This document shows, piece by piece, positions 1 to 64,000 of a stretch of 64,000 nucleotides of DNA (positions within the stretch are counted from its first letter, which is position 1; every line of letters starts with the position of its first letter). Source of the DNA: Oscillospiraceae bacterium (GTDB taxonomy: Bacteria; Bacillota; Clostridia; Oscillospirales; Acutalibacteraceae); assembly GCA_031268405.1 (NCBI GenBank), contig JAIRXF010000006.1:1-64000 (forward strand), in the 5' to 3' direction. A program made the position numbers and the translations under genes. The notes below the pieces were generated by a model. The model was not told the DNA's origin and ran no database searches. It was given only the letters and a program-made list of their open reading frames with translations.

Positions 1-273
1 AGAGCATTTTTGAAATTACATAAAAACAATGAAACTCCAAAGAAAAAACCAGGAAAAGGCTCACTAACCACTAAAGAAAAAACCGAAAATCGGTGTATTT
101 TAAAAGAGCGAATCGTAATCGAAAATATAAATGCAAAAATTAAAGTTTTTAAAATAATAGCAAACAAGCACCGCAATAGACGTACTCGGTTGGGGTTAAG
201 AATGTCTTTGCTGTGCGGATTAATTAATTGCCGAGGAAATCTATTGAACAAAAATTTTACACACTTGATTTGA
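1..273 (+). mobile_element. IS5-type DDE transposase, C-terminal fragment cut by the window edge
   Basis: The frame is open from base 1 to a TGA at 271-273 and encodes about 90 residues. The sequence has the typical end of IS5-superfamily DDE transposases: a basic PKKKPGKGSLT stretch, then ERIVIENINAKIKVFKI (the region with the last catalytic Glu) and the YRNRR-like box KHRNRRTRLGLRM, ending in a hydrophobic helix. The first two thirds of the gene lie outside the window, so I cannot say whether the element is intact. No terminal inverted repeat was identified in 274-386. The next gene, ftsK, is convergent with it. Confidence 0.75.
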
Positions 274-386
274 TGTGATTAACCAAAATAAACATTGTCA
301 AGAAGTTTTATAGAATTTTATTGACATCTTAAAGCTTTCCAAAAATTTTATAATCTTAAGCAATTTAAATTTTCCAAACACAACTC

Positions 387-2870
387 TCATGTACATGATG
401 TATCGGAAAGAGACATTTCTAAAAATTCTTGCTTACTAATCAAAACTTGCCTGGGTTTCGAGCCTTCATGCGGCCCAATTATGCCATTTTGTTCCATTTG
501 ATCAATAATTCGACCCGCCCTGGCATAGCCCAAACGAAGCCGCCTCTGTAGCAACGAAGTAGAAGCTTGCCCAAGTTCAACAACACACTTGACAGCTTCT
601 TTGAACATTGGATCTTCTTCTTCAAATCCCTTGGATTCTCTTTCTTTTTCGTTATTTAGGACGGCATTTTTTTCTATCTCATCAATAACTTCTTGATTAT
701 ATTCATTTCCTCTTGTTTGCTTTATAAAGTTTATAACTGATTCAATCTCTTTATCGCTAACAAAACATCCTTGAATTCTTATTGGTTTTTGAACTCCTAT
801 TGGTGAAAAAAGCATATCTCCACAACCCAAAAGTTTTTCGGCGCCAGCAGTATCAAGTATTGTCCTTGAATCTATTTGAGATGAAACGGCAAGGGCTACT
901 CTGCTGGGTATATTGGCTTTTATAATTCCCGTGATCACATCAACAGATGGTCGTTGAGTAGCTATAACAAGATGCATCCCGGCAGCTCTTGCCATTTGAG
1001 CCAATCGGCAAATCGAATCTTCCACTTCGCGAGGAGCAGCCATCATAAGATCGGCAAGTTCGTCAATAATTATAACGATTTGCGGCATAGATTCTAATTG
1101 CACATTCTCATTTTTATTATCATTTGCATCTGAACTCTTAACTGATTGATTTTTATTTTCTGAAAATTTAGAGATTTTTGAAATAAATAATTCTCGGATT
1201 TCTTGTTTTTTTTGAGCCATTCTTCCAACCATTTTGTTGTAAGAAGCAAGATCTCTAACATTATTATCGGCAAATATTTTGTAACGCTTTAACATTTCAC
1301 TAACAGCCCAAGAAAGCGCACCGGCAGCTTTTCTGGGGTCGGTTACAACCGGCACTAAAAGATGTGGTATTCCATTATAAACACCAAGTTCTACAACTTT
1401 TGGATCTATCATCAAAAAACGAACTTCGTTAGGATTGGCTTTGTAAAGAAGACTTATCAGAAACGAATTTATGCAAACAGATTTCCCCGATCCGGTGGAA
1501 CCAGCTATTAATAGATGGGGCATTTTTGCAAGATCGGCAAATGCTACATTTCCAGTAATATTTCTTCCAAGTATTACGGTGAGTTTACTTTTTTCAAACG
1601 AAAATTCCTTTGATAAAATAAGTTCACGCATTTTTACAATGCTTATTATTTTATTGGGAATTTCTATTCCAACCGCAGATTTCCCCGGAATCGGAGCCTC
1701 TATTCTAACACCAGAAGCCGCAAGATTTAAGGCAATGTCATCGGAAAGATTTGTAATTTTGCTGATTTTTACGCCGGCCGCAGGTTGTAATTCATACCTG
1801 GTAACGGCGGGGCCTCTGCTTATATTAATGATACGGGTTTGAACTCCAAAATTATTCAATGTATCAACAAGCATCTGCCCATTTATTTGGAGCTCTTGTG
1901 CAACATCTTTTTGATCTATATGAGGAGAGAGATCTAAAAGGCTTGCAGGGGGCATATTAAAATGATCCTGCTCTTTTAAAAATGAATTATCAAATTCTAT
2001 ATCTAGGGCAGTAACTTTGGATTGCTTTTTAGATTGTTTTTGAGAGAGTTCCATAGCAGCCATAAGCGCGGAAGAATCTGAACCATCGAGATTATCATCT
2101 GCAACCGATTTATTGCTAGCCTCATCCAATGAAATGCTTTTTTCTTTGTATTTTGCAGAATCACTGGGCAAAATTGGATTTAACGGCACATCTATATTAA
2201 AACTTCTATTTTTTTTACTTTCAATAGAATTTTCAAAAGTCCTAACAATTGCATCGAGGGGTTTTTTAATTTTTAACAAAAATTCAACAAGACTGGCTCC
2301 TGTTAAAATCATTGCTGCAACAAAAATTACCACAGCAATCAAGATTCTAGAACCAAAAACTCCAAATGCACAAAAAAGGGGAATGGCAATGAGACCACTA
2401 AAAATACCGCCACTTTCCTTATTTATCCCTCTGTTATATAAATCAATCAACGTTTTAAAATATTCCGACATATCAACGGATTTATCACTTGAAAAAACAT
2501 AAGTTGCGCTGCAACAAAATAGAACCAATAGAGTCGATACGCAAAACTTATTAATGACCTTTAAATCTGACTTTCCCGCGGATATAATAATGGAAATACT
2601 CATCGAAATTATAGGCCACAAAATAGAGCTCACTCCAAAAAGCCCCCAGATTATTTTATGTAAAAATCTCCAAATATTCTCTCCTTCCACAAAAATCAGA
2701 AAAAATAGCAAAACAGAAAAAGCAAAAAGCAATATCGCCAATACTTGATTGGAGGAATCTACATGGGATTGATTCTTGGGCAATCTACTTCTAGGTTTTC
2801 TGAAAACCTTTGGGGTTTGCGAGGTTTTTGTGTTTCTTGAATTATTGGGTTTGGCTTGTTTCCTTTGCAA
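387..2870 (-). CDS. ftsK: DNA translocase FtsK/SpoIIIE
   Basis: Membrane-anchored DNA pump that moves chromosome termini through the division or sporulation septum. The 827-residue protein has a basic N-terminus, four to five transmembrane helices in about residues 40-200, an acidic linker, then the motor with Walker [10 protein letters not shown] and Walker [13 protein letters not shown]. The C-terminal winged-helix gamma domain ([21 protein letters not shown]) normally reads KOPS sites. The start is a TTG behind a TGGAGG ribosome site. An insertion of about 25 polar residues ([20 protein letters not shown]) sits directly before Walker B, where the family usually has a short link. It is transcribed alone, away from khpA. 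Confidence 0.95.
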
Positions 2871-3250
2871 TAAACCTCCACCTCACTTTTTTACATCGCC
2901 ATTTATTTATTATCTTTTGAATTCACGCTTGCACCAATATAATTATCACAAACATGTAATTTGTGATTGGCGTAAAAACTTCAAATATTCCCTATTTAAT
3001 CATTGCATTCAATCGTATGATGATTGCAATCAATTTTTTTAGTAAACCATTTTAATTAAATTCAAAAGAATTATAAGCTCAATTCTCAAGTCGTATTTTA
3101 ATTTTTAAAAAACACAAAACCTATAATCAAATCCGTCTTTGATGCAAAAAATAATTTATACTAAAACTTTGAACAAATCCACGCTTCACATTATTTATTA
3201 ATCTAGTAAACTTTAAAAAATAATTCATTCTCGAGCTGAATTTTAACAAT
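2871..3250. other. Intergenic, no gene seen
   Basis: 380 bases between khpA and ftsK, both on the minus strand. It is AT-rich and has no ORF with a ribosome site or coding character. It probably holds the ftsK promoter, but I found no clean -35/-10 pair. Confidence 0.5.
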
Positions 3251-3484
3251 TTATCCAAACTCAATCATAATTTTTGAGCCAAATCTTGACGCAATAGCGC
3301 TAAATATTCTGCGAATCGCCCTAGCTATTTTGCCCTGTTTTCCTATAACTCTTCCCATATCATCTTTGTTGACATGCAAACGATATGTAACAACACCACG
3401 TTCACAATCTTCAACAAAATCTACATAAACGTCTTCTGGATAACTAACCAAACCTTTAACAATCGAAATCAAAACGTCTTCCAA
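3251..3484 (-). CDS. khpA: KH-domain RNA-binding protein KhpA
   Basis: Small RNA-binding protein (77 residues, the usual length) that in Firmicutes pairs with KhpB/Jag and affects cell elongation and RNA metabolism. It is a single type II KH domain with the GxxG loop in MGRVIGKQGKIARAIRRI. The start is TTG, seven bases after GGAGG. It is the last gene of the ylxM-ffh-rpsP-khpA order on the minus strand, the normal neighbourhood in Firmicutes, about 180 bases downstream of rpsP. Confidence 0.93.
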   Translation of the reverse strand: MEDVLISIVKGLVSYPEDVYVDFVEDCERGVVTYRLHVNKDDMGRVIGKQGKIARAIRRIFSAIASRFGSKIMIEFG

Positions 3485-3661
3485 TTTAATCCCTCCAGCG
3501 TTGAAAATAAAGTTATAAACTTTCGTTTTTATTTTACTCTCTGAGAACTCAACCTAAACACTGTCTCGAATATACAAAATCTACGCGAAGACACTTGCAG
3601 ACTTATAACCATCGCAAATGGCAAAATGAAATCTCGTTCGCGTAAATTTTTTAAACAATAT

Positions 3662-3904
3662 TTAAACAACTTCTTGCCTTTTGATTAAAGTCTTTACTGT
3701 GTTGGTTGGTTTAGCTCCATTTGAAATCCATTTTTTAGTTTTTTCTAGATCCAACTTGATAACACAGGGCTCCGACATAGGATTATAATACCCGAGTTCT
3801 TCTATAAATCTACCATCTCGTGGATATCTAGAATCCGCCACAACAATACGGTAAAATGGGGCTTTTTTTGCGCCCATGCGGCGCAATCTGATTTTTACCG
3901 CCAT
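3662..3904 (-). CDS. rpsP: Ribosomal protein bS16
   Basis: Component of the 30S subunit, 80 residues, starting [21 protein letters not shown], the conserved N-terminus of the family. The ATG at 3904 is preceded by GGGGGAGGTGA; an in-frame extension upstream to 3973 overlaps the end of ffh and is not conserved in bS16 proteins. It follows ffh by 28 bases and precedes khpA, as in many Firmicutes. Confidence 0.97.
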
Positions 3905-3932
3905 AATTACTCTCACCTCCCCCGAAACAAAA

Positions 3933-5294
3933 TCACATCTTATAACCAAAATTTCCAAGTGCGGATGATCCAAAATTAAAGGGATTTTTTTTTGCCTTCC
4001 CGGACTTTTTAAACATTTTGGTCATTTTTTGCATATGGTCAAATGCTTTCAAAAGTTTATTCACATCTTCGACACCAACTCCACTCCCCCGAGCAACCCT
4101 CTTTTTCCGAGAAAAATTCAGAATTTTAGGGTCAATTCTTTCTTTATCGGTCATAGATAAAATGATGGCTTGCATTCTGTCGATGTGTCTTTCATCAAAA
4201 TCCATATCTTGAATCTGTTTTTGCACTCCAGGCAATTTAGAAATAATTGATTTTACTGGACCTATTTTTCTTATTTGCTTAAATTGATGTAAAAGATCAT
4301 TCAAATTTAATTTGTTGCTCATCATATCTTTGGCCATTTTTTTAAGTTGAGAATGATCGATTCGACTTTCGACTTCTTCTATTAGTGTAAGAACGTCCCC
4401 CATACCAAGAATTCTTGAGGCCATTCTATCCGGGTGAAATTCTTCGAGATCTTCAAGTTTCTCACCTACGCCAATAAATTTTATGGGTTTTCCAGTAACT
4501 TGCCTGATGGATAACGCCGCTCCACCTCTGGTATCACCATCGAGTTTTGTAAGGACAACTCCAGTAATATTTAACAAATCGTTAAAACTTGAAGCAATAT
4601 CAACGGCATTTTGCCCTGTCATGGCATCAACAACAAGAAGAATTTCGGAGGGAGAAATTTTTGATTTAATATTAGAAAGCTCTTGCATAAGTTCTTTGTC
4701 CACTTGAAGCCTTCCTGCAGTATCTAAAATTACCACATCGTTGCCATGGTCTTTGGCATAAATAACAGCTTGTCTGGCAATCTCTACAGGATTAATGTTA
4801 CCCATTTGAAAAATAGGAACATCTATTTTAGAAGACAAAATTTCGAGTTGATCGATTGCTGCAGGGCGATAAACATCGCAAGCAACCAACAAAGGTCTGT
4901 GGTGCCTTTTTTTCTGAGACAAAGCAAGCTTTACAGCGTGAGTCGTCTTACCAGAACCCTGCAATCCACACAACATTATAACAGTAGGGGGTTTTGAAGA
5001 AGTATTAATACGAACTTGTTCGGTTCCCATTAAGTTGGTCAGCTCTTCATTAACTATTTTAACTATAGTCTGTGAAGCTGTCAAGCTTTCCAGAACTTCA
5101 TTGCCAATGGAACGCTCAACAAGTCTATCTGTAAAATCCTTCGCAACTTTGTAGTTTACATCCGCTTCAAGTAGGGCCAGTCGCACTTCCCGCATCGCTT
5201 CTTTAACGTCTTTTTCTGACAACTTACCTTTAGATTTTAATCGTTTAAAAGCATCGGATATTTTATTAGATAAATTACTAAACAAAAATCTCAC
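3933..5294 (-). CDS. ffh: Signal recognition particle GTPase Ffh
   Basis: SRP54 homologue that binds 4.5S/SRP RNA and signal sequences and delivers ribosomes to FtsY. About 453 residues: NG domain with G1 loop [14 protein letters not shown] and [13 protein letters not shown], then the methionine-rich M domain ending in KMTKMFKK. The GTG at 5294 is only three bases from GGAGG. A TTG three codons further in (5285) has better spacing and gives an N-terminus ([13 protein letters not shown]) closer to the family, so it may be the true start. Second gene of the operon driven from the promoter at 5784-5812. Confidence 0.96.
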
Positions 5295-5364
5295 CCCCCT
5301 CCAAACTAAGTTTTTATCATTTTACAATCTGCAAAAATTAAATCTAAAACTGTTTGGGGAAACA

Positions 5365-5736
5365 TCATCTAGAAATTTCAGACACAATATCTTCTATTCT
5401 TTTGGTACAATCCTTAATTTCCTTAGAAAAGAAAAGGTTCTCATTGATAATTTTTATGCGCAGTGCCTCGGAACTTATTTTTTCAAGCCCTTTTATAATC
5501 TCGCGAAATTTCTGAGCAAACCCAAGTTTATTCTCCATATCAAAAAGCTGCCCCTCAGCTCTTTTAATCGCATCACGTACACCCTGGCGAGTTATACCCT
5601 GATTTGTGGCTATCTCCGAAAGTGAAAGATCCTCATTATAATAACACTCGGTCGCCTCAATTTGCTTTTCAGTAAGCATATTTTTGTAAAAATCCAGAAG
5701 GTTTGAGACCTCAAAATCCTTTACCAAAAACCCCAT
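5365..5736 (-). CDS. ylxM: YlxM-type SRP-associated helix-turn-helix protein
   Basis: Small DNA-binding-like protein found next to ffh in Firmicutes and reported to associate with SRP. About 120 residues with VSNLLDFYKNMLTEKQIEA followed by an HTH (LSLSEIATNQGITRQGVRDAIKRAE) and a C-terminal helical tail. Both the ATG at 5736 and a TTG at 5727 are possible; the ATG is only one base from GGGAGG, so the TTG is the better spaced start. First gene of the ylxM-ffh-rpsP-khpA operon. Confidence 0.9.
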   Translation of the reverse strand: MGFLVKDFEVSNLLDFYKNMLTEKQIEATECYYNEDLSLSEIATNQGITRQGVRDAIKRAEGQLFDMENKLGFAQKFREIIKGLEKISSEALRIKIINENLFFSKEIKDCTKRIEDIVSEISR

Positions 5737-5783
5737 GCCTCCCAACTCCACGGTACAAATCCCCACAATTCCAATAAATATGT

Positions 5784-5812
5784 ATTTTACCCCAGTGAAA
5801 CTTTAGTGTCAA
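5784..5812 (-). promoter_or_regulatory. Vegetative-type promoter for ylxM-ffh-rpsP-khpA
   Basis: On the minus strand TTGACA (5812-5807), a 17-base spacer and TAAAAT (5789-5784), about 48 bases before the ylxM start. This is a near-consensus housekeeping sigma promoter. Confidence 0.75.
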
Positions 5813-5886
5813 GCATTCTAACAACACAGAGCTATACCAAATTTTTGTCAATAAAAATCCGAAATAATCAATTTATAAAAACTTGT

Positions 5887-5915
5887 TTGAAAATAAAACA
5901 AAATCGCTGTAAAAT
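5887..5915 (+). promoter_or_regulatory. Promoter for holB
   Basis: TTGAAA (5887-5892), a 17-base spacer and TAAAAT (5910-5915), about 80 bases before the holB start. It is divergent from the ylxM promoter, with about 75 bases between the two -35 boxes. Confidence 0.6.
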
Positions 5916-5993
5916 TTAGAATTGCGGAGATTCTTATTTATTTCTTAAAAAATCCTTAAATCACTATTGATTAATTGTCGCCGGAGGAATCAA

Positions 5994-6998
5994 ATGTTAA
6001 TTACAAATCTTGATGAATTTGTGGGAAACAGTACAATTAAAAGTCAACTTGCAAGAATTTTTGACCTTAAAAATTTTCCAAATTCTATCATGATAGAGGG
6101 CGAAAGTGGTCTTGGCAAAAGCACTCTTTCTAAAATTATAGCAACTGCCGCCGTTTGTAGTTCTTTGAAAAATAGTCCTTGCTGTAAATGTAAAAATTGT
6201 AAAAAATCTCTTTGTGATTCTCATCCAGACATAATTTATCTTGAAAAATCTGGAATTAGCCAATCCTTTGGAGTTAATGAAATTAGAAAAGTTAAAAAGG
6301 AATCCTGCATTTTGCCAAATGAAGCATCATTCAAAATTTACATTTTTGAAGAGGCCGATAAAATGACCAGACAGGCTCAAAACGCCATTTTAAAGCTTTT
6401 AGAAGAACCTAGTAACTCCACTATTTTTATATTGACCTGTAACTCCGCTCATTCTTTGATCAACACGCTTTGCTCTCGATGTCAAATTTTTTCTCTATCT
6501 CTTGTTGACATCGATTTGATTATAAAATTTCTTAAACTGCACAATCCCAACGCTTCCGAAGAAGATCTTGGAAAAGCTGCCAAAATTTCTGGCGGGAATA
6601 TAAAAAAAGCTTTGGATGAAATCCATTCCAAAACCAATGCACTGGAATCTAATTTAAAAAATATGATAAGCTTTATTTTGGAAAAAAATGAATGGAAGAT
6701 GATTGTTTTTCTATCAGATTTATCTGCTAACAAAGAGAATTTTATTTGTTTGTTTACTTCTTTTTTGTTGTTGTTAAAAAAATCGGCGATCATAAAAATT
6801 TCCAGCAAAAGTATCTTATCACAAAATGAAAAAGAAGAAATAAAAACAATAATTCAGGGTTTGGAATTAAAAAAAATTTTATCACTCATAGATATTATCG
6901 AGAAAATTTTAGAATACCAGAAATCGAACATTGACCCCAACATGTTAAGCGCTTACTTTTGCACTCAGGCATATTCTTGTATTAATCAATCCAAATAA
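5994..6998 (+). CDS. holB: DNA polymerase III delta' subunit (clamp loader)
   Basis: Clamp-loader AAA+ subunit of about 334 residues. Walker A GESGLGKST, a zinc-binding cysteine cluster (CCKCKNCKKSLC), the VYIIDEAD-like strand IYIFEEADKMT and the SRC motif (LCSRCQIF) typical of delta'/gamma. The C-terminal half is diverged. The ATG at 5994 follows CGGAGGAAT; the in-frame codons upstream have no ribosome site. It is the only plus-strand gene here and is divergent from ylxM. The delta subunit gene holA lies at 49.2-50.2 kb. Confidence 0.88.
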   Translation: MLITNLDEFVGNSTIKSQLARIFDLKNFPNSIMIEGESGLGKSTLSKIIATAAVCSSLKNSPCCKCKNCKKSLCDSHPDIIYLEKSGISQSFGVNEIRKVKKESCILPNEASFKIYIFEEADKMTRQAQNAILKLLEEPSNSTIFILTCNSAHSLINTLCSRCQIFSLSLVDIDLIIKFLKLHNPNASEEDLGKAAKISGGNIKKALDEIHSKTNALESNLKNMISFILEKNEWKMIVFLSDLSANKENFICLFTSFLLLLKKSAIIKISSKSILSQNEKEEIKTIIQGLELKKILSLIDIIEKILEYQKSNIDPNMLSAYFCTQAYSCINQSK

Positions 6999-7074
6999 AA
7001 GCCAGTCGACGCGCTGTCAAACGAGCTTTAACAGATTCAAAATATCAAGTATCATAAAAAATCTATAAAATATT

Positions 7075-7419
7075 TTATACTCTTCTAGCCTCGAAGCTTT
7101 CTATACTAAAAAATCCCCCTGGAAGTATTTTAATTTGTAAGTCTACTCTTTTTACATTATCCATTTTATTTAACCTAGATTTGATTCCCGACCTTAATAA
7201 CGGCACCGATACAAAGTTTAGTCCATTTTGCTTGCAACCCTCAATCACCGATTCTATTTCTCCTTCAAACCCTATTCCCGAGCGATTGTCTAACCAAAAG
7301 TTTATCACATCTTTGTTCTGATGAATACCAACTCCACCACTAACATTTTCAAGGTCGCTATCATTCACACTATCCTTTTCAAGCTCGCTTTGATCTGATT
7401 TATTCTTTTTGCCAAACAT
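7075..7419 (-). CDS. Small protein with a double-glycine export leader
   Basis: 114 residues with no recognised mature domain. The N-terminus is a charged stretch followed by SDLENVSGG, a double-glycine leader of the kind cut by C39 peptidase exporters; cleavage after Gly29 would release about 85 residues. The mature part has only one Cys, so it is not a SCIFF or ranthipeptide-type precursor. A good ribosome site (AAAGGAG) precedes the ATG. The motif NVSGG-x-G is shared with the precursor at 18459-18716, so the exporter at 16077-18380 could process both; that is inference. It could also be a secreted signal or effector protein. Confidence 0.7.
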   Translation of the reverse strand: MFGKKNKSDQSELEKDSVNDSDLENVSGGVGIHQNKDVINFWLDNRSGIGFEGEIESVIEGCKQNGLNFVSVPLLRSGIKSRLNKMDNVKRVDLQIKILPGGFFSIESFEARRV

Positions 7420-7579
7420 AAAAATCTCCTTTGTTTTTGTCTGATAAAAAACTTTAATAAAATTAAAAGCATCGCGTGCTATTAATCTTTCCCTAAGAAA
7501 ATTTTAATATTCATTTAATCTAACTTTTGTGCAAAAGAAAATTAAATTTTAGGAGAATCGCTTACCTTAATATAAAAAA

Positions 7580-8020
7580 CTAACAAATAAAATTTTTTTC
7601 GAAGTAATTTATTGTAATTGTTCTTTTGTTTTCATCGAGCAAATCTTTTTCAAATACCACTTTTACAACATCTTGTGGCAAATATTCATCAATATTTTCA
7701 CTCCATTCAATTATCATTGTTTCGACGCCCAATAGATCAAAAAAACCCGTTGAAATAAGATCTTGCAAACTGTGGATTCTGTACATATCAAAATGATATA
7801 AATAAAACTCTCCATTGTATTCGTTCAATAAAGAAAAGGTGGGGCTCGTAACGTCATTAATGCAGCCAAACCCTCTTGCAAAACCTCTAACAAAAGTAGT
7901 TTTTCCAGCAGACAAATCGCCATAGATTGCCACCGTTGTTAGCTTTTGAGACAATTTTTTAGCAAGATTGCTTCCTATATCTTCGGTTTCTTCCGGAGAA
8001 TTACTCCTTAATGTTAGCAT
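7580..8020 (-). CDS. tsaE: tRNA threonylcarbamoyladenosine biosynthesis ATPase TsaE
   Basis: ATPase partner of TsaB/TsaD in making t6A37 on ANN-decoding tRNAs. About 146 residues, normal length, with Walker A GDLSAGKTTFVRGFARG, the TSPTFSLLNEY motif and HFDMYRI. I use the ATG at 8020 (MLTLRSNSPEETEDIG), preceded by GGGAGA; the longer frame from 8080 would overlap the upstream radical SAM gene and lacks a ribosome site. TsaB and TsaD are not in this window. Confidence 0.95.
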   Translation of the reverse strand: MLTLRSNSPEETEDIGSNLAKKLSQKLTTVAIYGDLSAGKTTFVRGFARGFGCINDVTSPTFSLLNEYNGEFYLYHFDMYRIHSLQDLISTGFFDLLGVETMIIEWSENIDEYLPQDVVKVVFEKDLLDENKRTITINYFEKNFIC

Positions 8021-8072
8021 GCTATCTAATCTCCCATATATTTTAAGACTATGTAATGTTCTTGCAAAACCT

Positions 8073-9494
8073 CTATTCACAATAAGCTTTGTGTGTATTT
8101 GCAGATTTTAAAAAAGATTTATACTCGCAATTATTAGAAAGTTTCTTGAGAGATTGCAAAGCAACAGCACATTCTAAACGCTTTTTTTGTAGAGCGCAAA
8201 AAATCTTGTGAACTTTTAATAAACTTCCTCCATATTCCAAATTGTTGGCATTACAACCACCAGTGCAATGAAATTTGGCAAAACAATTTTTACAATCATC
8301 TTTTAAATTTACATCGATTTCCGAAAAGATTGTTTTTATATTTTTAATTAAGATCTTATTCAATAAATTGCCCATTTTCCATTTGTTTTTGCCCACAAAC
8401 TGATGGCACGGATATATGTCTCCTTCGGGAGTAACACATATATATTCATTTCCACTTCCACATCCTCTTGTGCGTTTTATGGCACAGGGACCCATGTCTA
8501 AATCTACAAAAAAATGAAAAAAACTAAACTCAGAATCAGTTCCATGCCTTTTGATCATAATTTCAAAAAGCTTTTCGTATTCGTTTTTTATTTGCGCAAT
8601 ATCACTATCATTTATCGAATAATTCAATCCTTCTTTACAGACAACTGGTTCAACTGAAATATATTTAAACCCCAAATTGGCTAAATGCAAAACATCTTCT
8701 GTAAAATCTAAATTATGTTTAGTAAAAGTCCCCCTTACGTAATAACTTTTGTCGCTTGATCTTTTGTCAACAAGCTCTTTAAAAAGGGGCAAAATTTTAT
8801 TATATGAACTTTCGCCAGACGTCATTACGCGCAAATTATCGTTTATAGCTTGTCTACCATCTAAAGATAGAACTACGTTCGACATTTCTTGATTTATAAA
8901 ATCTATTTTTTCGCTATTCAAAAGTAATCCATTTGTGGTGATAGTAAAGCGAAAATTTTTTTTGAATTCTTTTTCAATTTCTCTTGAATACTCAACGATT
9001 TTACTGATAACATCAAAATTCATTAAAGGTTCTCCACCAAAAAAATCAACCTCTAAATTACATCTGTGGCCAGAATTTTTAATAAGAAAATCTATTGCTT
9101 TCTTACCAACTTCAAACGACATAAGGGACCTTTTCTGACCAAATCCTCCTGTAGATGCAAAACAATATTTGCATCTGAGATTGCAATCGTGGGCAACATT
9201 TAAACAGAGCGATTTTATTGGGAGATCCTTTTTTGCACTCGAAAGCAAGCCAGAAATATCTTTTGAAAAAAGCTTATGAGAATTTTTCAATTCATAAAGA
9301 TCCCGATAGCACTCTTCTAATTTATTTCTCTGTACATCTTTAAAATTCGGCAAAATGTTCAGGGGAAATTCTTGAGTCATATTTTCATCGAGATAATCAA
9401 GCATTCTGTAAGCTATATCATCCACAATATAAACACACGAACTGTTAACATCTATTACAAAATTAGTCTCATTTAAACGATATTTATGTATCAT
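8073..9494 (-). CDS. Radical SAM/SPASM peptide maturase of the SCIFF maturase family
   Basis: 473 residues. N-terminal RRE-like region (MIHKYRLNETNFVIDVNS), radical SAM cysteines C104-x3-C108-x2-C111 (CNLRCKYC), the FFGGEP motif, and a SPASM/twitch C-terminus with CAIKRTRGCG, GDIYPCHQF and CKNCFAKFHCTGGCN binding auxiliary [4Fe-4S] clusters. The closest family I recognise is the thioether-forming SCIFF maturase (ScfB/CteB) of Clostridia, which normally sits directly downstream of the six-cysteine SCIFF peptide gene. No such peptide is visible in the 140 bases upstream. Good AAAGAGG ribosome site. tsaE follows after about 50 bases; a double-glycine peptide gene lies beyond it. Confidence 0.88.
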   Translation of the reverse strand: MIHKYRLNETNFVIDVNSSCVYIVDDIAYRMLDYLDENMTQEFPLNILPNFKDVQRNKLEECYRDLYELKNSHKLFSKDISGLLSSAKKDLPIKSLCLNVAHDCNLRCKYCFASTGGFGQKRSLMSFEVGKKAIDFLIKNSGHRCNLEVDFFGGEPLMNFDVISKIVEYSREIEKEFKKNFRFTITTNGLLLNSEKIDFINQEMSNVVLSLDGRQAINDNLRVMTSGESSYNKILPLFKELVDKRSSDKSYYVRGTFTKHNLDFTEDVLHLANLGFKYISVEPVVCKEGLNYSINDSDIAQIKNEYEKLFEIMIKRHGTDSEFSFFHFFVDLDMGPCAIKRTRGCGSGNEYICVTPEGDIYPCHQFVGKNKWKMGNLLNKILIKNIKTIFSEIDVNLKDDCKNCFAKFHCTGGCNANNLEYGGSLLKVHKIFCALQKKRLECAVALQSLKKLSNNCEYKSFLKSANTHKAYCE

Positions 9495-9633
9495 AAAACC
9501 TCTTTATCGGACAAAAATTTTAAAATCCTCGGAATATTATTGATTTAGAAATTATTTTAATCTTTATTGTGAACACAAAACTGTGCCGCAAATTCTTGAT
9601 AAAGAAAATTTTGCTAACAAAGCTAACACGACA

Positions 9634-9858
9634 TCATGGTTGTTTAATGCCGCTTTTGCGCATCTCGTTTTTAAATCTATATCCATCTGGAGGATTTTGA
9701 AAAGAAGAAGGCTTGCGCCGTTCTTTCTGCGATGAATCCGAATTATCGTCATGATGAGATATCATATATCTACTTGATAAAACAGCGGTTGCTAATAAAA
9801 ATAAAATTAAAAAACAGGTAAGAATTTTTATAAACCCTTTTCCAAAAAACTTAAACAT
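9634..9858 (-). CDS. Small single-span membrane protein, unknown
   Basis: 74 residues from the ATG at 9858, preceded by GAAAGGG. One N-terminal transmembrane helix (ILTCFLILFLLATAVLSS) and a polar, charged C-terminal tail (HHDDNSDSSQKERRKP). The frame extends 30 codons upstream, but that part lacks a ribosome site. It lies upstream of the radical SAM gene on the same strand, 139 bases away. I recognise no family. Confidence 0.5.
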   Translation of the reverse strand: MFKFFGKGFIKILTCFLILFLLATAVLSSRYMISHHDDNSDSSQKERRKPSSFQNPPDGYRFKNEMRKSGIKQP

Positions 9859-10188
9859 TGAAATACCCTTTCGATTATTAAAATTACCATAAACAAGATT
9901 CGACAACAACAAAACAATCCAACAAATTAATCTCTCGTTTAAAATCATCTTATTTCAAACTCAAGAATTATAGAATACGAATATAATCTCCTTACACTCT
10001 TTAATTATCTCACAAATCTTGTCTTTCGTCAAATAAATAATGTTGATATTAAAAACATTTTTAGCGATCACGCTTAAAAATTAATTGTCATCGAGAACAA
10101 TTGAACAACAACGAGAACAAAATCATCGCAAATTTTCTAAGTTTTCAATCTTGCATAATAGCCGCCGAAAAGATTCACTCAAGAATAT
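9859..10188. other. Intergenic, no gene seen
   Basis: 330 AT-rich bases between the small membrane protein and comEC. I see no coding frame with a ribosome site and no clear RNA structure. Confidence 0.4.
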
Positions 10189-12570
10189 CTAAATATTGTT
10201 TTCAAAAAAATTTTTGTGAACACTTAGAGAAATATTTTTACTGTAAAATTCAATTCTAATCTTTTCAAATTTATTGATTTTTACAACTCTGTTCTTTGGT
10301 GAAAATCTCCGTGAATCGTTGTTACAGTCTTCTGCAGATCGAGTTATAACACATTTTGCATTAATTCTGTTAAGATTTTTAGGTGCTTTATTTAAAATCA
10401 CAAAATCACAATTGCAAAGCCAAGTTGGTATGTCATTGGGGCTAGCATCCTCTGGACACAATAAAAGGGTGGAATTATTTATTTTTAAATAAATCCAAAT
10501 TTTATCGAACAAAATTAAAGGTCTTACTTCTAGGTCATTCCAAATTTTAATGCGCGCATCGCTGGAATAATATTTAACTCCATCTTTATTTTCACATTCA
10601 TAGTCCCTTTTATGAAGCAAAATATTGGTAGAATTTTTCTCAGATAAAATCTTACCCAAAAACTTAGCATTAATGCGAGATTCATTCTGCGGTACAAACA
10701 AATCTAGATTTTTTATTTTGTCACTCGACAATCCACTTCTTTTGATAAATTTACCTTTTGAAGAACACAAAATGGCATAACGATGATTTTTAGAAATACT
10801 TATCACATATCCATCACCTGTATCCAAAATAGAAAAGCTAATCAAATTCGACGTTAAAATTTGGTAAGATAAAATCGAAGTTAAAAGAATTATAAGCGAA
10901 AATATAGAAGAAAGCTTTAGAAGATGTTTATTTTCCCAGAATATTAAAGATATAGAAAATAAAATAGCAAAAGATGCCCAAGTAAAGGTAAAAATCAATT
11001 TGTTTGTAGGTATTACAGAAAATGGAATACGACTGACGAAAGATGCACAAAACAATAAGTGATTTATCGAAACTCCACAGATAAACACAAGGGGTTTGCA
11101 AAGAAAACTTAAGGGTCCAATAAAATAAAATAACACACTTAAAATTGCAAAACTTATGATTGCAGCAAAGGAAAATCCAACCAAAACATTGGTTAAAATA
11201 AATAATACCGAAAATTTTTCAAAACAAAATAACAATATCGGCAAATTGAATAAAACAGCAGATATAGAAACAGACGTCGTTGACACACAAAATTTAAAAA
11301 TACGGTTTAAAAAAAATTTTAAATTTAAACCCTTTTGGAACTTTAAATAGATTTTTTTAGAACTATTTTTCGGGGGCGTTTGGAGTTTGATTTCTTTTTT
11401 TGAATTGATTGAAATTTGGCTTCTTGCAAAAATTATCTTCGAAAAAAAAGTTAGAAGGTAAGATTCTATTTGCGAAGAAATTAAAATAATTCCGAGTGTT
11501 GCTAAAACGGACATCAAAAACCCAATGTCCCCTCCTGCAAATGGATTGAAAACCGATATAATAAACACCGAGAAACCAAGCGAATTTAAAGAATTTGATT
11601 TTCTGTGAAGAATCAATCCAACTATATAAATAATACACATAATCCCCGATCTAACCGCCGATAAAACAAAACCGGTTAAACCCATAAACAACAAAACACT
11701 TAGCACCGTGGCAATATAAGCCCATTTCTTTTTTATACGGAAGATATCAAAAAACATTAAAGAAAATTTCGAAATTATAGCCATGTGCGCTCCAGAAATA
11801 GCAAGTAAATGACTAATTCCCGAATCGCTAAAACATGAACGTATTTCTGGACTTAAATCTGTTTTTTCTCCCAACAAAAATGAACACACCACAGAGGCGT
11901 GTTTTAGGGGCAAAAGTATTTTTAAGGCCTGAGATATTGTCTTTTTAATTTTTAATAGATAATAGTGGGCGGGCGGATTTGAAGTAGAAAATATAACTAT
12001 TTCTTCAAAACTGTTAACAGAACACAAAAGAAAAATTCCTTTAGACATTTCATTTTTAGAAAATAGTGTTTCTTGGGTTGAAATCTCGTATGAGTTTGCT
12101 TTGAGAGTTATTTTGTCATAGGCATCAATTTGTAAATCTTTATTAGATATTATTTTGACTTTTAAATTTAAGAAATTTTCATTCGAACAATTTTTATCGT
12201 TTTCCGATCTTTTTATTTTGTTTTGCTTGATATCTCCTAAAACTTTTATTTTATCAGCATTTAAAATATAATTAAATTTGTCGTTTTCACGGATGGGTAA
12301 TTCACACACAACACCAGAGATTTCCAATTTTTTCTCGGAAAAATCTTTCAAAGAATTTACCTTAAGGGAAAAATAAAAAATATGTACAAATACAGAACAA
12401 GAAAACATCAAAATTGCCAAAGATACTGTCTTGAATGGTTTAAAACGTTTATACTTTATAAGAAAAACAAAGAGTAAAAAAACTGTAGAATAAATAGCCA
12501 CAATTGGACCAAAATAGATTGCAAAAACCTGCCCCATCAAATACGAAAATCCCGGAATCACAAAAAACAT
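10189..12570 (-). CDS. comEC: ComEC/Rec2-family DNA uptake channel with degenerate C-terminal domain
   Basis: 793 residues. N-terminal membrane helices and an OB-like domain, then the conserved competence core SGISHLLAISGAHMAI, LTGFVLSAVRSGIMC and the helix-rich channel region (PFAGGDIGFLMSVLATLGI). The last 230 residues occupy the place of the metallo-beta-lactamase-like nuclease domain (SILDTGDGYVISI), but the metal-binding HxHxDH stretch is not there: the equivalent segment reads LDLFVPQNESRINAKF. The protein may therefore still form the channel but not degrade the second strand. Start at ATG 12570 with GAGG nine bases upstream. It stands alone; no comEA in the window. Confidence 0.85.
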   Translation of the reverse strand: MFFVIPGFSYLMGQVFAIYFGPIVAIYSTVFLLFVFLIKYKRFKPFKTVSLAILMFSCSVFVHIFYFSLKVNSLKDFSEKKLEISGVVCELPIRENDKFNYILNADKIKVLGDIKQNKIKRSENDKNCSNENFLNLKVKIISNKDLQIDAYDKITLKANSYEISTQETLFSKNEMSKGIFLLCSVNSFEEIVIFSTSNPPAHYYLLKIKKTISQALKILLPLKHASVVCSFLLGEKTDLSPEIRSCFSDSGISHLLAISGAHMAIISKFSLMFFDIFRIKKKWAYIATVLSVLLFMGLTGFVLSAVRSGIMCIIYIVGLILHRKSNSLNSLGFSVFIISVFNPFAGGDIGFLMSVLATLGIILISSQIESYLLTFFSKIIFARSQISINSKKEIKLQTPPKNSSKKIYLKFQKGLNLKFFLNRIFKFCVSTTSVSISAVLFNLPILLFCFEKFSVLFILTNVLVGFSFAAIISFAILSVLFYFIGPLSFLCKPLVFICGVSINHLLFCASFVSRIPFSVIPTNKLIFTFTWASFAILFSISLIFWENKHLLKLSSIFSLIILLTSILSYQILTSNLISFSILDTGDGYVISISKNHRYAILCSSKGKFIKRSGLSSDKIKNLDLFVPQNESRINAKFLGKILSEKNSTNILLHKRDYECENKDGVKYYSSDARIKIWNDLEVRPLILFDKIWIYLKINNSTLLLCPEDASPNDIPTWLCNCDFVILNKAPKNLNRINAKCVITRSAEDCNNDSRRFSPKNRVVKINKFEKIRIEFYSKNISLSVHKNFFENNI

Positions 12571-12993
12571 TTAACAAAACCTCAATCAAAAATAATAATT
12601 AAATTTAAATATTTGTAAAATTACTTAAATGATAAAATAAGCATAAATAACAAAACTGATACGACAGATAAATTTAAATAAGTAGTAAATTAAATAAAAA
12701 CGACGCGTTCTCACAGAGCACACGTAATCTGATAATCACTTAAAACTTAAAAAACGTACGATAAACTCCGTTAATTGTAAATTCTTTCATTTTTTAGTAT
12801 TTTTGTCAAATATTTAATCTATTTTAATTTCTTTTTATTAGTTTTAAAAACAAAAACTCCCACTAAAAACAAGATTTTTAATGGGAGTCGGAAATTTGTT
12901 TTTTAAAATGTTACGATCTCACAATTCATATTGAAAATTTTAACACAACGCGAACATGATATTATTTATTTTTTAAATCTTTAAGAAAATTTA
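12571..12993. other. Intergenic containing a terminator, no gene
   Basis: 423 bases between the coiled-coil gene and comEC. Apart from the terminator hairpin at 12845-12888 I see no feature; the comEC promoter must lie in 12571-12840 but is not obvious. Confidence 0.5.
12845..12888 (-). terminator. Rho-independent terminator of the coiled-coil protein gene
   Basis: Stem ACTCCCA/TGGGAGT (12856-12862 with 12882-12888) extended by TAAAAA/TTTTTA, loop of five bases, and on the minus strand a T-rich tail (TTTTTGTTTTTA). It lies about 105 bases after the stop of the gene at 12994-14163. Confidence 0.85.
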
Positions 12994-14163
12994 TTAAACA
13001 GCAAATTCATTAAACAGCAAAACTTTAAGCCTTTGATCGTTTTTTCTTAAAGATTCTGGTTTAACACCTTCGAATACAATTTTTATTTTTTCTCTATTGA
13101 AATTTGCTTGGCATTCTTTTGGATCGTAATTATACGGTATGCAGTCGTATTTTGAAAGTACGCACCGAGATTTTTCCATTTTACACCAATTATTAAAGTC
13201 AAAATTGAGGCTACTAGGTTTGATTATTAGAGTTAGAGATGTTTGCCCATTCCCCGGCTTACGGGGTGCCGCTTTCTTTGATGACTTGTAGCACTTTTTC
13301 TTTGATTTCTTCTTCCCTAGAGAACCATTACGGGAATATGGGCTTTGGGTGTTTGTTTTCTTCGAATAATCATTATTGTCACTACTGTACTCATAGAACG
13401 AGGAGTAATATTGGTCGTCTCTTGAATTAACTAGAGAAAATTTACTGAGGCTCCCATTTTTATTCGAATGCGTGTCACATTGAATCGCAATATCTTTTCG
13501 TTCGATGGCAGAGTCGGCGCCTTGTAGCGTTTTTGAGGACTGAGTGTTTTGTTCCTTGAGTGTAGTGTTTTTTAACTTTAAATTCCCGCTGATCTTTTGG
13601 TTCTTTTTGTTTAACTCCTCTTTTTCCTCCCGGAGAGCAATAATTTGGTTCTTGAGTTCATCGATAGTTTTTTGGTTTAGAGCTTTTAACTCTTTCATTT
13701 TCTCCTGAAGAACAGTGTTTTGTCCCCCGAGTGTAGTGTTTTTTAACTTTAAATTCCCGCTGATCTTTTGGTTCTTTTTGTTTAACTCCTCTTTTTCCTC
13801 CCGGAGAGCAGCGATTTGGCCCTCAAAATCAGCGATTTTTGAACGCAAAGCATTGGTAGTTTCTTTGTTACTTTGAACCTCCTCTCGTAAAAAATCCCTT
13901 TGTTCTTTCAGTCGATTAATTTTTGAAACTAAAGCCATGACACTTGTTTGGTTGACTCGGGCCAATTCATTTAATTTTCCTTGCTTGGATGTTCCATGCT
14001 TACCCGCCCAAACTTTTAGTGTCGAATTGTTGTTGCCAACAAAAAAATTATTGGCTGCAAAATTTGATACAATGACTATCATGGAAAAACATAAAACAAT
14101 TCCATATTTTCCTAACAATCGATGCAAATCGCTATCGTTTGCTTTTTTACTCATTCTATTCAT
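12994..14163 (-). CDS. Membrane-anchored coiled-coil protein with internal sequence repeat
   Basis: 389 residues, no recognised family. Transmembrane signal-anchor at about residues 20-42 (IVLCFSMIVIVSNFAANNFFV), so the rest is probably outside the cell. Residues about 70-220 form a Leu/Glu/Lys heptad coiled coil that contains two copies of ALREEKEELNKKNQKISGNL, a DNA-level duplication. Then a Ser/Asn/Tyr-rich linker, a Lys-rich segment (KKKSKKKCYKSSKKAAPRK) and a C-terminal domain with four Cys in about 30 residues (WCKMEKSRC...YDC...KEC), possibly disulfide-bonded. Start at ATG 14163 behind AAGGGG. It is divergent from the peptide-export cassette. Plausible as a surface structural or host-contact protein; that is inference. 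Confidence 0.75.
   Translation of the reverse strand: MNRMSKKANDSDLHRLLGKYGIVLCFSMIVIVSNFAANNFFVGNNNSTLKVWAGKHGTSKQGKLNELARVNQTSVMALVSKINRLKEQRDFLREEVQSNKETTNALRSKIADFEGQIAALREEKEELNKKNQKISGNLKLKNTTLGGQNTVLQEKMKELKALNQKTIDELKNQIIALREEKEELNKKNQKISGNLKLKNTTLKEQNTQSSKTLQGADSAIERKDIAIQCDTHSNKNGSLSKFSLVNSRDDQYYSSFYEYSSDNNDYSKKTNTQSPYSRNGSLGKKKSKKKCYKSSKKAAPRKPGNGQTSLTLIIKPSSLNFDFNNWCKMEKSRCVLSKYDCIPYNYDPKECQANFNREKIKIVFEGVKPESLRKNDQRLKVLLFNEFAV
13558..13639 (-). repeat. Direct repeat copy 1 (82 bp) in the coiled-coil gene
   Basis: 82 bases identical to 13729-13810, offset 171 bases (exactly 57 codons), so the reading frame is kept. Encodes the coiled-coil block ending in KNTTL. Confidence 0.9.
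13729..13810 (-). repeat. Direct repeat copy 2 (82 bp) in the coiled-coil gene
   Basis: Identical partner of 13558-13639. Recombination between the copies would add or remove 57 residues in frame. Confidence 0.9.
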
Positions 14164-14517
14164 GGTTAAAACCCCTTTTATAAATTAATTTGTCTTATAT
14201 TTTAGATGTTCACAACTTTCATGTTTTTAAAATGAACAATAAATACTCTAAAATATACACAATCATGGTAACATATAAATGAAAATTAGTCAATTTTGTG
14301 TTAAATTGACATTTACAAATAAAAATTGTCACATTACCGTTAATTAAAATCTACCTTCAAATTTATTGCACTCTGAAAAATTGAGACAAAAATACATACA
14401 ATCGATTTGCCAAATAAATTAAACGAATAAAACCCATAAAAGAGTACATAATAAAAATCGCGAGAAAGTGATAACGAAGCACTTTGGGATTTTCGAAATA
14501 TTGAAGGAGAAAATCGC
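14164..14517. other. Divergent intergenic region
   Basis: 354 bases between the coiled-coil gene (minus) and the export cassette (plus). It should hold promoters in both directions. A perfect -35 box TTGACA lies at 14306-14311 on the plus strand, but the -10 at 17 bases (TCACAT) is poor. TGACA/TGTCA forms a small inverted repeat there. No coding frame. Confidence 0.4.
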
Positions 14518-14925
14518 ATGAAAGAAATAACAGTTGTCGCAAAAAAAGAGGAACTCGATAAGATTCTGGATTTTTCTCACGACATATTGCAACAAAGGGA
14601 ATGTGACAAAAAAACAATTTTGAATCTTGACCTTATCATTGAAGAAATTTTTGTAAATATAGCTAGCTATTCTTATCCCGATGAGGAGGGAGTATTGATT
14701 GTGAAATGTGAAATAAATGAAAAAACGAAAATGTTTGTCATTGAATTTATAGATAATGGAATAAAATTTAATCCCTTAGAGAAAATAGATCCAGACGTAA
14801 AGTTAAGCGCCAATGATAGAAAAACTGGAGGCCTTGGAATTTTTATATCAAAAAAATTAGCTGATGAAATTAGTTATTGTTACAAAGAAAATAAAAACCA
14901 CTTACTAATTAAAAAAAAACTTTAA
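14518..14925 (+). CDS. RsbW/SpoIIAB-type serine kinase / anti-sigma-like ATPase
   Basis: 135 residues of the GHKL fold: N-box IIEEIFVNIASYSY, G1 box FIDNGIKFNPLE, and G2-like KTGGLGIFISKKLADEI. Such proteins bind a sigma factor or phosphorylate a STAS partner on serine. AAGGAGA precedes the ATG. First gene of the export cassette, 36 bases before the STAS gene, which is its expected partner. No sigma factor or PP2C phosphatase gene is nearby, so the target is unknown; it might act on a distant sigma or directly on the cassette. Confidence 0.88.
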   Translation: MKEITVVAKKEELDKILDFSHDILQQRECDKKTILNLDLIIEEIFVNIASYSYPDEEGVLIVKCEINEKTKMFVIEFIDNGIKFNPLEKIDPDVKLSANDRKTGGLGIFISKKLADEISYCYKENKNHLLIKKKL

Positions 14926-14961
14926 AGTTTTTAATTGTAAATTCTAAAGGAGGTAAACGTC

Positions 14962-15267
14962 ATGGAAATCAATAAAAGTCAAGAGGGCGAAAATCTAACA
15001 ATAAAATTATCGGGGAGATTGGATACAAACACCGCTCCTCAACTCGAAAGTGAATTTGAAACTTCTATAAATGATTCGGTAAAAAATTTAATACTAGACT
15101 TTAAAAATTTAGAATATGTCAGCAGTGCGGGCTTAAGAGTAATTTTGAGCGCTAAAAAGAAAATATCTAAAGTATCTGGTGATATGAAGGCAAAAAATGT
15201 AAACAGTAGTGTTAGAGAAGTTTTTGAAATAACCGGTTTTACCGATATATTGACGTTAGAAAGTTAA
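14962..15267 (+). CDS. STAS-domain anti-anti-sigma factor
   Basis: 101 residues, one STAS domain: LTIKLSGRLDTNTAPQLE, then LILDFKNLEYVSSAGLRVIL with the Ser-Ser of the usual phosphorylation site, and a C-terminal VREVFEITGFTDIL. Strong ribosome site AAAGGAGG. Partner-switch counterpart of the kinase just upstream. Neighbours downstream are secretion proteins, so the pair may control production or export of the precursor peptide. Confidence 0.92.
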   Translation: MEINKSQEGENLTIKLSGRLDTNTAPQLESEFETSINDSVKNLILDFKNLEYVSSAGLRVILSAKKKISKVSGDMKAKNVNSSVREVFEITGFTDILTLES

Positions 15268-15359
15268 TTTTTAATGGGGTTCAATATTTACATTTGCAAA
15301 AATTTTTCTAGTTCGCATTACATTAGATAATTTATTTGAATTGATGAGGGGGATAAAAA

Positions 15360-15962
15360 ATGTCACAAGAAATATTTAGAAAATCGAGTCTTGATCGCGT
15401 CTCTTCGCCGGAGAAATTGAATGATTATATAAAGGTCTCCAATCCCGCTATATGGTTGGTTATTCTGGCGCTTTTTGTATTATTAATTGTTGGAGCCATT
15501 TGGGCATCGGTTGGAACATTGCCAACAAAAGTTCGAACGTTGGGCGGGGTATTTATTGGTAACGAAAGTAGCAGTTCGCCCGAGTATGTCAGGTGTTTTG
15601 TATTAGAGTCTAATTTAATTGGTGACAACGACGATACAAACACTAGTGGCGAAGAAAAGAGCATTGTAAAAATTGGACAAACCGCAGAAATTTTACCCGT
15701 TGGAAAAAACTCAAAATCTGACGAATATATAAAGGGCAAAGTCAAAGATATTAATGGGGTACCTTTATCGCTCGACGACGAAAATACACAAATGAGCCCA
15801 GAATTACAAAAAAAACTGAAGCAAATCAGTGGCGGAAGAGAATTATTTGAAGTCGATATTGAAGTAGATAAGTCATCCAAAAACAATAATCCTACGGGTA
15901 GTTATTGCGGGGTGAACATTTTAACCAAAGATGAAAAAATACTCAATTTTCTTTCCAATTAA
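15360..15962 (+). CDS. Short HlyD-like secretion protein of the NHLP export type
   Basis: 200 residues. The N-terminus MSQEIFRKSSLDRVSSPEKLNDYIKV and the membrane helix IWLVILALFVLLIVGAIWASVG match the start of NHLP-system secretion (membrane-fusion) proteins. The rest is much shorter than a normal HlyD-type adaptor: there is no long coiled-coil hairpin, and only a beta-rich lipoyl-like part (VKIGQTAEILPVG...KGKVKDI) remains. It probably sits in the membrane as accessory to the ABC exporter that follows after 114 bases. Good ribosome site GAGGGGG. Confidence 0.75.
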   Translation: MSQEIFRKSSLDRVSSPEKLNDYIKVSNPAIWLVILALFVLLIVGAIWASVGTLPTKVRTLGGVFIGNESSSSPEYVRCFVLESNLIGDNDDTNTSGEEKSIVKIGQTAEILPVGKNSKSDEYIKGKVKDINGVPLSLDDENTQMSPELQKKLKQISGGRELFEVDIEVDKSSKNNNPTGSYCGVNILTKDEKILNFLSN

Positions 15963-16076
15963 TATGTGGGTTAGACAAGTGCGTAAGAATTTTCACCAGA
16001 CATAATCGGCTTTAAATAATTTTACGTTAATCATTTTTCAAGTTAGTTTTCGAAAGAAAGGTGGGAAATAAATTCG

Positions 16077-18380
16077 ATGGCTACTAAAATAGCAAAAGTC
16101 CCGGTTGTTATACAAATGGAAGCACTCGAATGCGGAGCAGCAAGCCTTGCGATGATACTTGCCTATTTTGGAAAATGGGTGCCGCTCGAACAAGTTAGGA
16201 GCGATTGTGGTGTATCGCGAGATGGCAGTAACTTAAAATACATGACAATGGCGGCACGGTCCTACGGTTTAACTCCAAATGCTTTTAAATGCGATCTAAA
16301 AACCGTTAGGGAAGCAAAACTTCCCGCTATAATACACTGGAATTTTAATCATTTTGTGGTGCTTAATGGTTTCGAAAAAGATAAAGTTTCGATAAACGAC
16401 CCCGCTAGAGGAACCGTAAAAGTCAGCATGAAGGAATTTGACGAATCATTCACGGGTATTTTGGTGTCCTTTGAAAAAAATAAAGACTTTAAACCAGGAG
16501 GAAAACCAGACAGCGTCTTAGAATTTGCTCTGAAACGGCTTTCGGGAACACTTGTACCCTTTCTTTTTGTGATAATAACGAGCTTTTTAACAACTGCTAC
16601 AGGACTTGTTTCGCCCGCATTTGGCCGAATTTTTCAAGATAAAATTTTGTCAAACACCAATCCAGATTGGTTGTATCCTTTCATTTTTTGTTTTGCAGCG
16701 GTCGTTTTTTTCGAAATAATCGTTTCTCTTATTAACAACTTGTACATGCTTAAAATTCAAGGTAAACTAGCAATCGTGGCAAATTCTGGATTTATATGGC
16801 ACGTTTTACGTCTTCCAATAGACTTTTTTTCTCAAAGAATGGTCGGAGACATCATCTCCAGACAAAGCCTTAACGAAACTATAGCAAGTACTTTGATCGG
16901 CAAATTTGCACCAATATTATTAAATTTGGGAACCCTGATATTTTATCTTATAGTAATGGTAAGATACAATTTTTGGCTAAGTTTAATCGGAATTGCAGCC
17001 GCCGTATTTAATACATTTTTTGGAAAATATGTTGCCAATAAACGTAGTAATATTCAAAGAATTCAGTCTAGAGACTCCGGAAAAGCAATTTCATCTACGA
17101 TGTCTGGGATAGAAATGATAGAAACAATTAAATCAGCGGGAGCAGAAAATGGATTTTTTGGACGATGGGCGGGATATCAAGCTTCTTTAAATTCCACCAC
17201 AGTGAAATTCGCAAAAATAAATCAATATTTGGGCTCCATATCTACGATTGTATCTTCTTTCATTGATATACTAATAAGAACAATTTGCATTTGGCTAATT
17301 ATGACCGACGACACTTGGAGTATTGGTAAACTCAGTGCATTTACTCTATATTTGGGTTCTTTCATGAATCCGGTGAATCAATTAATAGGAGTTATGCAAA
17401 GTTTAACTCAAATGAGAACCGACATGGAAAGAGTTCAAGATGTTCTTAAGTATAAACCCGACGTTGAATACGACGAATCCAACAATCACGATAAGAAAGA
17501 AGCATTGGTTGATGCTTCTGAAAACAACGAAAAAACAGTCTCTGATGAATCAAATTTAAACAAAAAAAATAATGTCGAGACACCATCTGCCAAAAAACGC
17601 GATGAAAACTTGTCAGACAAAGTGAGTTCAAAAGAGTTTAAAATCGATAGTTATAAAAAACTAAGCGGATCTCTTGAAATGAAAAATGTGACATTCGGTT
17701 ATAACAAACTTTCAGATCCACTTATAAAAGATTTTAATCTATCTTTAAAACCGGGCTCTAGAGTGGCTTTTGTTGGTTTTTCCGGATGTGGAAAATCCAC
17801 TCTCGCAAAATTGATATCAGGGCTTTATAAACCCTGGTCGGGAGAGATAAGTTTTGATGGAAAAAAAATGCAAGAAATAGATCGTCAAGTTCTAACGGGA
17901 TCTTTAGCTGTTGTTGATCAAGATATAATAATGTTTGCAGACACAATAAGCAATAACATTAAAATGTGGGATGAATCGATAGAGGATTTTGAAATGATTT
18001 TAGCCGCCAGAGATGCTCAAATTCACAATGATATTCTAATAAGGGAAGGTGGCTATAATCACCCAGTTTTGGAGGGCGGAAAAGACTTTTCTGGAGGGCA
18101 AAGACAGCGTTTTGAAATAGCCAGAGTGCTCGCACAAGATCCAACAATAATAGTGCTAGATGAAGCAACATCCGCACTCGACGCCAAAACGGAATATGAT
18201 GTTGCAAAAGCTGTTAAAGATAGAGGCATAACTTGCGTTATAGTGGCTCACAGACTTTCTACGATTCGCGATTGCGATGAAATAATTGTTATGGAAAAAG
18301 GAGAAGTTATTGAGAGGGGAACTCACGACGAATTATATACATCCGGCAAATTGTACAAAAAATTAGTAGCCACGGAGTAA
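16077..18380 (+). CDS. C39 peptidase / ABC exporter of the NHLP bacteriocin type
   Basis: 767 residues that cut double-glycine leaders and pump the released peptide out. N-terminal C39 peptidase with Gln13, Cys19 (ALECGAASLAMIL), His92 (WNFNHFVVL) and Asp108 (INDPARG), all catalytic residues present. Six membrane helices at about 160-430, then an unusually long charged linker (about 460-520, Asn/Lys/Glu-rich) and an ATPase with Walker A GFSGCGKST, signature FSGGQRQR, Walker B IIVLDEATSALD and H-loop VAHRLS. Its likely substrate is encoded 78 bases downstream. Confidence 0.93.
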   Translation: MATKIAKVPVVIQMEALECGAASLAMILAYFGKWVPLEQVRSDCGVSRDGSNLKYMTMAARSYGLTPNAFKCDLKTVREAKLPAIIHWNFNHFVVLNGFEKDKVSINDPARGTVKVSMKEFDESFTGILVSFEKNKDFKPGGKPDSVLEFALKRLSGTLVPFLFVIITSFLTTATGLVSPAFGRIFQDKILSNTNPDWLYPFIFCFAAVVFFEIIVSLINNLYMLKIQGKLAIVANSGFIWHVLRLPIDFFSQRMVGDIISRQSLNETIASTLIGKFAPILLNLGTLIFYLIVMVRYNFWLSLIGIAAAVFNTFFGKYVANKRSNIQRIQSRDSGKAISSTMSGIEMIETIKSAGAENGFFGRWAGYQASLNSTTVKFAKINQYLGSISTIVSSFIDILIRTICIWLIMTDDTWSIGKLSAFTLYLGSFMNPVNQLIGVMQSLTQMRTDMERVQDVLKYKPDVEYDESNNHDKKEALVDASENNEKTVSDESNLNKKNNVETPSAKKRDENLSDKVSSKEFKIDSYKKLSGSLEMKNVTFGYNKLSDPLIKDFNLSLKPGSRVAFVGFSGCGKSTLAKLISGLYKPWSGEISFDGKKMQEIDRQVLTGSLAVVDQDIIMFADTISNNIKMWDESIEDFEMILAARDAQIHNDILIREGGYNHPVLEGGKDFSGGQRQRFEIARVLAQDPTIIVLDEATSALDAKTEYDVAKAVKDRGITCVIVAHRLSTIRDCDEIIVMEKGEVIERGTHDELYTSGKLYKKLVATE

Positions 18381-18458
18381 GGGTTTTATATATCAAATTC
18401 GTATCTCAAAATTCAATACTAATCTAAAAATGGCAATTTTGCAGAAAGGGGAAATAAA

Positions 18459-18716
18459 ATGAAAAAGAACAAGGGGAAAAATAGGTCGGAAAATAAAAAA
18501 GGACCAAAAAAATTAAATACAAATCTTATGCAAAATGTGTCCGGGGGGTGCGGCCAAGGTGCAATGATTGAACTGGTTAAAAAATCTATTGAAAATTATT
18601 CGATCGAATACAAAGATGGCGTCTTCTTTGATGTGAAAGATGGACAAAGAAGACAATTAAGCTTTGGTGAAACCATGAAATTAAAGGCAGAGAGAGCTAA
18701 ATCGAACAATGCTTAA
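18459..18716 (+). CDS. Double-glycine leader peptide precursor, export cassette substrate
   Basis: 85 residues. Lys/Asn-rich leader ending NLMQNVSGG; cleavage after Gly30 would give a 55-residue product starting CGQGAM. The product has a single Cys at its first position and an amphipathic, charged C-terminus, and does not look like a nitrile-hydratase or Nif11 leader precursor. Ribosome site GAAAGGGG. Placed directly after the C39 exporter, so it is very likely the cargo. There is no modification enzyme in the cassette, so the product may be an unmodified peptide; an N-terminal Cys after cleavage is chemically reactive. Confidence 0.8.
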   Translation: MKKNKGKNRSENKKGPKKLNTNLMQNVSGGCGQGAMIELVKKSIENYSIEYKDGVFFDVKDGQRRQLSFGETMKLKAERAKSNNA

Positions 18717-18758
18717 ATAATTCTTTTGCAATTAGTATTTTGCAGCAATCAAATTAAA

Positions 18759-20105
18759 TCATAGGATTTTGGCCCTGATTTTGTTGGTAAATTCTTTCAA
18801 AAATTCATCAATCTCGCTATGATTTTTCCACTCAACCATAATTCTTATGAGTGGCTCTGTTCCAGAGGCACGTACTAATAGCCTACCATCGTTTCCCAAC
18901 TTTTCTTCCGCTTCTTTGATTAAGGAAATTATTTCTACATCGCCCTCAAATCTGTGTTTTTGACGATTGCTAACCTCAACACTGGCAATAACTTGGGGAA
19001 TTTTTTCAATTTTTTGGGTAAGTTTTGATAATTTTTCTCCAGTTCTTTTTACAACATCCAGCAATACAGTAGCCGTTAGCTGCCCATCTCCAGTTGTAGA
19101 AAAATCTTTAAATATTATATGGCCAGATTGCTCTCCCCCCAGATTAAATCCATTCTTTATCATTTCGCTTAGCACATGTCTGTCACCAACTTTTGTGGAA
19201 ACAAAATTTATATCATTTTTTGCACAAAATTGTCTAAGACCAAGATTTGCCATATCAGTGCCGACTATAGTATTTTTTAAAAGGTTGTTTTTTAATTTCA
19301 TATCGTAACCACATATGGCCATTATTGAGTCACCGTCAACAATATTGCCATTTTCATCTACCGCCAAACATCTGTCGGCATCTCCATCAAAAGCTATTCC
19401 CAGATCAACATCATTGTTTTTAACAAAATTTGAAAGACTGCTAAAATGAACAGAGCCACAGTGATCATTAATATTCATCCCATCTGGTTCACAAAAAAGC
19501 ATCTTGCAATCGCAACCTAATTCTTCAAACAAAAGTTTAGCACTACGAAAAGCAGCTCCATTGGAGCAATCAAATGCTACTCTTAATCCATCAAAAGTCA
19601 ATTTAGTGCTTCTTTTTATATGATCTACATAATCACGTGTAGAATTTGGTTCGAAGAAAACACGACCTATCAAATTTTGTTTTGTGGGAATTATTTCTTT
19701 TTCTTGAAGAATGATTTTTTCTATTTTACTTTCGATTTCATCCGAAATTTTATAGCCTTCATTGTTAAAAATTTTTATCCCATTAAAATTATATGGATTG
19801 TGGGAAGCCGAAATCATAATTCCCGCATCGGCCCCATACTTTCGGGTTAAAAAAGCAACAGCAGGAGTTGGAACAATCCCCAGCAACACCACATCTGCTC
19901 CCAGAAAACAAAGTCCGCTCACAAGTGCACCTTCTAACATATCGCACGAAACCCGGGTATCTTTTCCTATTAGAATTTTAGATTTATTTTCCAGATTGTT
20001 AAAAATTTTAGCTATTGCCTTGCCAGTACTCATTGCAAGTTCGGGAGTTAACTCTTTGTTGACTATTCCACGAATACCATCCGTTCCGAATAATTTCTTA
20101 ATCAT
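18759..20105 (-). CDS. glmM: Phosphoglucosamine mutase
   Basis: Converts glucosamine-6-P to glucosamine-1-P for UDP-GlcNAc and peptidoglycan. 448 residues with MKKLFGTDGIRG-like start (MIKKLFGTDGIRGIVNKELTPE), phosphoserine loop MISASHNPYNFNGIKIF, metal-binding DGDADR and the substrate loop LGGEQSGHIIF; C-terminal RASGTEPLIRIMVE. It is convergent with the export cassette, 42 bases apart, without a clear terminator between them. Confidence 0.97.
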   Translation of the reverse strand: MIKKLFGTDGIRGIVNKELTPELAMSTGKAIAKIFNNLENKSKILIGKDTRVSCDMLEGALVSGLCFLGADVVLLGIVPTPAVAFLTRKYGADAGIMISASHNPYNFNGIKIFNNEGYKISDEIESKIEKIILQEKEIIPTKQNLIGRVFFEPNSTRDYVDHIKRSTKLTFDGLRVAFDCSNGAAFRSAKLLFEELGCDCKMLFCEPDGMNINDHCGSVHFSSLSNFVKNNDVDLGIAFDGDADRCLAVDENGNIVDGDSIMAICGYDMKLKNNLLKNTIVGTDMANLGLRQFCAKNDINFVSTKVGDRHVLSEMIKNGFNLGGEQSGHIIFKDFSTTGDGQLTATVLLDVVKRTGEKLSKLTQKIEKIPQVIASVEVSNRQKHRFEGDVEIISLIKEAEEKLGNDGRLLVRASGTEPLIRIMVEWKNHSEIDEFLKEFTNKIRAKIL

Positions 20106-20384
20106 AAAAACACCTACAGTCCAATTGTATAAATTTAAATTAAAGATTTTTTATTCTCATTTTAATTTCGTTTCTTAATACCCAGGCTTATCTAAAAATA
20201 AAAATACTAAATTTGCATAATGCTGTTAAAATTTTAAAAAGAAATATATATTGATATTTTATTGTACACCAAGCCATTTCTTTTTTCTTTATTAAAAACT
20301 TTAATTAATTTTTATTGCAAACACGTTTCAAAAATTACATATATTTTTAAATCACGCGATTATAAACAAATTGAATTTGCTTTT

Positions 20385-21389
20385 TTAATCCTTGCTAATG
20401 CCTAAATGAGAATACGCAGCAGAAGTTGCACATCGACCTCTCGGGGTTCTACTTAAAAATCCTATTTGTAAAAGATAGGGCTCATATACATCTTCAATAG
20501 TAACAGTCTCTTCTCCAATAGAAGCGGCCAAAGTTTCTATTCCAACGGGACCTCCATCATATAGCTTAATAAGTATCGTTAACATTCTCCTGTCATTGGC
20601 ATCAAGCCCAAGATTATCTATTTCGAGTTTATCAAGTGCTATTTTAGTTATTTCAAGGTTTATAATTCCACCTCCCAACACTTGAGCAAAATCTCTTACA
20701 CGCTTTAACAATCTGTTTGCAATTCTGGGCGTGCCCCGAGAGCGCGAGGCAATCTCTATTGCTCCAGATTTTTCAATAGTCACATTTAATATTTTTGCAG
20801 ACCGAATAATAATTTTAAAAAGTTCTTCTTTTGTATAAAGCTCTAATTTTAAAATAACACCAAATCGATCTCTTAGCGGGGCTGTTAGTTGCCCCGCTCG
20901 TGTAGTTGCGCCGATAAGAGTAAACCGCGGAATAGATAGGTGATAAGAAGCGGCCATTTGGCCCTTTCCGGTAACTATATCTATTGAAAAATCTTCCATC
21001 GAGGGGTATAAAATCTCTTCAACGCTTCGTGAAATTCTGTGAATCTCATCAATAAACAAAACATCTCCTTCATTTAAATTGGTAAGAATGGCGGCTAAAT
21101 CTCCCGGCCTTTCAATTGCTGGCCCGGAAGTAATTCTAATATTAACAAACAGTTCGTTTGCCACAATAGAGGCAAGTGTGGTTTTACCGAGTCCAGGGGG
21201 ACCATATAACAAAACGTGATCGAGAGATTCTTTTCTAATTTTAGCCGCTTTTATAAAAACAAGCATATTCTCTTTAACTTTTTCTTGTCCAATATAGTCC
21301 GAAAAAGTTTTTGGTCTCAACGGATTACTGGCTTCTGAATCTTCCAAAATCTCTTTGGTTGTTAAAAGTCTGTCGTTTTCAGTTTCCAA
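20385..21389 (-). CDS. ruvB: Holliday junction branch migration ATPase RuvB
   Basis: 334 residues. RuvB-type AAA+: [18 protein letters not shown], Walker [12 protein letters not shown], Walker [11 protein letters not shown], sensor [17 protein letters not shown], and the C-terminal winged helix ending [12 protein letters not shown]. 93 bases after ruvA on the same strand. ruvC is not nearby. Confidence 0.97.
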
Positions 21390-21482
21390 ATCAACTCTCC
21401 TTTAAAATCTATTTAATTCAATTAAAAACATAACTGATTAATTTAAAAAATTAATTGACTATAAAATCTAAAAACAAATCAT

Positions 21483-22097
21483 TCAAAATCTCTTATTTGC
21501 AATAAATCTTAATGACAAACGAATTAGCTCCTCTACGGGAAGAGAAGAATCGAACGAAGATACAATTGAAGTTGCCCGTTCTCTTGAATATCCAAGAGAA
21601 AACAATGCATCTATTGCCTCTGTGGCGGTAGAAGAAGCTAAAAAATCGCACCTCGGGGCATTATTTTTTTGTTCTTTAGTTATTCCACCGTTAAAATTTT
21701 TGATTTTGTCTTTTAATTCTAACACAATTCTGCAAGCAAGTTTTGATCCAACTCCACCAATTTTTTGAAAAACTCCTGCATCATTTGAAGCCACAGCTGA
21801 TATGATCTCAAAAACACTAATCCCCGATAAAATAGACATACAAATTCTCGTTCCAACACCAGAAACAGATAGAAGGAGCTTGAAGCAAAAAAGCTCTTCT
21901 GTTGTTTTAAATCCAAAAATTTCAACAGAATTTTCTTTTACATTCGTATATGTATACAAAAAAATTTTTTTACTTTCCTCTAGTAACTCCTTTTTTGTAA
22001 CTAAACTAACAAAAATCCTATAAATAACGTCGTTGCAATCAAGCCCAATAAAATCTTTATCTATATGAGTTACAGTACCCTTTAAGCCATAAAACAT
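21483..22097 (-). CDS. ruvA: Holliday junction recognition protein RuvA
   Basis: 204 residues. OB fold at the N-terminus (MFYGLKGTVTHIDKDFIGLDCNDVIYRIFV), helix-hairpin-helix motifs in LLLSVSGVGTRICMSIL and FQKIGGVGSKLACRIVLELKDK, and a C-terminal UBA-like domain that contacts RuvB. Forms a transcription unit with ruvB. Confidence 0.96.
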   Translation of the reverse strand: MFYGLKGTVTHIDKDFIGLDCNDVIYRIFVSLVTKKELLEESKKIFLYTYTNVKENSVEIFGFKTTEELFCFKLLLSVSGVGTRICMSILSGISVFEIISAVASNDAGVFQKIGGVGSKLACRIVLELKDKIKNFNGGITKEQKNNAPRCDFLASSTATEAIDALFSLGYSRERATSIVSSFDSSLPVEELIRLSLRFIANKRF

Positions 22098-22281
22098 TTT
22101 TTCATCCCCACAATCTATGATAATCCCCGTGCCAAGTTAAAATCCATTTGTATTCATCATACAATAAGAGGAATCAAAATTGTAGAGAAAAATTAAAAGA
22201 AACAAAAATTTAGTAATACAGTTTGTATAAGTCGATAAAATGAATGCAAATATTTATATTCATACTTTGTTTAAAGGAAAA

Positions 22282-23322
22282 TTAATCGAAATCTTGTAAG
22301 GATTTTTCCCAGAAATCATATTGCCTGTCGTATTCTTTTGTCTCGCCGTTTCTTTTAACTCCTGACTTATTTTTTTGAAGAATCTGGGTTATAGCATAAA
22401 GATTTATCCATATTTCATTATCGCACTCTTTCTGAGATTCATCAAATATAAGCTGTAAGCCTATGTGCAAATGACTCGTCTCTATGTTGTTGGCGTTTTC
22501 TTTTTGGCTATATCCGGTTCTGCCAACGTAACCAATAACTTCCCCAGCTCTAACAACCTTGTCTATCTTAATTTGTGCGTGATAGGGCCTATTTTTTCTA
22601 AGATGGGCGTAATAATAGTATCGTTTCTTGTCAAAACTTCGTATACCTATTCTCCAGCCCCCATATTGATTCCATCCCAAACACTCTACTTTTCCGGATT
22701 CTACAGCCACCACGGGAGTTCCTGTAGCCGCCATAAGATCATGTCCCAAATGGGGCCGTGAATATCCATAACTTCTTGAAGATCCAAAATCTTTGTAATG
22801 CTGAAATGGATAAGTTTTTGCAATGGGAGAAAAAACCTTTAAACCGTATCTTTCTTCAAAAACTAATTTATTTTTATCTTCACTGGAAGGAACCTCCACC
22901 TTATATTTTCCAACAAATCCGCCCAATATGGCGGAATAGGCCTCTTTGTAATAAGAAAATGTTTTCATTCCTTTTGAAATTTCTTGTATGTTTTCCCCCT
23001 TTTTTAATGCTTTGACCACATTTTCCATATCTTTGTACTTATAATTATTAAAATTTCCTCCATATTTAGCAGCAAGGTAAGACAGAATATCTATCCAATT
23101 AAGTTTTATTTCTTCTTTTTGGGATTTTATATCAAAATTCAACGCTTTTTCGAGGGCATCGTAATTTGCATTAAATTCTACATACTTTATAAATTTTCTT
23201 CCTTCTTGAACATGATTGATCGTTTTCACAAAATTTTGATTTTTGTCGGCTACGCAAAACAACACAACCAACGCGACTACAATTGCTATTGCCATTTTTG
23301 CTTTTGTAATTTTTATTATCAC
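22282..23322 (-). CDS. Membrane-anchored M23-family metallopeptidase
   Basis: 346 residues. N-terminal transmembrane anchor (MAIAIVVALVVLFCVAD), a helical region of about 150 residues, then the LytM/M23 domain with the zinc ligands in HLGHDLMAATGTPVVAV and SHLHIGLQL. Acts outside the membrane on peptidoglycan cross-bridges or stems. The family is common in spore formers (SpoIIQ/SpoIVFA relatives and others), but the helical region does not let me assign it to one of these. The next gene downstream is ruvA, 184 bases away. Confidence 0.88.
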   Translation of the reverse strand: MIIKITKAKMAIAIVVALVVLFCVADKNQNFVKTINHVQEGRKFIKYVEFNANYDALEKALNFDIKSQKEEIKLNWIDILSYLAAKYGGNFNNYKYKDMENVVKALKKGENIQEISKGMKTFSYYKEAYSAILGGFVGKYKVEVPSSEDKNKLVFEERYGLKVFSPIAKTYPFQHYKDFGSSRSYGYSRPHLGHDLMAATGTPVVAVESGKVECLGWNQYGGWRIGIRSFDKKRYYYYAHLRKNRPYHAQIKIDKVVRAGEVIGYVGRTGYSQKENANNIETSHLHIGLQLIFDESQKECDNEIWINLYAITQILQKNKSGVKRNGETKEYDRQYDFWEKSLQDFD

Positions 23323-23644
23323 AATACCACCTAAATCTAAAGATCTTCAATCAAAAATCCCAATTATTATTTTAAATGATTTATTAATTAAAACTAGATT
23401 GTACATTCCACATTATATGGCCTACGTTTGCAGGGTTATTACGCGTTTTAAACTGTTTGTTAAAAAATATGAATATTAAAAACATTTTATTAGAAAATTA
23501 TGCAATTATTGTTCTTTTGTTTTAAATTCTTTAAGCAGAAAGATAAAAATTTATAAGCTCATAGACAATTGCGAAATTTCATATAAATTACACAGATATA
23601 ATTTATTTTTTTGTAGTGGATATTATTGATGTGGGGGCTTATGT

Positions 23645-23902
23645 GTGAAACGTACCGTAGAAAAACGCGCTACATTACTTGGTGAATACATAGTAGAAAA
23701 CAAAACAACCGTAAGAAAAGCGGCAAAATTATTTGGTATAAGCAAAAGCACTGTACACAAAGATATTTCAGAGCGTCTGCGTTATGTGAACCCAAGATTA
23801 CATAAAAAAGTTAAAGTTATACTGGGGATAAATAAAGCTCAACGCCACATTAGGGGGGGATTGGCAACAAAGCGAAAATACTTAAATATCCATAACATTT
23901 AA
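23645..23902 (+). CDS. spoIIID: Sporulation transcription factor SpoIIID
   Basis: DNA-binding regulator of mother-cell genes during endospore formation. 85 residues, with GEYIVENKTTVRKAAKLFGISKSTVHKDISERL (HTH) and the C-terminal basic segment KAQRHIRGGLATKRKY, both highly characteristic of SpoIIID. GTG start behind a G-rich site (GTGGGGG). Stands alone on the plus strand. It is the best evidence that the organism, or a recent ancestor, forms endospores. Confidence 0.95.
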   Translation: MKRTVEKRATLLGEYIVENKTTVRKAAKLFGISKSTVHKDISERLRYVNPRLHKKVKVILGINKAQRHIRGGLATKRKYLNIHNI

Positions 23903-24955
23903 ATCCGATTTCTCTTTAATAAATCGCGAATTAAAAGTTTTGCCAATATTTATTTTTTGATTCACCGTATAAAAGTTAATAAAACAAGAATTTTGGCAAA
24001 CGTAAATACCTGTAATTTTATCGTAAATTTTAAATTTTTTATCAAAGAATAAGATATTGTTCAAAAAATACAGAACGAGCAGGCAAAACATAATAAAATT
24101 TGTTAGTTGTCCCAAACTCGAATTAACCACACATACAGATGATGCCTTTATTTTGGGTAATTCTTAATAAAATAACTAAAAATGGGACCAAAAATTAAAG
24201 CTCTTTTTTACGTTGTATTTTGGGGCTTCTATATATCCCTTTATACAATTAAGGAAACAATTAAAAAATATAATTGCGGACGAGATTAAAAAGTAGTAAA
24301 AATCTACTCGACGGAAATTTTATATAAGTGTTGTTTCAACGCCTTGAATTGATTTTTAAAAGGCGCAAAATTTTTCGACAATTCTGATTAAATAAGAAGT
24401 GAAAAAGCTTAAGATATCATCTGAAACAAATATACTGAAAAAATTTGCAGCAATTCATTGTGAATTAGATAAAGTTTTGCATCTAAAACTCATATAAAAA
24501 GAACTAATAATCATCATAAAATTGCAAACACTCTTGATAAAATATTCTTGCAAAGAGTCCTTTATCAAATAAATCTTAGAATTTGCAAGGAAGAGCAAAC
24601 CCCATAAGTTCAAAATTATTATCAAACAGCAGATTATTGGTCAAAGTTTGGGCTAATCAAAAAACATCGTAGATTATATTTTTGAAAATCTTTGATTCCT
24701 AAATTTAGTTTTTATTGCACTCGTTCTTAAGGAACTCTGGATGAATTTTGCGATTTTTTCTTAAAATAAATTAAAGTCAACTTTGGGGATCAATTTTCAA
24801 AATGATTAAAATTTATTGCGAAACCATCTCCTAAATTTTTATAATTTATTCATAATATTTAGCCTTTGCAGCAAGTAACTACAAAGGCTAAATTTACTCC
24901 CTAGGTCAAAGCTGAATTTTAAAATAATGGCCTAACTTTTAAAATAAACTTAATA
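23903..24955. other. Long non-coding stretch
   Basis: About 1050 bases between spoIIID and amtB without a supported gene. It holds a possible 35-codon ORF at 24182-24289 (one hydrophobic helix, no ribosome site) and the inverted repeat at 24860-24890. The middle part (about 24350-24800) reads like worn-down coding DNA with many stops in all frames, possibly a relic, but I cannot name the ancestor. Confidence 0.4.
24860..24890 (-). terminator. Possible terminator hairpin after amtB
   Basis: Perfect 9-bp inverted repeat TAGCCTTTG/CAAAGGCTA with a 13-base loop, 65 bases after the amtB stop. The T tract after it is weak (AATATT), so it may be only an mRNA-stabilising hairpin. Confidence 0.45.
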
Positions 24956-26182
24956 TTAGGCACAATATGGTTCCTCTTCATGCTGTGTAATATCCATGCC
25001 GTCAATTTCTTCTTGATCGCTTGCTCTTAATCTTGAAAAGATTCCAGCTACATATGCAGAGATTAGCGTTCCGGATAAAGCTACTATCATGGTTACAAAA
25101 ATTCCTCCGATTTGTGCTAAAAACTGATCAAATTGGCCGAATATTAAGCCGGGCTTTACCACAGAACTTATAGCTGTATCTGCAAAAATTCCAGTTGCTA
25201 TTCCTCCCCAAATTCCCCCTACTCCATGACAAGCAAAAACATCTAAAGCGTCATCAATTCCAAATTTTCTTTTAATCAAACGAGATGATACATAGGAGAA
25301 AACACTTGCAAAAGCACCAATAATAACAGCAGCCCAAACGGGTACATATCCAGCTCCCGACGTAATACTAACCAATCCAACAACTGCTCCTATGCACCCA
25401 GAGGTGAGCTTCGCTCTTCTTTTTCTTAAAACATCGATTAGAATCCATGTTAAAAATGCCGATGCAGCTGAAGTTACGGTTGTTAAAAATGCGTGAGCTG
25501 CGATGGGACCAGCACTTAATGCACTTCCAGAATTGAATCCAAACCATCCAAACCAAAGAAGTGTTGTTCCGATAAGAACAAATGGCACATTGTGATGAGA
25601 AACGCATCCAAAATCTTTGCGCTTACCAATTAGGGTGGCGATAATTAAACCGGTAATTCCGGAACTTACGTGCACAACATTTCCACCCGCAAAATCAACG
25701 GATCCTAAATGATTTACACCCAACATTCCATCTTTAGCCCAATTCATGTGAGCAATTGGATAGTATACGATTATGCTCCAAATAGCTAAAAAAAAGAATA
25801 AGGGTCTAAATCTCATACGACCCTCTACAGCTCCTACGATAAGAGCGGGAGCTAAAAGCGCAAACATCATTTGAAACACTACAAACGCAGCGGATGGTAT
25901 GCTCTGCGCATACGGCGAAGCTGCTGAGGTAAAACTGTTACTAAGTGTATTAAAATCTAGTTTTCCTATAAATCCACAAACGCTTTCGCCAAATGTCAAA
26001 GAATATCCAAACAAAACCCACATAACAACCCCTAAACCCATGATTATTATAGAAGACATCATGTTGTTTACGAGATTTTTCTTACTTCCAAGTCCACCAT
26101 AGAAAAACGAAACACCCGGTACCATTATAAACACCAGCGCCGCGCTTAAAAGAACAAAGGCGGTATCCCCCGCATTAACCAT
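24956..26182 (-). CDS. amtB: Ammonium transporter Amt
   Basis: Membrane channel for NH4+/NH3, 408 residues and eleven helices. Conserved motifs: MVPGVSFFYGGL, FVVFQMMFALLAPALIVGA, DFAGGNVVHVSSGITGL, LLWFGWFGFNSGSAL and ACHGVGGIWGGIATGIF with both pore histidines. The ATG at 26182 follows GAGGAGGGG; six more in-frame codons upstream are unlikely to be used. The usual GlnK/PII gene is not adjacent. The C-terminal tail is short and acidic (HEEEPYCA). Confidence 0.95.
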   Translation of the reverse strand: MVNAGDTAFVLLSAALVFIMVPGVSFFYGGLGSKKNLVNNMMSSIIIMGLGVVMWVLFGYSLTFGESVCGFIGKLDFNTLSNSFTSAASPYAQSIPSAAFVVFQMMFALLAPALIVGAVEGRMRFRPLFFFLAIWSIIVYYPIAHMNWAKDGMLGVNHLGSVDFAGGNVVHVSSGITGLIIATLIGKRKDFGCVSHHNVPFVLIGTTLLWFGWFGFNSGSALSAGPIAAHAFLTTVTSAASAFLTWILIDVLRKRRAKLTSGCIGAVVGLVSITSGAGYVPVWAAVIIGAFASVFSYVSSRLIKRKFGIDDALDVFACHGVGGIWGGIATGIFADTAISSVVKPGLIFGQFDQFLAQIGGIFVTMIVALSGTLISAYVAGIFSRLRASDQEEIDGMDITQHEEEPYCA

Positions 26183-26614
26183 TGTGCTACCCCTCCTCAC
26201 AGAAATAAAGGTAAAAATTATTTCAAGACGTCGTGTGTGGTATTTGCGAGCAACAGTTCTTGAAACAAGGATTTATATAAAGATTACTAAAAGATTTATG
26301 TTTAAAAATTGATAATAAGAACCAGTATTGAAAAATAAGCAATATTTATCATCCCTTGATTGCGTTTAAATTTGACAATGCGACACAATAATTTATAATC
26401 AATTAATTTTAAAACACCGTGTCATTTTTAAAATTAAATTGGCCACAAGTTGATAAACATAAATTATCTGACACAAACAAAAAACACTTCGACAAAATTA
26501 CGAAGTGATTGTTTTTTTAACGTTATTGAAGTCATCGTACTAAATTTTTATCTTACTAGAAATTAAAAAACCAATAAAAATTTTACTTCAACCAAAAACT
26601 GAAGTTTCTATGTT
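26183..26614. other. Intergenic with bidirectional terminator
   Basis: 432 bases between gapA and amtB, both on the minus strand. It contains the hairpin at 26474-26518; the remainder is AT-rich with no gene and presumably carries the amtB promoter. Confidence 0.5.
26474..26518 (-). terminator. Rho-independent terminator after gapA, also T-tailed on the plus strand
   Basis: Stem CACTTCG (26485-26491) with CGAAGTG (26501-26507), nine-base loop. On the minus strand it is followed by TTTTTTGTTTG, on the plus strand by ATTGTTTTTTT. It lies about 107 bases after the gapA stop. Confidence 0.85.
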
Positions 26615-28259
<1,645 letters not shown>

Positions 28260-29084
28260 TTAAAATTTATCTCTAAATTTTAATTGATTTAATCTCGAAA
28301 AACTTAAAAAAATCAAAAACCCAATGATATACAACAAAATTGAGGCGTCGGTAAAAAATGTAAAAAAATCCTCAACTTTAAAAGAATTTTCGGCTACCCT
28401 TTTAAAAATTTTATCGCACAAAAAAAATAAGCTGCATAAAAAACTAGACATTCCATAAACCATCACTAGTTCTTTTGATCTAGATTTTCCCGCTCCTATA
28501 TTTGCTAAAATTTTCCCCTGATAGAAAAAAAAGAACGCTAACAAAGAGAAGCACAAAATATCATAAACCTCCACAGTTAACCCCGCATCATCTTTAACCT
28601 TTAAATTGCATTCATAAAGCCGCAAAAACGCCCACAGAGCAGGTAAAACACCCAAATATGGGAAACTATCTAGAAAATTTTTCCCGCCAAAAAGGAAAAC
28701 TCCAAACCCCGCAATAGATAATCCAGATATAAATGCAAAAATTATTAATACAACAAAAAGAAGCCCGGGAAAAGACTCAGACTTACCAACGAACAAGTGT
28801 TTTATCCCATCTAAAAAGATCGCCGTTCCGCACAAAATAGACGAAATAGACAAAAAAAGATTTTTGTGTACAACAATACCACCAATTGAATCGGGGGAAA
28901 AATGAGAAATAACAAAAATTGACAACAGTGAAAAAAACATTACAACAAGCGATACAAATACACCATCAGTACCAAGAAATGATGGGGCAACACCATTGGC
29001 GCTTGATAAACCCATATAAATACCAAACGGTAGCAAAAACGAAAGTGCGATCAAAAATGGAACCCAACTATACTTAATTTTCAC
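28260..29084 (-). CDS. Multi-span membrane protein, unknown
   Basis: 274 residues from a GTG at 29084 that follows GAGGGGA at good spacing. About eight hydrophobic helices separated by short loops, with one charged cytoplasmic-type loop (GAGKSRSKELVM). I see no conserved catalytic motif and recognise no family. It stands alone on the minus strand between tRNA-Leu and the parS-containing gap. It could be a small transporter-like or signalling membrane protein. Confidence 0.75.
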   Translation of the reverse strand: MKIKYSWVPFLIALSFLLPFGIYMGLSSANGVAPSFLGTDGVFVSLVVMFFSLLSIFVISHFSPDSIGGIVVHKNLFLSISSILCGTAIFLDGIKHLFVGKSESFPGLLFVVLIIFAFISGLSIAGFGVFLFGGKNFLDSFPYLGVLPALWAFLRLYECNLKVKDDAGLTVEVYDILCFSLLAFFFFYQGKILANIGAGKSRSKELVMVYGMSSFLCSLFFLCDKIFKRVAENSFKVEDFFTFFTDASILLYIIGFLIFLSFSRLNQLKFRDKF

Positions 29085-29634
29085 AAAGAATCCCCTCAAT
29101 TTTAATATTTTAAAAATTACGCTAAATCAAAGCTTTAACCCAAGTGAAATCATATTTAAAAACTCCTAAATTCAAGGGTAATTTTACCGCCGCAAAGAAA
29201 TAAAGTCAAGCTCCCTAATGCTGTGGAATACCTAAAATATTCGCATTTCTTAATATTTCAAATAACCCTTCGATACTTCCATCTAAAACATGATTCTTTG
29301 TCATGCTCAGATATTCGCGTGTTTTTAATATCTCCTCTCCCAATCATAAAAAACAACTTTCGTGTAAATCTTTTCGTTTCTCAAACATATAGTCTCGCCA
29401 ACCTTAAATTCGCAATAACAAAACATGGCGTGTGATTCTTAGTAGGAAATTTTTAATAAATTCAATCATTTGCGTCGTCTCTTCCAAAATCAAAGACGTT
29501 TCAATCGCGCAGTCTCGTACTTATATTAATTTTAGAAAGGCCATTCAATGTTTAAATATCTCTTTTAGAGTCTTAAAGATTCTTCCTTACAATTTTTTTA
29601 TGTTACAAAATTTTCGCTCTATTAATTTCAACGA
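29085..29634. other. Intergenic, no supported gene
   Basis: 550 bases upstream of the unknown membrane protein gene. Two short overlapping plus-strand ORFs (29223-29435 and 29432-29656) have no ribosome site, biased composition, and the second runs into the tRNA-Leu gene, so I reject them. It may be decayed sequence. Confidence 0.4.
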
Positions 29635-29721
29635 TGGTGCGGGTGACAGGAGTTGAACCTGCAAGAAATTTCTTTCATACGGACCTGAACCGTACGCGTC
29701 TGCCAATTCCGCCACACCCGC
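29635..29721 (-). tRNA. tRNA-Leu (anticodon CAG)
   Basis: 87 bases with encoded CCA. Acceptor GCGGGTG/CACCCGC, D-arm GTGGCGGAATTGGCAGACGC, anticodon stem TACGG/CCGTA with loop TTCAGGT, a class II long variable arm and T-arm AGGTTCAACTCCT. Confidence 0.95.
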
Positions 29722-29844
29722 AAAATTCATAACACAATATACTCCCATTCAAATGTATAAGAACTCACAGAGAACACTCAACATTAAAAATCAAATCAAG
29801 CATTATAACTCTTAATAGTCACCTTACCCCAAAAGAAAATTTTT

Positions 29845-29854
29845 CCCCCCCCCC
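29845..29854 (+). repeat. Run of ten cytosines
   Basis: C10 homopolymer in intergenic AT-rich DNA between typA and tRNA-Leu, about 100 bases after the typA stop. Confidence 0.9.
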
Positions 29855-29958
29855 GCAATCAAAATCACTTAAAATTCTGCAATAATTTTGCATCTCACAT
29901 TTAAAATCAACCGCGGGGAAAATTTATAAATCTTTGAACTCTACTTTGAAAACAAAAA

Positions 29959-31770
29959 CTACTTTGATTTTTTTGATCGCTGATTTTTGTCAAGAATTTT
30001 TTTTCTCATTCTTACATTATCTGGCGTTGCTTCAACAAGCTCATCATCCTTAATGAATTCAAGGGACTGCTCCAAACTCATTATAGTGGGAGGTGTTAGT
30101 TTTAAAGAATCGTCAGATCCAGATGCTCTCATATTTGTAATATGCTTTTTTTTGCACACATTCACAACTATATCATCGGACTTAGGGCTAACTCCCACCA
30201 CCATGCCTTCATATACAGGTACACCCGGGCCAATAAACAATCGCCCCCTGTCTTGAGCCGCATATAAACCATATCCGGTTGCTTCTCCCGTTTCGTGAGC
30301 CACAAGCGAACCTTGTTGACGGCTTTTGATTTCTCCTTTGTAGGGCTCATATCCTTCGAACATATGATTCATAATTCCATTTCCGTTTGTATCTGTAAGA
30401 AATTCAGTTCGATATCCCATAAGTCCTCGTGAAGGAATTTTGAATTCGAGTGCGGTTGTGCCCATTCCATTCGCAACCATATTAATCATTTCAGCTTTTC
30501 TTGAACCCAATTTTTCCATAATCGAACCAACGCTAACATCTGGAACTTCTAAAAACAGCAATTCTATGGGCTCCATTTTCACGCCGTCCACATTTTTAAA
30601 AATCACTTGAGGTCGCGATACGGAGAATTCAAAATTTTGTCGCCGCATGGTTTCTATTAAAATTGATAAATGCAGTTCACCCCTGCCAGATACTTTAAAT
30701 TTATCGGCGGATTCTGTCTCTTCAACTCTCATAGCTACATTTGTTTCTATTTCTTTAAAAAGTCTATCACGTATACTTCTGGAGGTTACATGCTTGCCCT
30801 CTCTTCCGGCAAAGGGACTATTGTTAACCATAAACATCATAGAAACGGTAGGTTCGTCTATTTTTATGAACGGAAGGGGATCTATACACTCTTGACTACA
30901 AAGAGTCTCGCCAATATTAAGATCTTCTATTCCCGCTACAGATATTATGTCTCCGAGGCTCGCGCTGTCACTTTCAACCCTCTTTAAGCCTTCAAATTGA
31001 TAGATTTTTGTTAATTTAACATTCTCATTATTCCCATTCTCGCGGCACAAAACAAGAGGCTGCCCTATTTTCAGCGTGCCTCTTTCAACTCTACCAACGC
31101 CTATTCTACCAACATAATTATCATAATCAAGGCTCGAGAAAAGAACCTGAGTGGGTCCATCTATTTCTCCCGAAGGAGATGGAATTTCTTTTATTATTGT
31201 TTCAAGAAGGGGCTTCATATCAGTGCCTTTATTGGATAAATCGACGCTAGAATAACCCTCTCTCGCGGAGGCGTAGACAATGGGAAAATCAAGTTGATCC
31301 TCATCGGCTCCAATTTCTATCAGAAGATCCAATACTTCGTCGACTACTTCTTCCGCCCGCGCACCTTGCCTATCTATTTTATTAACCACTACGACTGGCT
31401 TTTTACCCAGCGATAAAGCTTTTTTAAGCACAAAACGAGTCTGTGGCATACAACCCTCAAATGCATCCACAAGCAAAAGCACTCCATCTACCATAAGTAG
31501 AATTCTCTCTACTTCACCTCCAAAATCGGCGTGGCCAGGAGTATCAACAATATTGATTTTTACTCCATCGTACATTACGGCCGTATTCTTGGATAAAATA
31601 GTAATTCCACGCTCTTTTTCTAGGTCGTTAGAATCCATTACACGTTCGACAACTTCTTCATTGGATCGAAACACTCCACTTTGTCTTAACAACTGATCAA
31701 CCAAAGTGGTTTTACCGTGATCGACGTGAGCTATAATAGCTATATTGCGCAAGTTTTCTCTTTTTTGCAT
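29959..31770 (-). CDS. typA: Ribosome-associated GTPase TypA/BipA
   Basis: Translational GTPase that helps 50S assembly and stress growth. About 603 residues: G1 AHVDHGKTTLVDQLL, switch I ERGITILSKNTAV, G3 DTPGHADFGGEVER, NKIDR; then EF-G domains III/V and the TypA-specific C-terminus (SRGLMGYRTEFLTDTNGNG, MRASGSDD). Two starts are possible: ATG 31782 touches AAAGGA directly, while ATG 31770 (MQKRENLRNIAI) is about 12 bases away and fits the family start better. Transcribed away from the LURP-one-like gene's end. Confidence 0.96.
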   Translation of the reverse strand: MQKRENLRNIAIIAHVDHGKTTLVDQLLRQSGVFRSNEEVVERVMDSNDLEKERGITILSKNTAVMYDGVKINIVDTPGHADFGGEVERILLMVDGVLLLVDAFEGCMPQTRFVLKKALSLGKKPVVVVNKIDRQGARAEEVVDEVLDLLIEIGADEDQLDFPIVYASAREGYSSVDLSNKGTDMKPLLETIIKEIPSPSGEIDGPTQVLFSSLDYDNYVGRIGVGRVERGTLKIGQPLVLCRENGNNENVKLTKIYQFEGLKRVESDSASLGDIISVAGIEDLNIGETLCSQECIDPLPFIKIDEPTVSMMFMVNNSPFAGREGKHVTSRSIRDRLFKEIETNVAMRVEETESADKFKVSGRGELHLSILIETMRRQNFEFSVSRPQVIFKNVDGVKMEPIELLFLEVPDVSVGSIMEKLGSRKAEMINMVANGMGTTALEFKIPSRGLMGYRTEFLTDTNGNGIMNHMFEGYEPYKGEIKSRQQGSLVAHETGEATGYGLYAAQDRGRLFIGPGVPVYEGMVVGVSPKSDDIVVNVCKKKHITNMRASGSDDSLKLTPPTIMSLEQSLEFIKDDELVEATPDNVRMRKKILDKNQRSKKSK

Positions 31771-31864
31771 TTTAATTTTCATTCCTTTAACTAAAACGAT
31801 TATTTAAGTTTTTAACAAAAATATCAAAATTATGAATAATTTATATTTTATTTAAAAAATAAGT

Positions 31865-32416
31865 CTATGTTAATTCGCAAATCTTACCATCGTTTATTAG
31901 AAGATTATTCACGCAAACAGATATACATAAACATACAATTTCAAACTCGTCTTTAAATATTTCTATCTCGTAATTACCAAGACCTCCTCTCGATTCTTTA
32001 AATTGGCTCATTATGGATTCTGAATTTCCATCAACAACAGAAAATGAATAAGGTTTTAGTCCATTTTTAAAATGCCAATCGATTCCACGTATAAAGTAAG
32101 TTGGAATTCTGTTAAAGCGATTTTCCATTAAGCTAATTTCTCGCAAACCAAATTTAATCAAGTACACACTTATAAAGGGAAACGCGAGTTTGCGTATCAA
32201 AGCAAGACTCACTTGTGAATTATCTAGTAAAAAAAAACATTTGCCGAGTTGAAAATCTTTACATAATACTTTGTATTTTTTATCGCCGTTGCTGCCAAGT
32301 ACCACAAAACAACCAGAATGTCCATTACTTTCTTGCTTCATGTAAAATTTCACAAAGTGCCCCCAATTTCTTCTGTGTTTTCGAAAACTACATGAATACT
32401 CTCGATTGTTGTACAT
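31865..32416 (-). CDS. LURP-one / Tubby-C-like domain protein
   Basis: 183 residues. Repeated beta-strand pattern of the LURP-one-related fold: FVKFYMKQES...GCFVVLGSNGDKKYKV, FFLLDNSQVSLALIRKLAF, ISVYLIKFG, then WHFKNGLKPYSFSVVDGNSESIMSQF and YEIEIFKDEFEIVCLCISVCVNNLL. Such proteins are thought to bind phospholipids or act as scaffolds; the bacterial role is not established. The ATG at 32416 follows CAAAGGCG; the frame continues 22 codons upstream without a ribosome site. Same strand as typA, 95 bases before it. Confidence 0.65.
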   Translation of the reverse strand: MYNNREYSCSFRKHRRNWGHFVKFYMKQESNGHSGCFVVLGSNGDKKYKVLCKDFQLGKCFFLLDNSQVSLALIRKLAFPFISVYLIKFGLREISLMENRFNRIPTYFIRGIDWHFKNGLKPYSFSVVDGNSESIMSQFKESRGGLGNYEIEIFKDEFEIVCLCISVCVNNLLINDGKICELT

Positions 32417-32639
32417 TTGACGCCTTTGCGTAATTGATACCTTTACGGTTAAATTCAAAAACTCCCGATAAAATATATACATTCTGATTTTATCACATTC
32501 GGGGAGCTTAATACAAGTTAAATTTTGACACTGTAAATAAAAATTTAGAATCCAGTAAAACCATCCACCAACGCGCGTATTGTGAAGAATATTTTAGTAA
32601 ACTTCAAACATAAACATTAATAAATGTGAGGGGATTTTA

Positions 32640-33857
32640 ATGAAAACAACGGTAGCAAAAAAATTTAGCACGTTTGGGATTTTAGTTTTTTTATTTTCTA
32701 TAATTTTTATTTTATTTTTATTAAAAAATTTCTTTTTATCGGCTTCAAAATTCACAATAGATGAAAAAATTAACGATCAATTCGAAAAAAATATTTCAAC
32801 ACCCCAAAACAAGGAGAAAGATAACATAAAAATAAACAAACCTTCGGAAATATACGTAGGCGATCAAAAAACAGCAGAAGAAGATTTAAAAAATGTTCCA
32901 ATTGATGTGGTATATAAATACATAGATTTAAGGGATAAAAAATTAGACCCGAAATTACATAAAAAAAGTTCCAAAGACACGGAAAACTCAGAAATTAAAT
33001 ATTCCATAAGAAGTGTATTAAAAAACATTCCATGGGTAAGAAAAATTTTTGTGGTAATGCCAAATGAAAAAATTAAATATTTCAAGGATCCCATAGAAAT
33101 AAAAGATAAAATAGTGTATGTTAAAGATAAGGACTTGGTGGGATTTGATGGTAGATCATCTGTGGTTTTTGAATTTAATCTATGGAGACTAAAAGATTTT
33201 GGTTGTTCCGAGAATTTTATATATTTTAACGATGATTTTTTTGTTGGAGAACCTTTAGAAAAAAGTGACTTTTTTTACAAAAAAGATGGTAGGATTGTTC
33301 CGTTTACTTTATATTCACACTGCATTACAAATAAACCTTATATGTATGAAGCAATTCATAATAAATGTAGGTTTTATCAATTAAAAACAGGAAATTCGAA
33401 TATACAGAATTCAAACTATTATTTTAGAAGGGTTATTCAGGGATATGTTCTTATTTATAAAATTTTCGATAAAAAAGATATTTGGCTGCCAAAATATCCC
33501 GAACAAACAACACATAACGCCAAACCTTTTTTGTTAAGTGATATAAAAGAAGCATATGATATAATCGAAAAGAATTACGAAGAATCAGACGATTGTTTGC
33601 GCGCTCGATCGCCAACTAAAAATCAAATTATTATGCAAACTTTTACCGATTTTTATTTTTTGAATAAAGAAAAAAGATTAATTAAAAATTTAGATAACGG
33701 ATATTTTCAAATAACAACTTTGGAGGAAGACATTAACTTAAATCTTGATCTTTTTTGTATAAACACCGGTGAAGAAGTCGTTTCTAAAGAAATGGCTGAC
33801 AGGGCAATAAGAATAATGGAAAACAAATTTCCGCAAAAAACTATTTATGAAAATTAA
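32640..33857 (+). CDS. Membrane-anchored Stealth-family phosphotransferase-like protein
   Basis: 405 residues. Signal-anchor helix at about 14-33 (FGILVFLFSIIFILFLL), then the conserved regions of Stealth proteins: CR1-like IDVVYKYIDLRDKKLD, CR2 YSIRSVLKNIPWVRKIFVVMP with GFDGRSSVVFEFNLWRL and ENFIYFNDDFFVGEPL, and later parts with NYYFRR and LPKYPEQTTHNAKPF resembling CR3. The family transfers sugar-1-phosphates in capsule and wall polymers and includes GlcNAc-phosphotransferase. CR1 has YKYIDLRD where WVDGSD is usual. The N-terminal anchor would place it outside the cytoplasm, which is unusual. Ribosome site GAGGGG. Confidence 0.75.
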   Translation: MKTTVAKKFSTFGILVFLFSIIFILFLLKNFFLSASKFTIDEKINDQFEKNISTPQNKEKDNIKINKPSEIYVGDQKTAEEDLKNVPIDVVYKYIDLRDKKLDPKLHKKSSKDTENSEIKYSIRSVLKNIPWVRKIFVVMPNEKIKYFKDPIEIKDKIVYVKDKDLVGFDGRSSVVFEFNLWRLKDFGCSENFIYFNDDFFVGEPLEKSDFFYKKDGRIVPFTLYSHCITNKPYMYEAIHNKCRFYQLKTGNSNIQNSNYYFRRVIQGYVLIYKIFDKKDIWLPKYPEQTTHNAKPFLLSDIKEAYDIIEKNYEESDDCLRARSPTKNQIIMQTFTDFYFLNKEKRLIKNLDNGYFQITTLEEDINLNLDLFCINTGEEVVSKEMADRAIRIMENKFPQKTIYEN

Positions 33858-33911
33858 ATTTGTTTGAAGTTTAACCGGCGAAAGGAGACGGGGGGTTCCC
33901 AGAGTTTTATT

Positions 33912-34436
33912 ATGAAATTTGAAGAAATAAACTTAGAAAATCTAAATTTTAATGTATTTGGCGCACTTAAAAATGAGTGGATGTTGATTGTGTCTTGGAA
34001 TGAAAGCGAAACCAACATTATGACTGCAAGTTGGGGCGGATTTGGTTTTGTGTGGTCAAAAAATATAGCCATTTCTTTTATTCGACCTCAAAGACATACT
34101 TTTCATCTTATGAACAACAACAAATATCACTCATTGTGTTTTTTTGATCCAAAAAATCTTTCCAAATATCGATCAATTTTAAATTTTTGTGGAAAAGAAT
34201 CCGGGAAAAATATAGATAAAATCAAAGAAACCGGCCTAACCACAATAAATGACGGGAATTTTAAATATTTCGAAGAAGCATCAACCGTTATTTGCTGTAA
34301 AAAAATTTACAGCCAATTTATTTGTCAAGAATATTTTGAAGAAAAAGATATAATCAACAACAACTATCCGCTGAAAGATTATCACAAAATGTTTATAGGC
34401 GAAATCTCCAAGTTTTTAGTTAAATCTAAACCCTAA
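33912..34436 (+). CDS. Flavin reductase-like FMN-binding protein
   Basis: About 174 residues with the split-barrel flavin-binding pattern: FGALKNEWMLIVSWNESETNIMTASWGGFGFVWSKNIAISFIRPQRHTFHLMN, then YHSLCFFDPKNLSKYRSILNFCGKESG. Related proteins bind FMN and reduce it or small substrates. The ATG at 33912 has only a weak ribosome site; GGAG further upstream (about 33881) is too far unless translation is coupled to the Stealth-like gene 54 bases before it. Confidence 0.8.
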   Translation: MKFEEINLENLNFNVFGALKNEWMLIVSWNESETNIMTASWGGFGFVWSKNIAISFIRPQRHTFHLMNNNKYHSLCFFDPKNLSKYRSILNFCGKESGKNIDKIKETGLTTINDGNFKYFEEASTVICCKKIYSQFICQEYFEEKDIINNNYPLKDYHKMFIGEISKFLVKSKP

Positions 34437-34451
34437 TTAAATTATGACCAA

Positions 34452-37400
34452 TTAGTTTTTAAGGCTCAATGAACTATTGGGATCTTGACTTTTAAAAAGC
34501 CTCAAAACCTGGTCAATATCATATTCTCCCAATTTTTTTATAATTCTTTCATTCGAACCACCGTTATATCTACAAATGGCGTAATATTCACAAAAATCGC
34601 AAGCTTGAAATTTATCTTTTTTAACCGGGTTTATTTGAAAGTCTCCGCCCTGTATTTTTAATGTGATATTTAAAATTCTCCGTTTGACTAACTTGAAAAT
34701 TAAATTCATATCAGAAAGATCCACTTCATTAAAAATTTTACGTTTGCTTCTTCGGTTTGTTGTAATCTTGTTAAGATCCTTTAATATTAGGCCGTTCATT
34801 TTTATTTTTCTTGTGATTTCTCTGTGCGATATATTTTTAGAGATATCTATTGCTTGAGTTTTTAATTGTGCATATAGCATTCCGGATGGAAAAAAATTTT
34901 CCCCTAGATTTTCTGTCATGGCGGCAAGATATATTGGCATTTGCATATCCAATCCATTAAGAATATCAGAAATATCAAGCTCTTTTTTTGACAATTTATA
35001 ATCTATTACCCTGATTAAATTTTGTTTGTTTCTTCTCAATACATCCAACCTGTCTATTTTCCCCTCCACACTTGCAACAATCTCGTTGTCAAACTTTATC
35101 AAAAGAGGTTTATTTAATTCATCAATAAAACCCGAAGATAAAGTTACTTCGCACCCAATTGGTTTAAAGTTGCTTTCTAAAAATTCGTTTAAAACAGAAT
35201 CAATCAAAATGTAGGCAAATTTTTGTATTCTTGAAAATAAAAATTCAAAACGAGCGGAGGAAAAATTCTTAACACCCAGCTTTAAGTCTTTATATTCGAT
35301 TAACAACAACCATATTTTATTAAGTAGAGATTGTTTGTTGTCGTTATTTAACTGCTCAATTGAATATCTGGAAAAGATATTTTCCATTAAAAAGTGCAAA
35401 AGATTTCCGTATTCTAAATTGCCAAATTTTGTACATCTTTTTTGCTTGACAAGAATTCCATATCTGCAAAAATATCTAAATCCGCACAGGTTATATTGCT
35501 GAATTTGTGTGGCTGAGAGTTTTAGGGGGGTAGAGAAGAGTCTATTTGAATTCTCCACGCTTATGAAATTTAAGTTTATATTGGATTGCGAATTTTCTAA
35601 AGCTTTAATTTTTGATAAATATTTGCCGTCTGTGGCCAAGATATCATATACAACTTCAGAAACCGGTGTTTCTTTTTTGTGTTTTGCGTAAAATTCAAAA
35701 GCTTTATTTTTTGTCCAAATTTTCTCTTCTGCATCTTCCTCTTCAAAATCAATAATCTTTAAGTTTTCAAAAGACTTGCAAATCTCTTCAATAATAATAG
35801 ATCCACAGCATTTTTCTCCAGAAATATCTTGCGCGTAAAAAGTGGTAAAAATTTTTTCTCTGGCGCAAGTTAATGATTTATAGGCCAAAAAACGCTCGAA
35901 CAACAAGAGTTCTTTCATGAAATCTCTGAGAAAAATTCCAACGGAAGCAAGATTTTTTCGATCTTTTTCGGAAAATATCCCCACAGGTTCAGGATCTTTG
36001 GGAAAGCGAGAAGATACAGCGCCCACAACAAAAACAACCTTAGATTTTTCTGGCCGAGTTTTATCTATCGACCCTACTTTAACTTCATCCAATCTTGCTG
36101 GAATAAATTCCATGTCACTGCAACAAACAGCCATTCTAAATAGACTCACATATTGCTGGGAGTTTACTCTTTCTTTATCTAAAAAAGTGACCATTTTATC
36201 CATGATCTCCATAATCATTTTCCAAAGTTTTATTGCTTGACTAGATTCTCTGACTCTAACATCTTGCGGCAGTTTTGGGGTTAATGTTGATAGAGCTTGG
36301 GGAATTTTTAGTGCAATTAAAAAATTGTAAACCGCCAGAGAAATCTTTCTAACTTCAATAGATGTCTTAATGGAATTTGAAAATTCGATTAAGGGCCCGA
36401 TGATTTTCTTTCGGGCTTGATTTACAATAAACAACTCTTTTTTTTCTTCATCTTCTAATTTTGAAGAAAAACCTCGCGGATTTTGCTTAAAATCATTCAG
36501 CCAGTCCTCGCCTTTTATTTGCCAGGTAAAAATATAATTTTCAAGCAATAACGAAGACTCTCTTGACAGTCCGATGGCATCCATTTTAATGTATTCGACA
36601 ACATAATCAATAGAAAAATTTGAATGAACCATATCGAATATCAACAAAATTAAACGAACAAGCGGCTTGTCGGATATGTTTTCACAACTGTCCATGCAAA
36701 ACGCAATATCATATTTATCGAGTGTGGTGCCGATAACATCTTTGTACTCATCAACAGATCTTGTTATTATTGAAAAATCTTTGTATTTATAGTCACCTTC
36801 CATAACTAATTTTTTAATAGATCTAGCAACAAAATCGCATTCGTCGTAAATATCCTGAGCTCTATATATGGTTACATTATCATTCAAATTTGCTCTTTTA
36901 TAGTTTTCTCTAAACACATTTTGTTCCAGTGTTTTTAAACTGTTATTTTTGAATCGATAGGGAGTGCTTAGAATAATTGGATTTAAAATTTTTAAATTTA
37001 TTTTTTGAGCAATACTGCTTAAAATTTTCATAGTCTTAATGGTTGGTGAAAAAATAGAGATATTCTCACTGTTCTTCAGATGCAAATGATCGAGGCACAA
37101 AGAAACATAACACTTTTTTGATTGCTTCATTATGAGCTCTAAAACGTCTAATTGTTGTTTGGTGAAAAAATCAAATCCGTCTATTAAGATTGTGTGCCCC
37201 GAAAAAATAGATTTAGCCAAAAGTAATTTATAAAATGCCGTGAGATTATCTAGTGGATCAGAAATATCCGAGGCAAGCGATTCAAAGCACAATAAAATGG
37301 TGCCCACATCTTTCATTTTTTTAGATAAAAACAAATTTTTAGTCAGCACTGATTTTCCCAAAAGAATATTTGCATCTATACCGTTAGATTTTAATTCTTT

Positions 37401-37790
37401 TTTTGCAAGCACCATTAAATCTATGAATTCAGTTGAATCACTTTGATTTTTATAAATTTCCAATTGATTTTTAACTTGATTTAAAGCGCGATACATAAGA
37501 ATTTTACATCCAACTTCGTCAAATTTTTTGCTACATGATATTCCCGTTAACATTGAATTGCGGGGGTCTTTTAAAGCCACGTTAATCATTCTGTCAAAAC
37601 TCAACACTTGTATGTTTTTATAAAATTTTTCACCAATAGATTCCAAAAGAATACGTTCATTTTCGAAGGAATTTTGTTCTGGCACCAATAAAATGATATT
37701 TTCGTTGCCTTCAAAAACTTCTTTTTTAATTATTTGTCTTATTTTGTGTGTTTTTCCAAATCCGGATCTTCCCAAAATTAATTGAAACAA
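34452..37790 (-). CDS. addB: AddB helicase/nuclease subunit
   Basis: Subunit of the AddAB double-strand-break resection enzyme, 1112 residues. N-terminal Walker A-like LGRSGFGKTHKI, long inactivated helicase region, and a C-terminal RecB-type nuclease with GKIDRLDVLRRNKQNLIRVIDYKLSKKEL and the iron-sulfur cysteines (YNLCGFRYFCRYG and ACDFCEYYAICRYNG). TTG start behind GGAG. It follows the pyrophosphatase-like gene by 14 bases. The partner addA, usually next to addB, is not in this window; the gene downstream is convergent and unrelated. Confidence 0.93.
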   Translation of the reverse strand: MFQLILGRSGFGKTHKIRQIIKKEVFEGNENIILLVPEQNSFENERILLESIGEKFYKNIQVLSFDRMINVALKDPRNSMLTGISCSKKFDEVGCKILMYRALNQVKNQLEIYKNQSDSTEFIDLMVLAKKELKSNGIDANILLGKSVLTKNLFLSKKMKDVGTILLCFESLASDISDPLDNLTAFYKLLLAKSIFSGHTILIDGFDFFTKQQLDVLELIMKQSKKCYVSLCLDHLHLKNSENISIFSPTIKTMKILSSIAQKINLKILNPIILSTPYRFKNNSLKTLEQNVFRENYKRANLNDNVTIYRAQDIYDECDFVARSIKKLVMEGDYKYKDFSIITRSVDEYKDVIGTTLDKYDIAFCMDSCENISDKPLVRLILLIFDMVHSNFSIDYVVEYIKMDAIGLSRESSLLLENYIFTWQIKGEDWLNDFKQNPRGFSSKLEDEEKKELFIVNQARKKIIGPLIEFSNSIKTSIEVRKISLAVYNFLIALKIPQALSTLTPKLPQDVRVRESSQAIKLWKMIMEIMDKMVTFLDKERVNSQQYVSLFRMAVCCSDMEFIPARLDEVKVGSIDKTRPEKSKVVFVVGAVSSRFPKDPEPVGIFSEKDRKNLASVGIFLRDFMKELLLFERFLAYKSLTCAREKIFTTFYAQDISGEKCCGSIIIEEICKSFENLKIIDFEEEDAEEKIWTKNKAFEFYAKHKKETPVSEVVYDILATDGKYLSKIKALENSQSNINLNFISVENSNRLFSTPLKLSATQIQQYNLCGFRYFCRYGILVKQKRCTKFGNLEYGNLLHFLMENIFSRYSIEQLNNDNKQSLLNKIWLLLIEYKDLKLGVKNFSSARFEFLFSRIQKFAYILIDSVLNEFLESNFKPIGCEVTLSSGFIDELNKPLLIKFDNEIVASVEGKIDRLDVLRRNKQNLIRVIDYKLSKKELDISDILNGLDMQMPIYLAAMTENLGENFFPSGMLYAQLKTQAIDISKNISHREITRKIKMNGLILKDLNKITTNRRSKRKIFNEVDLSDMNLIFKLVKRRILNITLKIQGGDFQINPVKKDKFQACDFCEYYAICRYNGGSNERIIKKLGEYDIDQVLRLFKSQDPNSSLSLKN

Positions 37791-37804
37791 TTTATTCTCC
37801 TAGT

Positions 37805-38545
37805 TTATTTTTTGATTGCAAAAACTCCCAATTGATTTTTAAGCATATTATTTACAATATCATTTATCTGAATTTCGTTACAATCTATCAGCAACATATT
37901 TTGGGATTCTTTTTTTTCAAGATTTAAAGTGCAAATAATGCCGCTGATTTTTTTATTGCCTGTTTTTCCAACAAAAGCATCAGTAATTTTTTTCGAGCAT
38001 TTTAAACGTCCGATATTTATTCCTTCGATCTTGCTTTTGGATTCTTTTATTTTAGATTCTTTAATAAATTTTTGTAAATATCCCCAAAATTCTTGATTTT
38101 TATGGGTGTTTTTTTCGAATATGAAAATTTCCGGGAAAAAATTTAATATATTTTCTTTTTCGTGTTGTGAAAAAGATGAATTAAATTGGGCTCTTGTGGT
38201 CATTCTATCTATTAAGATACAACTTATAAATCCCGTCTCATTAAAAAAAGCTCGTGCATCTTCTTTTTCTTTTGGGGAACAACTAAACAATATTTTTATT
38301 TCACAGGTCTTTTTTGAAAGATCGATACTACACAAAAAACCAGTTGTCTTTTTGCTTTTGAGTTTACCAACAAATAAGTCAATTTCATCACCATCTGCAG
38401 CAATCGTACCCTTTATGTATCCATAATCTACGGGATATTTTGAATTTTTATATTTGGGATGAGGAGTACCCCTGGGCCTATCAATTACAATTCTATGATT
38501 TTCCAAAAAGTTGTCTAAAAGCAACCAAAAATTTTCTAGGATCAT
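37805..38545 (-). CDS. Inorganic-pyrophosphatase-like protein with an extra C-terminal half
   Basis: About 246 residues. The first 65 residues carry the soluble pyrophosphatase core pattern: IVIDRPRGTPHPKYKNSKYPVDYGYIKGTIAADGDEIDLFVGK, including DGDEID acidic residues. Full-length family I pyrophosphatases have two further Asp residues in a later motif that I cannot find. The second half (about 160-246) repeats a similar beta pattern (INIGRLKCSKKITDAFVGKTGNKKISGIICTL), so it may be a degenerate duplication. ATG 38545 is chosen because AGAGGG lies 13 bases upstream; other ATGs at 38572 and 38557 exist. Operon with addB. Confidence 0.75.
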   Translation of the reverse strand: MILENFWLLLDNFLENHRIVIDRPRGTPHPKYKNSKYPVDYGYIKGTIAADGDEIDLFVGKLKSKKTTGFLCSIDLSKKTCEIKILFSCSPKEKEDARAFFNETGFISCILIDRMTTRAQFNSSFSQHEKENILNFFPEIFIFEKNTHKNQEFWGYLQKFIKESKIKESKSKIEGINIGRLKCSKKITDAFVGKTGNKKISGIICTLNLEKKESQNMLLIDCNEIQINDIVNNMLKNQLGVFAIKK

Positions 38546-38619
38546 ATTGAGCCACATCCCTCTAAAATACATTGTACATTAATTTTAAAATATATAAAGA
38601 GGTGAATAAAAAAGAGACG

Positions 38620-40692
38620 ATGAAAAAAAAAGACACCAACTCGTCGTACAATAACAGGGAACTCAGCTGGCTTGACTTTAATGAAAGAGTCTTGCGGGAA
38701 TGTTTTAGAAAAGATAATCTTTTATCGGACAAATTAAAATTTCTTGCAATAAGTGCGTCTAATTTAGACGAATTTTTTATGGTAAGAGTGGCTGGAATAA
38801 TGAAGCAAATAGAATCTAAATATACAAATGAAGATCTTTCTGGATCAACACCCAAGCAGCAAATGATAAAAATTACCTCAAAAGCACATGATTTTATCAA
38901 AAATCAATACGAGTGTCTAAATGAATTAATTTGGCCATTGCTTAAAAAAAATGGATTTAAATTTTTAAAATTCAATGAAATATCAAAAAAACAGGCCAAT
39001 TTTATAAAGGATTATTTCGATAAAATATTATTTCCAGTTCTCACCCCTATCGCTATAGATAAAATAAGACCGTTTCCACTGTTGCCAAATAAGAGCTTAA
39101 ATATAATTATCAGAATTTCAAGAAGTAGGAATTCTAATTTTAAGATTATACAAGTCCCCTCTATTTTGCCAAGATTTTTAAAATTACCAAGCAAGGATAA
39201 AAAAAGATACATTTTGCTTGAAGATGTTATAATTAGTAATCTTTCAAAATTTTTAAATCTAAAGGAAATAAGATCCGCTTTTACCTTCAGGGTGACAAGA
39301 AACGCAGATCTTGCAATTAATGAAGAAGCACAAGATTTGCTGTTGGAAATAAAAAAATCTGTAAAAAATAGAGATCGAGGAAGGCCGGTTAGATTAGAAA
39401 TAACTGAAAAAATGGATTTAAAAACAAAAAAATTTTTGTGTAATTCTTTGGGCGTAAAAAATCATGAAGTATACGTTTTGAATGGCCCATTGGACCTAAC
39501 GTTTTTTTTAAAATTTAGTGATTTAAACGAGATGAAACCATATAAATCTTTACCAATTTTCCCCGTAGACCCTCCCGCAGATTTTTATAATTGCGAAAAT
39601 ATCTTCAAGACTATACGAGAACAGGATAGAATGATACATCACCCTTACGAGAGTTTTGACTGGATTGTAAATTTTATAGATCAGGCAGCTTGCGATAAAA
39701 ATGTTCTTGCAATAAAACAAACCCTTTACAGGGTGAGCGATGATTCCCCGGTTGTAGGTGCATTAATAAAGGCCGCGGAGAACGGAAAACAAGTTACCGT
39801 GCTGGTGGAATTAAAAGCAAGATTCGATGAAGAAAACAATATATTGTGGGCAAAAAAATTAGAACGCGCCGGATGTCATGTTGTTTATGGAGTACCAGAT
39901 CTTAAAACTCATTGTAAAATCCTGCTTGTTGCCCGTAAGGAGAAAGATCGTATACGCAGATATATACATTTATCTACGGGGAATTATAACGAAATAACAG
40001 CGCAACTTTATACAGATATTGGAATTTTTACATGCAAAGAAACATTTGGGGCGGATAGCTCTTTATTATTTAATGAATTAACGGGGGGAACAAATCATCA
40101 AAAATACAATAAAATAGTAACTTCTCCGTTTGATATGCGTAAATTTTTTAAAAAAGCGATACAGAATGAAATTAAAAATAAAAAAAGAGGATTACCCAGC
40201 GGCATTGTGTTTAAAATTAATTCTTTGTCGGATACCGAAATTATAAAATTACTTTACAAAGCATCGCAAGCAGGAGTTAAGGTTCATTTAATTATTAGGG
40301 GAATTTGCTGCTTGGTGCCGGGAGTAAAAAAAATCAGTGATAACATAATTGTTTTAAGCATAATTGGTCAATTACTGGAACACAGTAGAATTTTTAAATT
40401 TGAATGTGCGGGCAAACCTTGTATTTTTATGGGAAGTGCAGATCTAATGCCAAGAAATTTAGATAGAAGAATTGAAATATTATTCCCCATAGAAGACGAT
40501 AATCTTAAAAAAAGAGTCACAAATATATTGAATATAATGTTAGAGGATAACGTAAATTCCAGATATCAGCTATCCGATTCGTCATATAAAAAATTCAAAA
40601 ATAAAAATAAAATTGATATAAACAGTCAAATAGAATTCTCAAAAATGGCAAGAAAAAATTTATACCAAGAAATACAAAAATATAATTTATAG
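38620..40692 (+). CDS. ppk1: Polyphosphate kinase 1
   Basis: Makes polyphosphate from ATP, about 690 residues. N-terminal YNNRELSWLDFNERVLREC, head domain, then the catalytic phospholipase-D-like halves with LVELKARFDEENNILWAKKLERAGCHVVYG, the active-site DLKTHCKILLVARKE and IHLSTGNYNEITAQLYTDIG, and the second histidine region ILEHSRIFKF. ATG 38620 lies 5 bases after AAGAG. Divergent from the pyrophosphatase-like gene with a 75-base gap; the two activities are metabolically linked, and shared regulation is possible. Confidence 0.95.
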   Translation: MKKKDTNSSYNNRELSWLDFNERVLRECFRKDNLLSDKLKFLAISASNLDEFFMVRVAGIMKQIESKYTNEDLSGSTPKQQMIKITSKAHDFIKNQYECLNELIWPLLKKNGFKFLKFNEISKKQANFIKDYFDKILFPVLTPIAIDKIRPFPLLPNKSLNIIIRISRSRNSNFKIIQVPSILPRFLKLPSKDKKRYILLEDVIISNLSKFLNLKEIRSAFTFRVTRNADLAINEEAQDLLLEIKKSVKNRDRGRPVRLEITEKMDLKTKKFLCNSLGVKNHEVYVLNGPLDLTFFLKFSDLNEMKPYKSLPIFPVDPPADFYNCENIFKTIREQDRMIHHPYESFDWIVNFIDQAACDKNVLAIKQTLYRVSDDSPVVGALIKAAENGKQVTVLVELKARFDEENNILWAKKLERAGCHVVYGVPDLKTHCKILLVARKEKDRIRRYIHLSTGNYNEITAQLYTDIGIFTCKETFGADSSLLFNELTGGTNHQKYNKIVTSPFDMRKFFKKAIQNEIKNKKRGLPSGIVFKINSLSDTEIIKLLYKASQAGVKVHLIIRGICCLVPGVKKISDNIIVLSIIGQLLEHSRIFKFECAGKPCIFMGSADLMPRNLDRRIEILFPIEDDNLKKRVTNILNIMLEDNVNSRYQLSDSSYKKFKNKNKIDINSQIEFSKMARKNLYQEIQKYNL

Positions 40693-40728
40693 CTCTATTA
40701 TTTTTAATATAGAATAAAATAGTCGTAA

Positions 40729-41814
40729 TTAATTATTTTCTGAAATGCCTTGCATTTTATTCGAATGCAAACGAGATATTAATCCCCCTTGAGATTGATC
40801 GATCATATTTTGTGTTGTTTTTATATTTCGATCTCTTTTTTGTTGTCGTATATCATTGCCCCAAAAATCAGCATTTATATAATGTCCCATAATTCTGGAA
40901 ACCAATCGTTCTGAGTATCTACGTTCCAATTCTTCAAACGAAAGATTTGTGTTAATTATTGTTGGTTTTCCCAACATAATACGTGAATCAACTATGCTGT
41001 AAACAGCAAAATTGGAAAATGAGTTTGAAAACTCTACTCCAAGATCATCGAGTATTAACAAATCGCAGTTTTTTATATGTTTATTGCTGTTATAATTATC
41101 TTTGTCAAATGAATTCGAAAATTTTTCTTCTTCTAGTCTTTCAACAATAGTTTCAACAGAACCATATATAACTCCCAAACCTTTGTCCAAAACTTCTTTT
41201 GCAATGGCAAGAGAAAGATGGGTTTTCCCTAATCCGGTTGCTCCTTGAAAGAAAAGATTTTTTGAATTAACCGAAAATTCTAGTGCATATTTTTTGCAAA
41301 AAGAAAAGATTTTTTCCATTCTCTTTCTCGGCGAATTCTCGTTAGAATTAGAAGATATTTCGGGATAATATTCAAGTTTTAATGAATTAAAAGAACAAAG
41401 GGAAATGGGTGAAAGTTTATTTAATCTATTGTATGCTTCTTGTTTTAACATTTTTTTTATGCAAGCACACATTTTCCCATCTAAATAACCACGGTCTTCG
41501 CAAAGATAACAATTTCGCCTTACCCTTAAAAAATCAGAAGAAATATTTATCTTGCGTTTTAAATTTTCAAACTCCTTTTGTAAAGCATCGCTTTTCTTTT
41601 TTAAATTTAAAATCTCTTCTTTTGCGTTGCTGCCAGAAAACACAGCCTTCGCAACAGAAACAGCAGTTCTGGACAATTCTTTTTCTATTTCTTTAGCACG
41701 CGGAAATCTCTTATAAAAAACCTTGGCTTTTTTTTTCACTTTAAGTTCTTCTTTTCTTCTGAGAACTTCTAGGTTTTTGTGGACTGTTTCGTAAATTTCT
41801 TTGTGGTATCCCAT
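40729..41814 (-). CDS. DnaC/DnaI-type replicative helicase loader
   Basis: 361 residues. Helical N-terminus, a zinc-binding cluster (CYLCEDRGYLDGKMCACI), then an AAA+ domain with Walker A FQGATGLGKTHLS, Walker B LLILDDLGVE and arginine finger region RYSERLVSRIMG. Loads DnaB-type helicase with DnaD. It lies downstream of the dnaD-like gene on the same strand, as in many Clostridia, separated by 260 bases that carry a parS-like site. Confidence 0.92.
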   Translation of the reverse strand: MGYHKEIYETVHKNLEVLRRKEELKVKKKAKVFYKRFPRAKEIEKELSRTAVSVAKAVFSGSNAKEEILNLKKKSDALQKEFENLKRKINISSDFLRVRRNCYLCEDRGYLDGKMCACIKKMLKQEAYNRLNKLSPISLCSFNSLKLEYYPEISSNSNENSPRKRMEKIFSFCKKYALEFSVNSKNLFFQGATGLGKTHLSLAIAKEVLDKGLGVIYGSVETIVERLEEEKFSNSFDKDNYNSNKHIKNCDLLILDDLGVEFSNSFSNFAVYSIVDSRIMLGKPTIINTNLSFEELERRYSERLVSRIMGHYINADFWGNDIRQQKRDRNIKTTQNMIDQSQGGLISRLHSNKMQGISENN

Positions 41815-42007
41815 AATTTTTCTCCCCTCTTCCCCCTCTAATTATACTTAAAAACTTGATATTTTAATTGCGCAATGACGTTGAAATTCGTAAATACCGC
41901 CAGTTGCAACTAATTTTTCTTGTAATTAAATTCAGTATTTATTTTTAATATTTTTTAAAAAATGTTTACAGTAAATTCGGATATTTATCAAAAGAAAATT
42001 TAACCAA

Positions 42008-42023
42008 TGTTTCACATGAAACA
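42008..42023 (-). promoter_or_regulatory. parS-like site (ParB-binding sequence)
   Basis: TGTTTCATGTGAAACA when read on the minus strand; identical to the site at 28136-28151 in the other orientation. It lies between the helicase-loader and dnaD-like genes. Confidence 0.75.
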
Positions 42024-42075
42024 TTTTTGCGAAATAATTCAAGTAAATTATCGGTTGGAAGATTTTTAAATTATT

Positions 42076-43044
42076 TCAATCAAAAACACTGAAACTTTTA
42101 TATTTTTTAATATCATAGGAGGGTTTTCGTTTTTTTATTACACTGGTTTTGGAAAATTCTGCTTTTTCAAGGTTTGCTTTTTCTAACGAATCTATCCCCT
42201 GAGTTCTCCAGCGCTTTAAAATAGTATCCATGTATCCAAGTATATATTTGCCTTTAGCATCAACGCAGCGATTATACGCCTCTTTTATAAGCTCTTCTTT
42301 TAATTTCCAATCATTGATCCATCGATTGGTGGCCTCTTCTTCTTTTGGCGTGGGTGAACGACGATCAACCCCTATAATCCCCTGAACACATTTCCATGCA
42401 TTTTTTATTGAATGAAGGGTTCTTATTTTTTTATCAGCTTTTTCTATTGTGTCAATTTCCTCGAAGCCCCACGATATACCCATCTTTTCTATATATTTCA
42501 TATTGTTTTTTCCGATGCTAACTGCGTATTGCAACAACATAGTTATTACACTCACAGGAAGTCCATCATTATCGTGTATCATTAGCAATAAGGCTGAATC
42601 CCCGTTTGATATGGTTCTACCAAGAATAATCTGAGCCTCTTCCATAAGAAAAGCTATTTTATCATCTTCTTGTATTCTTTTGGCAACTGATTCACTGTTT
42701 GGTTTTTGAGGACGCGACATTAAACGACGAATTTTCTGAGAGCTGCAATCCTGTTTTGTATTTGTATTATTCTCTGATTTTAGATCTAATTCAACACGAT
42801 TTTTAGCTTTATCAAATATAATCTCGGTTTCTAGCCAATAATTCATGGCATCGCTAACATCAATTACGCTCATCGATAAATCTCTGGAGATATCTTCTTT
42901 TGAAAAATTGTTACCAGCGTGTCTTAACATCCATAATAAAACTTTAATTTGCGCTGAACCCACAAGTTTTATGTGTTTATCAACAACAGAAGTAGGAACA
43001 ACAAACACGGAATTCAAAACACCAAGATCAATCAAAAACTCCAT
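42076..43044 (-). CDS. DnaD-like replication initiation protein
   Basis: 322 residues. N-terminal winged helix (KVLLWMLRHAGNNFSKEDISRDLSMSVIDVSDAMNYWLE), acidic/basic linker, then two DnaD/DnaB-like C-terminal domains (LGRTISNGDSALLLMIHDNDGLPVSVITMLLQYAV, and a second block around EEEATNRWINDW...GYMDTILKRW with the YxxxIxxxW motif). Needed in Firmicutes for helicase loading and primosome restart. Confidence 0.92.
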   Translation of the reverse strand: MEFLIDLGVLNSVFVVPTSVVDKHIKLVGSAQIKVLLWMLRHAGNNFSKEDISRDLSMSVIDVSDAMNYWLETEIIFDKAKNRVELDLKSENNTNTKQDCSSQKIRRLMSRPQKPNSESVAKRIQEDDKIAFLMEEAQIILGRTISNGDSALLLMIHDNDGLPVSVITMLLQYAVSIGKNNMKYIEKMGISWGFEEIDTIEKADKKIRTLHSIKNAWKCVQGIIGVDRRSPTPKEEEATNRWINDWKLKEELIKEAYNRCVDAKGKYILGYMDTILKRWRTQGIDSLEKANLEKAEFSKTSVIKKRKPSYDIKKYKSFSVFD

Positions 43045-43205
43045 TTTACCTCCACAAATTATTAATTAACATTCGGCCAAACAAAAACATGCAAATCGTG
43101 ATAAATTGATTTTAATATATTAAAATCAATCAGTCACAATAAAAATTTTACACCGGATATTATACGGTGTTTAATTTAAAGACAAATCCTTACTGAATAT
43201 TGGGG

Positions 43206-44849
43206 TTATTTTTTCAATTTTAACATAGGCATTACTTTTTTAAAAATCTCTTTTCCGAAAACTCTATAAATTACTCCAAATTTAAAGGTAATTGCTAAGT
43301 AAATGAATGCACTCACAATAGCACAAAATATTACCATCAGTATAGATGTAAACCTATCGTTATTCTCAACACGCATGATACTCTTGAAACACAATATAGT
43401 CAAAACCACCACAAAAGTAGAAACAAGACAAAGGGTAATTTCTTTTAGAGTTTTTTTGTAACTAACTTTGTAAGATTTTTTTATGGAAAACAAATTTATT
43501 AGAATAGACAAAGATAAACCAAGCATGGTGGAAAAACTTGGTCCATTGTGTGCTCCTAAACCAAATTTATCAAATAAAATCATTAGGGGGATATTCATTA
43601 CTGCATTCAAAATAAGTCCACTAATGGCGGCTAAATATGCTGTTTTAAACTTATTCAGCGATTGCATAATAATGCTAATATTGAGTTCAAAACTAGAAAA
43701 TATAGTAACAAATACACTAAAACCAAAAACTAGAGAACCAAACTTGCTATCTTTTCCATAAAAACCAATCCAAACGGGATTCGCTAACAAAGACAACCCC
43801 GTAGCGATGGGTATGGTTACAAAAGCGAGGATCTGCAGGGTTTTATTTATTTTTTCTTTTACTTTATCAAAATTTTTAGAAATAAGATCTTTGGTCAAAT
43901 TGGGCAATATACTAATAGTTATACCCCCGGCCAAGGAGGTCACTATTGAGTTTAATTTAAGTCCCCAAGTTGTTATAATGCCAAAGACGCTCTCGGCATC
44001 TTCTGTTGAAAACCCGCATTCTTTATTGAGAGTTGTAACAACAGTTAAAGAATTGACCAAAGAATAAGAAGAATCAACCATACTCACTATTATAAAGGGT
44101 AAACACGTAAAAATAAGTTTTCTAATAAGAAATTGGTTAGTTATGTTTTTTTCTTTTTTTGTTTCTTCATATTTTTGGGGGGTAAAAAGATTTTCTTTAG
44201 ATATTTTCGTTTTTAAATAAAGAGCGGAAACAATTGCACCAACCGTGGCTCCAAATACTGCCGTTCCAACGGCTTGTGTTATACCGAGGTTTAAAAAATT
44301 ATTTACGATATAACTTCCCAAAATAACAAAACTTACTCTAGTTATCTGCTCTAAAACTTGACTCTTGGAAGAAATTGAGATGTAACGATTGCCTTGCAAA
44401 TACCCCCTCATACTACCTAAAATGGCAACAAATAAAAGGGCAGCTGAAGAAATTCTTAAAACAAATGTAACATCTTGCTGTGTATTTCCGCCTTTAACGT
44501 CTTTAATCATATAATACGATATAATCGGAGCGCAAGCAAACAAAATAATAGTACACAAAAAAGCCATGGAAACCGTAATATTTCGGGCTAAACAGAAAAC
44601 CCTATTTTGAACGTTATAAAACCCCAAAGTGTTGTATTCACTAACAATTTTACTAATAGCCAGCGGTATGCCAATTGTGGAAAGAGTTAAAAATATATCA
44701 TATGTAGAATAAGCGTAGCTATAGAGGGCACCGCCTTTTTCGCCAATAATTGCATGAAACGGAATGACGTAAAGTATGCCAATAATCTTACCGATTATTA
44801 TATAAAATGTAGCCACAAAGGTGCCTTTTAGAAAATTATCTCTGCGCAA
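43206..44849 (-). CDS. Polysaccharide/lipid flippase, SpoVB/YtgP type
   Basis: 547 residues, about fourteen transmembrane helices of the MOP/MATE superfamily. The N-terminus MRRDNFLKGTFVATFYIIIGKIIGILYVIPFHAIIGEKGGALYSYAYS is typical of Firmicute SpoVB/YtgP proteins, which flip lipid II or other undecaprenyl-linked precursors. I cannot decide between MurJ-like YtgP and sporulation SpoVB from sequence alone. Same strand as glyA upstream, 76 bases apart. Confidence 0.9.
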   Translation of the reverse strand: MRRDNFLKGTFVATFYIIIGKIIGILYVIPFHAIIGEKGGALYSYAYSTYDIFLTLSTIGIPLAISKIVSEYNTLGFYNVQNRVFCLARNITVSMAFLCTIILFACAPIISYYMIKDVKGGNTQQDVTFVLRISSAALLFVAILGSMRGYLQGNRYISISSKSQVLEQITRVSFVILGSYIVNNFLNLGITQAVGTAVFGATVGAIVSALYLKTKISKENLFTPQKYEETKKEKNITNQFLIRKLIFTCLPFIIVSMVDSSYSLVNSLTVVTTLNKECGFSTEDAESVFGIITTWGLKLNSIVTSLAGGITISILPNLTKDLISKNFDKVKEKINKTLQILAFVTIPIATGLSLLANPVWIGFYGKDSKFGSLVFGFSVFVTIFSSFELNISIIMQSLNKFKTAYLAAISGLILNAVMNIPLMILFDKFGLGAHNGPSFSTMLGLSLSILINLFSIKKSYKVSYKKTLKEITLCLVSTFVVVLTILCFKSIMRVENNDRFTSILMVIFCAIVSAFIYLAITFKFGVIYRVFGKEIFKKVMPMLKLKK

Positions 44850-44925
44850 CGCATCTCGACCTTTCTTAAAAAATGTAAGACATATGGATTTTGGAATATG
44901 AACTTTTATTTAATAATTGGCACGG

Positions 44926-46179
44926 CTATTTGTAAATTGGATAATCTTTACAAATGGCCTTAACCTCGTACAAAATTTGTGCCTTGCTCTCTTTAAAATG
45001 ATAAATCGCCAATGATATAAACTCTGCGATTTTTTGCATCTCTTTGCACCCCAAGCCTCTTGTTGTAACCGCAGCTGTTCCAATTCTAATTCCGCTCGTG
45101 ATAAACGGGCTTAGTTTTTCGCCCGGGACAGTATTTTTATTAACAGTAATATTTAGTTCTTCGAGGCGAGATTGTAATTCTTTACCCGTTATTTTGCTTT
45201 CTCTTAGATCAATAAGAATCAAGTGATTATCCGTCCCACCAGATACTAAATTTAATCCTCTTTTTAGTATTTCTTTTGCAAGACTAGCGCAATTTTCAAC
45301 TACTTTTTTTGAATAAGTTACAAATTCATCGGTCATAGCTTCTTTAAAACACAAGGCTTTTCCGGCTATAACGTGCATTAGGGGTCCCCCTTGAGTTCCG
45401 GGGAAAACTGCGCTATCTATAGATTTTGCAAATTTTTCTTTGCATAAGATTAATCCGCCTCTTGGCCCCCTGAGAGTTTTGTGGGTTGTAGTTGTAACCA
45501 CGTCTGAATAAGGAACAGGGTTTGGATGAACACCGGCAGCAACCAAACCCGCTATATGGGCCATATCGGTCATCAGGTAAGCTCCACACGCGTCTGCTAT
45601 TTCTCTAAATTTTTTAAAATCAATAAATCTCGGATAGGCACTTGCCCCACAAATTATTAATTTTGGTTTTAATTTTATGGCCTTTTCGTATAATTCTTCA
45701 TAATTTATACAATGAGTTTTAAAATCAACATCATAAGAGATAAAATTATAATATTTCCCAGAGACATTCGCGGGGGATCCGTGGGAAAGATGCCCCCCAG
45801 AGATGAGATTCATTCCCAAAACTGTATCTCCGGGATTTAATAATGAAAAATACACAGCAAAATTAGCCGAAGCTCCCGAATGTGGCTGAACATTTGCATG
45901 TTCTGCTGAAAATAATTTGCACGCACGAGCAATGGCTAGATTTTCAGCTTCATCAACAAATTTACAGCCACCATAATATCGTTTTCCGGGATATCCTTCG
46001 GCGTATTTATTTGTGAGAATTGAGCCAGTGACAGCCATGACTGCCTCAGAAGTAAAATTTTCAGATGCGATAAGTTCTAAATTGTTTTGCTGTCTGTAAA
46101 GCTCTTTTTGCACAGCTTCTCCCAGATCTTTATCGAATCCCAAAATAAAATTCACTATATTACTAGTAGTATATTGCAA
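44926..46179 (-). CDS. glyA: Serine hydroxymethyltransferase
   Basis: PLP enzyme making glycine and methylene-tetrahydrofolate from serine. 417 residues. [57 protein letters not shown], and the PLP lysine in [20 protein letters not shown]. Complete and of normal length. Confidence 0.97.
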
Positions 46180-46281
46180 ATTAATTATTCCTCCCCGTAA
46201 ACTTTAAAAACCAATTTTCCTAATTTTATTTTCTATTGGAGCACATTAATTTTGCAAATCAAACCCGAGCAATAATTGGGG

Positions 46282-47208
46282 TTAATTGATAATATTAGTT
46301 AAATTTTCTTTAATTTCTTTACAAATACTCTCGTTTACAGATGCTCCTAATTCTTTATTTAAATCTTTGTCTTCCGAGGGTGTTTCAAAGCGTTTAATAA
46401 CCTCAACATCTTCTCTTTTAACTGTTACAACTGAAGAAATTTTAGGGAATTTTTTTATTTGCACCTTGAGAACTCCCGTCAAAAGGTTGGATTCGACAAC
46501 AGTTCCCTCGCCCTCCTTTGTAAGAACAATGCTACAAATCGGCGGAGTGATTTGAGAAAACTCTGCATAAGATTGTTCTTCGTATTTTAAGCAACACATA
46601 AGACGACCACAATTACCGGAAATCTTAGAAGGGCTTAGAAATATTCCTTGATCTTTTGCGGTTTTTATTAAAACTGGCCTAAAATCATTCAGAAAAGTTG
46701 AGCAACAAAAGGGTTTTCCGCATATTCCAATACCACCCATAATTTTGGTTTCGTCTCTTGTCCCAATCTGCCTAAGTTCAATTCTTACATGAAAAAAATA
46801 AGCAAGATCTTTTACCAACGCCCTAAAATCTACTCTTTCTTTCGCGGAAAAATAAAACACAATTTTTTTGCAGTCTAATGTGTATTCCGCATCTATGGGT
46901 TTCATGTTAAGTTTATACTTATCTATTTTTTCCGTGAAAATTTGAAAAGCTTTATGGGATTTTTCACGGTTTTCATTGAATCTCATAGAATCGTCTTCCG
47001 TGGCTATTCTTATAACTTTATTCACAAAGCTATTCGTCTTTTTTTTCTCACAACAACATCTTGGATTTTCGGAAACAATTTGACCGTATTCTATGCCCCT
47101 GGATGTTTCCACTACAACGAACTGTCCAACCTTACACTTTTGCAAATCGCAAATAAATTGGTAATTTTTTCTGCTAGGTCTCAATTTCACCATTATCGAT
47201 TTGGTCAT
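46282..47208 (-). CDS. ricT: PSP1-domain protein RicT (YaaT)
   Basis: Part of the RicAFT complex that carries Fe-S clusters and affects mRNA processing, competence and sporulation in Bacillus. 308 residues from ATG 47208, preceded by GGAGAGG. Contains the PSP1 core CKVGQFVVVETSRGIEYGQIV, and cysteine pairs CCCEKKK, GICGKPFCCSTFL and CGRLMCCLKYE. In Firmicutes ricT normally lies near holB/tmk; here holA is about 2 kb away and holB 40 kb away. Confidence 0.93.
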   Translation of the reverse strand: MTKSIMVKLRPSRKNYQFICDLQKCKVGQFVVVETSRGIEYGQIVSENPRCCCEKKKTNSFVNKVIRIATEDDSMRFNENREKSHKAFQIFTEKIDKYKLNMKPIDAEYTLDCKKIVFYFSAKERVDFRALVKDLAYFFHVRIELRQIGTRDETKIMGGIGICGKPFCCSTFLNDFRPVLIKTAKDQGIFLSPSKISGNCGRLMCCLKYEEQSYAEFSQITPPICSIVLTKEGEGTVVESNLLTGVLKVQIKKFPKISSVVTVKREDVEVIKRFETPSEDKDLNKELGASVNESICKEIKENLTNIIN

Positions 47209-47416
47209 CCAAACCTCTCCTTCGCAGATGATTATCACGCGTTATACGAAATCTTCTAAAACAATCTTCATTTAAAGGTTTTTACTAAAACAAACGCAAT
47301 AAACATTTTTCAACTAATTTTTCGAACATCAAATTTTAACAATGCGTTCATTGTAACTGTTATTTAAAAGATTAGCAAAGCAAACCTAGAGAACAACACA
47401 ACAAAATTCAATACTC

Positions 47417-49054
47417 CTATCCCTTCCCCTCTCCCCATTGGAAACTGGATGGTTTTTTGTTTGTACTTACGGTTTGTTCTTGAATCGGTTGTGAGATGAC
47501 ATGATTTATGGCCCGCTTTTGAATTAGTTGTTGGAGGGTTTGTTCCTGAATTTCGTACAAGTCTGATTCATCAAATAAATTCTCTTTTCCTACTATTTCT
47601 TCCATTTGCTGATCTATAAAACTGCTAGAAAAATCAAAATCTCCAACCAAGCCTAATTTCGCTAAATCTAATGGCGAAATATAAGATAACTTAAAACAAC
47701 CATCTCCAGCGCACCAAAATATCAAATTCTCTCCCCTCAATGATAAAAAACTTTCTTGCGCAAATTTAGCTTTCAAAATATTAATCCCATAGCTTAAACT
47801 TTCGTCAACTGTTCTTTCTACGCTTCTAGCACTTGTACAGGTGTCGATCGCATCATAAGTTAACTTTTCAGTTGCACTATCATGCAGATATATTTCTTTT
47901 ATTCCATCTCTTGTTTTAAAAAGATAAGTTTGTTCATAAAAAACTTTTTTTGATACTCCTTTGTAATCTGATGCCGACAAGGGACCAAGCTCTACAATTT
48001 TTACTCGATTTAAATAACTTACATCATGCACTGTACTTGTTCTGCCAAATTTATCTCTACTGACGAATTCTTGCTTAATCTCTCCTCCATTGCCGTCTGT
48101 GGGCTCTTCATCTTGCTGCTGATCATAACCAGCGTGACGAATCATTAGACTTTCTCTACTCTCATTGCTCGTAATAATAATTACAAGCTTGTGTAATTCA
48201 ACTCTATGTTCAGAGGGTAAATATAAAAATCCTTCATCCACCATAGTTCTGAACTTTTCATCCATGCCCTCTATATCATTACGAAAAATCTTCTCGGCGT
48301 CATCGAAAATAATCATTGCTTGTTCGTTCTCAATAACAAAATCGGTAACAGATTGTATGCGTTGTGCTCCAGCAGCACTCTTGTAACCAGTATTGATTCC
48401 CAAAGCAAAAAGTTGATCCATTACATTGCCGCCACCATAACTACTGGGCGTTATAAAACCCGGAGTCACTGTCCTTAAACATTTGAGGTTTTTCAGCATT
48501 GCTTCTGCTATGATTTTGGCCGTTTTGGTCTTGCCGTTTCCACTATTGCCGACTATATATATGATGTGAACTCCCCTGCCCGTTGAATCTCTTCTGTCGA
48601 TTCTATCAAAATTATCAACTATAGAAAAAAGAATTTTTTTGATCTCTTTTTTGGCGAATTCATGTCCGGAAATTTGGGCAAATCCCGCATCTAATCTGGG
48701 TTCTAATTCCTCTATGCTTTTCACAAATACATCGCCAGAAGAACTGTATCTTTTAACCGCTACAACAGCGGGCATAACAATTTTTTTGAGACTCGAAATA
48801 GAAGATTCTAAATTTAAAATCACTTGTGTGATCATAAAAATGTTATTTACATAACGGCTAAAACCACTGGCACCACCAGAAAGCGCTGAAAATACAGCAG
48901 CCATCACCCCACCGCCAATCACTTCCGAGGTTTCGCTACCTTGATCGTTGGTTTTTCCTTCTTGCGAAATATTTTCTTTACCGGCAAAAGCCGGGGAATA
49001 AGATGAAAAACAAAAACTAATTGTCAAAATAATAGAAAATAATTTCTTATACAT
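47417..49054 (-). CDS. Secreted AAA+ ATPase, ClpB/Torsin-like
   Basis: 545 residues. A clear signal peptide (about 1-24, hydrophobic core then SPAFA-GK), a second hydrophobic stretch near 50-75, then one AAA+ module: Walker A IVGNSGNGKTKTAK (169-176), Walker B AMIIFDDAEKIF with DD instead of DE, sensor-1 LVIIITSNES, and a ClpB-like C-terminal small domain (DTCTSARSVERTVDESL). ATP is not normally available outside the bacterial cytoplasm, so a secreted AAA+ protein is unexpected; eukaryotic Torsins are the known lumenal relatives. Gln/Glu-rich C-terminus (EQTLQQLIQKR). No partner gene is adjacent. Export into a host cell is one possible explanation, not shown. Confidence 0.8.
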   Translation of the reverse strand: MYKKLFSIILTISFCFSSYSPAFAGKENISQEGKTNDQGSETSEVIGGGVMAAVFSALSGGASGFSRYVNNIFMITQVILNLESSISSLKKIVMPAVVAVKRYSSSGDVFVKSIEELEPRLDAGFAQISGHEFAKKEIKKILFSIVDNFDRIDRRDSTGRGVHIIYIVGNSGNGKTKTAKIIAEAMLKNLKCLRTVTPGFITPSSYGGGNVMDQLFALGINTGYKSAAGAQRIQSVTDFVIENEQAMIIFDDAEKIFRNDIEGMDEKFRTMVDEGFLYLPSEHRVELHKLVIIITSNESRESLMIRHAGYDQQQDEEPTDGNGGEIKQEFVSRDKFGRTSTVHDVSYLNRVKIVELGPLSASDYKGVSKKVFYEQTYLFKTRDGIKEIYLHDSATEKLTYDAIDTCTSARSVERTVDESLSYGINILKAKFAQESFLSLRGENLIFWCAGDGCFKLSYISPLDLAKLGLVGDFDFSSSFIDQQMEEIVGKENLFDESDLYEIQEQTLQQLIQKRAINHVISQPIQEQTVSTNKKPSSFQWGEGKG

Positions 49055-49168
49055 TACACTTCACTCCAATTGAATTTTATCGTCAACTTTATTCGCTCTG
49101 TAAAATAACTGTTTTTTCGTAAAAATAATAAATTTCAACTTGATTTTAATCGGTTTATCATAATTTTA

Positions 49169-50239
49169 CTAGTTTTTAAGGGTAATAAGACATTTTTTGT
49201 GGCTTGCATTAATTAATGAAATTTTTGCAATCATTTCTTTGAGCAATGTTTCCTTGTTGAAACCCGATTGTCTTAGCAAAAAATTGGTATTGATAATTAG
49301 TTCGATACACTTTACAAGCTGATCTTTGGAAATTTTCTCGCAATCTCTATAAGCCACCTCCATTCTAAATTTAAGCCTTCCATATTTAAGCAATAGGCCT
49401 GTTTCTTGAAAATCTTTTTTGTTCTCGATTGCAATTTTTGCTCTATATAGATCTACAAAAGAAGCAGAAATCGCAGATAAAATAACAATGGGTTCAATTT
49501 TACTAAAAATTAAACTTGAAAGATGTTTATACGCTAAGTAATAATTTTTTTCGATTATCATTTGGGAAAATAAAAAAATGGTGGCTTCAAAACTCTTATT
49601 GCAAGATTCATCTATCATGTCGGATGTTATTTTTTTATAGCCCGAAAGGGCACAAAGCTTAGAAAGCTCATGCCTTAAAATTCCAAGATCTCTCCCGCAT
49701 CTCAAAACAAGTTCACTTGCGCAATCGTTTGACAAGTTTGTGTTTAAACTTTTAGCCCAGAAACTAAGTTGTCTACAGAGCATAGCTGGACTCATTTTTT
49801 TAAATTTGATCACCGCTGCATAAATTTCCATAAGTTGCAAAAATAATTTTTGCTTCTGAGAAGTCTTTCCATTGGGTGAATCATTTGCTTGATTGATTAT
49901 CAGAACTGTGGTTGAGGGAATCTCTTTTAAAATATTTTCAAATATTTTTAATTTATCCTCGGTCAATTTATCAAAAGCGATATTTATAATTTTGATGCAC
50001 ACATAATCTGAAAACACCGGTAAAACCCAAATCACACTACTAAATTTTTCGAGTTTAAAATTTTGAGGGTCGAAACTATGAAGATTAAATCCCCTGTCGC
50101 TTTCCCCAAGGACGCTTTTTTCTATTTCTTTAGAATAATGCTCCAAAAGATATTTTTCCTCGCCATGCAAAAAATATATTCTGCAAAACTTGCGATCTTT
50201 AATGTGTTTTTTTAAAATACTTTCAGTGATACGTGGCAA
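49169..50239 (-). CDS. holA: DNA polymerase III delta subunit
   Basis: Clamp-loader wrench that opens the beta ring, about 356 residues. N-terminal YFLHGEEKYLLEHYSKEIEKSVL, ILPVFSDYVCIKI-like strand (IWVLPVFSDYVCIKI), ENILKEIPSTTVLIINQ, and the C-terminal collar domain. TTG 50239 is eight bases from GGAG; a GTG three codons upstream (50248) overlaps the ribosome site, so I prefer the TTG. Same strand as the recombinase gene, 45 bases downstream of it. Confidence 0.9.
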   Translation of the reverse strand: MPRITESILKKHIKDRKFCRIYFLHGEEKYLLEHYSKEIEKSVLGESDRGFNLHSFDPQNFKLEKFSSVIWVLPVFSDYVCIKIINIAFDKLTEDKLKIFENILKEIPSTTVLIINQANDSPNGKTSQKQKLFLQLMEIYAAVIKFKKMSPAMLCRQLSFWAKSLNTNLSNDCASELVLRCGRDLGILRHELSKLCALSGYKKITSDMIDESCNKSFEATIFLFSQMIIEKNYYLAYKHLSSLIFSKIEPIVILSAISASFVDLYRAKIAIENKKDFQETGLLLKYGRLKFRMEVAYRDCEKISKDQLVKCIELIINTNFLLRQSGFNKETLLKEMIAKISLINASHKKCLITLKN

Positions 50240-50284
50240 TTTAAACACTCCACTTCTTGGGTTAAGTACTAAATTATTGTTACT

Positions 50285-51292
50285 TCAATTAGAATATATA
50301 GCGCTTTTGTCTTTTAAACCAACGGACAAATTCGACAGGGGATTTTTAAGAAAGGCATTTTCGATTTGCTTGTTTGACACATGTGTATAGATCTCTGTTG
50401 TATCGATGCTTTTGTGCCCCAAAACTTCTTTTAAAACCCTAATGTCAACACCTCCGTAATGGTACATTAAAGTAGCGGCGGTATGCCTTAATTTATGCGC
50501 GGAATACCCTTGCCGTCTTATGCCAATAGCATCCAAATATTTATAGACTATATGCTGTACAGTTTTTGTGCTTATCCGCTTTTTGAATTTACTTACAAAG
50601 AGAGCATCTTTATCTTTAATTCCGTCTATGGGCCTAACTTTTTTATATGCATCAATAGCCAAAATGCAAGACTTGTTTAAATACACCATCCGCTCTTTAT
50701 TGCCTTTTCCCGTTATCTTTAGAAGATTATCGTTATTTATATCGCTAAAATTTATACCCACAAGCTCCGAAAGCCTCATTCCGCAGTTTAAAAATAAAAC
50801 CAATATACAATAATCTCTTTCTCTGTAATCCCCCGAAACACTTTCGAGAAGTTTGATACTCTGATCTAGAGTTAAAAATTTGGGTAAAGATGACTTAAGC
50901 TTGGGGGTATCTAAGTTTTTTGTCGGATCGATTTCTAAAAGATTAATCTTCGCTGTTAAATACTTAAAAAAAGATCTTAAACTCGACACTTTTCTTGCTC
51001 TCGTGGCAGCATTGTTTTTACGCTCTCCCAATGTGTAGTTTAAATACTCATATATATCATCAAGTGTTATTGATTTTATAAGATCCATTCCTACATCTTG
51101 TATATTTATTTTCTCGACAACCACATCTCGAGAATCAATATCTTTTACTTTTTTTATATATCTAAAAAAGGTCCTGAGATCAAAATAATACTCGCCAGCA
51201 GTATTTTCTGATTTACCTTTTATTGTGATAAGATACCCCAAAAATTTTTTTAATATTGGCGGACATTGGGTTAAAAAGGATAATTTTTCCAC
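50285..51292 (-). CDS. Tyrosine recombinase, XerC/XerD type
   Basis: About 335 residues. SAM-like N-terminal domain (FLGYLITIKGKSENTAGEYYFDLRTFFRYIKK) and catalytic domain with Arg in NCGMRLSELVG, Lys in ITGKGNKERMV, HKLRHT, LGHKS and the nucleophile Tyr in TEIYTHVS, all present. GTG 51292 follows AAGGGGA and fits the family start; the frame goes on to ATG 51373 without a ribosome site. It could be the cell's chromosome-dimer resolvase or the integrase of the adjacent island next to tRNA-Pro. Its sequence looks more like the housekeeping Clostridial Xer group. Confidence 0.9.
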   Translation of the reverse strand: MEKLSFLTQCPPILKKFLGYLITIKGKSENTAGEYYFDLRTFFRYIKKVKDIDSRDVVVEKINIQDVGMDLIKSITLDDIYEYLNYTLGERKNNAATRARKVSSLRSFFKYLTAKINLLEIDPTKNLDTPKLKSSLPKFLTLDQSIKLLESVSGDYRERDYCILVLFLNCGMRLSELVGINFSDINNDNLLKITGKGNKERMVYLNKSCILAIDAYKKVRPIDGIKDKDALFVSKFKKRISTKTVQHIVYKYLDAIGIRRQGYSAHKLRHTAATLMYHYGGVDIRVLKEVLGHKSIDTTEIYTHVSNKQIENAFLKNPLSNLSVGLKDKSAIYSN

Positions 51293-51654
51293 AAAATTCA
51301 ATCCCCTTAAAAAATAATTTGGAGCTTTTATGTCGAATTCCTTATCATCTCTCGCATATGGTTGATATATCATCTAAAGTAAATCATAAAAACGGGGGGA
51401 AGTCAAGAAAATTTTACCTTATTTATTAATTTCAAAGAAATAGTAATCGGGGGGTATTCGCTTATTGTATTGAGTGGGAAATATTAATCTACACAATAAA
51501 CAACGTGATTTTTATTTTGACAGTTTAAATCAGCTTCAAAACATGATACAATTTCATAAAGATTTTGATTTTGCAAAACTGGGTGGTGTGCTCATAAATT
51601 TGCAATTAGATGGTTGGTACCAAGATTTAGAATTGCTATTTGTTGGAATGATGC
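51293..51654. other. Intergenic before tRNA-Pro
   Basis: 362 bases between the recombinase gene and tRNA-Pro. A 106-codon frame at 51474-51794 runs straight through the tRNA and is not a gene. A promoter for the tRNA is proposed at 51614-51642. Confidence 0.5.
51614..51642 (+). promoter_or_regulatory. Possible tRNA-Pro promoter
   Basis: TTGGTA (51614-51619), 17 bases, TATTTG (51637-51642); the tRNA would start about 12 bases after the -10 box. Confidence 0.35.
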
Positions 51655-51730
51655 CCGGGTGTGGCGCAGATGGTAGCGCGCTTGAATGGGGTTCAAGAGG
51701 CCGCTGGTTCAAATCCAGTCACTCGGACCA
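51655..51730 (+). tRNA. tRNA-Pro (anticodon GGG)
   Basis: 76 bases with encoded CCA. Acceptor CCGGGTG/CACTCGG with one G-T pair, D-stem GCGC/GCGC, anticodon stem CTTGA/TCAAG with loop ATGGGGT, T-loop TTCAAAT, discriminator A. It is the last recognisable core feature before the peptide operon and a possible integration target. Confidence 0.93.
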
Positions 51731-51945
51731 ACTAGAACAAGCTGTTTTTGAGGTGTCTAATTTACGTCTCTCTTGCAATTATAAAAAATCTTGATCTCCA
51801 AAATCAATTTATAAAGATTTAGCGGCTTACAGGCATATGAGTAAAGAGGATTTAAACGTTGAACAGGGAAAACTGATAAAATAAAAGACTTAATCTAACA
51901 TTTCATTATGATTTAAAATAAAATTCAAAATGGGGTTTTAGTATT

Positions 51946-52893
51946 ATGTATAATGAACTTATGAAAATTGCGGGACTAACCAAAATAATTGATAGAAAAG
52001 TTTTATTGAAAGATGTAAATGTTAGCATTCCCGAAAACAGTTTAGTGGCTATATTGGGTAAAAATGGTGCGGGCAAATCCACTTTTATTAAATGTATTGC
52101 AGGTCTTTATAAGATTGATCACGGGAGTATCACTGTTTCTGGACTAAATTGGGATAAAAAAAATGATAAAAAAATAAAAAGACTTATATCTTACATACCC
52201 GACAAATCTAATTTTGATTATAATTTGACTGTAGAACAAAATATATTACATCATGCCTCGCTGTACGGAATAAATGAAAAGCGAGTTAAAAATAAAGTTG
52301 ATGATTTGTTTAAATTCTTTGATTTGTATGAACGTAAAAACGACACTATAAATCATTATTCTCTTGGCATGCAAAAAAAAGCATTAATTATACGGGGCCT
52401 TATTTCAGAACCACAAATATTGGTTTTAGATGAACCCACCAATGGCCTCGATCCTGGAGCAGAAAAGGATTTTATAGATAAATTATTTGAACTAAATAAG
52501 CAAGGAATAACCATTATATTGTCAACACAATCTTTAAATATAGCCAAACGTTTTGGAATATCAATTTATATAGAAGAGGGTATGGTAAGGGAAATATCCG
52601 CTAACAAAATATCAGATCAAACAGATTTAAATTTTATATCAGTAGAAACTCAGCCTATGGATTTAGAACAGATAGAAAAAACACAAATCACAATTAATAA
52701 ACATGAGTTTATTGCTAAAATAAAAACTGGAAATAATTGTATAAAAATCGAGCTATCAAATAATGAGTCATATGTTATCAGCAAATTAATAAATGACATT
52801 TTGATGCTAGATATATCGATAATCAAAATTGAAATTAAAAATGATAATTTAAAAAATTATGAAGAGTATTTGCATGGAATAGAAGGGAGCTAA
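51946..52893 (+). CDS. ABC transporter ATPase, ABC-2 exporter type
   Basis: 315 residues. Walker A LGKNGAGKST (38-46), Q-loop region, signature HYSLGMQKKA, Walker B ILVLDEPTNGLDPG and switch STQSLNI in place of the usual His, followed by about 100 C-terminal residues of regulatory type. Energises the permease encoded six bases downstream. As the first gene of the operon it is the natural exporter or self-protection pump for the product. ATG with GGGG ten bases upstream. Confidence 0.92.
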   Translation: MYNELMKIAGLTKIIDRKVLLKDVNVSIPENSLVAILGKNGAGKSTFIKCIAGLYKIDHGSITVSGLNWDKKNDKKIKRLISYIPDKSNFDYNLTVEQNILHHASLYGINEKRVKNKVDDLFKFFDLYERKNDTINHYSLGMQKKALIIRGLISEPQILVLDEPTNGLDPGAEKDFIDKLFELNKQGITIILSTQSLNIAKRFGISIYIEEGMVREISANKISDQTDLNFISVETQPMDLEQIEKTQITINKHEFIAKIKTGNNCIKIELSNNESYVISKLINDILMLDISIIKIEIKNDNLKNYEEYLHGIEGS

Positions 52894-52899
52894 TAATTT

Positions 52900-53649
52900 T
52901 TGAAACGTTTTGATTTCGTAAGTGTGTTCAAAAAAGAGTTTAATGCCTCTTTTAAGCTTTTGACAATAGTTCTTGGAGGGATGGTAACACCATTATTCAT
53001 ATATGGTTTCTTTTCAATGGTTGTGGGGGGCAATAGTTTTGATTCTTACATGCCTTATAAACATTACATGGTAAGCGGAACGGTAATATTTCAATTGGTA
53101 TATTCCACTTTTTATCAAGCTTCTTATTCTACATTTTTTTCATCTAACGTTACTCAAACAATGGATGAATTACTGACTTCTCCGCTCAATTCTAAAGATA
53201 TATTACTTGGTAGGACGTTAAGCACTTCTATGATAACAGTTATAGTTAGCATCCCTCTTTTAATTTGCTTGATCTTCTGGAGTGGACTTTTGTTTAATTT
53301 GGTTTGGTATTTGATTGCATTAGTAGGTTTGGCCGTTTTAGCAATAATATTTTCGTTGTTAGGAACTTTACTTGGAATACTGGTAAATAGTGAATTTAGT
53401 CTGATAAATTTTGCGAATATGATCGTTATTCCATTAACTTTTGTATCTGATACATTTGTAAAATTAAGCGCAATTCCATCATTAAAATATATTCTTTATT
53501 GCTCTCCAATAAAATTAGCAAATGATGTTGTACGTGAAGCTTTGGTACTTTCAAAATTAAATTGGTTAAGCGGATTGATACTGGTTTTATTTATGGTTGT
53601 ATCTTGGGTTGTTGTGTACAAAGTATTTGATAAAAAATTAAAAGACTAG
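52900..53649 (+). CDS. ABC-2 type permease
   Basis: 249 residues with six transmembrane helices, ABC-2 family: N-terminal coupling helix (FVSVFKKEFNASFKLL), TM1 near 20-40, the conserved cytoplasmic loop TMDELLTSPLNSKDILLGRTLST, and the C-terminal FVKLSAIPSLKYILYCSPIKLANDVVRE. TTG start right after GGGAG. Forms an exporter with the preceding ATPase; the likely cargo is the operon product. Confidence 0.9.
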   Translation: MKRFDFVSVFKKEFNASFKLLTIVLGGMVTPLFIYGFFSMVVGGNSFDSYMPYKHYMVSGTVIFQLVYSTFYQASYSTFFSSNVTQTMDELLTSPLNSKDILLGRTLSTSMITVIVSIPLLICLIFWSGLLFNLVWYLIALVGLAVLAIIFSLLGTLLGILVNSEFSLINFANMIVIPLTFVSDTFVKLSAIPSLKYILYCSPIKLANDVVREALVLSKLNWLSGLILVLFMVVSWVVVYKVFDKKLKD

Positions 53650-53660
53650 GGAGTTTTAAA

Positions 53661-54359
53661 ATGAAAGTTTGTATCATTCAAAAGCAACAGTCGAAAACCC
53701 CAGCTAACAATATAAGGTCTGCATTAGAACAGTTGCCTAAAGCAATTGAAAAAGGTGCCGATTTAATTTGTTTTCAAGAGTGGTTTTTAGGAACTAATCC
53801 TCCAGATAAAATACCTAATAAATTCACACAAATGCTTTCAAAATTTGCAATTGAAAATGGCGTTACGATAGCAACTGGCAATATGCGAATTCAAATAGAT
53901 GATATTGGGAAAAAATTTATACAGTTGACTTGTCTCATAGACAAAAATGGTGAAATCATTATAAAGCAGCAGAAAAATAATTTATATAAGGGCGAAATGC
54001 CTTGGTATGTGGGCGGTAATAAATTGGAAAGCTGTTCTGTTGGTTCAGATGTGTTTGTTGTTACGAGTGGTTTTGATAGTGTTAATGAGAAAATTTATAG
54101 TAAAATCAAAGATAAAAAACCAAGTATCTGGATAGCACAAGCTAATGAATTTGCGTTTGATGCAAAAATAAGCATGTACGATAAATTAATAGATATGATG
54201 AAAAAACGTAGTAAAGAGTTATCATGCACTATAGTTGTTCCAATGATTTTGGGGAATTTTTACGGTGCTAACTATACTGGAAAAAGCTTTGTTGCTAAAA
54301 ATGGTGATGTTGTATCTAAAATAGACGATTTACCAAATCTTCTGATCTGTGAGGTATAA
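53661..54359 (+). CDS. Nitrilase-fold protein lacking the catalytic cysteine (1)
   Basis: 232 residues of the carbon-nitrogen hydrolase fold. Catalytic Glu40 (LICFQEWFLG) and Lys105 (QKNNLY) positions are kept, but the Cys position reads Gly137 in VVTSGFDSVNEKIY (family: CYDxxFPE). A normal amidase or nitrilase mechanism is therefore not possible. The C-terminal strand GKSFVAKNGDVV matches the usual dimer region. First of four related genes in the operon. It may act as a scaffold, a pseudo-amidotransferase partner of the AsnB-like ligases, or have a new activity. Confidence 0.85.
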   Translation: MKVCIIQKQQSKTPANNIRSALEQLPKAIEKGADLICFQEWFLGTNPPDKIPNKFTQMLSKFAIENGVTIATGNMRIQIDDIGKKFIQLTCLIDKNGEIIIKQQKNNLYKGEMPWYVGGNKLESCSVGSDVFVVTSGFDSVNEKIYSKIKDKKPSIWIAQANEFAFDAKISMYDKLIDMMKKRSKELSCTIVVPMILGNFYGANYTGKSFVAKNGDVVSKIDDLPNLLICEV

Positions 54360-54362
54360 ATA

Positions 54363-55439
54363 TTGAAAAATATCAATTTAGAATTAGCCAATCCAGGTGG
54401 TAGACTTTATCCAGTTTCTGTTTGCCTTCAGATGGTACTCGATTTTAAGGGCGAAAAATATCAAGTTTTCGAAGTTGAAAATATGTCTGGACATCCATAC
54501 GGTTGGTTTTATGTTAATCAATTAATAGCAGGCACTGGTCAAGAGGTGGAAATCACTCCAGGAACTGAATTAACTAATTCAATTAAAATAGCAGCGGACA
54601 ATATCGGCTATAAATATACACATTGCGAAACAGATACTTGGTCTGAAATGGAAAATTTTATACATTTTGAGCTGAATAACAACAATCCTATCATATTTGG
54701 GCCTGTGTCATACAAACATTTAATTTATCAAATTAGTGCGCACCGTGCTACAGAAATCGCAAGCCATTATATAGTATTAGTTGGCTGCAATAATGATATT
54801 GTTTATTTTCATGATTCAAATGGTATGTCTTACGTTCCTTTTACTTTTGAGGAATTACAAAAATCATGCACTGCTGGAGTAGTTTTACCGGGAGCTAAAA
54901 GATTTTCCGCTATAACTTTAAAGGAAAAAATCTCAAATTTTAGTGCTATTGAAATTTTTAAAAAAGTGATTGAAAGAGGCGTTGATAGTTACCACGATAA
55001 AAAAATTCGACAAGATGGATACATTGGTCTTATTTGCTTAAAAAAATATGCAGAGGATATAGAAAAATGGCTTGGAGCAAAAACACAATTACAAAAAGAA
55101 ATAATAATGCGCAAATTGGGATTGTTTTTTTATCCAAAGAGTAATCAAATAAGAGCAGATGCCATAACGTATATGCAAATTTTCAAAAAATTAATGCCGT
55201 CTGTTTCAAATATGATCAACGAATTTTGTTCTTTATTTACTAAAGCATGTGTCTTGTATTGTGAAGGAGCTTCTATAATTACTCCAAATCTAATATCTTT
55301 CGATGAAGAAAAAATGAAATCTCAACTTAGCTTGCTAAAATTTAATGCTTTGAAATTGTACGAATTGGAAACAAAAGCTTATGAAAAATTAAAAGAAATC
55401 AATATTGTAATAAAGGATTTTCAGGAAGGGGGTGATTAA
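54363..55439 (+). CDS. BtrH/C39-like papain-fold protein
   Basis: 358 residues. The first 180 resemble the BtrH N-terminal / C39 cysteine-protease-like fold: RLYPVSVCLQMVLDFKGEKY, then ASHYIVLVGCNNDIVYFHDSNGM with the His and Asp positions kept. In active C39 enzymes the Cys sits five residues before the conserved Leu; here that place is Pro17 and a Cys (Cys21) is next to the Leu, so catalysis is uncertain. The C-terminal half is helical (KTQLQKEIIMRKLG). BtrH itself is an acyltransferase in butirosin synthesis. It lies one base before the peptide gene, so leader cleavage or acyl transfer on that peptide is a reasonable guess. TTG start after GAGGT. Confidence 0.75.
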   Translation: MKNINLELANPGGRLYPVSVCLQMVLDFKGEKYQVFEVENMSGHPYGWFYVNQLIAGTGQEVEITPGTELTNSIKIAADNIGYKYTHCETDTWSEMENFIHFELNNNNPIIFGPVSYKHLIYQISAHRATEIASHYIVLVGCNNDIVYFHDSNGMSYVPFTFEELQKSCTAGVVLPGAKRFSAITLKEKISNFSAIEIFKKVIERGVDSYHDKKIRQDGYIGLICLKKYAEDIEKWLGAKTQLQKEIIMRKLGLFFYPKSNQIRADAITYMQIFKKLMPSVSNMINEFCSLFTKACVLYCEGASIITPNLISFDEEKMKSQLSLLKFNALKLYELETKAYEKLKEINIVIKDFQEGGD

Positions 55440-55440
55440 T

Positions 55441-55584
55441 GTGAGAAGTGTATATAACTATTGTGGCCCCGCTAAAGTCGACAAACAAAAAATGAACAAC
55501 AGTTGCAATTATTGCGGTCCTGCTAAAGTACCTGCTGTTGTCAATAAAAATGTTTGTAATTACTGCGGTCCCGCCAAACAATAG
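55441..55584 (+). CDS. Three-repeat NYCGPAK peptide, candidate RiPP precursor
   Basis: 47 residues, not seen by simple ORF calling because of the GTG start and short length; a near-perfect ribosome site (AAGGGGGTGA) lies seven bases upstream. The peptide has YNYCGPAK at 5-12, CNYCGPAK at 22-29 and CNYCGPAK at 39-46, an exact 17-residue (51-base) period, with variable spacers between them and only four residues before the first block. It has five Cys; the first block has Tyr5 in place of the leading Cys. The third-position codon choices differ between repeats (for example GGC-CCC and GGT-CCT), so the motif is held by selection and not by recent duplication. There is no classical leader, so recognition may be by the repeats or spacers. 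Each block may yield one product copy. Confidence 0.85.
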   Translation: MRSVYNYCGPAKVDKQKMNNSCNYCGPAKVPAVVNKNVCNYCGPAKQ

Positions 55585-55592
55585 TATGAATT

Positions 55593-55630
55593 CAGGGGGA
55601 TACTAAGTTAATATTATGCGGTATCCCCTG
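55593..55630 (+). promoter_or_regulatory. Hairpin after the peptide gene
   Basis: CAGGGGGATAC (55593-55603) pairs with GTATCCCCTG (55621-55630), one bulged G, 17-base loop; nine bases after the peptide stop. There is no T run after it, so it is more likely an mRNA-stabilising or attenuating hairpin that keeps peptide mRNA more abundant than the enzyme genes. Confidence 0.6.
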
Positions 55631-55660
55631 CATCCGGTTAACAATTCAAGGGGAGATAAT

Positions 55661-56167
55661 ATGGAACTTATGGTTTTAAAACCAAAGCGTATAAAAGGTT
55701 TTAATTTTGCCTATGTGACAAACACTGGAAGTTATAAAAAATTGTCCAATACTGTAAATTACCTAGAAAACATTTTAGAAAAAAATGATATTAAATTTGA
55801 CAATGTGGTTTCAGTTTTAATGGACGACCCTAATGTTACTGAAGAGTCACAATTAAAATGCGAGTTGGGTGTAATTTTAAGAGACTACAATGAAAACAAC
55901 CCGGCACTTGCTGCTGATATCAAAATCAAACGCATTGATGATTTTGTGGGTTTGGTTTTCGATTATACGGGAGAAATACAGGGGATAGATAATTATTATA
56001 AAGCAATAATTAAAAAAATGACAGAAGCTTCTTATATAATAGCGGGGTTCCCTATCGAATTTTATATAAAAAGTCCGATAAATTCTGAAAAAGATGGCTT
56101 GTGCCACACAAGGATAATTATTCCGATTTTTTATACATGGGAGAATAAACGTGAAATTAATGATTAG
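55661..56167 (+). CDS. GyrI-like small-molecule-binding protein
   Basis: 168 residues. GyrI/SOUL-type beta-alpha pattern: FAYVTNTGSYKKLSNTVNYLENILEKNDI, middle VSVLMDDPNVTEESQLKCELGVIL (the DDP and C-E-L-G box of the family), and IAGFPIEFYIKSPINSEKDG...IIIPIF. Such domains bind cyclic or aromatic small molecules and serve as sensors, sequestering proteins or occasionally hydrolases. Here it may bind the product as immunity protein. No DNA-binding part. ATG 55661 follows GGGGAG; the last 17 bases overlap the MfnB-like gene. Confidence 0.75.
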   Translation: MELMVLKPKRIKGFNFAYVTNTGSYKKLSNTVNYLENILEKNDIKFDNVVSVLMDDPNVTEESQLKCELGVILRDYNENNPALAADIKIKRIDDFVGLVFDYTGEIQGIDNYYKAIIKKMTEASYIIAGFPIEFYIKSPINSEKDGLCHTRIIIPIFYTWENKREIND

Positions 56168-56846
56168 TGTTGTTAATAAGGATGAAGCATTGATTGCCCG
56201 CGATTCGAAAGCGGAGCTAATAGATATTAAAAATCCCGAAGAAGGTTCATTGGGTGCTCAGAGCCCTTTGGTTATTAAAGAGATAGTCGACGTTTTACCT
56301 TCTGATATTGAGATCAGTGCCACTGTTGGTGATGTCCCTTATCTTCCGTGTACTATCGCACAAGCGGCATACGCCGTCGCCTCATTTGGGGTAAAGTATG
56401 TAAAAATTGGTTTCAAGGGATGTAAAAACAGCGAGGAAGCAAAAAATTTAGCTAATAAAATTGTAAATTCAGTAAAAGAATTTGATTCAAACATTATAAT
56501 CGGCTGTTATGCAGACTATAAAGAAAATAACACATTATCACCATTTGAAATTTTAGAAGGTGTTAAAAATACTGGAGTTTCGGGGATTTTGATTGATACA
56601 TTGGGCAAAAAAGGTAAAAACCTTTTTGATTATATGGGTGCAGAAGAATTAAAAAAATTCACTTACGAAACTCACATGCACAATCTTTTAGTTGCATTGG
56701 CAGGGTCAATAAAATATGATCACATTGGTGTTTTAAAAGAAATGGGTGCAGATATTTCGGGAGTTAGGGGAGCTATTTGTGATGGAGACCGAATGAGTGA
56801 AATAAACCCTGAAAAAATCAAAAAGTTTATGAGTCAAATAGCTTAA
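56151..56846 (+). CDS. mfnB: (5-formylfuran-3-yl)methyl phosphate synthase homologue (MfnB)
   Basis: 231 residues, the length and the motif order of MfnB, which joins two glyceraldehyde-3-phosphates to a furan aldehyde phosphate, the first step to methanofuran. Motifs: ELIDIKNPEEGSLGAQSPLVIKEI, SATVGDVPYLPCTIAQAA, KYVKIGFKG, LIDTLGKKGKNLFDY, ALAGSIKYDHI and GVRGAICDGDR. Lys27 (Schiff-base lysine in the methanogen enzyme), Lys85, Asp149 and Lys153 fall at the places of its catalytic residues, so it is probably active. Methanofuran is unexpected in a spore-forming Firmicute. GTG start with GGGAG, translationally coupled to the GyrI-like gene. Confidence 0.9.
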   Translation: MKLMISVVNKDEALIARDSKAELIDIKNPEEGSLGAQSPLVIKEIVDVLPSDIEISATVGDVPYLPCTIAQAAYAVASFGVKYVKIGFKGCKNSEEAKNLANKIVNSVKEFDSNIIIGCYADYKENNTLSPFEILEGVKNTGVSGILIDTLGKKGKNLFDYMGAEELKKFTYETHMHNLLVALAGSIKYDHIGVLKEMGADISGVRGAICDGDRMSEINPEKIKKFMSQIA

Positions 56847-56867
56847 TTGTGCAAAAGGAAGTTTTTT

Positions 56868-58130
56868 ATGTTCAGTGGTATAGCCGGTGGAATAAACTTA
56901 AATGAAAAAACAATTAACTCTATTTCAAAATGTTTGGGAAATAGATCGCTTTGTGCATCCAAAATTTCTAATATTGCTTTTTTAACAGTAAACTCAAAAT
57001 TATATAATTCAAAAGAAGTAAATAATTTATCTAATGATGAAATTGCTTTACTTGCTTTTGACGGAAAATTATATGGTTGTAAAAACAAAAAACGTTTTGA
57101 TATTGTGAATTCTTTTTCCTCTAAAAGTAATTTTAATGAAGTATATGGAAAATTTGCCGTTGCCGTTGCTAAAACCGATGGAAGCATTTTATTGGCAAGG
57201 GATTATCCGGGATCGATTCCTCTATTTTATTGCTTGGAAAACAACGTTTTTGCATTTTCTACTGTGTATGGATTATTGGAAAAAATAGGTTTAAAAAAAG
57301 TTCAAGCAGTGCAGCCGGGCACGAATATACTTTATAAAAAGGGTAAAATTTCAACTATTAACTGGTACAATTCTACTGTCAAAAACTCCCCTGATTATGA
57401 TGCTGTTTCGAATATAGATAATTTGTTTGACGAAACCATAAAAGAAATTATGTCGTGCTATAAAAACGCCCCTGTTGGAATTATGTTATCCGGCGGTGTG
57501 GATTCGGCTTTATTATCTCATTATATTTCTAAATATACTTCAAATGTTTATTCATATGTAATGGACGGCGAAGACAAACACTATGGGGAGCTTGTTAGCA
57601 AGCTTTTTGGTTTTAAAATCAATATAATTGATAATTCTCTAATAGAAAGAGAAAAAATTTTATTTACGAGCTATAACTACAACAAACAATTTGAAAATCT
57701 AAACAATTCTTTATTCGTACCTACGTACGTTATTGCCAAAAAAGCAAACGCAGATAATGTAAAATTGCTTTTCAGCGGAGACGGTATTGATGAATTGTTT
57801 GGCGGATATGATTTGAGTTGTGATACGCAATCTATGAATATTGCAATAAGAAACATGGTTGACAGTATGTTTTTATACAGCTTAGACAGACTTCATGTTG
57901 CATGCAACACAAATAATGTAAGTGTTGCCGTGCCATTTCTTCATCAAAAAATTATCGAAGCAGCTTTTTCTATAGATGCTAAATATAAACAAAATAAGTA
58001 CTTAATTAGAAAAATTGCTGAAAAATATTTACCCAATAACATAGCTTGGAGGGAAAAATCACCATTACAAGTTTCGACTCACAGCTATGAATTATTATAT
58101 AAAAGGAAATGGATTGGGCTTCATCATTAA
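56868..58130 (+). CDS. Asparagine-synthetase-like ATP-dependent ligase without Ntn cysteine (1)
   Basis: 420 residues, shorter than AsnB. The N-terminal Ntn domain begins MFSGIAGG; AsnB has MCGIAG, so the nucleophile Cys is missing (Ser3 is nearest) and glutamine cannot be used as amide donor in the usual way. The synthetase domain keeps the PP-loop SGGVDS (208-213), FSGDGIDELFGGYD and the C-terminal SVAVPFLHQKIIEAAF. Such enzymes adenylate a carboxylate and form an amide or lactam, as in beta-lactam synthetase and lasso cyclases. ATG 56868 follows AAAAGGAAG. The next gene is a diverged paralogue. Confidence 0.88.
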   Translation: MFSGIAGGINLNEKTINSISKCLGNRSLCASKISNIAFLTVNSKLYNSKEVNNLSNDEIALLAFDGKLYGCKNKKRFDIVNSFSSKSNFNEVYGKFAVAVAKTDGSILLARDYPGSIPLFYCLENNVFAFSTVYGLLEKIGLKKVQAVQPGTNILYKKGKISTINWYNSTVKNSPDYDAVSNIDNLFDETIKEIMSCYKNAPVGIMLSGGVDSALLSHYISKYTSNVYSYVMDGEDKHYGELVSKLFGFKINIIDNSLIEREKILFTSYNYNKQFENLNNSLFVPTYVIAKKANADNVKLLFSGDGIDELFGGYDLSCDTQSMNIAIRNMVDSMFLYSLDRLHVACNTNNVSVAVPFLHQKIIEAAFSIDAKYKQNKYLIRKIAEKYLPNNIAWREKSPLQVSTHSYELLYKRKWIGLHH

Positions 58131-58157
58131 ATCGGCGAAAGGGGTAAAACATTAATT

Positions 58158-59459
58158 ATGGCGTATTATTGGGGAGGCTGTAACCTAAGCAAAAATGATA
58201 TAAATCGTTTAAAAGATAACAAAACAACTGGTAATACATCCGAATATAAACATTATAATGCTGATAATTTTTATATTTACTATTCAGAAAATAATATTAA
58301 AGTTTCTAATAGTGATAGCGAATCATTTTTATTAATGAACGGCTACATATATAATCCTTATATGTCTAATTATTCAGGCCCTAAAAATTTTTCTGAACTA
58401 GATAAATACTTGCGCACAAACGATAATCTGAACGATATTTATGGAGCTTTTACAATTTGTTTTAAAAATAAAAATAGCGTATTACTTGCTCGGGATTACC
58501 CTGGCATATTTTCTGTTTATTATGTTTTAGATTGCGACAAATTATATTTTTCGAACGACTATAATCGTTTGCGTTTTGCGGGATTTAAAAATATTAGATA
58601 TCTAAAGCCGGGTTCTAGCATTGAATACCACCTTAAAAACAAAAATATAAAACAAATCGATCACTACAATCCTATTTTACCAACTTTGCACAACGATCCT
58701 ATAGGTCAGTTTGATGATATGCTATTTAATGTAACTAAGTCGCTTTTTATAGCTACATCAAACTTTGATAAAAAAGTCGCTACATTGCTATCGGGCGGCG
58801 TAGATTCTTCGTTGATAACATATTATTTAAGTCAAATTTGTTCAGACGTTTGTGCATTTACAATTGATGGTAGAGATAATGTTTTTGCTCAAGAAGTAAG
58901 CAATTTACTTAATATTGAACATAAATTTATAATTATTAATGATGAACAATGGAAGAGTGGTTCTAATATTTTCCCTCGAAAAATATATAATGACGGATTC
59001 TATGAATTAGCAAATTCTCTATTTTTACCTAATTATTTTTTACTTCAGGAAATAAAAAAATATCCAATAAATTTAGCATTTAGTGGTGCTGGTTCCGACG
59101 AACTTTTTGCATCATATAGCAGACATCTTATGTATATGAGAGATATTTCTTATGCGGCCAGAAAAATAGTTGATGATTGCCACATATACTATTTGGAAAC
59201 TGTAGAGCTAGCTAGCAAACTTTCTAATAATCCTATTTGTTTAATGCCATTTTTTGCTAAAGAAATTATTAATTTTGGACTAGCTCTTCCAGATAAATTT
59301 AAAATTCATAACAGCATGGAAAAATGGATAGTTAGAAAAGTCGCTGAAAAGTATCTACCTAAAACTACGTCATGGAGAGAGGCAGCCCCTTTGCAATACA
59401 GTACCAATAGCTTTAAAAAAATCAATGGTAATAGTTATTACGAATCATATTATTGTTAG
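58158..59459 (+). CDS. Asparagine-synthetase-like ATP-dependent ligase without Ntn cysteine (2)
   Basis: 433 residues, same architecture as the preceding gene. The N-terminus MAYYWGGCNL lacks Cys2; Ntn-like strands follow (SFLLMNGYIYNP, YGAFTICFKNKNSVLLARDYPG). PP-loop SGGVDS (212-217), then FSGAGSDELFASYSRH and LMPFFAKEIINFGLALPDKF. DG/GD metal-binding loop is GAGSDE here versus GDGIDE in its neighbour, so substrates may differ. The two proteins may work on different carboxylates or form a heterodimer. Ribosome site AAAGGGG. Confidence 0.87.
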   Translation: MAYYWGGCNLSKNDINRLKDNKTTGNTSEYKHYNADNFYIYYSENNIKVSNSDSESFLLMNGYIYNPYMSNYSGPKNFSELDKYLRTNDNLNDIYGAFTICFKNKNSVLLARDYPGIFSVYYVLDCDKLYFSNDYNRLRFAGFKNIRYLKPGSSIEYHLKNKNIKQIDHYNPILPTLHNDPIGQFDDMLFNVTKSLFIATSNFDKKVATLLSGGVDSSLITYYLSQICSDVCAFTIDGRDNVFAQEVSNLLNIEHKFIIINDEQWKSGSNIFPRKIYNDGFYELANSLFLPNYFLLQEIKKYPINLAFSGAGSDELFASYSRHLMYMRDISYAARKIVDDCHIYYLETVELASKLSNNPICLMPFFAKEIINFGLALPDKFKIHNSMEKWIVRKVAEKYLPKTTSWREAAPLQYSTNSFKKINGNSYYESYYC

Positions 59460-59470
59460 GAGAATGTTAA

Positions 59471-60331
59471 ATGAAAAACAACGCAATGGAATTAAACTCC
59501 AATTATTATCAATCTTATATGAAAGGTAATTATGATAGGGTATCAAAAAATTATGACGATAACATGGATTATAAGTGGCAAAATGACAACGATCCAAGGT
59601 ACGATTTTGAAAACACAGTTTTATCGGCATGTGAAGCAAAACCATCCAACTTTTCAGCCCTTGACGTTGGTACGGGAACAGGCAGAATTTCTTTAATGAT
59701 CGCATCAAAATTTCCAAACGCTAATGTAAGGGGTCTAGATCAATCAACGCAAATGATAGAAATAGCAAAATCTAAAACTAAAGATATGCATCTGAAAAAT
59801 ATATCTTTTGATCAGTATAGCATTGAAACAAAACTTCCTTATTCGGAAAAGATATTTGACATTGTAACATGCTCTTTAGCAATGATATACTTTACGCAAA
59901 AAGATAAGTTTATAGGCGAAACAAATCGGATTTTAAAAGCGGGTGGTTTTTGCTGCGTAAGTACCATTGGTAACGAAGATATGAATTCGGTTCTTGAACC
60001 ATTTTGGGAATTATATTACAAGTTTAATCCAAGTTTTGTTAACACTTTTAATCCAAGGCTTAGTGAAGAACAGTCTCGAAAGCTTTTTGAAGACGCAGGT
60101 TATTCTGGGGTAAAAGTAACAAGTTTCAAGGAAAATGTGATTTTCGGATCACTTAGGGATTATATGGCGCTTTTTAATACTTACGGTTTAAGTGGATTAT
60201 TGTTTTTTCTTCCAAAATCTGCCGCAATACAACTTATGGATGAATATCAAAAAAAATTGGAAAGTATGTGCGGACCAGATGGCAACCTTGTAGTTTTGCG
60301 TGAAGTGCTAATAACCAAGGGTCAAAAATAA
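59471..60331 (+). CDS. SAM-dependent methyltransferase, class I
   Basis: 286 residues. Motif I ALDVGTGTGRISLMIA, acidic residue GLDQSTQMIEIAK, motif IV FDIVTCSLAMIYF and post-motif RILKAGGFCCVST, as in ubiE-type small-molecule methyltransferases. N-terminus YDDNMDYKWQNDNDPRYD is a substrate cap region. Likely methylates N, O or C of the operon product or intermediate. AGGAG ribosome site; 11 bases after the ligase gene. Confidence 0.92.
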   Translation: MKNNAMELNSNYYQSYMKGNYDRVSKNYDDNMDYKWQNDNDPRYDFENTVLSACEAKPSNFSALDVGTGTGRISLMIASKFPNANVRGLDQSTQMIEIAKSKTKDMHLKNISFDQYSIETKLPYSEKIFDIVTCSLAMIYFTQKDKFIGETNRILKAGGFCCVSTIGNEDMNSVLEPFWELYYKFNPSFVNTFNPRLSEEQSRKLFEDAGYSGVKVTSFKENVIFGSLRDYMALFNTYGLSGLLFFLPKSAAIQLMDEYQKKLESMCGPDGNLVVLREVLITKGQK

Positions 60332-60350
60332 TTACGAGGGAGAATTTGCA

Positions 60351-61154
60351 GTGAGCTTAAAAGTTGAAGTTATCCAGTTAAACGTGGTTCAAGGTGAATT
60401 TCAAGAAAATTTGATAGCAATAGAAACGTATGTAAAGCAAAAAAAATCTGACACAAAACTTTTAGTATTTCCGCAGTATGCAATTACAGGTTATCCTACT
60501 TTAAAAATTTTAAATTTGCTAAACAGTGAACATGATAATTTAATAAAACAAATTTGCGAAATAGCACGTAAATATAAAGTGGGATTATTGTTTTCTATTC
60601 CCAAAAACGTAGAAAAAAACTCATTCCAAGATTGCATTTGTTATGTAAATGAAAATGGGACTATTGAAACAACATATATTCGTATTAATAAATTTTGGAG
60701 AGAAGATAATTGCATAACTGGAAAAGAAATCAAAATTATTAACATAGACAATATCAAAATCGGAATCATGGCTGGAGATGATATTTATTATCCGGAAATT
60801 TCACGGCAATTAGCACAAAATGAAGTAAGCTGTATAATTTGCTTATTTTATAATGCCAAACGCAAATTAAGTGGAAATAATTTTGATTTAGCTGATATTT
60901 TAAAAAGTTTGGTTATGGCATCAGCGGTAATAAATGAAGTGGATTTTTTACTCTGTTCGGCAAATGGTACAATTGATCAAGATGATAATCAATCCATAAT
61001 TGCGGGTTCAGTATTAGTGGGGAATAGTATGATAATTTCATTAAGTGAACCAAAAGAAATAAACATTGGCAACAACGAAAATTCTTTTACATCCATAATA
61101 GATGAAAATAAAATTAATTTTTACCGCATGATAAATCGAAGAAATCAACAATAA
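60351..61154 (+). CDS. Nitrilase-fold protein lacking catalytic Glu and Cys (2)
   Basis: 267 residues, carbon-nitrogen hydrolase fold closest to NAD-synthetase-type glutaminase domains. Family FPELALTGYP reads FPQYAITGYP (Gln42 for Glu), Lys114 is kept (INKFWRED), and the Cys site is Gly142 in GIMAGDDIYYPEISRQLA. Two of three catalytic residues are gone. The loop after the former Cys keeps the family shape (DDIYYPE). GTG start with GAGGGAG. Clearly more diverged from the other nitrilase-like proteins of the operon. Confidence 0.87.
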   Translation: MSLKVEVIQLNVVQGEFQENLIAIETYVKQKKSDTKLLVFPQYAITGYPTLKILNLLNSEHDNLIKQICEIARKYKVGLLFSIPKNVEKNSFQDCICYVNENGTIETTYIRINKFWREDNCITGKEIKIINIDNIKIGIMAGDDIYYPEISRQLAQNEVSCIICLFYNAKRKLSGNNFDLADILKSLVMASAVINEVDFLLCSANGTIDQDDNQSIIAGSVLVGNSMIISLSEPKEINIGNNENSFTSIIDENKINFYRMINRRNQQ

Positions 61155-61177
61155 TCAAATTTTAAGGGGTGTTGTAA

Positions 61178-61909
61178 GTGCGTATAGCAATTTCTGGAAT
61201 AAAACAAATCGTAGGAAACGATCAGCATAGAATGGACAATCGGATTTCTGATGGCGTACGTACTGCGTTAAATACAGTTACTAAACAAATTTATGAGTGT
61301 GGCAAAAACGATGTTTCGTTGGTTTGTTTTCCCCAATGGTTTATAGGGTTTGGAAGTGTAATTGAATACCCCAATGAAATTACGGAAGCAATTTCAGTTG
61401 CAGCTAAAAACAACAAATTAGATGTGGTAACTGGAACGTTTAGAACTCCTGGGTTCGGAATGAAAAGTAAACCAGTGTCACTTTTTATAAATCATGAGGG
61501 AAAAATAGTTGGTGAGCAAGGCAAGAAAAATTTATATGAACTTGAGGAGCAATGGCAATTATCATCAAACGATGTCAATGTTTTTGAATCGCAATTGGGG
61601 AAAATTGTAATTAGCCACGGTGATGATTGTGTGGACCCAAATGTATATGAACAAATAAAAAAAATCAAACCAAACATATGGGTATTACAAACTAATGATG
61701 CTATAAATACTGGTAAATTCGAAGCTTGCAGTTTATCATTTGAAGAACTTGCGAAATTAAGAAGTAGAGAATTAGAATGTACAATTTGTGCACCTATGTT
61801 GAATGGTGAATTTATGCATGTAAACTACAGTGGTGATGGCTTTATTTGCGATAGTTTGGGAAAAACAATTAAAATATCTGGTTCAAAAGAATTATTGTTG
61901 TATCGGTAG
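61178..61909 (+). CDS. Nitrilase-fold protein lacking catalytic Glu and Cys (3)
   Basis: 243 residues, paralogue of the first nitrilase-like protein (both share FxxWFxG and the LCxxxSxELxCTIxxPM-like end). Glu is replaced by Gln53 (CFPQWFIGFG), Lys116/117 remains (GKKNLYELEE), and the Cys place is Gly148 (VISHGDDCVDP). A Cys three residues later could not take over without a shift of the loop. GTG start with AAGGGGT. Confidence 0.85.
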   Translation: MRIAISGIKQIVGNDQHRMDNRISDGVRTALNTVTKQIYECGKNDVSLVCFPQWFIGFGSVIEYPNEITEAISVAAKNNKLDVVTGTFRTPGFGMKSKPVSLFINHEGKIVGEQGKKNLYELEEQWQLSSNDVNVFESQLGKIVISHGDDCVDPNVYEQIKKIKPNIWVLQTNDAINTGKFEACSLSFEELAKLRSRELECTICAPMLNGEFMHVNYSGDGFICDSLGKTIKISGSKELLLYR

Positions 61910-61917
61910 GAAATAGT

Positions 61918-62661
61918 ATGGAGATAATTTTTGCTTTAGACATAAAAAACGAAAAAGTAGTTCACGGGATTCAAGGTAAAAGATACTGGTATGCTCCACC
62001 TAAAAATAAGCTATTTGACCCCCCTATTCCCGAAAATATTGTAAACACCGTTATAAAAAAATATGGTATTAATAAATTTTATATTGCGGATCTTAATTCT
62101 ATTATGAAAAACGGAAATAATTTTTTCATCCTTGATTCATTAATTCAAAAATTTAAATTTTCTGATTTTTATATAGATGCGGGAATTTATAATCAAGATT
62201 ACATTAGCGATTATTTGAAAAAAGGATATTCCAAGGTAATCATCGGGTTAGAAACTCTTAAAAATATAGGGATATTGAAAGACCTATACAAACAATACGG
62301 TGATAAAATTTTATTTAGTTTGGATCTTTATAATGGCATTCCAGTTACATCGGATAGAAATTTGTTAAATAAACAAGCAAGTGAAATTATAAAATTAGTG
62401 AAAAATTATGGAGCTAAAGAGATTATATTTTTAGATATTAATAGCGTAGGCGCTATGTTGGGACATAATTCAGTGTATACATCACTGGTTGAAACTTGGG
62501 GCAGTGAAATAGACATTTTTGTAGCTGGCGGAATTAAATCTATTGAAAACATATCTGAATTTAAAAAATTGGGAGTAAAGGGTGTCATTTTAGCATCTCT
62601 AATATACGGCAATCTTATAAACTATGATGATATTAGGGGATTAAGTGGGAGTAGAACATAA
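61918..62661 (+). CDS. HisA-like TIM-barrel protein of the methanofuran/methanopterin-associated type
   Basis: 247 residues, HisA/HisF fold. The start FALDIKNEKVVHGIQGKRYWYAPPKNKL (motif D-x(5)-VVHG-x-GxR-x2-Y) is the form found in HisA-like proteins encoded with C1-coenzyme genes, not in true HisA. Asp8 and Asp136 (SLDLYNG) sit at the two catalytic Asp positions of HisA, and VAGGIKSIENISEFKKLGVKGVILAS is the phosphate-binding end. It has no his-operon neighbours, so a role in making or modifying the furan or a phosphate intermediate is likely. Its stop and the next ATG overlap by one base. Confidence 0.78.
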   Translation: MEIIFALDIKNEKVVHGIQGKRYWYAPPKNKLFDPPIPENIVNTVIKKYGINKFYIADLNSIMKNGNNFFILDSLIQKFKFSDFYIDAGIYNQDYISDYLKKGYSKVIIGLETLKNIGILKDLYKQYGDKILFSLDLYNGIPVTSDRNLLNKQASEIIKLVKNYGAKEIIFLDINSVGAMLGHNSVYTSLVETWGSEIDIFVAGGIKSIENISEFKKLGVKGVILASLIYGNLINYDDIRGLSGSRT

Positions 62662-63809
62662 TGTGGTATAGCAAACAATTTTTATGTGAAATGGTTAATG
62701 ATTTCTATATCTATGATGAAAATATTTTGGGCGATATGGGTAAAATCGAACATTGTTACGACCATAACAGTAAAATTTCAAAAATTTTTCTGGATATAAC
62801 CAATAAATGTAACATACGATGCAGACATTGTTTTACGGACGCAAAAAACAACCCCAATATAAAGGAACTAAATACCGATGATATAAAAAAAATAATAAAC
62901 GACTTAGTAAAATTGAACATTAACAGACTGGCATTAGGCGGCGGAGAACCGCTTGTTAGACCTGACATATACGAATTAATTCATTACGGAAGCGAACGGG
63001 GATTAAGAATTCACATTAGTTCTAACGGCCTTTTATTAACTGAAAATAATATAAAAAAGCTAAAAAAATGCGGGTTGAATTCAATACAAATTAGTATAGA
63101 CAGCAGTATTGCAGCTCAACATGATTATCTTAGAAATTGTCCGGGATTGTTTGATAAATGTCTCGAGACAATAAAGAATATCAAAAAGCACCGCATAAAT
63201 TTATTGGTATCAACTACTATCACTAAATTAAATATCAATGAACTTGACGACATAGCTAAAATGGTAAAATCATCAGGAGTTAGATTGCATAGATTTATAA
63301 GATTTGTTCCCGTAGGTAGAGGGAATGATTCCAAAAATATGCTCTATGTCGAAGGAGAGATGCTATCAAAAAAAGTAAGTCATTTGCGTAAAAAATATGC
63401 CAAATATTTTTTCGGAAATCCAAAAAATTATTTTGGTATACCTATAACAACTTATGAAGATAAAAAATACAAAAACAATCCAATTGGTTGCGAGGCTGGT
63501 AAATTAAGCGTAGATATACTTCCCAATGGCAACGTTGTGCCCTGTAATTATTTGGGCATAGACGAGCAATGGATATGTGGAAACATCGTTGACAATACGC
63601 TGGAACATATTATAAATAATAGTTCTGTATTAAAAAAATTCAAACACTTGAGTGGTAAAAATATTGCAAAATGTTTTGATTGTTTATCTAGCAAAATTTG
63701 TGGAAAGGGCTGTAGAGCAGTTGCCTATAATTTGCACGGTGCTATCGATGCACTTGACCCATGTTGTACAAAATTGATGGGGGAATATGAAAATGAAATT
63801 AGGGGTTAG
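62661..63809 (+). CDS. Radical SAM/SPASM enzyme, peptide-modifying type
   Basis: 382 residues. Radical SAM cysteines C50-x3-C54-x2-C57 (CNIRCRHC), GGGEPLVR, then a SPASM domain with GCEAGKLSVDILPNGNVVPCNYLG and CFDCLSSKICGKGC for auxiliary clusters. Relatives modify ribosomal peptides (thioether, C-C or epimer formation) or small cofactors. There is no N-terminal RRE domain, so substrate recognition must come from elsewhere. The next gene starts inside its last codons (17-base overlap). The repeated Cys-containing peptide of this operon is the obvious candidate substrate. Confidence 0.92.
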   Translation: MWYSKQFLCEMVNDFYIYDENILGDMGKIEHCYDHNSKISKIFLDITNKCNIRCRHCFTDAKNNPNIKELNTDDIKKIINDLVKLNINRLALGGGEPLVRPDIYELIHYGSERGLRIHISSNGLLLTENNIKKLKKCGLNSIQISIDSSIAAQHDYLRNCPGLFDKCLETIKNIKKHRINLLVSTTITKLNINELDDIAKMVKSSGVRLHRFIRFVPVGRGNDSKNMLYVEGEMLSKKVSHLRKKYAKYFFGNPKNYFGIPITTYEDKKYKNNPIGCEAGKLSVDILPNGNVVPCNYLGIDEQWICGNIVDNTLEHIINNSSVLKKFKHLSGKNIAKCFDCLSSKICGKGCRAVAYNLHGAIDALDPCCTKLMGEYENEIRG

Positions 63810-64000
63810 TAATTTTGAATATAGCAATGTATTTCAAGCAAATCTGAATAAAGCGAGCTACCAAGCCAAGATGGCTTTCCGAAAGGGATGCAATATAATT
63901 ATTTTTCACGAATGGTTTTTGGGCATTAATCCTGTTGGTGAGGTTCCCAATAAAGTCACCGAGTCGTTATGTCAAATAGCTAAAGATAATAAAATTATGG
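63793..64000 (+). CDS. Nitrilase-fold protein (4), N-terminal part only
   Basis: 69 residues before the window ends. MKLGVSNFEYSNVFQ start, and IIIFHEWFLGINPVGEVPNKVTESL, closely similar to the first nitrilase-like protein (FQEWFLGTNPPDKIPNKFT), with the catalytic Glu kept. The Lys and Cys positions are outside the window, so it is open whether this copy is intact. ATG with GGGGGA ten bases upstream. It shows that the operon continues to the right. Confidence 0.85.
   Translation, partial: MKLGVSNFEYSNVFQANLNKASYQAKMAFRKGCNIIIFHEWFLGINPVGEVPNKVTESLCQIAKDNKIM

Follow-up and report, generated by a model that had tools for sequence, protein, structure and literature searches.

The operon described here, in a very small Oscillospiraceae genome, combines the furan module of bacterial methylofuran synthesis with a gene for a short repeat peptide. 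We consider the chances about even that it is an acquired operon in which the methylofuran head-group pathway has been recruited to decorate the tyrosines of this ribosomal peptide. Recruitment of the furan module and loss of its one-carbon (C1) context are well supported; the furan–peptide bond itself we infer.

The window, that is the whole stretch of DNA analysed, comprises positions 1 to 64,000 of the contig. A sequence-only reading had described at least 14 coupled genes between 51946 and 64000. All 14 were found, tightly coupled on one strand, and profile matches agree with its assignment of the exporter, MfnB, two AsnB-like ligases, the methyltransferase, the HisA-like barrel and the radical SAM/SPASM enzyme. 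It had also proposed looking to the right of 64000; the operon continues there with eight further genes, the first starting at 63787, and they include MfnE-like and MfnF-like ones. The complete operon has 22 same-strand genes in about 20 kb (contig 51946 to about 72260), with a largest gap of 51 bp. The features are listed in Table 1.

Table 1. Features of the operon in contig coordinates; the window ends at 64000
Feature	Position	Strand	Basis or remark
ABC transporter ATPase, exporter half 1	51946..52893	+	PF00005 108.7 bits
ABC-2 type permease, exporter half 2	52900..53649	+	PF01061 59.8 bits
Nitrilase-like protein 1, catalytic Cys to Gly	53661..54359	+	PF00795 33.9 bits; four-paralogue alignment
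BtrH-like protein, weak assignment, acyltransferase-like at best	54363..55439	+	BtrH_N 17.4 bits
Repeat peptide gene, NYCGPAK three times at exact 17-aa spacing	55432..55584	+	sequence
RNA hairpin, directly 3′ of peptide stop codon, ahead of enzyme genes	55595..55629	+	predicted folding
GyrI-like small-molecule-binding protein	55616..56167	+	PF06445 40.2 bits
MfnB homologue, (5-formylfuran-3-yl)methyl phosphate synthase family	56151..56846	+	PF04476 245.9 bits, cut-off 22.4
AsnB-like ligase 1	56847..58130	+	PF00733 101 bits
AsnB-like ligase 2	58158..59459	+	PF00733 102.6 bits
Class I SAM methyltransferase	59471..60331	+	PF13847 83.4 bits
Nitrilase-like protein 2, Cys to Gly, Glu to Gln, Lys to Arg	60351..61154	+	PF00795 54.1 bits; 3p8k alignment
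Nitrilase-like protein 3, Cys to Gly, Glu to Gln	61178..61909	+	30% identity to nitrilase-like 1
HisA-like barrel, TIGR00734/Orf17 type	61918..62661	+	TIGR00734 107 bits, best NCBIfam match
Radical SAM/SPASM enzyme 1, cluster Cys intact	62661..63809	+	PF04055 94 bits, PF13186 39.5 bits
Nitrilase-like protein 4, fused to metal-dependent amidohydrolase	63787..65295	+	crosses window edge
MfnE-like	65304..65900	+	NF040622 97 bits
TldD-like 1	65888..67054	+	beyond window
TldD-like 2	67056..68231	+	beyond window
M24-like	68283..69407	+	beyond window
Radical SAM/SPASM 2	69425..70456	+	beyond window
MfnF-like	70453..71496	+	NF040623 145 bits, TIGR03123 211.5 bits
Nucleoside-phosphorylase-like	71508..72260	+	beyond window; last operon gene

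Homologues of MfnB, MfnE, MfnF and the HisA-like Orf17, all four furan-module genes of bacterial methylofuran synthesis, lie in the one operon. The transaminase MfnC is absent from it; with MfnE and MfnF present, the module is therefore complete except for MfnC. The MfnB homologue aligns with MJ1099 (E 1e-50) and keeps D25, K27, K85, D149 and K153 (own numbering). Alignment to 4rc1 and relatives likewise shows D25, K27, K85 and the Asp and Lys of DTxxK in place, so that profile match and catalytic residues both assign it to the family. Its closest relatives are C1-pathway copies at 40–48% identity. The HisA-like barrel is the sole PF00977 protein of the genome above cut-off. The MfnE-like protein retains the KxGGSL, PGGGxFAD and SWxVTSDS motifs (compared with 7qrh) and the MfnF-like protein retains DIGGA and DMGSTTTDIIPI (compared with 3c0b). 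The MfnE-, MfnF- and HisA-like proteins all score under the NCBIfam equivalog cut-offs, as do most genuine C1-linked copies: the cut-off of NF040622 is 300 bits (97 here, 63–102 for C1-linked copies), that of NF040623 is 520 (145 here, 187–188) and that of TIGR03123 is 244.1 (211.5 here, 255–286). A LysW-type amino-group carrier was also considered, MfnE belonging to the amino acid kinase family, and was discarded because the MfnE profile fits far better.

The most changed member of the module is MfnF, which retains 30 of 48 canonical invariants (18 altered) on an end branch of about 3.5; the corresponding values for MfnB are 32 of 37 and 0.81. Such a difference is expected if the acceptor has changed and the furan has not. 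The long MfnF branch could also reflect relaxed selection.

Methanofuran is a coenzyme of methane-making microbes. The host genome, which is 97% complete, encodes neither FTR nor MCH, the enzymes by which it is usually used, and ordinary C1 use of methanofuran is therefore excluded as far as this completeness allows. Both proteins are present in five of the six other MfnB-bearing genomes tested. Among ten further MfnB-bearing genomes of the phylum, FTR and MCH are both encoded in five, and four more share one C1 gene order around mfnB, with FTR confirmed by Pfam in one of those four. In a sister genome the XerC-like and AGCS genes that flank the cluster here adjoin directly; the cluster is therefore a lineage-specific insertion. 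Integration at tRNA-Pro was considered and found unsupported, there being no tRNA-Pro repeat elsewhere on the contig. We note that the assembly contains no 16S rRNA.

The repeat peptide carries a tyrosine in each repeat and has no conventional leader. We prefer GTG 55441 (47 aa) over GTG 55432 (50 aa) as its more likely start because a near-perfect Shine-Dalgarno sequence, GGGGGTGAT, precedes it. Six of the seven codons of NYCGPAK differ among the copies, at the third position only and with every change synonymous. This pattern speaks for translation of the peptide and for selection on it. When the peptide was shuffled 20000 times, a 4-mer occurred three times in just 3 of the shuffles. This short candidate precursor shares its operon with genes for radical SAM/SPASM, AsnB-like and methyltransferase enzymes, the gene content of a RiPP cluster; no peptide-recognition domain was identified. 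The hairpin that follows the gene has no T run, and its region (55582–55635) is predicted to fold at −16 kcal/mol (z −2.1), a value equalled by 6 of 200 shuffles. Its place between the peptide gene and the enzyme genes speaks in favour of our reading.

The methylofuran of methylotrophs contains tyrosine or tyramine, the part to which MfnF is presumed to attach the furan, and its synthesis requires orf17 (PMC8141765). In the route we propose, MfnB would convert glyceraldehyde 3-phosphate to (5-formylfuran-3-yl)methyl phosphate; a host transaminase may aminate this product, the operon having no MfnC, and MfnE would make the furan diphosphate. The MfnF homologue would then act on the short leaderless precursor, the phenol oxygen of the NYCGPAK tyrosine displacing diphosphate, mirroring the reaction of MfnF with tyramine or tyrosine compounds in methanofuran and methylofuran. 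Further modification of the peptide would fall to the radical SAM/SPASM enzymes, the methyltransferase and the AsnB-like ligases, and the ABC exporter and GyrI-like protein would serve product export, binding or tolerance. We infer the peptide as substrate, tyrosine as acceptor and the sequence of reactions, and likewise export and any role of the altered hydrolases. The furan element of the sequence-only reading gains strength from MfnE and MfnF; its attachment to the peptide, or its building on it, keeps the conditional standing it had there.

Both AsnB-like ligases (ATG 56868 is the more likely start of the first) have SGGVDS and lack the N-terminal glutaminase Cys that marks glutamine-dependent asparagine synthetases. 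An amine other than glutamine nitrogen is therefore probably used, possibly the furan aminomethyl group. Tentatively, and with somewhat less than even confidence, we suggest a new RiPP class defined by O-(aminomethylfuranyl)methyl-tyrosine, the methanofuran head group being made in place on the tyrosines of the ribosomal peptide by a repurposed MfnB–MfnE–MfnF–Orf17 pathway, in which the AsnB-like ligases possibly close amide rings through the furan amine. The BtrH-like gene previously described is present, with a score under the Pfam cut-off of 29.7 bits; its structure model (pLDDT 39.5) is unusable.

Several further genes encode altered hydrolases. The pseudo-nitrilases noted earlier are borne out, their number corrected to four. 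The nitrilase fold is present, but where active nitrilase-superfamily amidases have a Glu-Lys-Cys triad, Cys is Gly in all four and Glu is also missing in two. In TldD-like 1, AMIIGY aligns to HEAVGH; with the HExxxH zinc motif replaced, it is therefore not a metalloprotease of the TldD type. The M24-like protein, compared with 1wy2, has lost two of five metal ligands (second Asp to Ala, YGALTRT; last Glu to Gly, RLGD). Both belong to kinds of protein expected to cleave a peptide, and with metal ligands lost from each, release of the peptide repeats is unexplained, which counts against our reading. An operon so rich in hydrolase folds without catalytic residues is a promising place to seek new enzyme chemistry.

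The furan might never reach the peptide. During methylofuran synthesis MfnF is believed to take small tyrosine compounds as its substrates (PMC8141765), and Streptomyces has MfnB operons without a peptide, as would suit a module acting on free tyrosine or tyramine to give a small furan-tyrosine metabolite; the AsnB-like and BtrH-like proteins would then couple this metabolite to another molecule, and the peptide would be a furan-free carrier, scaffold or second product. Given the tyrosine in every repeat, the mid-operon position of the peptide and the unusual divergence of the MfnF homologue, we judge this unlikely. Less probable still, in our view, is that the peptide gene encodes no precursor but a small zinc-ribbon regulator or scaffold (CNYCG-x12-CNYCG). 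Its product does have two CxxCG knuckles 17 residues apart and weak Pfam zinc-finger matches (best E 0.009, all under cut-off), but its first repeat contains only one Cys, and N, Y, P, A and K, unneeded for zinc, are constant in the three copies. The operon moreover encodes two radical SAM/SPASM enzymes, a family often acting on peptides.

Two explanations keep a link to C1 chemistry. A peptide-borne furan could be an intracellular methylofuran-like cofactor carrying a formyl or other one-carbon group, on which the amidohydrolase of nitrilase-like 4 acts. The relatedness of the module to C1-linked copies is consistent with this, as are the match of the nitrilase-like 4 fusion partner to a metal-dependent amidohydrolase family and the model of nitrilase-like 3, which has a nitrilase fold with the formamidase AmiF as best PDB match (E 2.6e-16). 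The lack of FTR and MCH, the exporter that opens the operon and the loss of Cys from all four nitrilase-like proteins nevertheless make such a cofactor a poor prospect. Methylofuran made in the ordinary way, to serve formaldehyde oxidation or formyl transfer, would account for the complete head-group module, yet without FTR or MCH it is close to refuted; the operon also has no polyglutamate (ATP-grasp) ligase, and peptide-type enzymes make up its remainder.

Among the closest known systems is methylotroph methylofuran (orf22/MfnB, orf21/MfnE, orf9/MfnF and HisA-like orf17; PMC8141765), which shares the four head-group homologues, the MfnB residues and tyrosine as presumed acceptor. Here, however, these genes are accompanied by a peptide gene and by genes for radical SAM and AsnB-like enzymes, MfnF is strongly diverged, and FTR, MCH and polyglutamate ligases are missing. 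Archaeal methanofuran synthesis (MfnA–F) has the MfnB, MfnE and MfnF families in common, but here the operon lacks MfnA, MfnC and MfnD and the host is not a methanogen. Like RiPP clusters that encode radical SAM/SPASM maturases, the operon has a short peptide gene repeating a Cys motif, SPASM enzymes and an exporter; unlike them, it offers neither a leader nor an identified recognition domain, and its furan module was found in no RiPP paper searched. The nitrilobacillin cluster (PMC13060819) also pairs an AsnB-like enzyme with a precursor peptide and includes a pseudoenzyme. Glutamine-derived ammonia is proposed there, whereas both ligases here lack the N-terminal Cys and no MNIO enzyme is present. 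Microcin B17 maturation by TldD/TldE (PMC5810440) similarly involves a TldD/PmbA-family pair in a peptide operon, although its TldD has the HExxxH that TldD-like 1 lacks. The earlier statement that no cluster of such make-up had been characterised agrees with the literature searched, from which furan modification of RiPPs is likewise absent.

If the proposed recruitment for peptide decoration is correct, a coenzyme pathway of C1 metabolism also furnishes furan to ribosomal peptides. It would also offer a clean, C1-free setting for the function of HisA-like Orf17, an open question in PMC8141765; that Orf17 occurs here while FTR, MCH and polyglutamate ligases are missing argues for a role in making the furan-tyrosine head group.

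Searches with MfnB, MfnF, the peptide motif and the BtrH-like protein found no second locus combining precursor and enzymes. There was no other MfnB among 200 genomes of the family and only a partial spurious match among 391 of the class, and viral contigs gave no match to MfnB or MfnF. A search of 84,980 genomes for tandem YCGPA (first Tyr codon TAT, gap 9–39 nt) returned four matches, all of them unrelated: two arose by chance, and two were longer proteins with YCG repeats, the latter judged from their immediate neighbourhoods. The BtrH-like search of 398 phylum genomes yielded two weak relatives (20–25% identity), neither in a similar cluster: the contig of one is 3.9 kb long, and the genes around the other are unrelated; both neighbourhoods read for AsnB-like relatives on plasmids were unrelated. 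Streptomyces plasmids carry MfnB copies (37–40% identity) outside C1 metabolism, in small operons that also encode an aldehyde dehydrogenase, an alcohol dehydrogenase and a methyltransferase; unlike the present operon, these have no MfnE, MfnF or peptide. The uses of MfnB therefore extend beyond both C1 metabolism and peptides.

The gene run lies on a single strand, passes the window's edge at 64000 and ends near position 72260 of the 87,519-base contig, whose first 64,000 bases form the window and which belongs to a 1.03 Mb, 97%-complete genome. The operon described from 51946 to 64000 by the sequence-only reading is confirmed and extended to 22 genes. In order these encode an ABC ATPase, an ABC-2 permease, nitrilase-like 1, a BtrH-like protein, the repeat peptide, a GyrI-like protein, MfnB, AsnB-like 1 and 2, a methyltransferase, nitrilase-like 2 and 3, a HisA-like protein, radical SAM/SPASM 1, nitrilase-like 4 fused to an amidohydrolase, an MfnE-like protein, TldD-like 1 and 2, an M24-like protein, radical SAM/SPASM 2, an MfnF-like protein and a nucleoside-phosphorylase-like protein. 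No gap exceeds 51 bp; numerous neighbouring genes touch or overlap, and a clear Shine-Dalgarno sequence precedes most genes. The GC content of the run (31.5%) is near that of its left (32.9%) and right (35.4%) sides, so nothing in the base composition points to a chimaeric contig. The BtrH-like protein is only weakly assigned (17.4 bits against a cut-off of 29.7). Three paralogous sets share 28-32% identity: nitrilase-like 1, 3 and 4; the pair of AsnB-like proteins; and both radical SAM proteins.

Positions of the operon, its peptide gene and other loci mentioned in the text
Feature	Sequence	Position	Strand
Operon	contig JAIRXF010000006.1	51946 to about 72260	
Repeat peptide, probable start (GTG)	contig JAIRXF010000006.1	55441	
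AAA+ ATPase	contig JAIRXF010000006.1	47417-49054	minus
YCG-repeat protein	L007	2215-2559	minus
YCG-repeat protein	L009	4121-4468	minus
Streptomyces mfnB operon	L004	14788-19245	
Streptomyces mfnB operon	L005	14974-19344	
Streptomyces mfnB operon	L006	14995-19256	

The operon holds homologues of MfnB, MfnE, MfnF and the HisA-like Orf17. MfnB aligns over its full length with MJ1099, with the catalytic Asp and Lys residues conserved. Lys155 has been named as catalytic in MJ1099 (PMC11365854). Kinase motifs are conserved in the MfnE-like protein and nucleotide-binding motifs in the MfnF-like protein. Apart from the HisA-like protein, no protein of the genome scores above the PF00977 cut-off, and its gene is therefore unlikely to serve histidine synthesis. 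In bacteria, Orf22 (MfnB), Orf21 (MfnE), Orf9 (MfnF) and Orf17 are used in methylofuran synthesis; deletion of the HisA-like Orf17 abolishes methylofuran, and MfnF is taken to link the furan to the tyrosine/tyramine part (PMC8141765). The operon contains no MfnC; four aminotransferase-family matches lie elsewhere in the genome.

The C1-pathway enzymes FTR (PF01913) and MCH (PF02289) were both absent from this 97%-complete genome. Both are present in five of the six other MfnB-bearing genomes of the phylum sample, the sixth being 83% complete with MfnB at a contig end. Four further genomes, from the class of the nearest relative, look like Halanaerobium-type organisms and carry MfnB, MfnF and MfnE together in what looks like one common C1 gene cluster, FTR being confirmed by Pfam in one of them. 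Firmicutes have been listed among bacteria with these genes in a paper that also cites a Halanaerobium genome (PMC5020050). On the same grounds the phylum of the present host is probably Bacillota; its assembly has no 16S gene. MfnB is thus otherwise found with C1 enzymes in nine of ten sampled genomes. Only in the present genome, among those sampled, does MfnB stand beside a peptide.

In low-GC, Halanaerobiia-type related genomes (loci L047-L050 and L018) a formylmethanofuran/H4MPT-type cluster has a fixed MfnB-MfnF-MfnE order adjoining pterin-synthesis genes; the distribution within genus g319 is uneven, with MfnB in 4 of the 12 members listed. MfnB has another use, outside a visible C1 cluster, on Streptomyces plasmids, where a conserved four-gene operon combines mfnB with aldehyde dehydrogenase, alcohol dehydrogenase and methyltransferase genes and lacks MfnE and MfnF.

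The peptide (VINVRSVYNYCGPAKVDKQKMNNSCNYCGPAKVPAVVNKNVCNYCGPAKQ) contains three NYCGPAK repeats spaced 17 residues apart, with no leader ahead of the first. Six of the seven repeat codons differ among the three DNA copies, every change being a synonymous one in the third position, which marks a translated and selected repeat. A hairpin of modest statistics (-16 kcal/mol, z -2.1) lies 3' of the stop codon; hairpins between precursor and enzyme genes are common in peptide operons. The YCG-repeat proteins of L007 and L009, whose source MAGs are labelled Erysipelotrichaceae and Bacillales, have about 115 residues, some six YCG(P/R/N/K) repeats and a C-terminal hydrophobic segment, and are apparently unrelated to the peptide operon.

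The central proposal is that the phenol-oxygen alkylation presumed for MfnF on tyramine/tyrosine compounds is applied to the tyrosine of NYCGPAK; this is the simplest link between the tyrosine-repeat peptide and the tyrosine-modifying furan pathway that share the operon. With all four module homologues present, the earlier furan reading is considerably strengthened, while the peptide-furan bond is still offered as a hypothesis. MfnB shares 47-48% identity with its nearest relative and keeps 32 of 37 residues invariant in C1-linked copies; MfnF has only 23-27% identity to the aligned C1-linked copies and keeps 30 of 48. In changes per column, the end branch is 0.81 for MfnB and about 3.5 for MfnF, the latter flagged as long by the tree tool. 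This pattern fits a furan that stayed the same and an acceptor that changed; relaxed selection would give a similar one.

Several enzymes are altered. The catalytic Cys is Gly in all four nitrilase-like proteins, and the model of nitrilase-like 3 (mean pLDDT 77) has the nitrilase fold, its best PDB match being formamidase AmiF (E 2.6e-16). TldD-like 1 has AMIIGY for the HEAVGH of TldD, two of the five metal ligands are gone from the M24-like protein, and both AsnB-like proteins retain SGGVDS and lack the glutaminase Cys. On inspection of the sequence, the cysteines of the radical SAM and SPASM domains appear intact, as do the fused amidohydrolase's metal motifs. The altered folds may perform new chemistry, bind peptide or be relics.

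MfnB occurs in one of 200 family genomes, the present one; among 391 genomes of the class there was, besides this, one partial and probably spurious match, and two genomes of the same genus have none. No second locus of this operon type was found in the genomes searched, and a search for a tRNA-Pro repeat found none. In G086, one of these two genomes of the genus, only about 370 bp lie between the orthologues of the XerC-like and AGCS symporter genes, which diverge as they do here, where XerC-like is left of the cluster, the symporter right, and 27 kb, cluster included, separate them. This is direct evidence for a lineage-specific insertion or rearrangement. The window also encodes a 545-residue AAA+ ATPase (PF00004, 31.8 bits) whose N terminus looks like a signal peptide, an unusual feature for an AAA+ protein.

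Follow-up and report, generated by a model that had tools for sequence, protein, structure and literature searches.

The closest described counterparts of the locus analyzed here come from methanofuran and methylofuran synthesis and from peptide maturation. In Methylorubrum extorquens, Orf17, which has MJ0703 as a homologue, is essential for methylofuran, and its function is unknown (PMC8141765). MfnB alone converts D-glyceraldehyde-3-phosphate (D-GA-3-P) in vitro, with kinetics available (PMC11365854), amination of the furan aldehyde is assigned in archaea to the aminotransferase MfnC, which could not be identified unambiguously in M. extorquens (PMC8141765), and the known acceptor of MfnF is the phenol of tyrosine or tyramine (PMC8141765; so also its NCBIfam name). 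In HisA, the ProFAR isomerase, D8, D127, T164, and D169 are given as important residues (PMC2667513). HExxxH is the metal site of TldD, and TldD/E proteins are used in peptide maturation (PMC10885120).

The window, that is, the whole stretch of 64,000 nucleotides that was analyzed, lies on contig 2 of an Oscillospiraceae bacterium assembly that totals 1.03 Mb and is 97% complete. It contains most of a cluster that combines genes of both kinds and continues past its end (coordinates above 64000 continue the window numbering on the contig):

51946-52893, +: ABC exporter ATPase, DrrA-like (7e-51, below cutoff)
52900-53649, +: ABC-2 type permease (profile match)
53661-54359, +: Nit1, nitrilase-fold paralogue with Gly at the catalytic Cys position
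54363-55439, +: BtrH_N-like protein, possible Cys peptidase or transferase (weak, 17 bits)
55441-55584, +: candidate precursor peptide, 47 aa (GTG start; alternative in-frame GTG at 55432)
55616-56167, +: protein with a GyrI-like small-molecule-binding domain (probable true start, 55661)
56151-56846, +: MfnB, (5-formylfuran-3-yl)methyl phosphate synthase (Pfam 4HFCP_synth, 5.7e-73)
56847-58130, +: asparagine-synthetase-like protein 1 (Met-Cys start; may retain the glutaminase Cys)
58158-59459, +: asparagine-synthetase-like protein 2, without Cys2
59471-60331, +: SAM-dependent methyltransferase (profile match)
60351-61154, +: Nit2, nitrilase-fold protein with replacements at catalytic Glu, Lys, and Cys
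61178-61909, +: Nit3, nitrilase-fold paralogue (catalytic Glu to Gln, Cys to Gly)
61918-62661, +: HisA-like protein, Orf17/TIGR00734 type (ATG start, 247 aa, intact ORF)
62661-63809, +: radical SAM/SPASM protein 1 (nearest models AhbD, TIGR04053, NirJ2, and mycofactocin maturase, none above cutoff)
63787-65295, +: Nit4-amidohydrolase fusion, running past the window end at 64000
65304-65900, +: MfnE homologue (1e-27)
65888-67054 (L030:3889-5055), +: TldD-like protein with AMIIGY where HExxxH is expected
after the TldD-like gene, to 68231, +: TldE-like protein
68283-69407, +: M24 peptidase
69425-70456, +: radical SAM/SPASM protein 2
70453-71496, +: MfnF-type protein (TIGR03123, 2e-62; MfnF, 3e-42)
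71508-72260, +: nucleoside-phosphorylase-like protein

We favor, by a little, a reading of these sequences in which the Orf17-type protein belongs to a four-protein aminomethylfuran module, and works after MfnB, the furan acceptor being tyrosine in a small peptide. The cluster has homologues of all three proteins of the methanofuran/methylofuran module MfnB-MfnE-MfnF, together with Orf17; unlike in that module, no adjacent MfnC, MfnA, MfnD, or polyglutamate ligases were seen, and fhc/H4MPT genes do not lie beside it. The HisA-like protein shares with M. extorquens Orf17 and MJ0703 the fold, both catalytic Asp residues, 11 family residues, and the linkage to mfnB, mfnE, and mfnF, but it is very divergent (29% best identity), its host has no C1 pathway, and peptide-modification genes are added in its cluster. 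Radical SAM/SPASM peptide clusters and those of TldD/E-processed peptides (pearlins, mycofactocin, PQQ, and microcin B17) have in common with this locus a small peptide gene, SPASM proteins, a TldD/TldE-like pair, a peptidase, and an exporter, whereas here the peptide is multi-repeat without a clear leader, a furan module is present, the TldD lacks HExxxH, and pseudo-nitrilases are encoded.

All genes between 51946 and 72260 are on the + strand and closely spaced, apart from two wider gaps, one of 221 bp after the BtrH-like gene, where the repeat peptide lies, and one of 51 bp. Gly replaces the catalytic Cys in all four nitrilase-fold proteins (Nit1-Nit4), and the TldD-like protein does not carry the motif that characterizes TldD/E metalloproteases; having lost their catalytic motifs, these proteins cannot run the textbook reactions, a point against the favored reading. 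Histidine decarboxylase was rejected as an identity for Nit3, the matches being far below cutoff. Used as plasmid queries, the Nit-amidohydrolase fusion and radical SAM protein 1 returned generic family matches only, and PADLOC returned only a generic radical SAM likeness to viperins and weak QueC matches.

The HisA-like protein, which contains VVHGIQGKRYWYAPP, matches Pfam His_biosynth (E=3e-35), and among NCBIfam models TIGR00734 hisAF_rel (1e-30, 107 bits) ranks above TIGR00007 HisA (1e-26). Its 107 bits fall below the NCBIfam cutoff of 179.85, a value that none of the phylum-sample genomes reaches, even those with canonical clusters; the family as used here is thus wider than the cutoff allows. 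In a tree with the HisA and HisF proteins of its relatives, it joins, with support of 100/98, 27 HisA-like proteins from archaea and bacteria that are encoded near mfnB or methylofuran genes, although its long branch (2.62) leaves its exact position inside the Orf17 clade unsure. Eleven residues were chosen as conserved among the mfnB-neighbor set and different in HisA (R22, Y25, Y55, A57, I62, D87, E112, T113, S134, L172, and V177), and 11 of 11 are present. The acid/base aspartates D8 and D136 are retained; in an alignment to Thermotoga maritima HisA (1qo2), with which the TIM barrel is shared, D8 and D127 are kept, whereas T164 and D169 correspond to Leu172 and Val177. A search for solved structures of Orf17-type proteins gave none. 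In a plasmid search, the best E-value among the matches shown was that of an Azospirillum HisA-like gene (3e-18, against 5e-10 for true HisA), which sits in a methylofuran/H4MPT locus as judged from its ORFs. A first contig scan of genomes with the HisA-like protein as query found no relatives, and matches from the same family and order were rejected as Orf17 relatives, the tree placing them with true HisA or HisF. Membership of the protein in the Orf17 family (TIGR00734, MJ0703-type), as a divergent representative, is well supported by these comparisons. The preliminary description had assigned it to a HisA-like type associated with methanofuran/H4MPT genes, with which the tree and the signature residues agree, and the true HisA proteins that it had named as telling against its reading did not prove to be the closest homologues. 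It was also right to call the reaction unsettled, but the family is not wholly uncharacterized: deletion of orf17 abolishes methylofuran in M. extorquens (PMC8141765).

The ~5 kb between mfnB and the HisA-like gene are taken up by genes in the same direction, none more than 27 bp from the next, a layout consistent with one transcription unit, as had been proposed from the window at the outset. In MfnB itself, K27, K85, D149, and K153 are invariant in a Bacillota alignment. Co-occurrence of the two families, which the preliminary description had suggested checking, is tight across the 398 genomes sampled from the phylum: the top six scores against TIGR00734, at 107-148 bits with the next at 91, all belong to MfnB genomes, and the Orf17 type is present in 6 of 7 genomes with an above-cutoff MfnB against 0 of 391 others (Fisher p=1.3e-12), which argues that the pairing is not due to chance. 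The sole MfnB genome without it (G163) is 83% complete and has mfnB at a contig edge. Among 80 mfnB loci kept from 84,980 species, Orf17 was found within the ~10 kb of flanking sequence covered in 22, among them 14 of the 23 loci where mfnE and mfnF are present as well; on some archaeal contigs and on one further contig (L077), it stands beside mfnB without mfnE or mfnF, these contigs being short or the genes perhaps lying elsewhere. In our cluster MfnB, MfnE, and MfnF are all present, with NCBIfam matches below the equivalog cutoffs, so that a complete furan-coupling module (MfnB, MfnE, MfnF, and Orf17) is a well-supported prediction. That the pairing occurs where the C1 pathway is missing, and away from the cofactors concerned, holds insofar as neither FTR nor an FhcA/FwdA-type subunit was found in this 97% complete genome, and a methylofuran-dependent C1 pathway is therefore not expected; the second part needs amending, however, as homologues of mfnE and mfnF follow within 10 kb past the window end.

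Two full-length ATP/ADP translocases (C25:65478-66926 and C13:325-1746) would fit an intracellular energy-parasite lifestyle. A parasitic clade of Acutalibacteraceae with small genomes has been described (PMC10579323), and this genome fits it in size and translocases, the two traits on which, and not on phylogeny, the comparison is based. Samples of the family (398 genomes) and of the order (375 genomes) gave no other MfnB, only short weak matches, one and three respectively; the cluster was therefore probably acquired and not inherited. The gene directly after xerC in the sister genome G001 lies past the cluster here, and a tRNA-Pro (GGG) at 51655-51730, just upstream of the cluster, is a possible insertion site. 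Horizontal gain is the simplest reading, although rearrangement complicates the site.

The preliminary description did not report the repeat peptide, which is inside the window; the remaining peptide-type gene set lies outside it. The peptide at 55441-55584 reads VRSVYNYCGPAKVDKQKMNNSCNYCGPAKVPAVVNKNVCNYCGPAKQ and has three copies of NYCGPAK at 51-bp spacing, and the ribosome-binding-site-like AGGAAGGGGGTGA stands directly upstream of its ORF. Six nucleotides vary between the repeats, 6 of 6 at third codon positions and all synonymous (chance 0.0014), and this purely synonymous divergence points to selection on the repeat amino acids. A degenerate DNA pattern for NYCGPAK occurs three times in the genome, always in this ORF, and 0 times in the control; three single, non-repeated matches in viral contigs were taken as chance. 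The peptide has no family match other than sub-threshold zinc-finger matches (from CNYC motifs) and no recognizable leader, and no PqqD/RRE Pfam match was found in the window cluster. Directly after the ORF, a hairpin with a 10-bp stem and no T run (55595-55629) could adjust how much peptide transcript is made relative to enzyme transcript; its region is no more stably folded than shuffled sequences (z -0.83), and promoter and terminator scans gave site numbers no higher than in shuffles. As in RiPP clusters, a small gene for a putative precursor stands beside modifying enzymes. Each of the three repeats has a tyrosine, the residue whose phenol MfnF is known to use, and the peptide is a plausible furan acceptor.

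On the functions of their families, MfnB would make a furan aldehyde phosphate out of two glyceraldehyde-3-phosphates, MfnE would put a second phosphate on the aminated furan, and MfnF would link the furan to a tyrosine-type phenol by an ether bond. Orf17 would work after MfnB, most likely turning the furan aldehyde phosphate into the amine by HisA-like acid/base proton transfer over the imine of the aldehyde and an amino donor, with Asp8 and Asp136 as the residues involved. Such a proton transfer is chemistry near the rearrangement carried out by HisA; our assignment of this single reaction is nevertheless tentative. The acceptor would be the tyrosine in the NYCGPAK copies of the peptide, a ribosomal product on which the methyltransferase and the radical SAM/SPASM and asparagine-synthetase-like proteins may also act and which the ABC pair may export, and the end product would be a peptide natural product bearing a methylofuran-like head, not a C1 coenzyme. 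In its most specific form, to which we give somewhat less than even credence, the proposal would describe a new class of ribosomal peptides from a parasite-like clostridium bearing ATP/ADP translocases, in which Orf17, MfnB, MfnE, and MfnF O-alkylate the NYCGPAK tyrosines with aminomethylfuran and dead nitrilase and TldD folds are reused for peptide handling. No homologous cluster was found for comparison with the peptide-furan link, and the literature searched contained no report of methanofuran enzymes used in a peptide natural product. If the link is true, methanofuran chemistry has been recruited for such a product.

What Orf17 does matters beyond this locus, as it represents an essential step of methylofuran synthesis that has so far no assigned reaction. 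Four Streptomyces plasmid loci (L140-L143, near 12000-16300) carry a cassette of mfnB, aldehyde dehydrogenase, alcohol dehydrogenase, and methyltransferase genes, which resembles our cluster in having mfnB outside C1 metabolism together with a methyltransferase but differs in that no Orf17, MfnE, or MfnF was found nearby in 24.7 kb (four loci read). These cassettes and the activity of MfnB alone associate Orf17 with the amination-and-coupling branch, not with furan formation. Here Orf17 is kept with only MfnB, MfnE, and MfnF, without polyglutamate, tyrosine-decarboxylase, or H4MPT genes, and this minimal module, taken with the Streptomyces MfnB that has no Orf17, would locate its step between furan aldehyde and coupled furan, where it is open to direct assay. 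The expectation that partnership with mfnB could help define the HisA-like reaction was thus borne out to the extent that the predicted step narrows to one after MfnB, most likely amination. Orf17 need not itself perform the amination, since archaeal MfnC is already assigned to it, and outside the cluster the genome has one strong class I/II aminotransferase. We consider it unlikely that Orf17 acts before or with MfnB, isomerizing or channeling triose phosphates or a furan precursor: its ancestry among TIM-barrel sugar-phosphate isomerases and its tight linkage to mfnB even where mfnE and mfnF are not adjacent (Archaeoglobi loci and L077) would suit such a role, but MfnB needs no partner to convert glyceraldehyde-3-phosphate in vitro (PMC11365854), and the Streptomyces mfnB cassettes have no Orf17 near them. 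That the protein is a divergent true HisA of histidine biosynthesis is extremely improbable, for although the Pfam family and the fold agree with it, the tree and the residues contradict it, and TIGR00734 and protein searches of the genome found no further HisA/HisF protein, hence no partner HisF, nor was a histidine operon found around the gene.

The nature of the product is less constrained. The furan could instead go onto a small molecule, as an aminomethyl amide made via the two asparagine-synthetase-like enzymes of the cluster, with the NYCGPAK ORF encoding an unrelated zinc-binding-like peptide; the weak zinc-finger matches and the lost TldD active site speak for this. We nonetheless find it doubtful, because the peptide ORF lies inside the operon behind a strong ribosome-binding site, its neighbors form a peptide-modification repertoire (two radical SAM/SPASM proteins, the TldD/TldE-like pair, and the M24 peptidase), and a tyrosine recurs in every repeat where tyrosine or tyramine phenol is the known MfnF acceptor. 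Far less probable still is that genome reduction has left the cluster as a decaying relic of a methylofuran/H4MPT pathway. The reduced size of 1.03 Mb, the missing C1 genes, and the several partners with lost catalytic motifs could all be so explained, but the ORFs of the cluster are all intact and tightly packed, the absence of mfnB from sampled relatives makes gain probable, and the synonymous-only divergence of the repeats points to selection.

None of the 80 mfnB loci holds the remainder of the cluster, and the only partial parallel among them is L077, an Elusimicrobia contig of 8.35 kb. Its set at 1695-7141 comprises genes for an Orf17-type protein and a glycosyltransferase together with those for MfnB and for a radical SAM/SPASM protein in which a PqqD-like domain matches weakly, and histidine genes adjoin this set on the opposite strand; the bin of a Sumerlaeota genome includes an overlapping, identical stretch (L078). 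This suggests that mfnB and Orf17 with a peptide-type radical SAM protein are not unique to our genome, although L077 is too short to judge. Elsewhere in the window, a radical SAM/SPASM-looking protein (8073-9494) resembles SCIFF maturases by eye, a peptidase-containing ABC transporter, preceded by an HlyD-like protein (15360-18380 for the two), looks like a bacteriocin exporter, and an AAA+ ATPase with an apparent signal peptide (47417-49054) gives the impression, from its sequence, of torsin-like eukaryotic proteins.
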